Origin: Saccoglossus kowalevskii
Lineage: Eukaryota > Hemichordata > Enteropneusta > Harrimaniidae
Assembly (NCBI RefSeq): GCF_000003605.2
Contig: NW_003133378.1
Span: 3,937 to 28,598, forward strand
DNA length: 24,662 nucleotides
Direction of reading: 5' to 3'
Below are positions 1-24,662 of the stretch, in pieces. The notes under the pieces were generated by a model. That model saw only the letters and a program-made list of their open reading frames with translations. It had not been told where the DNA came from and ran no database searches. How positions within the stretch are numbered: position 1 is the first letter of the stretch; the number at the start of each line of letters is the position of its first letter. A program made the position numbers and the translations under genes.

Positions 1-613
1 ATTGATCAAGTCAAACTCACACACAAGGTACATCATGTCACAAATATGTATGTGCATTTGTTTCATGATCTCATTAACGATAGCCAAATGGGGCCGCTTT
101 AAGGTTGAAAATGCATTGAAATCGCACATTTTCACCATTCCGGACCCGTATCTCAGTTATGCATGGATGGATTTTGTTCAAATTTGGTACATACATTAAA
201 CATAATAGGACCTTGATGCACGTCTTTTTTTTTCGGATCAAGTTCGAAATGGCCGACTGGCGGCCATTTTGTTAAAGAATTCAGTTCTGGATCCGTATCC
301 AAGACATGTCTGGATTGATCAAGTTCAAACTTCACACACACATGGTACATCATGTCACAAATAGATATGTGCATTTGTTTCATGATCTGCTTAACAATAG
401 CGGAATGATGGCCATTTTAAGGCCGAAAATGCATCAAAATCACATATTTTCACAATTCCAGAACCGGATCTCAGTCATGCATGGATGGATTTTGTTCAGA
501 TTTAGCACAATGTGTTGTACATATGCAGGTGCATTTCGGTCATGATCTGCTTTGAATGTATATGTCACTCAAATATGAACGGGACGGGGACGTGTCATTG
601 ACAATGACTTGTT
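1..613 (+). mobile_element. HINE-A family repeat, 3' portion (cut by window edge)
   Basis: Degenerate tandem units share phrases with several other places in the window: 'catgtttcatgatctg', 'ggcggccattttgtt' and 'catgcatggatggattttgttca' recur here, and also near 3.7 kb, 21.3-22.3 kb and 24.3-24.5 kb. The end (581-613) reads as a G-rich block, then a perfect 6-bp stem GTCATT/AATGAC at 594-608, then TTGTT. The same order closes the complete copy at 20973-22460, so this is the 3' end of that family. Short open frames here are chance. The Helitron-like assignment is inference; the repeat relationship is visible. Confidence 0.55.
247..269. repeat. Perfect 9-bp hairpin within HINE-A core unit
   Basis: AAATGGCCG, loop ACTGG, CGGCCATTT. 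The same block recurs in diverged form near 21327, 21823, 21967, 22252 and 24343 ('gactggcggccatttt' or close variants), so it is a landmark of the core unit. Its role is unknown. Confidence 0.6.
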
Positions 614-1035
614 ATTAAATAATAGATTTTTGGGGCTTTAAAAGTAATAATTTAATACATAATTAGAATGTGTCTTGCTCCTGAATATGGTTAGTTTTGA
701 ACTGCCAATGTAAAACTTATCTGTATTTCTACGTTTTTATTCAAAATCATAGTTTTAGTTTTTTTAATACTTACAGTTAACTTCCAATTTTCACAATAGT
801 TCTTTGAAATTCAAAAGAGAACTTTGTAATCCTGATTTAGTTTTCAATAAGAGTACAGTATTTGTACATACATGTACAACATAAACATGGAATTGGTTCT
901 TTTTCCAACAATGGATACTCAGTTAAATCAGTCATTAGCCCATTTGGTGAATCAGACTGGGATTAGAATTATGAGAGGGGCTGACCTAGGGATGTCTTAC
1001 TGTATTGGCTCTCTTAGTAATATGTATGCTTATTA
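614..1035. other. AT-rich intergenic DNA, no gene seen
   Basis: No open frame, RNA gene or repeat resembling others in the window was recognised. The stretch is AT-rich with short A and T runs. Confidence 0.5.
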
Positions 1036-1404
1036 AATAGACCATTTTCCGTTCACTGCGAGAATCACGCGTTATGCGTGAAATCGAACGTAAAAACAGG
1101 ACAAACAAAGGTCATAGCGTCGTAGTCGCGTCAAACATCGCGTGGGATTCGACAAACGCGAAAGTATTTCGGGGACATTTCCATGCTTAATAATGTGCTG
1201 TCCACATTTGATGATAGGCAATTTTGATTAAGTAAGGGTATTCGGAAGCAATATTCCTCTGTCGAAGATCGGCCGGTCAATGTAAGCTGCAAAATAAAGA
1301 AATTCTATTTCAAAATCAAATCCTTCGATTTTTGTGGCAGACGTTCGACGCGCGTCTTTCATGCATCTCGCGAGATCTCGCAATTGTTCGGAAAATCACC
1401 TATT
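1036..1404 (+). mobile_element. CpG-rich MITE, copy 1 (MITE-1)
   Basis: This 369-bp block is repeated almost exactly at 20284-20654: about 11 substitutions and one 2-bp indel by eye, so roughly 97% identity. The ends are imperfect inverted repeats: left AATAGaccATTTTCCG, right reverse complement AATAGgtgATTTTCCG. A TA lies at both edges, which would fit a Tc1/mariner-type target site, but duplication and terminus cannot be told apart here. It has many CpG sites (acgcgcg, cgcgagatctcgcg) unlike its AT-rich surroundings. No coding frame is present, so it is non-autonomous. Confidence 0.75.
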
Positions 1405-1794
1405 GTGTGGGTACTTTATGGTTAAAATAAGTAGATTCAAGATACAAAAAATGTAATTTTTGGTTTACATGTATATGTGCTTCTATTGGAGATGCAATCC
1501 TAATGGAGTAAATACGATTCACTAAAAAGAGTCCAACTAAGAAAAATATCTGTTTGTCGTTTCCGCGCGCATCATTTTGAACTATGCGCCTCGGATATTT
1601 TTTCCATTCTAAAAGTAAAACATTCCAAATTGCGCTTGTACTCTCACTTGTCTCAAATTTCCCCCATTTTAGCTCAGTATTCAAAAAAAAAACTTTCCAT
1701 GAAGCAAGAAACAGAGATTTTTTTTTTCCTGGCCTTAGTTATATAAATTAACCTTTAACCACCAAATTTGACCTGATCACCTATCAAGTAAGCT
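1405..1794. other. Intergenic, no gene recognised
   Basis: AT-rich sequence with runs of T and A near 1687-1730. A 94-codon open frame on the minus strand (1400-1684) starts with a phrase (MNTELKWGKF) loosely like a + strand phrase at about 2537 (MDTAKWGNL). No family was recognised and the similarity is short, so no gene is called. Confidence 0.4.
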
Positions 1795-2291
1795 ATAATA
1801 TGGAAAATTATTTGCAAAACATTTCAAATTTCAGCCTCAGGAAAATGCTTTCAAAATTCCGTCTGAGTGACCACAACTTAGAAATAGAATTAGGTAGAAG
1901 AACAAAGCCCAAAATAGAATTAGAAAATAGACACTGTAATAAATGTAACACTAAAGCATTAGGAGATGAAAAACATTTCCTGCTATTTTGTACTGGCTAT
2001 ATAGAACAAAGAAAAAAACTGTTTGATGAGTGTTCAATAAATATTTACACAATGGATGTGAATTCCATATTTAAAAAGATTATGGAGAATAATATAGCTT
2101 TAGCAAAATACTTAAAGAGCACAATTTTTAAAACCACAGAAAGTAATTAATTTATTTTTTTATTTTATTTTACTAACATTTTATTTTTATCTCTTATGTA
2201 TTGTATGTATTGTATGTATTTATGTTCCTTACCATACAAAAACCCTCTGAAGGTTTTTTTAGTAGTGTAATAAAGTTATTATTATTATTAT
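1795..2291 (+). mobile_element. 5'-truncated LINE (non-LTR retrotransposon), 3' end
   Basis: A short open frame for the extreme C-terminus of a LINE reverse-transcriptase protein is followed by an AT-rich 3' UTR, a stem-loop (AAAAACC/GGTTTTT near 2238-2260), an AATAAAG signal and a (TTA)n tail ending about 2291. Everything upstream of the C-terminal knuckle is missing, the usual result of incomplete target-primed reverse transcription. A related copy lies in the same orientation at 3028-3606. The clade was not determined; the microsatellite tail and knuckle fit CR1/L2/Jockey-like elements. Confidence 0.8.
1800..2150 (+). pseudogene. LINE ORF2 C-terminal fragment with zinc knuckle
   Basis: The 116-residue fragment contains the 'LSKFRLSDHNLEIELGRR' type phrase that sits just before the terminal knuckle of many LINE ORF2 proteins. 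The knuckle residues are C46, C49, H59 and C64, spacing C-x2-C-x9-H-x4-C. The reverse-transcriptase and endonuclease domains are absent, so it cannot act alone. The methionine at 1800 is probably just the first ATG after the truncation point. The frame ends at a natural stop before the 3' UTR. The sister fragment at 3037-3390 has identical knuckle spacing. Confidence 0.8.
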
Positions 2292-3027
2292 CACATAATT
2301 ACCCTCCATAATTTTGTTTTCATATTTTTTTTCAAAATAAACAATTAGAAATTTTGCCTATAGAAAAAAGAAACACAATAATTCGCCAAATGTTTTGGCA
2401 GAAGAGATTATGGTGCTCAAAACACTGTACAAATTCATGATTCTCATGCTACTATAATTATAAGTTCATACTAATTAGTAATTTATTGTACCCACACCTA
2501 CAACTTCTGTTTAATTATTTAATTAAGCAGTTTAATATGGATACTGCAAAATGGGGAAATTTGAAAGCACTACAAATTCTGGATTTTTTGCTTAGCGAAA
2601 TGTTATATCAAATAAACAAAAAACGCAAATAAAAATTGGGCATACCAAGTTTCCAGGGAGACAATAATTTTGTGATTACTTGCTAGTGTGAAATATCAGT
2701 CAGAAATCATAGTCTGACTTATTCACATCCTTGATGGTTACTCTTACCCTCTAGTATTATGGCAGACTAAAAGATTGTCTCCTCTATTGATCAAGTATTG
2801 CCGTGCTTATCATTGAACTCAATCACGTAAATATACAAATATTGGTAACGACCGTTATATTAAAAGCACATCTCTTACAGTATTGAACATAAACCAAAAA
2901 TTTTATTTATTATAAACTGGTTCATTTAGACACCTCTGAGATTTAATTGGCTAAATAAAATAGTGTGTTTTTTGGAAACTAAAAATTGAGTAGATAGGCA
3001 AGTATAACATAGTATTTTATCACATTA
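2292..3027. other. AT-rich spacer between two LINE tails
   Basis: No gene or recognised repeat. There is a small inverted pair CCAAA/TTTGG near 2386 and otherwise low-complexity AT-rich sequence. Confidence 0.5.
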
Positions 3028-3606
3028 TCACCTTAGTACCTTGTTATCCTGAAAAACATTGAGATGCGCGAAAATTTAACTAAATTCCGCCTCAGTGACC
3101 ATAACTTGAAAATTGAGACTGGCAGACACAAAGGAATACCCCTTGCTAATAGATTATGCAACCTTTGTGATCAAAATGAAGTAGAAGATGAGTATCACCT
3201 CATGATGTCATGTAAAAGATATACCCCCGAAAGAAATGTCCTATTCAAAATGGCAAAAACCAAAATCCAAAACTTTAAAAATTTGCCACCAAAGACACAA
3301 TTCATAGCCTTGCTAAACAACAGTGGCCTAACACTCCCCGTAGCAGGGTACCTAAAGAAGTGTTTTGAAATAAGACAGCAACCCCAGTGACAACCTTCTT
3401 TCACTATTTAAGTTTTGCATTTTGTTTTCTATCTATCGTAGTATCATAATTTTATGCTTGCTATTCTCTGTAATGTATTAGCTTAGTTTGTTTTATTTTA
3501 TCTATTTACTTTTTTGGAACATTTTATTCCTTCTTAAACTTTTGTAACCATTGCCGATCCCTCCGGGGGATGTGTAAGCGTTAATAACATTATTATTATT
3601 ATTATT
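3028..3606 (+). mobile_element. Second 5'-truncated LINE, 3' end
   Basis: It has the same organisation as the copy at 1795-2291: a C-terminal ORF fragment, a 3' UTR, a GC-rich stem-loop (ATCCC/GGGAT near 3557-3570), then 'taataac' and an (ATT)n tail ending about 3606. The protein sequences are clearly related but much diverged, so the two are different subfamilies or old copies. The tail abuts the head of a HINE-A fragment at 3607. Confidence 0.8.
3037..3390 (+). pseudogene. LINE ORF2 C-terminal fragment with zinc knuckle
   Basis: The frame is open from 3037 (after a TAG at 3034), with its first ATG at 3064. Numbered from that ATG, it carries 'LTKFRLSDHNLKIETGRH' and then C32, C35, H45 and C50, the same C-x2-C-x9-H-x4-C spacing as the fragment at 1800. 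The preceding residues (YLVILKNIEMRE) fit the linker usually found before this motif in LINE ORF2. The polymerase and endonuclease domains are missing, so this is a dead 5'-truncated copy. Confidence 0.8.
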
Positions 3607-4035
3607 AGTCTGTTTGAACACAGTCTGAAAATGAGGATTTGTGGATAGACCTCTACGTGTCTGTCTGTTCTTGCTTGCCCAAATTCAACTTCACACAATA
3701 ATCATATAGCGATACATATGCTCATCCATTCATTTCATGATCTGATTTAAGATGGCTGATTGACGGATCGGATTTAAAATGACCAACTCGTGGCCATTTT
3801 ATTTAACAAATGCTGTTCCAGAGCCATATCTCTGACATGTCTTCACAAATCTTTTTCAAACATTACAGATACACCATACATTATGTCAGACACATGTATG
3901 TACATTTGTTTGATGATCAGATTCAAGATTGTTGAATGGCGCAGCATTGTGCCAATGAACAATATACATATTATACAGCCAACACTTTTGTTTGAACATT
4001 TGTTCAGTGTGCAGCTTGAAACAGGAGGTGAGCCA
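3607..4035 (+). mobile_element. HINE-A family repeat, 5' fragment
   Basis: It begins 'agtctgtttgaacacagtctg', a decayed form of the AGTCCCTGTT head at 20973. GTCT repeats (gtgtctgtctgttc, about 3657) follow, then core phrases shared with 1-550: 'catttcatgatctgattt', 'tggccattttat' and 'gtcagacacatgtatgtacatttg'. No 3' terminal hairpin is seen, so it is truncated. Confidence 0.5.
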
Positions 4036-4860
4036 TAAAAAGATAAAGGAATATAAAAAGGTTGGGTTACCATGAACATACTATTTCTTTTGCTAAGGAG
4101 AGGCTTATAATTATTATTTATAGAACTATAGGAAATACAAGTGGTGTGGGATATAAGATAAAGACACTGTTGAGTGCAATCAGTTTTTCCAATAAAACAA
4201 CTTAATAGAATCATGTATGTTGTGAAAATAAACTATCACTACTTATTATTTCTATGGTAACCATAGCTGGCTGGGTTTCTTAGCTGCACATATTTATTTT
4301 TCCAAAAGTTCAATTTTGCAAAGGGTTAATAAATAAGCAACTGTAGTTAAGACATGTCATGTTCTATGTGGGCCCATGTGACATATACTATTTATGTAAA
4401 ATACATACCATATCTGCTCTGTTAGATGCACATCTGCATTATGAACATGTATAAACCAAAAATCACATTAATTTTGTTGTATACTAAATCATTTTGACCA
4501 TTGACACACCTGTAATTTATACAAGTGTACAATGTATGATATTAATATATGATTGTTTGTTCACACACAATTTTGTCAAGGATGAATATAATTTTTTGTT
4601 GATTTGTCTATCCTACAGACAAGACTACAGACAGACTACAGACAGACTAATCCCCCAACATGTTTGATTCCAACCTACTGTTAATAAATTTAAAAATTAT
4701 TTTGATATTCTTCAAAATATTTGTACGTTTGCAATTGTGATTTATAATAGTGGTATAGAATCATAATATACATGTATCTGTTACATTTTACTTATTGTTT
4801 TGAAGTGTTTGTATATGGGCCGGAGGCCTAGGAAAGCATACAATTTTCTAAACCGGGGAA
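4036..4860. other. Intergenic, no gene; one short tandem repeat
   Basis: AT-rich sequence. A short tandem repeat of 'agactacagac' lies at about 4614-4650. A 15-base palindrome CTATGGTAACCATAG is at 4252-4266. No coding exon was recognised. Confidence 0.5.
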
Positions 4861-5131
4861 CAGGGGTGCAGCGCCCTGATAATCTCGGCTGGCGCCCTCT
4901 TACCAAATTGCCAATTGAACTTTCTAGTCATAAATATATTTCTTGAGCTGTGCAAGTCCGTGCTGCTGTACAACATGAAATCTTTCACAAATATATTTTT
5001 CTTCATGGAAACTTCCCAGCAACACCAGCTGACAATGTGTCTGGACACCAAATACACTAAAATTGAGATAAATGCACCAAAATGGCGTCGCTTCGCTCTC
5101 TCACCTGTTCATTTTTATAGAAAAAACCCTG
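4861..5131 (+). mobile_element. hAT-like MITE (MITE-2), copy 1
   Basis: The left end CAGGGGTGCAGCGCCC and right end AAAAAACCCTG form short inverted termini (CAGGG(G)T). A copy in the opposite orientation lies at 14729-14979: there the reverse complement reads CAGGGGCACAGCGCCCTC and ends CTAGAAAAACCCCTG. The length is 271 bp with no transposase. CAGGGGT termini are typical of hAT elements. No clear 8-bp target duplication was found, so the superfamily is tentative. Confidence 0.6.
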
Positions 5132-5549
5132 TGGATCATGTGCTGTTCAATAATCACTAGCCTTTATTTTAATGTACATAATTATGTGTTCATTGTAATA
5201 TTTGTATTCTAAAGTAGCCTTTGATATCATAAATGAAATGATTTCTTATTTCATGAAAACTATTTTTATGGTGTGGCCGAAACTATTATGTTTTTTATAA
5301 TCACTATGCATGTTATAAATTGACTGCAGTAATTTACCCACCTCATTACACACCTAGCAGTAGAAAACAATAGAATTCAGCCATATGAAACATGAATGTT
5401 TCTTATTTGCTAAACGTGTCAAATTTTCCTCACATTTGTTTATGCCAAATTTGTCACTAATGAAGCACATAGAAGAATGTTACTAAATACAATGCATGCT
5501 CAAATTTCATAAGACACTTATGATATATGTTAATAAATTACTAAAAAAA
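5132..5549. other. AT-rich intergenic, no gene
   Basis: Nothing recognisable before the satellite begins. Confidence 0.5.
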
Positions 5550-6453
5550 GAATACCAAAAAGTTTGCTCCCAGGCAGTAAGGGATCACATTGACTTCTGC
5601 TACTGTGTATGCATTGGCTGATACGATTGCCATACTGACTGTGTGCATACTTTGTAGTATAATTACTAGAATAAGAATACCAGAAAGTTTGCTCTCAGGC
5701 AGTATGGGATCACATTGACTTCTGCTACTGTAAGCATTGGCTGATATGAATGCCATACTGACTTTTTATATACTTTGTAGTATAATTACTAGAATAAGAA
5801 TAAGAATACCAGAAAGTTTGCTCTCAGGCAGTAAGGGATCACATTGACTTCTGCTACTGTAAGCATTGGCTGATATGAATGCCATACTGACTTTTTATAT
5901 ACTTTGTAGTATAATTACTAGAATAAGAATACCAGAAAGTTTGCTCTCAGGCAGTAAGGGATCACATTGACTTCTGCTACTGTATGCATTGGATTATATG
6001 AATGCCATACTGACTTTTTATATACTTTGTAGTATAATTACTAGAATAAGAATACCAGAAAGTTTGCTCTCAGGCAGTAAGGGATCACATTGACTTCTGC
6101 TACTGTATGCATTGGATTATATGAATGCCATACTGACTTTTTATATACTTTGTAGTATAATTACTAGAATAAGAATACCAGAAAGTTTGCTCTCAGGCAG
6201 TAAGGGATCACATTGACTTCTGCTACTGTATGCATTGGATTATATAATTGCCATACTGACTTTGTGCATACTTTGTAGTATAATTACTAGAATAAGAATA
6301 CCAGAAAGTTTGCTCTCAGGCAGTAAGGGATCACATTGACTTCTGCTACTGTATGCATTGGATTATATGATTGCCATACTGACTTTGTGCATACTTTGTA
6401 CTATAATTACTAGAATAAGAATACCAGAAAGTTTGCTCTCAGGCAGTAAGGGA
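5550..6453. repeat. 123-bp tandem satellite, about 7.2 copies
   Basis: Unit starts, marked by 'agtttgctc', fall at 5561, 5686, 5815, 5938, 6061, 6184, 6307 and 6430, giving spacings of 125, 129, 123, 123, 123, 123 and 123. The last unit stops after 'ggcagtaaggga'. Each unit carries 'cacattgacttctgctactg' and 'tactttgtagtataattac'. Units fall in similar neighbouring pairs. It lies about 0.9 kb upstream of the first recognised exon. A frame across it on the minus strand (5541-5756) is an artefact of the repeat. Confidence 0.95.
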
Positions 6454-6835
6454 TTCTTGTGCACCTCATAATATTATAGTGTTATAACAAACCTGGCTAT
6501 GAATTTAGATGAATAAAAATGGACTTGCTTAGACTAAAGAATATCACATGTGAATCTTGCCAAGGATTTATCAGTTTTTGGTTTGTAAGTTTTGTGATAA
6601 GCAAGAAGATCTCCTAAGAAGTGATCTTTTTCATTTCATGAGCATTTGAAAGCGATCCTGCAGTTTCAAATACTAGTAAAGAGTTTACAGTACCTGCTTT
6701 GTTAATAAACAAGGACAATACCAAAAATAATCTCAGATAAAACTAATCAGTTATTTCACAGACTCATTAGTATTTTCTAAAAAAGTCAATTTGTCTTACA
6801 ATTTCGTGATCATCTGGTAATTGGTGTGACTTTTT
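6454..6835. other. AT-rich intergenic, no gene
   Basis: No open frame or repeat recognised between the satellite and the HINE-B element. Confidence 0.5.
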
Positions 6836-7295
6836 AGCTCCGCTGTCGACTTTGTTGAGCGAAGCTTATCATATGAGTGATTGTCCATCAGCGTCCATGT
6901 CAACTTTTTACTTTTTTGACTTCTTTTTGAAAACTACAAGCCAGAATGCCTTGGGTAGAATTAATTCTCTAATTTTGGTGAATATTTTTGTTAAAAACTT
7001 AAAAAAGTGATATTTTTGACTTCTTGTTAAAAACCGCATGTCCGATAGCTTTGATATTACATATATAGGTACAACATGTGGACCTCTCTCAGATTTGTTC
7101 ATTTTGTGATGATAGCTTTAATTCTCTAATTTTGCTGAATATTTTTGTCATTTTTGGTAAAAAGTGATATTTTCCACTTATTGTTGAAAACAGCAAGTCT
7201 GATTGCTTTGATACTATACATATTGTTCATGTTGTATTGATATCTTCTGTTCTTAATTTGGAATGTTCACAGCAGAGCTATCTCAGCTGCTTGTT
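6836..7295 (+). mobile_element. HINE-B family repeat (short, complete-looking)
   Basis: The head AGCTCCGCTGT (6836-6846) follows a T run. An inverted near-copy AGCGAAGCT lies at 6858-6866. Two core units of about 150-170 bp share 'taattctctaattttg', 'gtgatatttt', 'gacttcttgtt' and 'ctttgatactat'. The 3' subterminal ACAGCAGAGCT (7269-7279) is the reverse complement of the head at 10 of 11 positions, and it is followed by CTTGTT. This is the layout of Helentron-derived non-autonomous elements. It ends about 65 bp before the first gene exon. Confidence 0.5.
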
Positions 7296-7360
7296 CAATT
7301 AACATGATAACTTTGTTCACAGATCACACCACTAACAATTGATTGTCCTTTAATTACCAG

Positions 7361-7394
7361 ATGTTCAATAAATGAAAAATGTTGTAAATTTAGA
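7361..7394 (+). promoter_or_regulatory. 5' leader of the ORP1-like mRNA with short upstream ORFs
   Basis: A good 3' splice site (gattgtcctttaattaccag) ends at 7360, so a non-coding exon probably lies further upstream. If so, the leader holds ATGs at 7361 (4 codons), 7372 (8 codons, stop TGA 7396-7398 overlapping the main start as ATGA) and 7379 (2 codons). The main ATG at 7395 has A at -3. The promoter itself was not located. Confidence 0.45.
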
Positions 7395-7512
7395 ATGAAT
7401 GAATTGGAAGAACGACTACTATATAGCGCACGTCATGGTGAACACGAGGTTGTCAAAGAATTATTAGATCTGCAGAAAGATGGCTCCATAGACCTGAATA
7501 TCAATTGTAAAG
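7395..7512 (+). CDS. OSBPL1A: ORP1-like, coding exon 1 (residues 1-39)
   Basis: It encodes MNELEERLLYSARHGEHEVV, a helical lead-in matching the ORP1L N-terminus, and ends INCKG, a block also found in vertebrate ORP1L. The start was chosen because protein similarity begins there and -3 is A. The exon ends AAAG|GTAATA with one base of a split glycine codon (phase 1). The acceptor before it is at 7360. Confidence 0.88.
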
Positions 7513-10500
7513 GTAATATTGGTTTCTGACTTCCATCTTGTCTGTTTAAGTGGTTTTCTTTCCCAAATTTGGCGTATAGAGTAGCGTCTTCAAAAAGTAC
7601 AGAATGATCCTTTTTGATGTACCTGTACCACATTGTGACAGCAAATGATAAATAATCCTCATCCGACAAACAATTAGGTTTGAACCTTTAAAAAAATAAA
7701 TATGTTTCTAGGGGTAAATATTTTGGCCAGGCGTTTTGTACATTAATGGGTATAGTCAGCAATCAATAAACATGGTCACAAGACCAGTAATTTGCATATC
7801 CAATTGATACAGGGGATTTCATTGAGATTTGTTACATAAATTATTCATTTAGCAATACATGTTTCATACAGACAGATTCGTAGCCATCTTGCTTTTGGCC
7901 ATATTACCGGTACTTTAACTTCAGGCATGAATAATATCTTCTCTAATTGCATTGGGGACTGTGCCCATAACAATGAGTAGTTATTAATATTGTATGACAT
8001 AGGTTTTGTCATGTCAATAACTTTTTGGAAATGTCATTTTATGCTAAAATAAATAAGATCAATATATTTGCTTTATTAATAGCTCATGTTCGTTAGTATA
8101 GAATACAGAATACAATACAATTTTTACAATGTATGAATGTGTACAAAAATGTAATATAAAGCCTGTTTTCGATGTAGTGTTTGCGCACAGGAACACAGAA
8201 ACCGATGTCATGCGTTACATATAAAACAAAGAAATTGCAACTTCACACAGACATGTCCATGTGTGTCCTCACAGCTGATCTGCAAATGTTCATTTGAGAT
8301 AACCTCAATATATGTATGATTTACAGTAATTAAATACCCATCTTTGTAATTAAATTCATACTCTTCTTAACTTTATTAGGTCGGTCTAAAGCTAACAATG
8401 GCTGGAGTGCATTGCATCTTTCGTGTTACTTCGGACATAAAGAAGTTGTACATTTACTGTTGAAGTATGGTGTTGATGTTAATATCGTCAATCAGGTCGG
8501 CGACACACCATTACACCGAGCAGCGTATACAGGTAGAACGGTGAGTTCAAAATTAAGGGTTGATAAAAAAAAGGGTTCCTAAGTTAGGTTATGGTGACAT
8601 TGAACATGAATGATATAATTTATAAAACTTATTTAAGTTGATTATGATTTCTTCACACTTGTGTAAAAAATCTCTAAGCTTGTATTGTGTGGTTTTAGAA
8701 TGTCGTATTATGTTAGACTCAATCCTGTAAATTTCAAGTGGCACAAACTTACAAAATGTGCAAAGCCTTGATGATTGTACCAAATTTCAGAAGCTCCAAA
8801 TATAAAGAATACTAAATAAAAAAAAATTTAATATTCGAACAGGAATTGGTTCTGTTGTTAATCCAGTATAATGCAGACGTGGCTGTAATTAATGGCGAAG
8901 GACACACGCCGAAAAATGTTACACATGTTGCTGAAGTCAAAAGATTATTGGAAGGTATGTAATAGGTATAAAGTTCATAGAATGGTCATATAGTTATTGT
9001 AATGATTGTCATACATGGAACATGTGGTTCCTGTTGATCCTACAGTAAAATTTGATTTTATATTCTAAGTCTCGTCACATATGCAAAATATTTCTACTGT
9101 GCAGTCTGAACTATTTGTTTGTAATCACAACGCATGTTAACAACTTGACCAAAGCGTGATACTATCCACTGGTGGACAACTGTATTTTGTGTAGTTGGCA
9201 TGTTCTAGGTGCCATTCCACATTCAAGTGAGAGCAAGTAATCAAACAGAAACGACAGTTTGCAGAAGTTGAAAAATCACACAAGTATACCCAAACGGCAT
9301 ATTGTGATTTAACAGTTTTTGACTCCTGTGTGCGAAGCACAAAAAGGGAGTTTTTGCAGTTAATAGTGTGTCTGTCTGTGTGTCTGTGTGTGTGTGTCTG
9401 TTCCACTGCTATCTCAAGAACCATACATTGGTTTTTGATGAAACTTGGTGCATAGATGCTCTGGGCCAATGCGTAGATTTGATTTGGTTTTGGTAAAAAT
9501 CCATGCATATTAATTACCTAATTTGCATGATAATTAACTGACTTTTTAGCTGTTCCATGACTGTTCCACTGATATCTAAAGAGCTACTCATTGGATTTTG
9601 ATGAAACTTAGCACATAGATGCTCCAAACTAATGTGCAGATTTGATTAGTTTTGGGTAAAAATCTGTGCAATATTAATTACCTAATTTGCATAATGATTA
9701 ATCAATTTTTGGCTTTTCCACTGATATCTCAAGTACTAATCATCACATTTCAATAAAACTTGGTACATAGATATCATAGGACACTGCGCAGACCTGATAG
9801 CTGTTAGGGTAATATTTAATTACCTAATTTGCATAATTAATTAATTTTCAGCTTTTGATATTTCAAGTAGTAATCATCACATTTCAATAAAACTTGATAC
9901 ATAGATGTCATAGGACACTGCACAGACCTGATAGTTTTTAGTGTAATATCAATACATATTAATTACCTAATTTGTATAATTAATTTTCAGCTTTTGATAT
10001 TTCAAGTAGTATTCATCACATATCAATGAAACTTGGTACATAGATGTCATAGGACACTGCACAGACCTGATAGTTTTTAGGGTAATATCAGTACATATTA
10101 ATTACCTAATTTGCATAATTAATTTTCAGCTTTTGATATTTCAAGAATTAATCGTCACATTTCAATGAAACTTGGTACATACATGTAGTTACTTAAGGAC
10201 TGTGCAGAGATCTGATTAATTTTGGGGTAAATATTTGTGCATATTACCTAATTTGCATAATTAGTTATTTTTTCCCATGTATGTTCCACTGATATATAAA
10301 GAACCACTAATTGGATTTTAATTATTCATCATCACATTTCAATGAACCTAGGACTAAGCAGAGACCCAAGTAGTTTTTGGTAAATATTTATGCTTATTAA
10401 TCACCTAATAAAAATAATTAACACTGATATCTCAATTACTGATCATCACATTTGAATAAAATAGACAGGCCCTATTAATTTTGGGTTGAAATTTGTTCAT

Positions 10501-13500
10501 ATTAATTCTCTAATAATAATTCATAGTCTTTTTGTTCTAATCACGTACATTTCAATGAAACTTGGTACATAGATATTACATTATGCAGGCCTTATTAGTT
10601 TTACACTCAAATCTGTTTATATCAGTTACGTGATTTACATATTTATTTATTAATTGGTTTTCAGCTATTCCATCAATATCTCAAGTACAAGTAATTTTTA
10701 ATTAATTTTTAATGCGTCTTCAATACTCTCAGCACACGAGAGTTCTTTCTAAGCTTTCTTTGATGAAAATTGTTACAAAAATAAGTTACTGAATATCATA
10801 GGCAGTCATGACCAACAAAATTGCATGGCTAGTTTTAAATTAATTATATATCATGATTATCCCATCAACTGTGAAGTTGACCATAATTGTTTGTGCGTGT
10901 CTGTGTTTTGTTCGCAGTATGCTTTCAGTATACTCATCTAGTGGGGTATCTAGTTCCAAAAGAATTCTGCAGGGAAATCATCTGTATTCATTAAATCGTC
11001 TCGCATACCATAAAAACATGTATGATAAAGAGGTAATTACACATGTACATGACAACCCTATGATATCATCTGTTTTACTCATTATCTTTGTATTTTGACT
11101 CAAAGTACATATCACAGGGATTGTTATGTAATGTGGCAGAATTTTGAGTTGCCTGACTACCATATATGCAATTTAGTATCAGTTTCATTTTAAGAGGAAT
11201 TTGTGTACACCCAGTCATCAAGAATATGCAGTTCAAATCAGGCTGATTACTTTCTCAGATTAGCATATAAGAATAATAAAGACAACATTGAAGAGTAGAT
11301 TCTTATGTCTTCTGCGTCAACTTTTCCTATGATGCAATGCTTGAAGCACAAAATTCATAAAATGGTCTTAGCATATAAAAATAATAAATGCAATATTGAA
11401 AGGATACTAAGACAAATCTATTGGGCATCAAGAATATTGCCTTCAATGTCTCCATGAAGTTCAATCCAGGATTTTGAATCCTGTGTCTTCTGCGTCAACT
11501 TTTCTTGAAGGCCAAAATTCATAAAATGGTCTTAACATATAAAATAATAAATGTAATATTGGAATAACACCAATGCAGACCTATTGGGCATCAATAATAT
11601 TGCCATCAATGTCTCCATGAAGTTCAAGCCCTAGAATTTTAATTCTGTGTCTTTTGTATCAACTTTTTCCATGATGCACTGCTTGAAATGGAGGTGAAAT
11701 TAAAAGTCATAGACATTTGTGATCTTTAAAAATTACTCTTAAATTGTTGTCAGTGTTATAACTTATAATAGCAGCAGATTTCAACATTCAATTTGTTTAA
11801 CAAACTACCTTATAACAATAACATGAATTTTAACTTTATTAAAAAATTAGTAAATTAATTTGTTATTTAGCTGCTGAAAAATCTCAACAAAGAAAGACAG
11901 AAGAGGAATTACTCGATGCTGCAAGAGATGGTGACATTAATACTTTGACAGTATTGGTAAGTCATCAGCCATGATGGATTTATGCTAATTATTGGGATTG
12001 GTAAGTTACCAACCAAGATGCATCTTGTGTAACAAGTGGTTTCATAATACAACAGAGTGTAAGAACACTTGTGTCTAAGCTGATTAATGGCGCCCTCAAT
12101 GTTAACTCGGTGATTATCTTTTGTTTTTAGTCCAATGGTCTTGTAAACTTTCCTACAATTTCTATATCCTAATTACATGGATTTGTATTATTCGGAGTAC
12201 AAAGAAAAAATACTTTTAGCTCATAAAATGTTTTACTGTTCCATTTAAAATAATAAGATGTTTACATTTGTGTCATTCTTAAAATAAATAAATGCTGGCT
12301 TTTAAAATAACTTCCCACAAAAGTTATTCATTTGATTAGGCATTTATTCATGCCAAAAAGATTTTTTGTTTGAGCACTTGTCAAAAATATTTTTTACTGT
12401 AACATACACTGCCATATAGAACATCTGTACAATATGTAGCACACCAAAAAGTTGAAGTACAAATATGAAATGAAATCATATGCCTGTGATCAAATAAAAA
12501 ATCGCTATGATTAATAGACTATTTTTAGTTCACTGCCAGATCCCACATTGTCTGTGAAATCAAACAGAACAAACAAAGGTCATTGTGTTGGTGTGAAAGT
12601 GTTTTGTGGGGGGATCGTTGTAGTCAGTCAACACTGATTTGTGAGATCATATATCACAACCATGAAGTCATAAGGAACTGGATACAAATTAACCATTTGA
12701 GATACTCGCAGCAGGATATCTTTATTACTGGAACAGTACTACATAGAGTTTACAACTAGCTAAGAACAAAGTTACAGGAACAGCAATAAGCATAGTATAC
12801 TGACACTTGCTTGGGTCCAGTCTAACACAAGGTGCTAAAAGGGGCTTATTTAAGGCATGGTCAGTAATCCAAAAGATAAACTTTCCTAATCCTGTACTAG
12901 GACAATGATTGGCTGAAAGATAATCCCCTTAACTGACCAATAATGTAATCATCAATTAAAAATGGCATACATTTACATGTTGAAATGCACATAACTTCTA
13001 ACTAACATTACAATGCTTAATCAAGTAAATTCATTAAGAAAGACAGTAATTCGACAATACATATAAAACAAGAATGAATAAAATCAAGCAAGAATAAGTA
13101 TCATTTCTAGACATTTAAATGCTACAAACTAACACAAACCCTAAAACATGTCAGAGTAAGCCAGCGATATGTTTTTTGGGTATTTCCACAATTAATAATG
13201 TGCTTTACACTTTTGCTGGAGTAATTCTGCCATAATTATTTCTGGAAGCTTGCTGTTTTGATATTGAACTATAAATAGAAGAAATTGAAGTTCAAAATCA
13301 AATCATTTAATTTTTGTGGCAGACTTTTGATCAATGTGAACGGTAAATCATCTGTTGCAGATTTTTATATTTTTACTTCTTTCATTAAAAAGCATTTTGA
13401 ATTCAAATCCATAAATTTCATTTGTCCTGACGCATCAGCTTGTTGAGATTATAGGTGCTGAAATCAAAACAAACACCACTGGCAATGTTCCTAGGAATAT

Positions 13501-16500
13501 TGTATTGTTGCAAAGATATTGATATGGAGATAGCGGTTTATTTTGTTCCCATTGTAACATGTGTTGTATATGTCGCATGGGACCATGTGGCACTTTAATT
13601 TTTAGTTTGGTTCTGAACCACCGATATAATGCTCTCGTTTTCAGTTAAAAAGTAGCTGCCCTCCTAACATACAGTGTACTGATGTAATGGGAAATGGACC
13701 CTTGCATTGTGCTGCTTACAGAGGACACAACGAGGTAGCCGTGGTGCTATTGCAGAATGGCATTGATCCAATGCTGCAAAATAACAATGGACAGACTGCA
13801 CTGGACCTTGCAAGATCTCAGAGCATGAGACAGTTGTTGGATGTGAAACCTATTAAGGCAATACAGAAAGATGTTGTGCGCTTTGAAGGCGACTTACTAA
13901 AGAGATCACGGCTATTTGGATGGAGACAGTACTGGGTGGTATTGGACAAAGGTGTATTGTCTTTCTTTTACAAGAGGTATAGTATCCAAAATCTTATTTT
14001 TTTGTATCCTTAAGGTAGCGGAATAGTTTTTTGGGCACTTTTCACATTTTATTTTGAAAATCACAAGCATAGCTCCATAAGGCATGCCACATACATTAGT
14101 GTATTTATTTTATTGAAAAAATAATATCTTGTACAAGTAAACTGGTTTTTTTCTTGTGTGCAAACAAATACCCAAGTTTTTTGTTTATCCATTGTGCACC
14201 CCATGAGTGCTTCTCATTAATATTCATGCCTAACAAACATAACTGAACTGGGGCTAAGCTATTTACAAACAACTGATAAGATATCTGTTTGTAGTTTACA
14301 CACAGCTGATAATACAGTCATGCAATACAGTTTCATGACATTTTTTTATTATTGTGTAATAGATCGGTTATTGCGATACAAGGTCATATGTGAAAAAATT
14401 TGGATCATCAAACAATTTGTTGAGATACCAGTAAATGTGTTATTACCCTCTGCAGAGTTAATACATGGAACTTATGTAGAAAAAATAAAACATGGCCCAT
14501 TTTAATTACCGATTGTGATTTTTGAAACTCAAGATAATGAAACATTGTGCCTGGAGTTACATTTAAAAACAAATAATTGCAGTGCAGACCTATTTGTAAA
14601 GATACGACAGTTTCAGTAGTTCACTCCATGCTAATACATAGGTGATAGAACCTATTCTCATGTGAAAACTCCAATTTGATCCCACCACCATTCAGGATAC
14701 TGTAAACCATTGTATTGATCAACCATAACAGGGGTTTTTCTAGGAAAAAAATCCAAGAAGGAGCACTGCAATTTAGCGACGCCACCAAGTGGGGGAGATA
14801 CGGTTCTCACTCCCTGGAGCATTCTATGGCTTCCTTGGGGCCAAAATTACTATCAGACAGATCACAGTTGAAGACTGTTGCCACATGTGATACCTGGTAA
14901 TCAGAATTTTATGGTTGCCAGAGGATCTGCTCCCTAGGGTGGGGGCGCATGACCATATCACGAGGGCGCTGTGCCCCTGTTCCCTTGTTTAAAACAATCC
15001 CTTCATAATGTACTGACATAAGTGACAGAGATGTGTCTATGGTCAAATTACCATAAGTTATTTTTTAATGATGCATTACCATATTTTCTGTATTAGTAGC
15101 TCACTCACTTTATACGTAAATGACAGAGGTGTGTTAATGGTCAAATTAAGTCATATTTTGATGATGCATTACAGTATTTACTGTATTTAGTAGCACATGT
15201 GCTTGCGTAAATGTCTGTGGTAACAATAAGTCATATTTAAATGATATGCATTAAACGCAATTTTTGTTTTTATGTGCTTATTATATATTATATTATAGTA
15301 TGTTATTTTTCATGTGGCAATAAATTCTTCTTCAAATTAGCCATTGAACATTTTACATGACACACAGATCAATTCAATCATGTTTCCATAGAAACGGGCA
15401 TTAAGAGTCCATGCTTTTAATTGTCTTTCACAACCTGTTGCACAGTGGGACAATATTAATCTGTAAAATACAGCAGCAAACAGGTAAATTAAATCTATCT
15501 CTGGTGTCAATACATATTTAATTTGTCTTTCACAGAGCTGATTCTACCTCAGGAGTTAAACGACAAGGATTTCAATATTTAGCCTTAGGAACTGTCATTG
15601 TAAGTATTTAAGTGTTTGAGTGTTGGGTAGTTATTGTCTCCAGTGCTGGTGTTAGCAACAATAAAAGGCGTAAGACTGATGAAATAATTTGGTGCGAGTA
15701 TGTGAATTGAATTTTTTTTGAATTAATGGGAATAATCGAACCTTTAATTTTTTTACTTCATATTTTTTTTTGAAACAAAACTTAACAAAACCTTAACCTT
15801 AACAAAACTAGTGGTTTAAAGTCATCACATTTTTTACATGACACATGTCAATAAGATTCAGTTAAAATTCATCCCAGCTGACCCGTTGGACATCAATGTC
15901 AACTTTTGTTACCTTTCAATAAATATAACCCTAATAATTTCCATATTTGTAAACCCCTCTCAACACTTATGTTTTGGGCTTAATTTGTCTATCTGACATC
16001 ATTACTTGGACATGCCTAGACTGATTTTATGCAAAGTTGATCTGAAGTCAAGACATAATGATAACATTGAGCACATTGATTTCCCTTTTGTTTTTGTTGA
16101 TTTCCTACCCATGGTTATTCATGATTTATTACCAAAAGCAACATTTGAACATGTTTCAGAGGCATACCTTGGCCAATATTATATATGAGCTCCACTGTCA
16201 TCAAAAGGAGGTATTTATATAGGTAACTGTCTGTCATTGTCTGACATCAGTCATTCATCAACAATTGCATTTTCAACTTGAAAACTACTGCTTTAAGTAG
16301 TTCTTTGTCAGATTTGTTGATATCTTTAATTACTTGTTTTTATAAAATATTTTTTTTTCATTTTGGGTAAAAAATGCTTTTTTTGACTTCTTTGTGAAAA
16401 TTGTGAAAACACTACTCACCATGGCATATATCTCATCGTACAGAATACTATCAACTTTGTTTTGAAGGAGAAACTCTACAAAGACACTGGATCCCTTTTG

Positions 16501-19500
16501 ACCATCGGGTCACTTATTTAAACTTGGCATTGACTTCCTGAATGATTGATTGATGTACATCAGTTTGTTTTATGATTTGATTTAACATGGTTGAATGGAA
16601 ATTTTGTTTAAATCTGGTACAAACCTAAGACATATAATGGTTTCTTAATCTCTCCGATTATTTTAGGTTTTGATGATATTAACTAACTGTCGGCCATTTT
16701 GTTTTATTTTTTAATTGTTCACTTGACCAAAAAGGATTGTCGTAACGGGTTTCATTGCAATACCAATTTTGTTGGTGCGGATGCCATGATATCCCATGGT
16801 ATCTTTACCTCTTTTGTGTTGTCAAATGTAAGTGTTGCCAAATCCAGTACACTACACTGCTCGGTTTAAGTGCGTATTTATTTGTCTTTGCAGCCCAAAC
16901 CAGATAATGAGTACATATTCAGTATAAGATATTCTGATCACACTTTACATAACTGGATGGTTGGTCATGCTGATTCTTCACAAATAAGTAGACAGGTTAG
17001 TAATATATATGAAGTGATAATAAAAATTACATCATTGTTTTGTTTTTTTTCAATTTTATTTTCACCCCAAAATATCAGCAACCATTTGATTACATGGAGT
17101 GTGTTAAATTCCTCTGGAAGGTGTCATGAGCAATAATTAAATAATCTATAATGTCTATGTTATGTGCAATTTGCATTTCTTTTTTTGTTCGCTATTGAAA
17201 TTTAAATCCTAAAGGTTATTACTTCTTCCAAAAGGTTAATATGTTTTTATTTGTCTGTCATCAGGATAAGTCATAATGTTATTGGCACATATTTATAAAA
17301 AGGGGTTGTTCTTAACACATCATATGCTGTGAGCTTCCTCCATGAACAGCCAATATGAATGATATATACCGGTAATAGCATCACTAGGCGATGTGTTAAT
17401 ACAAGGATAAATTGATTTGGATACCAGTTACCATGGTAACAGCAAATTTGGGAATGATATCTACATTGATAAGTCATAATGTCATTGACAAATTTGCATG
17501 GAATTGTTGGAATGAGGGGTACCCTTGATAAAAGGATCATTTAGATTTTGGAATGGATTTTGATCTGGTTACTATAAGAGCACATACTTACAAATGCTGA
17601 GATGTACCAGTAAAGAATACTTTAAATTTGCTGCTGTGGTGACAGTTTGCACTCTCCAAGTATTTGTTTTCGTATTTAGACTTGTAGGATTAGGATTAGA
17701 AGCATACCGAAGTTAAATTCAAAGTCAAATCACCTATCACACAATAAACCTACATATTTAAAAAAAAAAAAAAATGTTGTATGTAATCAATGGGAAATTG
17801 CATCCATTTTGTCTAAATAAAAACCTGAGTGTCAGTAATTTTCTCAAGATTTTGTCTTCACCAAGTGCCATCAAATCCTCAAAATGTGAAAATTCCTTGC
17901 AGCAAAAATTACATAGTTTACAGTATCTGCATCCCTGCTAAAACACCATGACAGAAGGTTTGATATTGTGAGAATCTGATTAATTGAAGAAGAAAAAACA
18001 AAGAAACTCTTTCTCAAAGATTCAGAAATAACAATGACGATATATTGATTCCTTTCAGAAATGGATTAATGCAATTGAAAGCCATATTGAGTACAGTAAT
18101 CACTATACAACACAGTCCTATATGGAGGATGAGGAAGACATTGAAGATGATTTAGTGCCTTTAGGATCAATGCAAGATGCTTTGCAGGTACTTACCTTAT
18201 ACATGAAAAATATTTGAAATAGAATGGATACAAAATAGATTTTCAAAATAAGAATGGATTTAACTATAGAAATAGTTAATGCTTTAGAAATACAACGATT
18301 TAGATACAGAATGATTCAAAAATACAATGGTATAGATACAGAATGGTTTAGGAATACAATGGTTTAGATACAGAATGTTTTAGGAATACAATGGTTTAGG
18401 AATACAATGGTTTAGATACAGAATGATTTAGGAATACAGTGGTTTAGATACAGAATGGTTTAGGAATACAATGGTTTAGATACAGAATGATTTAGGAATA
18501 CAATGGTTTAGATACAGAATGATTAAAAAATATAATGGTATAGATACAGAATGTTTTAGGAATACAATGGTTTAGATACAGAATGGTTTAGGAATACAAT
18601 GATTTCGATACAGAATGATTCAAAAATACAATGGTATAGATACAGAATGGTTTAGGAATACAATGATTTAGAAACAGAATGGTTTAGGAATACAATGGTT
18701 TAGATACAGAATGATTCAAAAATACAATGGTTTAGATACAGAATGGTTTAGGAATACAACGATTTAGATACAGAATGGTTTAGGAATACAACGATTTAGA
18801 TACAGAATGATTCAAAAATACAATGGTATAGATACAGAATGGTTTAGGAATACAATGGTATAGATACAGAATGGTTTAGGAATACAATGGTATAGATACA
18901 GAATAGTTTAGGAATACAATGGTATAGATACAGAATGGTTTAGGAATACAATGGTATAGATACAGAATGGTTTAGGAATACAATGGTATAGATACAGAAT
19001 AGTTTAGGAATACAATGGTATAGATACAGAATGGTTTAGGAATACAATGGTTTAGATACAGAATGATTTAGGAATACAATGGTATAGATACAGAATGGTT
19101 TAGGAATACAATGGTATAGATACAGAATGGTTTAGGAATACAATGGTATAGATACAGAATGGTTTAGGAATACAATGGTTTAAATACAGAATGGTTTAGG
19201 AATACAATGATTTAGATACAGAATCAAAAATACAATGGTATAGATACAGAATGGTTTAGGAATACAATGGTTTAGATACAGAATGGTTTAGGAATACAAT
19301 GGTTTAGATACAGAATGGTTTAGGAATACAACGATTTAGATACAGAATGATTCAAAAATACAATGGTATAGATACAGAATGGTTTAGGAATACAATGGTT
19401 TAGGAATACAATGGTTTAGATACAGAATGATTCAAAAATACAATGGTTTAGATACAGAATGATTTAGGAATACAATGGTACAGATACAGAATGGTTTAAG

Positions 19501-20004
19501 AATACAATGGTTTAGATACAGAATGATTTAGGAATACAATGGTACAGATACAGAATGGTTTAAGAATACAATGGTTTAGATACAGAATGGTTTAGGAATA
19601 CAATGGTTTAGATACAGAATGATTTAAGAATACAATGGTTTAGATACAGAATGGTTTAGAAATACAATGGTTTAGATACAGAATGATTTAGAAATACAAT
19701 GGTTTAGATACAGAATGATTTAGAAATGCAGTGGTTTAGTGCTATAGAATAGTTTGGGGTAGAATGGATTAGAATTCTGATTTGCTTGTAATCTATTTGT
19801 CATTAATACCATCAATAACAGATGGATTTACAATCATTTATAGTGCTAATAATGTTCTGGTATTTCTCCAGAGTGTAGAATAATCTATAAACATATGTAA
19901 TTTACAGAATGCCAAAGCACATCAACAAGTACTAGAAAGACAAGTAGATGGACTTACATCTTTGTTAAATAATCTTGTAGAAGAAAAGAATGCAGTGAAA
20001 CAAG
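7395..20004 (+). CDS. OSBPL1A: ORP1-like oxysterol-binding protein-related protein, N-terminal part (9 exons, 3' incomplete)
   Basis: Joining nine exons gives 400 codons plus one base, with GT-AG introns and matching phases throughout. Three ankyrin repeats (about 47-76, 80-109 and 175-204) come first, then a PH domain (about 238-335), an acidic stretch (about 348-356) and a predicted coiled coil (about 365-400). This order is the long form of vertebrate OSBPL1A (ORP1L). In that family the ankyrin repeats bind Rab7 on late endosomes, the PH domain binds phosphoinositides, a FFAT motif binds ER VAP proteins and the ORD exchanges sterol. FFAT and ORD must lie beyond the window: the human protein is about 950 residues. 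The family call is strong; orthology is inferred from the diagnostic domain order and blocks such as GDTPLHRAAYTGR and FGWRQYWVVLDKGVLS. Confidence 0.92.
7513..8379 (+). other. Intron 1 (867 bp)
   Basis: GT-AG intron with acceptor ctttattag at 8379. No recognised repeat. Its first half is overlapped by a minus-strand open frame (7687 down to 7433) preceded by a T-rich tract, of unknown significance. Confidence 0.7.
8380..8540 (+). CDS. OSBPL1A: ORP1-like, coding exon 2 (residues 40-93, ankyrin repeats 1-2)
   Basis: It encodes GRSKANNGWSALHLSCYFGH, then a second repeat start GDTPLHRAAYTGRT. These are textbook ankyrin helices (TPLHxAA, GH/GR turn), closely matching ORP1L. The donor is AACG|GTGAGT, phase 0. 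In the mammalian protein these repeats contribute to Rab7 binding. Confidence 0.93.
8843..8954 (+). CDS. OSBPL1A: ORP1-like, coding exon 3 (residues 94-130)
   Basis: It completes ankyrin repeat 2 (ELVLLLIQYNADVAVINGEG) and continues into the inter-repeat helix (HTPKNVTHVAEVKRLLE). The acceptor is ttcgaacag at 8842 and the donor GAAG|GTATGT, phase 1. The intron before it (8541-8842) is only 302 bp and holds nothing recognisable. Confidence 0.92.
9316..10760 (+). mobile_element. HINE-C family repeat with degenerate tandem core
   Basis: The head GACTCCTGTGTGCG (9321-9334) follows TTTTT. It is folded back by TGTGC-gaa-GCACA (9329-9341) and GGAGT (9347-9351). A GTCTG/TG microsatellite (about 9365-9402) comes next. 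Then about nine degenerate core units of 133-163 bp are marked by 'aaacttggtacatagat' at 9441, 9604, 9757, 9890, 10029, 10168 and 10558, with decayed ones between the last two. Subterminal GCACACGAGAGTT (10732-10744) approximates the reverse complement of the head. The architecture matches Helentron-derived elements (DINE-1, pearl); no coding capacity is seen. Confidence 0.55.
9365..9402. repeat. GTCTG/TG microsatellite inside HINE-C
   Basis: Impure run of gtgt, gtct and tgtg units. In DINE-1-like elements a GTCY microsatellite occupies a comparable place. Confidence 0.85.
11215..11690. repeat. Degenerate tandem repeat, about 2.7 copies of 165-177 bp
   Basis: The phrase 'gtcttctgcgtcaactttt' recurs at 11307, 11484 and (diverged) 11649. 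'aaaattcataaaatggtctta' and 'attgggcatcaa(g/t)aatattgcc' each occur twice at matching offsets. Confidence 0.8.
11871..11956 (+). CDS. OSBPL1A: ORP1-like, coding exon 4 (residues 131-159)
   Basis: It encodes AAEKSQQRKTEEELLDAARD and continues GDINTLTVL, matching the charged helix between ankyrin repeats 2 and 3 of ORP1L (the TQQRKLEELLLAAAREG region in human). The acceptor is tgttatttag at 11870 and the donor ATTG|GTAAGT, phase 0. Confidence 0.92.
12513..13356 (+). mobile_element. Decayed MITE-1, copy 3, interrupted by an insertion
   Basis: The left part (aatagactatttttagttcactgc to about 12645) and right part (about 13156-13356, e.g. 'taataatgtgct', 'aagttcaaaatcaaatc', 'tttttgtggcagac', 'cggtaaatcatct') align with the two good MITE-1 copies but with heavy change. 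Many CpG sites of the good copies read TG or CA here. About 510 bp of unrelated sequence sits in the middle. Confidence 0.65.
12648..13155 (-). mobile_element. Possible solo LTR inserted in MITE-1 copy 3
   Basis: Read on the minus strand, it starts near TGTTTTAGGG and has a CCAAT-like box (agccaatcattg), a TATA-like TTAAATAAG, then AATAAAG about 130 bases downstream, and ends near ...CTCACA. This order resembles an LTR. Boundaries are approximate and no clear target duplication was established. No gag/pol sequence is present. Confidence 0.35.
13645..13976 (+). CDS. OSBPL1A: ORP1-like, coding exon 5 (residues 160-269; ankyrin 3 and start of PH)
   Basis: The longest exon. Ankyrin repeat 3 reads GNGPLHCAAYRGHNEVAVVL and on to DPMLQNNNGQTALDLA. 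After a linker, the PH domain starts VRFEGDLLKRS, then FGWRQYWVVLDKGVLSFFYK, with the W and the beta1-beta2 pattern typical of OSBP-family PH domains. The acceptor is ctcgttttcag at 13644 and the donor AGAG|GTATAG, phase 2. Reading on past the donor soon meets a stop at about 14011, supporting the splice. Confidence 0.95.
14729..14979 (-). mobile_element. hAT-like MITE (MITE-2), copy 2, inverted
   Basis: On the + strand it begins CAGGGGTTTTTCTAGG and ends GGGCGCTGTGCCCCTG. Its reverse complement matches the copy at 4861-5131 at both ends and in the GCGCCC-rich left region. The middle is diverged. It is 251 bp and non-coding. Confidence 0.6.
15019..15253. repeat. Degenerate tandem repeat, three units of about 70-100 bp
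   Basis: 'taa(g/a)tgacagag(a/g)tgtgt(c/t)', 'atggtcaaatta', 'gatgcattac' and 'gtatt(a/t)' recur in order twice, and a shortened third time ending 'atgatatgcattaaa'. Confidence 0.75.
15536..15599 (+). CDS. OSBPL1A: ORP1-like, coding exon 6 (residues 270-291, PH middle)
   Basis: Short exon encoding the end of split Arg270, then ADSTSGVKRQGFQYLALGTV I. The RQG..YL pattern matches the human RQGCKHLTQAVCTV strand of the PH domain. The acceptor is tctttcacag at 15535 and the donor CATT|GTAAGT, phase 0. Small and diverged, but the frame and PH alignment fix it. Confidence 0.88.
15600..16893 (+). other. Intron 6 (1294 bp) with HINE fragments
   Basis: At about 16186-16440 a HINE-B-like head appears ('agctccactgtcatc', then 'gacttctttgtgaaaa'). 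At about 16480-16760 there are HINE-A core phrases ('ttatgatttgatttaacatgg', 'tcggccattttgttt'). The first 580 bases hold nothing recognised. Confidence 0.5.
16186..16440 (+). mobile_element. HINE-B fragment
   Basis: It starts AGCTCCACTGTC, one base different from the HINE-B head, and shares 'tttttgacttctttgtgaaaa' with the core of 6836-7295. The 3' end was not found. Confidence 0.4.
16894..16995 (+). CDS. OSBPL1A: ORP1-like, coding exon 7 (residues 292-325, PH C-terminal strands)
   Basis: It encodes PKPDNEYIFSIRYSDHTLHN and on to DSSQISRQ, aligning with the human STDSCLFFIKCFDDTIHGFR segment of the PH domain. The acceptor is tgtctttgcag at 16893 and the donor ACAG|GTTAGT, phase 0. Without splicing, the frame would run on into intron sequence to 17136. 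Confidence 0.9.
16996..18058 (+). other. Intron 7 (1063 bp)
   Basis: GT-AG intron. A phrase 'gataagtcataatgt(t/c)attg' occurs twice, at about 17265 and 17468. A perfect 14-base palindrome lies at 17427-17440. A 14-A run follows 17760. Otherwise AT-rich. Confidence 0.7.
17427..17440. promoter_or_regulatory. Perfect RFX X-box-like palindrome
   Basis: GTTACCATGGTAAC fits the X-box consensus for RFX transcription factors (GTNRCC-N(0-3)-RGYAAC), both half sites perfect. It lies inside intron 7 of the gene. A single intronic match may be chance; function not shown. Confidence 0.3.
18059..18187 (+). CDS. OSBPL1A: ORP1-like, coding exon 8 (residues 326-368, PH end and acidic linker)
   Basis: KWINAIESHIEYSNHYT provides the C-terminal PH helix, with its conserved tryptophan (W327), matching the human DWLEAIEEHSAYSTHY. 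An acidic stretch MEDEEDIEDDL follows, then PLGSMQDALQ opening the coiled coil. The acceptor is gattcctttcag at 18058 and the donor GCAG|GTACTT, phase 0. Confidence 0.93.
18188..19907 (+). other. Intron 8 (1720 bp), almost entirely minisatellite
   Basis: The donor is followed within about 30 bases by pre-repeat sequence and then by the 16/32-bp array to about 19760. Only about 150 bases of unique sequence precede the true acceptor. Confidence 0.85.
18215..19760. repeat. 16/32-bp minisatellite, about 45 dimers
   Basis: Two related 16-mers alternate: TTTAGGAATACAATGG and TTTAGATACAGAATGG. Variants include TATAGATACAGAATGG and TTCAAAAATACAATGG. The dimer period is 32. Homogenised blocks exist: the TATAGATA form dominates about 18830-19190, while the TTTAGATA form dominates toward both ends. 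The edges (18215-18300 and 19720-19775) are decayed. The unit is not a multiple of 3 and has no coding meaning. Confidence 0.95.
19908..20004 (+). CDS. OSBPL1A: ORP1-like, coding exon 9 (residues 369-400, coiled coil)
   Basis: NAKAHQQVLERQVDGLTSLL, then NNLVEEKNAVKQ: a heptad-like helix corresponding to the human KAQSCQQRLDREISNFLKMI region. The acceptor is gtaatttacag at 19907 and the donor CAAG|GTAAGT, phase 1. The following exon was not found in the rest of the window. Confidence 0.88.
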
Positions 20005-20283
20005 GTAAGTTGAATGTGGCTGAGGCTATACAATAAAACTAGGGTTTAATATGTTCCAGTAACCAAACTTTGCTTAGATTTTACATGCCAACCCTATATT
20101 TTTTCATAACCAAACTAAAAAGTGATCAGGAGTGTTTTCATTACTTTCTGCAGCCTGAACAAGTTCTTAAGTCACCCATACATGTACATCATCTATTGTG
20201 ACAATTTTATTTGCAAAAAGTTCTAACCTGTTAACAGTATATAATTCCAACATTCCCAGCAGTAACTTGTTTACGGCAATTGC
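20005..20283 (+). other. Start of intron 9 (open to the window end)
   Basis: Begins GTAAGT. No exon with a phase-1 junction and ORP1-like sequence was seen from here to 24662, so the intron is at least 4658 bp. Nothing else recognised in this stretch. Confidence 0.7.
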
Positions 20284-20654
20284 AATAGACCATTTTCCGT
20301 TCACAGCGAGAATCACGCGTTATGCCTGAAATCGAACGTAAAAACAGGACAAACAAAGGTCATAGCGTCGTAGTCGCGTCAAACATCGCGTGGGATTCGA
20401 CAAACGCGAAAGTATTTCGGGGACATTCCCATGCTTAATATAATGTGCTGTCCACATTTGATGATAGGCAATTTCGATTAAGTAAGGGTATTCGAAAGCA
20501 ATATTCCTCTGTCGAAGATCAGCCGGTCAATGTAAGCTGCGAAATAAAGAAATTCTAGTTCAAAATCAAATCGTTCGATTTTTGCGGCAGACGTTCGACG
20601 CGCGTCTTTCATGCATCTCGCGAGATCTCGCAATTGTACGGAAAATCACCTATT
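20284..20654 (+). mobile_element. CpG-rich MITE-1, copy 2
   Basis: 371 bp, same orientation as 1036-1404, differing by about 11 substitutions plus a 2-bp insertion (taat to taatat). The same inverted ends are present, with TA at both edges. The high identity implies recent activity compared with copy 3 at 12513. An open frame starting at 20611 overlaps its end by chance. Confidence 0.75.
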
Positions 20655-20972
20655 TAATACAAATTTATACCTATATACCTTGTCACAGTGTAAGGCCTGC
20701 TTATTGCTATTGAGAGGGTCACTCACAGAACTCACACTGGACAGGGGGTTCTTTCACTGTCAGGACAATAGTACTGAAAATGAAATACACATACACCAAA
20801 TATCAATATCAAGCTCCTGGCTTTACTACCGCTCAAAATAATTACAAGAAACAAAGCACAGAAAAATACACTACAAAATGTTTGCGACTCTATGTGCCAT
20901 TTCGAATTGAGAATTGGTTAAAATACTTGCAATTGTGGTTCATAATTAAAAGACTAAATTGGTTTAGCTTTT
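20655..20972. other. Intron 9 sequence between repeats
   Basis: No exon or repeat recognised; overlapping short open frames here show no family resemblance. Confidence 0.45.
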
Positions 20973-21686
20973 AGTCCCTGTTCTGAATAAAGTCTAAAAT
21001 CAGGGAATATTAATTTGGGTTTCGTCTGTCTGCATGACCATTCGTCCTTGTATGTGTCTTGAGCAATTTCTCCAACATACTTTGATGATCTCATTCAAAC
21101 TTAACACACAGACCATGTATGATGACTTATATAAGCATAACAATTTTCATTACCATTTGGTAAGTATTGCTGACTAACAGCCATACTGGTCCTAAAAATT
21201 GCTAAATTCTGATACTTGAAAGTGTTCGAAGTGGCTGATGACAAGGCGATTTTTTTTAAACTTTGAATCATGATCATGCATATTGGGTTACAGGTGCATG
21301 TAATATTTTATTCATGATTCAAACAAAAATGGTAGATTGGCGGCCATTTTGTTTGCATTCATGCTGATATGTTGCCTGAGATTCAGTTGAAAGTTTGCAT
21401 ACAATTACTATAGTCATGCGATAATAATTGTAGATTGTGCTACTTTGTGTGACTTGATCAAATTTGTCGAATTGACGGTCATTTTGTCTAAAATCCTAAA
21501 ATTGCCATCTGTAAATGTGTCCAAATAGACTCTGCCTTTACAGTTCATTGCCAGCAATGACTGATAGCATCACAGCACTATTTAGTCAAATGTACACCCA
21601 CATTTTGATCACTGCTAGTGATGGAATTTGGCATTTAATATGGAATGGGGAACTGTGTATTGTCAAACGGGGACTTATAATTCGGT

Positions 21687-21719
21687 CTCCGTCCGTCCGT
21701 CCGTGCTCCGTCCGTCCGG
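21687..21719. repeat. CCGT tetranucleotide microsatellite
   Basis: Runs of ccgt broken once by 'gct'. Equivalent to GTCC units, the microsatellite type expected in HINE elements. Confidence 0.85.
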
Positions 21720-22344
21720 AGTCATATCTCAGAATCCCTTGGACCGATTCCGTTCATTCTTTGCATGTGCCTAGTACTTTATGTGGGACATATGCACATG
21801 CAGTGGTTTAGTGATTCGATTCAAAATGGCCGACTGGCAGCCATCTTGTTTTTTGAAAATGTTATTTTTTGGACATGCTTTGTCAGTTTTCATTCAAACC
21901 AGGTACATAGATTATACATATTAGGATACATGTCCATGACAATTTATTTCACAATTGGATCAAAGTAGACCGACTGGCAGCCATCTTGTTTTTTGAAAAT
22001 GTCATATTTTGGAAATGCTTTGTTAGTTTTCATTCAAATTTAGTACATAGATCATACATGTTAGGATACATGTCTCCGACTGTCCGTGAGTTCTTTAGTC
22101 TGTCCGTCCAATTTGTTTCAAAATCTGGTCAAGGATAGTCGATTGACAGCCATCTGACTTTTTGGCTTTCTACTATATTTCCACAATTTATGTACCATTT
22201 TCATTCGTATTTGGGACATACATATCAGTGTGTTTCATAATCAGATCAAAGATGGCCGAATAACGGCTGTTTTTATTTTTGGCCATATTACTACTACATG
22301 GAACACGTGTTTTGATGTAAGTTAACAATCTGTTGTATACGCTT

Positions 22345-22364
22345 CTTGAAACTCAAGTTTCAAG
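22345..22364. repeat. 9-bp hairpin with 2-base loop
   Basis: CTTGAAACT-CA-AGTTTCAAG, inside HINE-A shortly before its 3' subterminal repeat. Confidence 0.7.
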
Positions 22365-22460
22365 GACACGCTCGCGACAACCCTTCTGCTTTAATATGAC
22401 GAGCACAAAGAGAACTTTAAAAAAATTTAACAGGGACTGTGTCATTTTCAATGACTTGTT

Positions 22461-22910
22461 TTATTTCTATTTTTCTAAAATGTTGACAAAAACCAGAAAA
22501 TGAAAGCTGATGCTCACGTTGCAGGATGACCATAAACCAGAATATTAATAGTACCCCGTAGTATTTCAAGGCATTTGTATGCACAGTGTATGTACAAATT
22601 AGGATTTTGAAATATATGCTGAATTTTGAATCTCAAAGCTACACCTAGTGTACAGTAATTTAGTTTTGTTATTCAGAGTCTTTTTTTGTATGGAAAATAT
22701 GATTTGATTTAATATCATAACTGAATAAAAATCTGAGAGGAAAAATGTTGCAAGTGCTATTTGCTGTAATAATAGCACACATTGATCAAGAAATGCTTTT
22801 ATTGAATACTAGATCACATTACCCGGTATCACTTTAACTGTGTATACTGTATCAGAATTCCATCTCCAATACAAACACATATAACGGTAAATTAAATTGC
22901 ATATTTTGTA
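22461..22910. other. Intron 9 sequence, nothing recognised
   Basis: AT-rich, with no exon signature in frame with exon 9. Confidence 0.45.
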
Positions 22911-23121
22911 TACTGTAAAATGATTAATTATTCACTGGGTTTTAATTTTGCTTATTTCGCTGACTGGAAAATGCGCTAAATTAAAACCCAGTGAATATGT
23001 AAAATTTAGCATAGAACACATAATCTAAATGATAAAACCGTGAATTTAAAACCCACTGAATATGCCTGAAATGGTAAATCAGCGAAATTTAAACCCAGTG
23101 AAAATTAGTCATTTTACAGTA
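22911..23121. mobile_element. 211-bp foldback MITE (MITE-3)
   Basis: The left arm TACTGTAAAATGATTAATTA, continuing through TTCACTGGGTTT and on to CGCTGA, is mirrored by the right arm ending ACTAGTC-type sequence and CATTTTACAGTA. The arms match over about 50 bases with few differences. Removing the outer TA leaves CTGTAAAATG...CATTTTACAG flanked by TA, as for Tc1/mariner-type elements. Two further AAACCCA(G/C)TGAATATG motifs lie between the arms. Confidence 0.7.
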
Positions 23122-24190
23122 CTGAATCATTAAATTATGACTAATTGTTTTGATCATAAAAACACCACTACACTATTAATACAGCAAATATGGTACATGC
23201 TTTTTGAATATAAACTTGCAAGTAAAATGTGTCTTAACACATCGCCTACCAATGCCTATACCATTCATATTTGTGGAGGTTTTCAGCAGATGATGTGTGA
23301 AAATGAAATTTTGTTGTATGAGGGCGCTATTATAGCTTTTTATGGTTCATACGTAAAGTGTAACAAACTTTTCTTTCATTGTACACTGTACCCGCATTAC
23401 TGGGGCTATTTTAATGCAGTCTTATTTATGCTCTGATAAGCCGACTTTGCACAGGGCTGGGCAGGGACAAAGGTTATAGTCTGTTCTCTGTATAATATAC
23501 TTAGTTTGCTCACCTACCGTATATGCTCTATAGCGCTTACATAAATTATGGATGTTTTGATAGACAAAAAGTAATATTCACTGATTCAGTATACCACAAA
23601 TACAATTTTATGTTATAATGCATTTCTATGGAGATGGGCTTCTCATAGAGAAAACATTCAGACTGTATAATAGGAGTGCATATATGTCAAAGCAATTTTA
23701 GGGTATAAAATTAATATGCAGTACGGTAATAGTAGCTAAAATTAATATGTTAATCCAACCCAAGCTAATAACATCACAGTGGGGTGTTTCGGGAAATGTA
23801 CTGGTTATGATGTTTGGAGGCCAAACAGTGACTCTAAACACATCTTGGTAGGACCAGGAAAATATATTCTAATGATTCCACTTATCTGTTTGGCCGTTTG
23901 ATGTTACATATATGGGTGTGTTCTCCTGAAATGTATCATGGCGCATGAAAAGAGCTACCGGTAGTTTGTAATGGCAGCCAATGTATGCAACTGTCAATCA
24001 CAGTTTGAGTAAACTAAAATGATTATCCCCTAGATGTATATTCAATGTTGGTTACAAGCAGTATATGAGTAATCATTAGTAGTGTATCTAATCATTAGTG
24101 ACATTAACGATGTGTGAAAGGAAACAATATATAGCACTCTATAATCATATAATTTTCAGCAATCAAATGCAACACAGCTATAAGAAGTTT
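23122..24190. other. Intron 9 sequence, no exon or repeat recognised
   Basis: A 99-codon frame at 23137-23436 has no family resemblance and no fitting splice sites for ORP1. A short palindrome CTACCGGTAG lies near 23955. Confidence 0.4.
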
Positions 24191-24662
24191 TTTTTAGTCC
24201 CTGTTTTGATAAAACCCATTTGAGATCTGTCTCTGTGTTCTGAGCCTTTTCTCAGACATGCTTTGATCGATCTCATTCAAACTTCACATAAGACAATGTT
24301 TAGCTACTTACATATGCATGCCAATTATTTTTGTCATTTATTCAAATATGGCTGACTGGCGGTCATTTTTGTCGTCAAATCTGCTCATTTTTCATAGTTA
24401 AATGGAACCTTTTTGAAGATGAACAGGGCAAAAATGCAACAAAATCAAACATTTTCCCCATTCCAGAACTACATCTCAGTCACGCATGGATGGATTTTGT
24501 TCAAACTTGTGACAGACATCAAGTCATATATTCTGGAAATTGAAAGTCACTCATTAACTGATTGATTTCAAACTTGGTCTATACAATGAACATCATAGAC
24601 CTGGAGACATGTAATTTTGTTTCCTGATTGGGCCATTCCAGTTTATATCTGCACTGTTGATG
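24191..24662 (+). mobile_element. HINE-A family repeat, 5' portion (runs off the window)
   Basis: TTTTT then AGTCCCTGTT (24196-24205), identical to the head at 20973. Shared sequence follows: 'cagacatgctttgat', 'ctcattcaaacttcacata', 'tggctgactggcggtcattttt' and 'cacgcatggatggattttgttca'. The last phrase also matches the repeat at 1-610. Confidence 0.55.

Follow-up and report, generated by a model that had tools for sequence, protein, structure and literature searches.

The window, i.e., the whole stretch of 24,662 nucleotides analysed from a contig of Saccoglossus kowalevskii, was found to contain one copy each of three repeat families, HINE-A, HINE-B, and HINE-C, with the following features (in brackets, what each delimitation draws on where this was recorded):

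6836..7293, + strand: HINE-B copy (genome copies and window motifs)
6836..6846, + strand: 5′ subTIR of B, AGCTCCGCTGT (window motif)
6856..6866, − strand: inner inverted copy (IR) of B, 3 of 11 bases mismatched (window motif)
7269..7279, − strand: 3′ subTIR of B, 1 of 11 bases mismatched (window motif)
7284..7289, + strand: CAGCTG, remnant of the B family 3′ hairpin CAGCCnnnnGGCTG (family copies)
9321..10763, + strand: HINE-C copy (genome copies and window motifs)
9322..9333, + strand: 5′ subTIR of C, ACTCCTGTGTGC, in the family ACTCCCGTGTGC (window motif and copies)
9337..9351, − strand: IR of C, GCACA...GGGAGT, closing the 5′ hairpin (motif and folding)
9366..9401, + strand: GTGTCTG-type microsatellite of C
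9722..10186, + strand: tandem units of C, 139 bp, 3.4 copies
10732..10743, − strand: 3′ subTIR of C, GCACACGAGAGT, in the family GCACACGGGAGT (window motif and copies)
20973..22458, + strand: HINE-A copy, composite (genome copies and window motifs)
20973..21664, + strand: old A′ 5′ module of a divergent subfamily (genome matches)
20973..20982, + strand: 5′ subTIR of A, AGTCCCTGTT (window motif)
20999..21008, − strand: inner inverted copy (IR) of A, 2 of 10 bases mismatched (window motif)
21665..22458, + strand: young abundant A module with IR AACGGGGACT, GTCC microsatellite, internal repeats, and 3′ end
21685..21719, + strand: GTCC/GTCT microsatellite of A (read directly)
21821..22074, + strand: two internal repeat units of A, about 139 bp apart (alignment)
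22429..22438, − strand: 3′ subTIR of A, AACAGGGACT, exact complement of the head (window motif)
22441..22455, + strand: 3′ hairpin of A, GTCATT-TTC-AATGAC (motif and folding)

No end sequence was common to A, B, and C. The cis-signals that they share were a 5′ end in a T run, a 5′ hairpin formed by the head and its inner inverted copy, and an inverted subTIR near the 3′ end, where the complement of the head lies 20–22 bases inside the end. The subTIRs were 10–12 bases long and thus fall within the 10–15 bp looked for in subterminal inverted repeats. Central repeats were present in all three families: the two units of A were 88.7% identical over 115 aligned bp, and B arrays showed a repeat spacing of 157 bp. 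Unrelated termini on one layout, with an inverted copy of the head further inside and a core of repeated units, had been described in the initial annotation, and each head, T run, and distal inverted copy was indeed found at or very near the position that it gave. GTCY microsatellites had been assigned to A and C; this held for A, while that of C consists mainly of GTGTCTG/GTGT and is only loosely GTCY. No microsatellite was seen in B.

A scan of the window alone for a T run with an inner and a distal inverted copy gave 12 sites, where 20 windows shuffled in blocks of 300 bases averaged 8.55, and it missed C, whose distal inverted copy (10731–10744) is mismatched at 4 of 14 positions. The window scan by itself is not beyond chance, and it is the genome copies that decide the ends. 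Copy searches were run in the 572-Mb genome, and 40 of 2032 (A), 40 of 3274 (B), and 40 of 2700 (C) first-look candidates were scored. Among these, independent copies were shown to begin and stop at the proposed end points, which coincide with the inverted motifs. The family ends fixed in this way are T(n)AGTCCCCGTT ... CTTG|TT for A, T(n)AGCTCCGCTGT ... CTTG|TT for B, and T(n)GACTCCCGTGTGC ... CTTTGA|T for C. The CTTGTT end first noticed in A and B is thereby confirmed, the Ts after the bar belonging in A to the target T run, so that those from 22459 onward lie outside HINE-A. For C the layout was retained, with the head starting at 9321 instead of 9316 and the end placed near 10763.

At least two Ts preceded the head in 14 of 15 A matches (the sole exception matches only in part and lies at the edge of its locus), in 26 of 29 B matches (the exceptions being two T runs with another last base and one palindrome read backwards), and in all 12 distinct 5′ ends of C. 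The last base was followed by T in 16/16 3′ ends of A and 30/30 of B; the T at the 3′ end of C is partly built in, as the search pattern itself had a T after GA. An inverted pair at 6811–6822 and 7352–7363, considered as a larger element around B, was rejected; with the window's own copy excepted, the 95 matches stop at the B ends. In one C copy (L056), a 7-bp direct repeat, TCTCATT, was seen near both ends and was taken as chance.

HINE-A had initially been read as a single element. Its ends and layout stand, but the copies showed it to be put together from two modules, the 5′ one old and the 3′ one young. The region 20973–21664 gave 66 matches to an old subfamily, the longer ones being 68–78% identical (40 of 443 candidates scored); ten match rows began at query positions 30–34 (window 20969–20973), and one of these and its neighbour lay on different strands. 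From 21665 onward, the sequence matched a separate abundant family, and among the places scored the two modules were joined only in the window's own copy. HINE-A had no match in the plasmid collection, and Rfam gave no match at gathering score.

Folding of family end sequences, hand-typed from the copies, showed 5′ hairpins that were equalled in stability by 0 (A), 0 (B), and 2 (C) of 1000 shuffles. The IR beside the 5′ subTIR was found in each family, the A copy of the window being weaker (stability of its head and inner copy equalled by 80 of 1000 shuffles) and the B pairing being closer in most family copies than in the window copy. A small 3′ hairpin precedes CTTG|TT in both A and B; in the window's B copy half of this hairpin is gone (CAGCTG compared to CAGCCnnnnGGCTG), and the 3′ hairpin of C is very weak (−0.7 kcal/mol). 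Shuffles as stable as the 3′ hairpin stretch alone numbered 1 (A), 16 (B), and 32 (C) of 1000, and for the whole 3′ end 29, 87, and 688. Pairing was kept in 242/255 (A), 320/338 (B), and 126/144 (C) cells of the 5′ hairpins and in 106/108 (A) and 185/190 (B) cells of the 3′ hairpins; covariation is weak, since both partners of a pair had changed in three cells in all.

Empty sites were found for each family, without the element and without two bases of the T run. For A inserted into B (L010), the empty copy L044 was two Ts shorter; for B, this was seen in an A-like repeat (L022) compared to its own neighbouring unit and in a C copy (L046) compared to window positions 10330–10461. In a less clean B-in-B insertion (L044), the empty site was shorter by a net two bases, and mismatches flanked the junction. 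For the C insertion at L063, 20 of 40 rows spanned the junction, and all eight of these that were read were two bases shorter; in L077 this amounts to exactly two Ts, and the other seven show a T/C difference in addition. Insertion into TT or a T run without longer duplication is thus seen in few insertions: one for A (from 11 queries), two clean and one less clean for B, and one for C (from 10 tested). Two further candidates were not counted, L008 (messy junction) and L037 (a B–B tandem).

The copy-defined ends at the inverted motifs and the empty sites, with T runs and two extra bases, support the Helentron/HINE class that had been assigned, and A, B, and C are very probably three families of non-autonomous HINEs moved by Helentrons. 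The families are presumably new; the kind of element is already known.

Profile searches detected PF14214 in eight places of the genome, so that Rep genes, mostly broken, are few compared to the 2032, 3274, and 2700 first-look candidates of A, B, and C. One locus (L073) contains Rep, PIF1, and Exo_endo_phos frames, the endonuclease frame adjoining the helicase frame. Its motif FYRVEFQQCGSPHTH has an S before PH, a Helentron sign according to excerpts of PMC4067079, and a C at the position of R in the published motif. A second open Helitron_like_N frame of 1446 aa was found at L074. The proposed search for an autonomous partner turned up Helentron-type Rep, helicase, and endonuclease frames but none with matching ends: no pair of A, B, or C ends was found beside a Rep fragment within the flanks examined (1.5 kb at most loci, with Ns on the 3′ side of L073). 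A hairpin-head scan of the L073 flanks found none, at an arm length that also missed the C head used as control. Three placements were rejected as partners: a Rep fragment (C3364) followed downstream, after about 1.1 kb, by a B fragment with a truncated 3′ part and no B head in the stretch examined, taken as chance nesting; a HINE-A beside a Helentron fragment (C689), complete and separate there; and a perfect match to AGTCCCTGTT located upstream of the Rep frame of L073, with neither T run nor inner copy, taken as chance.

MITEs of DDE transposases carry terminal inverted repeats that reach the extreme of each end. A cut-and-paste reading with a TT duplication is discussed for DINE-1 by Yang and Barbash (PMC2374699), and the two Ts by which the clean empty sites are shorter do equal a 2-bp TT duplication in small, abundant, and apparently non-coding elements such as A, B, and C. 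However, none of the three has inverted repeats at both very ends: the 3′ repeat lies inside the end in every family, the 5′ repeat belongs to a hairpin, and a 3′ hairpin is present in A and B as well, which makes MITE-like cut-and-paste elements highly improbable. Retroposed, SINE-like repeats, suggested by T runs at the ends, are to be given practically no weight, as the T runs stand at both ends, sharp 5′ ends are kept in many copies, and the empty sites show no duplication beyond Ts.

A division of the three, with A and B as HINEs and C as another class of similar look, is improbable. The end of C (CTTTGA|T, not CTTG|TT), its very weak 3′ hairpin, and an empty site known from one insertion would fit such a division, but C has the 5′ hairpin and a 12-base subTIR pair, sits in T runs, and has an empty site that is two bases shorter.

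For HINEs moved by Helentrons, a Helentron protein would nick at the T run and recognise the 5′ hairpin and the subTIR, one strand would be copied by rolling circle, and the 3′ hairpin and subTIR may act as terminator. Since the two-T junction is identical for three heads that are unrelated, in a genome with few Rep genes, most of them broken, a single Helentron machinery might conceivably move several families without common termini, reading shape and not letters, a rather unlikely proposal as it stands. The shape meant would, with equal reserve, be a 5′ hairpin in a T run, an inverted subTIR, and a 3′ hairpin where present. This touches the question of how few Helentron genes serve unrelated HINE ends. 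The results repeat the finding of unrelated-end HINE families side by side and add empty sites for three of them. Among the best matches to literature from 2020 on, no HINE paper looked closer than PMC7492417 and PMC7992393, and searching with end sequences gave no transposon paper by title among the best matches.

Canonical Helitrons have a 5′ TC and a 3′ CTRR and insert between A and T (excerpts of PMC4067079), whereas the elements here lie in T runs and have AG/GA...CTTG or CTTTGA as their ends. Like the present elements, Helitron2 carries asymmetric inverted repeats together with palindromes at each end; its Rep/helicase reportedly comes without endonuclease (same excerpts), while in L073 an endonuclease frame adjoins that of the helicase. 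In Drosophila DINE-1 and mite HINE-Mo, similar subTIRs, a GTCY microsatellite, central repeats, a 3′ stem-loop, and TT insertion are described, with subTIRs of 12–15 bp compared to 10–12 here (PMC2374699 and PMC4067079, in part). HINE-Mo has no separate IR (PMC4067079, in part), in contrast to A, B, and C. The inner inverted copy, suggested as an extra shared element, holds as a description but not as a novelty, since it corresponds to the IR beside the 5′ subTIR already described in DINE-1 (parts of PMC4067079 and PMC2374699) and in Cg_HINEs (PMC7492417). Bivalve pearl elements are alike by description in their short arrays of central repeats of about 160 bp (PMC7492417, excerpts). In the Cg_HINEs of Crassostrea gigas, the same excerpts describe a 5′ subTIR of normally 11–12 bp with a complementary IR, GTCY/GTCC microsatellites in several, central repeats of about 140–180 bp, a 3′ subTIR with palindrome, and T-rich insertion without duplication; some families were unrelated to one another, and the HINEs could not be linked to partners. 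Set side by side by description, Cg_HINEs and the present families are alike in the complementary IR, satellite-like central repeats, 3′ subTIR, and T-rich insertion, and differ in the 3′ palindrome, which in C is very weak.

In the window, the heads, T runs and inner and distal inverted copies that the initial annotation had placed in HINE-A, HINE-B and HINE-C were confirmed to within a few bases. A pattern scan of the window alone returned 12 sites, against 8.55 on average for 20 shuffles; with the tolerance applied, this does not exceed chance, and HINE-C was not among the 12. Genome copies were therefore needed to judge the layout. The genome searched comprised 572 Mb in 4830 contigs (window at C2533:3937-28598), and 40 of 2032 (A), 40 of 3274 (B) and 40 of 2700 (C) candidates were scored, copy numbers being lower bounds.

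HINE-type elements in the window
1-617, an additional A-like HINE, 3′ end only, with the 5′ end left of the window
594-608, 3′ hairpin of this element, GTCATTGACAATGAC, then CTTG to 611, then TT
6836-7293, HINE-B
9321-10763, HINE-C copy
20973-22458, HINE-A
24196-24662, 5′ end of a further A-like HINE (T8 AGTCCCTGTT), running rightward out of the window

The ends read from genome copies were TTAGTCCCCGTTCGGACGAAGTCCGAAAACGGGGACT (5′) and AACGGGGACTGTGTCATTTTCAATGACTTG followed by TT (3′) for A, TTTTTAGCTCCGCTGTCGACTTTGTCGAGCGGAGCT and ACAGCGGAGCTATCTCAGCCGAGAGGCTGCTTG followed by TT for B, and TTTTTGACTCCCGTGTGCGAAGCACAAAAAGGGAGTC and GCACACGGGAGTTCTTTCTAAGCTTTCTTTGA followed by T for C. In A, B and C alike, the head and the inner copy form one 5′ hairpin per family, the stability of which was reached by 0 (A), 0 (B) and 2 (C) of 1000 shuffles, with 242/255 (17 copies), 320/338 (26 copies) and 126/144 (12 copies) cells paired, respectively. 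For the 3′ hairpin, 106/108 cells were paired in A (18 copies) and 185/190 in B (38 copies), where the loop was far more variable than the stem; the C hairpin was very weak (-0.7 kcal/mol). Shuffles as stable per 1000 numbered 1 (A), 16 (B) and 32 (C) for the 3′ hairpin stretch and 29, 87 and 688 for the whole 3′ end. Three cells held changes in both partners of a pair, and covariation is therefore not claimed. B elements were also seen head to tail with a common T run (L037), and L041 contains several consecutive B 3′ ends.

Joined-flank queries (11 A and 24 B, 35 in all) were compared to the collected loci; one was too short, and the junction was spanned in 6 of the 34 tallied. Three clean empty sites were found, each lacking, besides the element, two Ts of the filled site.

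Clean empty sites
L010, A in B
L022, B in an A-like repeat
L046, B in C, the empty site being the window's own C copy (10330-10461)

At a B-in-B site, L044, the empty copy was shorter by a net two bases and had mismatches next to the junction; L008 (messy junction) and L037 (B-B tandem) were rejected as empty sites. The 11 C queries (10 distinct) showed no match among the collected loci. Searched against the genome, the 10 gave 40 rows, 20 of which spanned the junction of locus L063 and none those of the other nine copies; as only this junction was spanned, the C evidence is a single insertion, into a repeat with many empty copies. All eight empty copies fetched of the 20 lacked both the element and two bases, which in L077 were exactly two Ts, the other seven having a further T/C difference. 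TT insertion, proposed beforehand for checking, is supported by the clean A and B sites and by L077 for C. One junction rule, based on few insertions, is thus common to three families with unrelated ends. The two extra Ts may be either part of the element or a TT duplication, the same ambiguity as described for DINE-1 (PMC2374699).

HINE-A, which had been annotated as one element, is a composite of two modules. The first 692 bases match an old subfamily (longer matches 68–78% identity, at least 66 matches; ten rows begin at the head), and the remainder matches a young abundant family (76–95%), starting from the inner inverted copy of that young family. Because both halves were joined only in the window copy among the places scored, the composite may have arisen by a single joining event rather than be mobile as a unit. 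In HINE-B, half of the 3′ hairpin has been lost. In the A-like element at 1-617, two stretches approximately 313 bp apart were 85% alike.

The window seemingly contains ankyrin/PH exons of what we take to be an OSBPL1A-like gene, and a large minisatellite (18278-19739; periods 16, 64 and 96 bp) apparently lies between exons. Also present were a tandem array (5536-6454; 123-bp unit, 7.4 copies, 95% matches), a second repeat occurring twice (1040-1400 and 20280-20660, near-identical by eye), to which a more divergent stretch near 12520-13350 is related, and two short ORFs, mutually alike by eye (1800-2150 and 3064-3390), resembling LINE reverse transcriptase tails.

PF14214 was found at 8 places in the genome (11/11 candidates scored) and PIF1 at 11 (23/23). 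Locus L073 carries consecutive Rep, PIF1 and Exo_endo_phos frames; those for Rep and helicase overlap out of phase with each other and so are not one open frame as assembled. The L073 Rep frame gave 27 matches (35/35 candidates scored), full-length only at its own place, most others being pieces with stops. Its motif, FYRVEFQQCGSPHTH, has the S given as a Helentron sign by Thomas and Pritham (PMC4067079), and C at the published R. L074:4-4338 (minus strand) holds a second open frame, of 1446 aa, that matches Helitron_like_N and is unlike the L073 Rep; no PIF1 domain was found in the frame scanned. An autonomous Rep/helicase element with the same ends, also suggested for checking, was not found: no A, B or C end pairs were seen in the 12 Rep loci collected, most of them short and L073 running into Ns on its 3′ side. 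On contig C3364, a Rep fragment is followed downstream by a truncated fragment of B. A palindrome, CTTAGCMCGKGCTAAG, recurs on contig C689 immediately before N-terminal fragments of a Helentron (L076:2396-2438, L002:7-22, L023:267-282) and is perhaps an end of the C689 Helentron's own family.

A, B and C have the layout, with the inner inverted copy, of DINE-1 (PMC2374699, PMC4067079) and of the Pacific oyster Cg_HINEs (PMC7492417). The inner copy is shared by all three families, as had been noted, but is not new, being the IR already described in DINE-1 and Cg_HINEs. This layout and the two-T junctions support the Helentron-derived class assignment. Eleven Cg_HINEs, some mutually unrelated, are described in the oyster report (PMC7492417); A, B and C are likewise families of a known kind, likened to DINE-1 and Cg_HINEs by layout.
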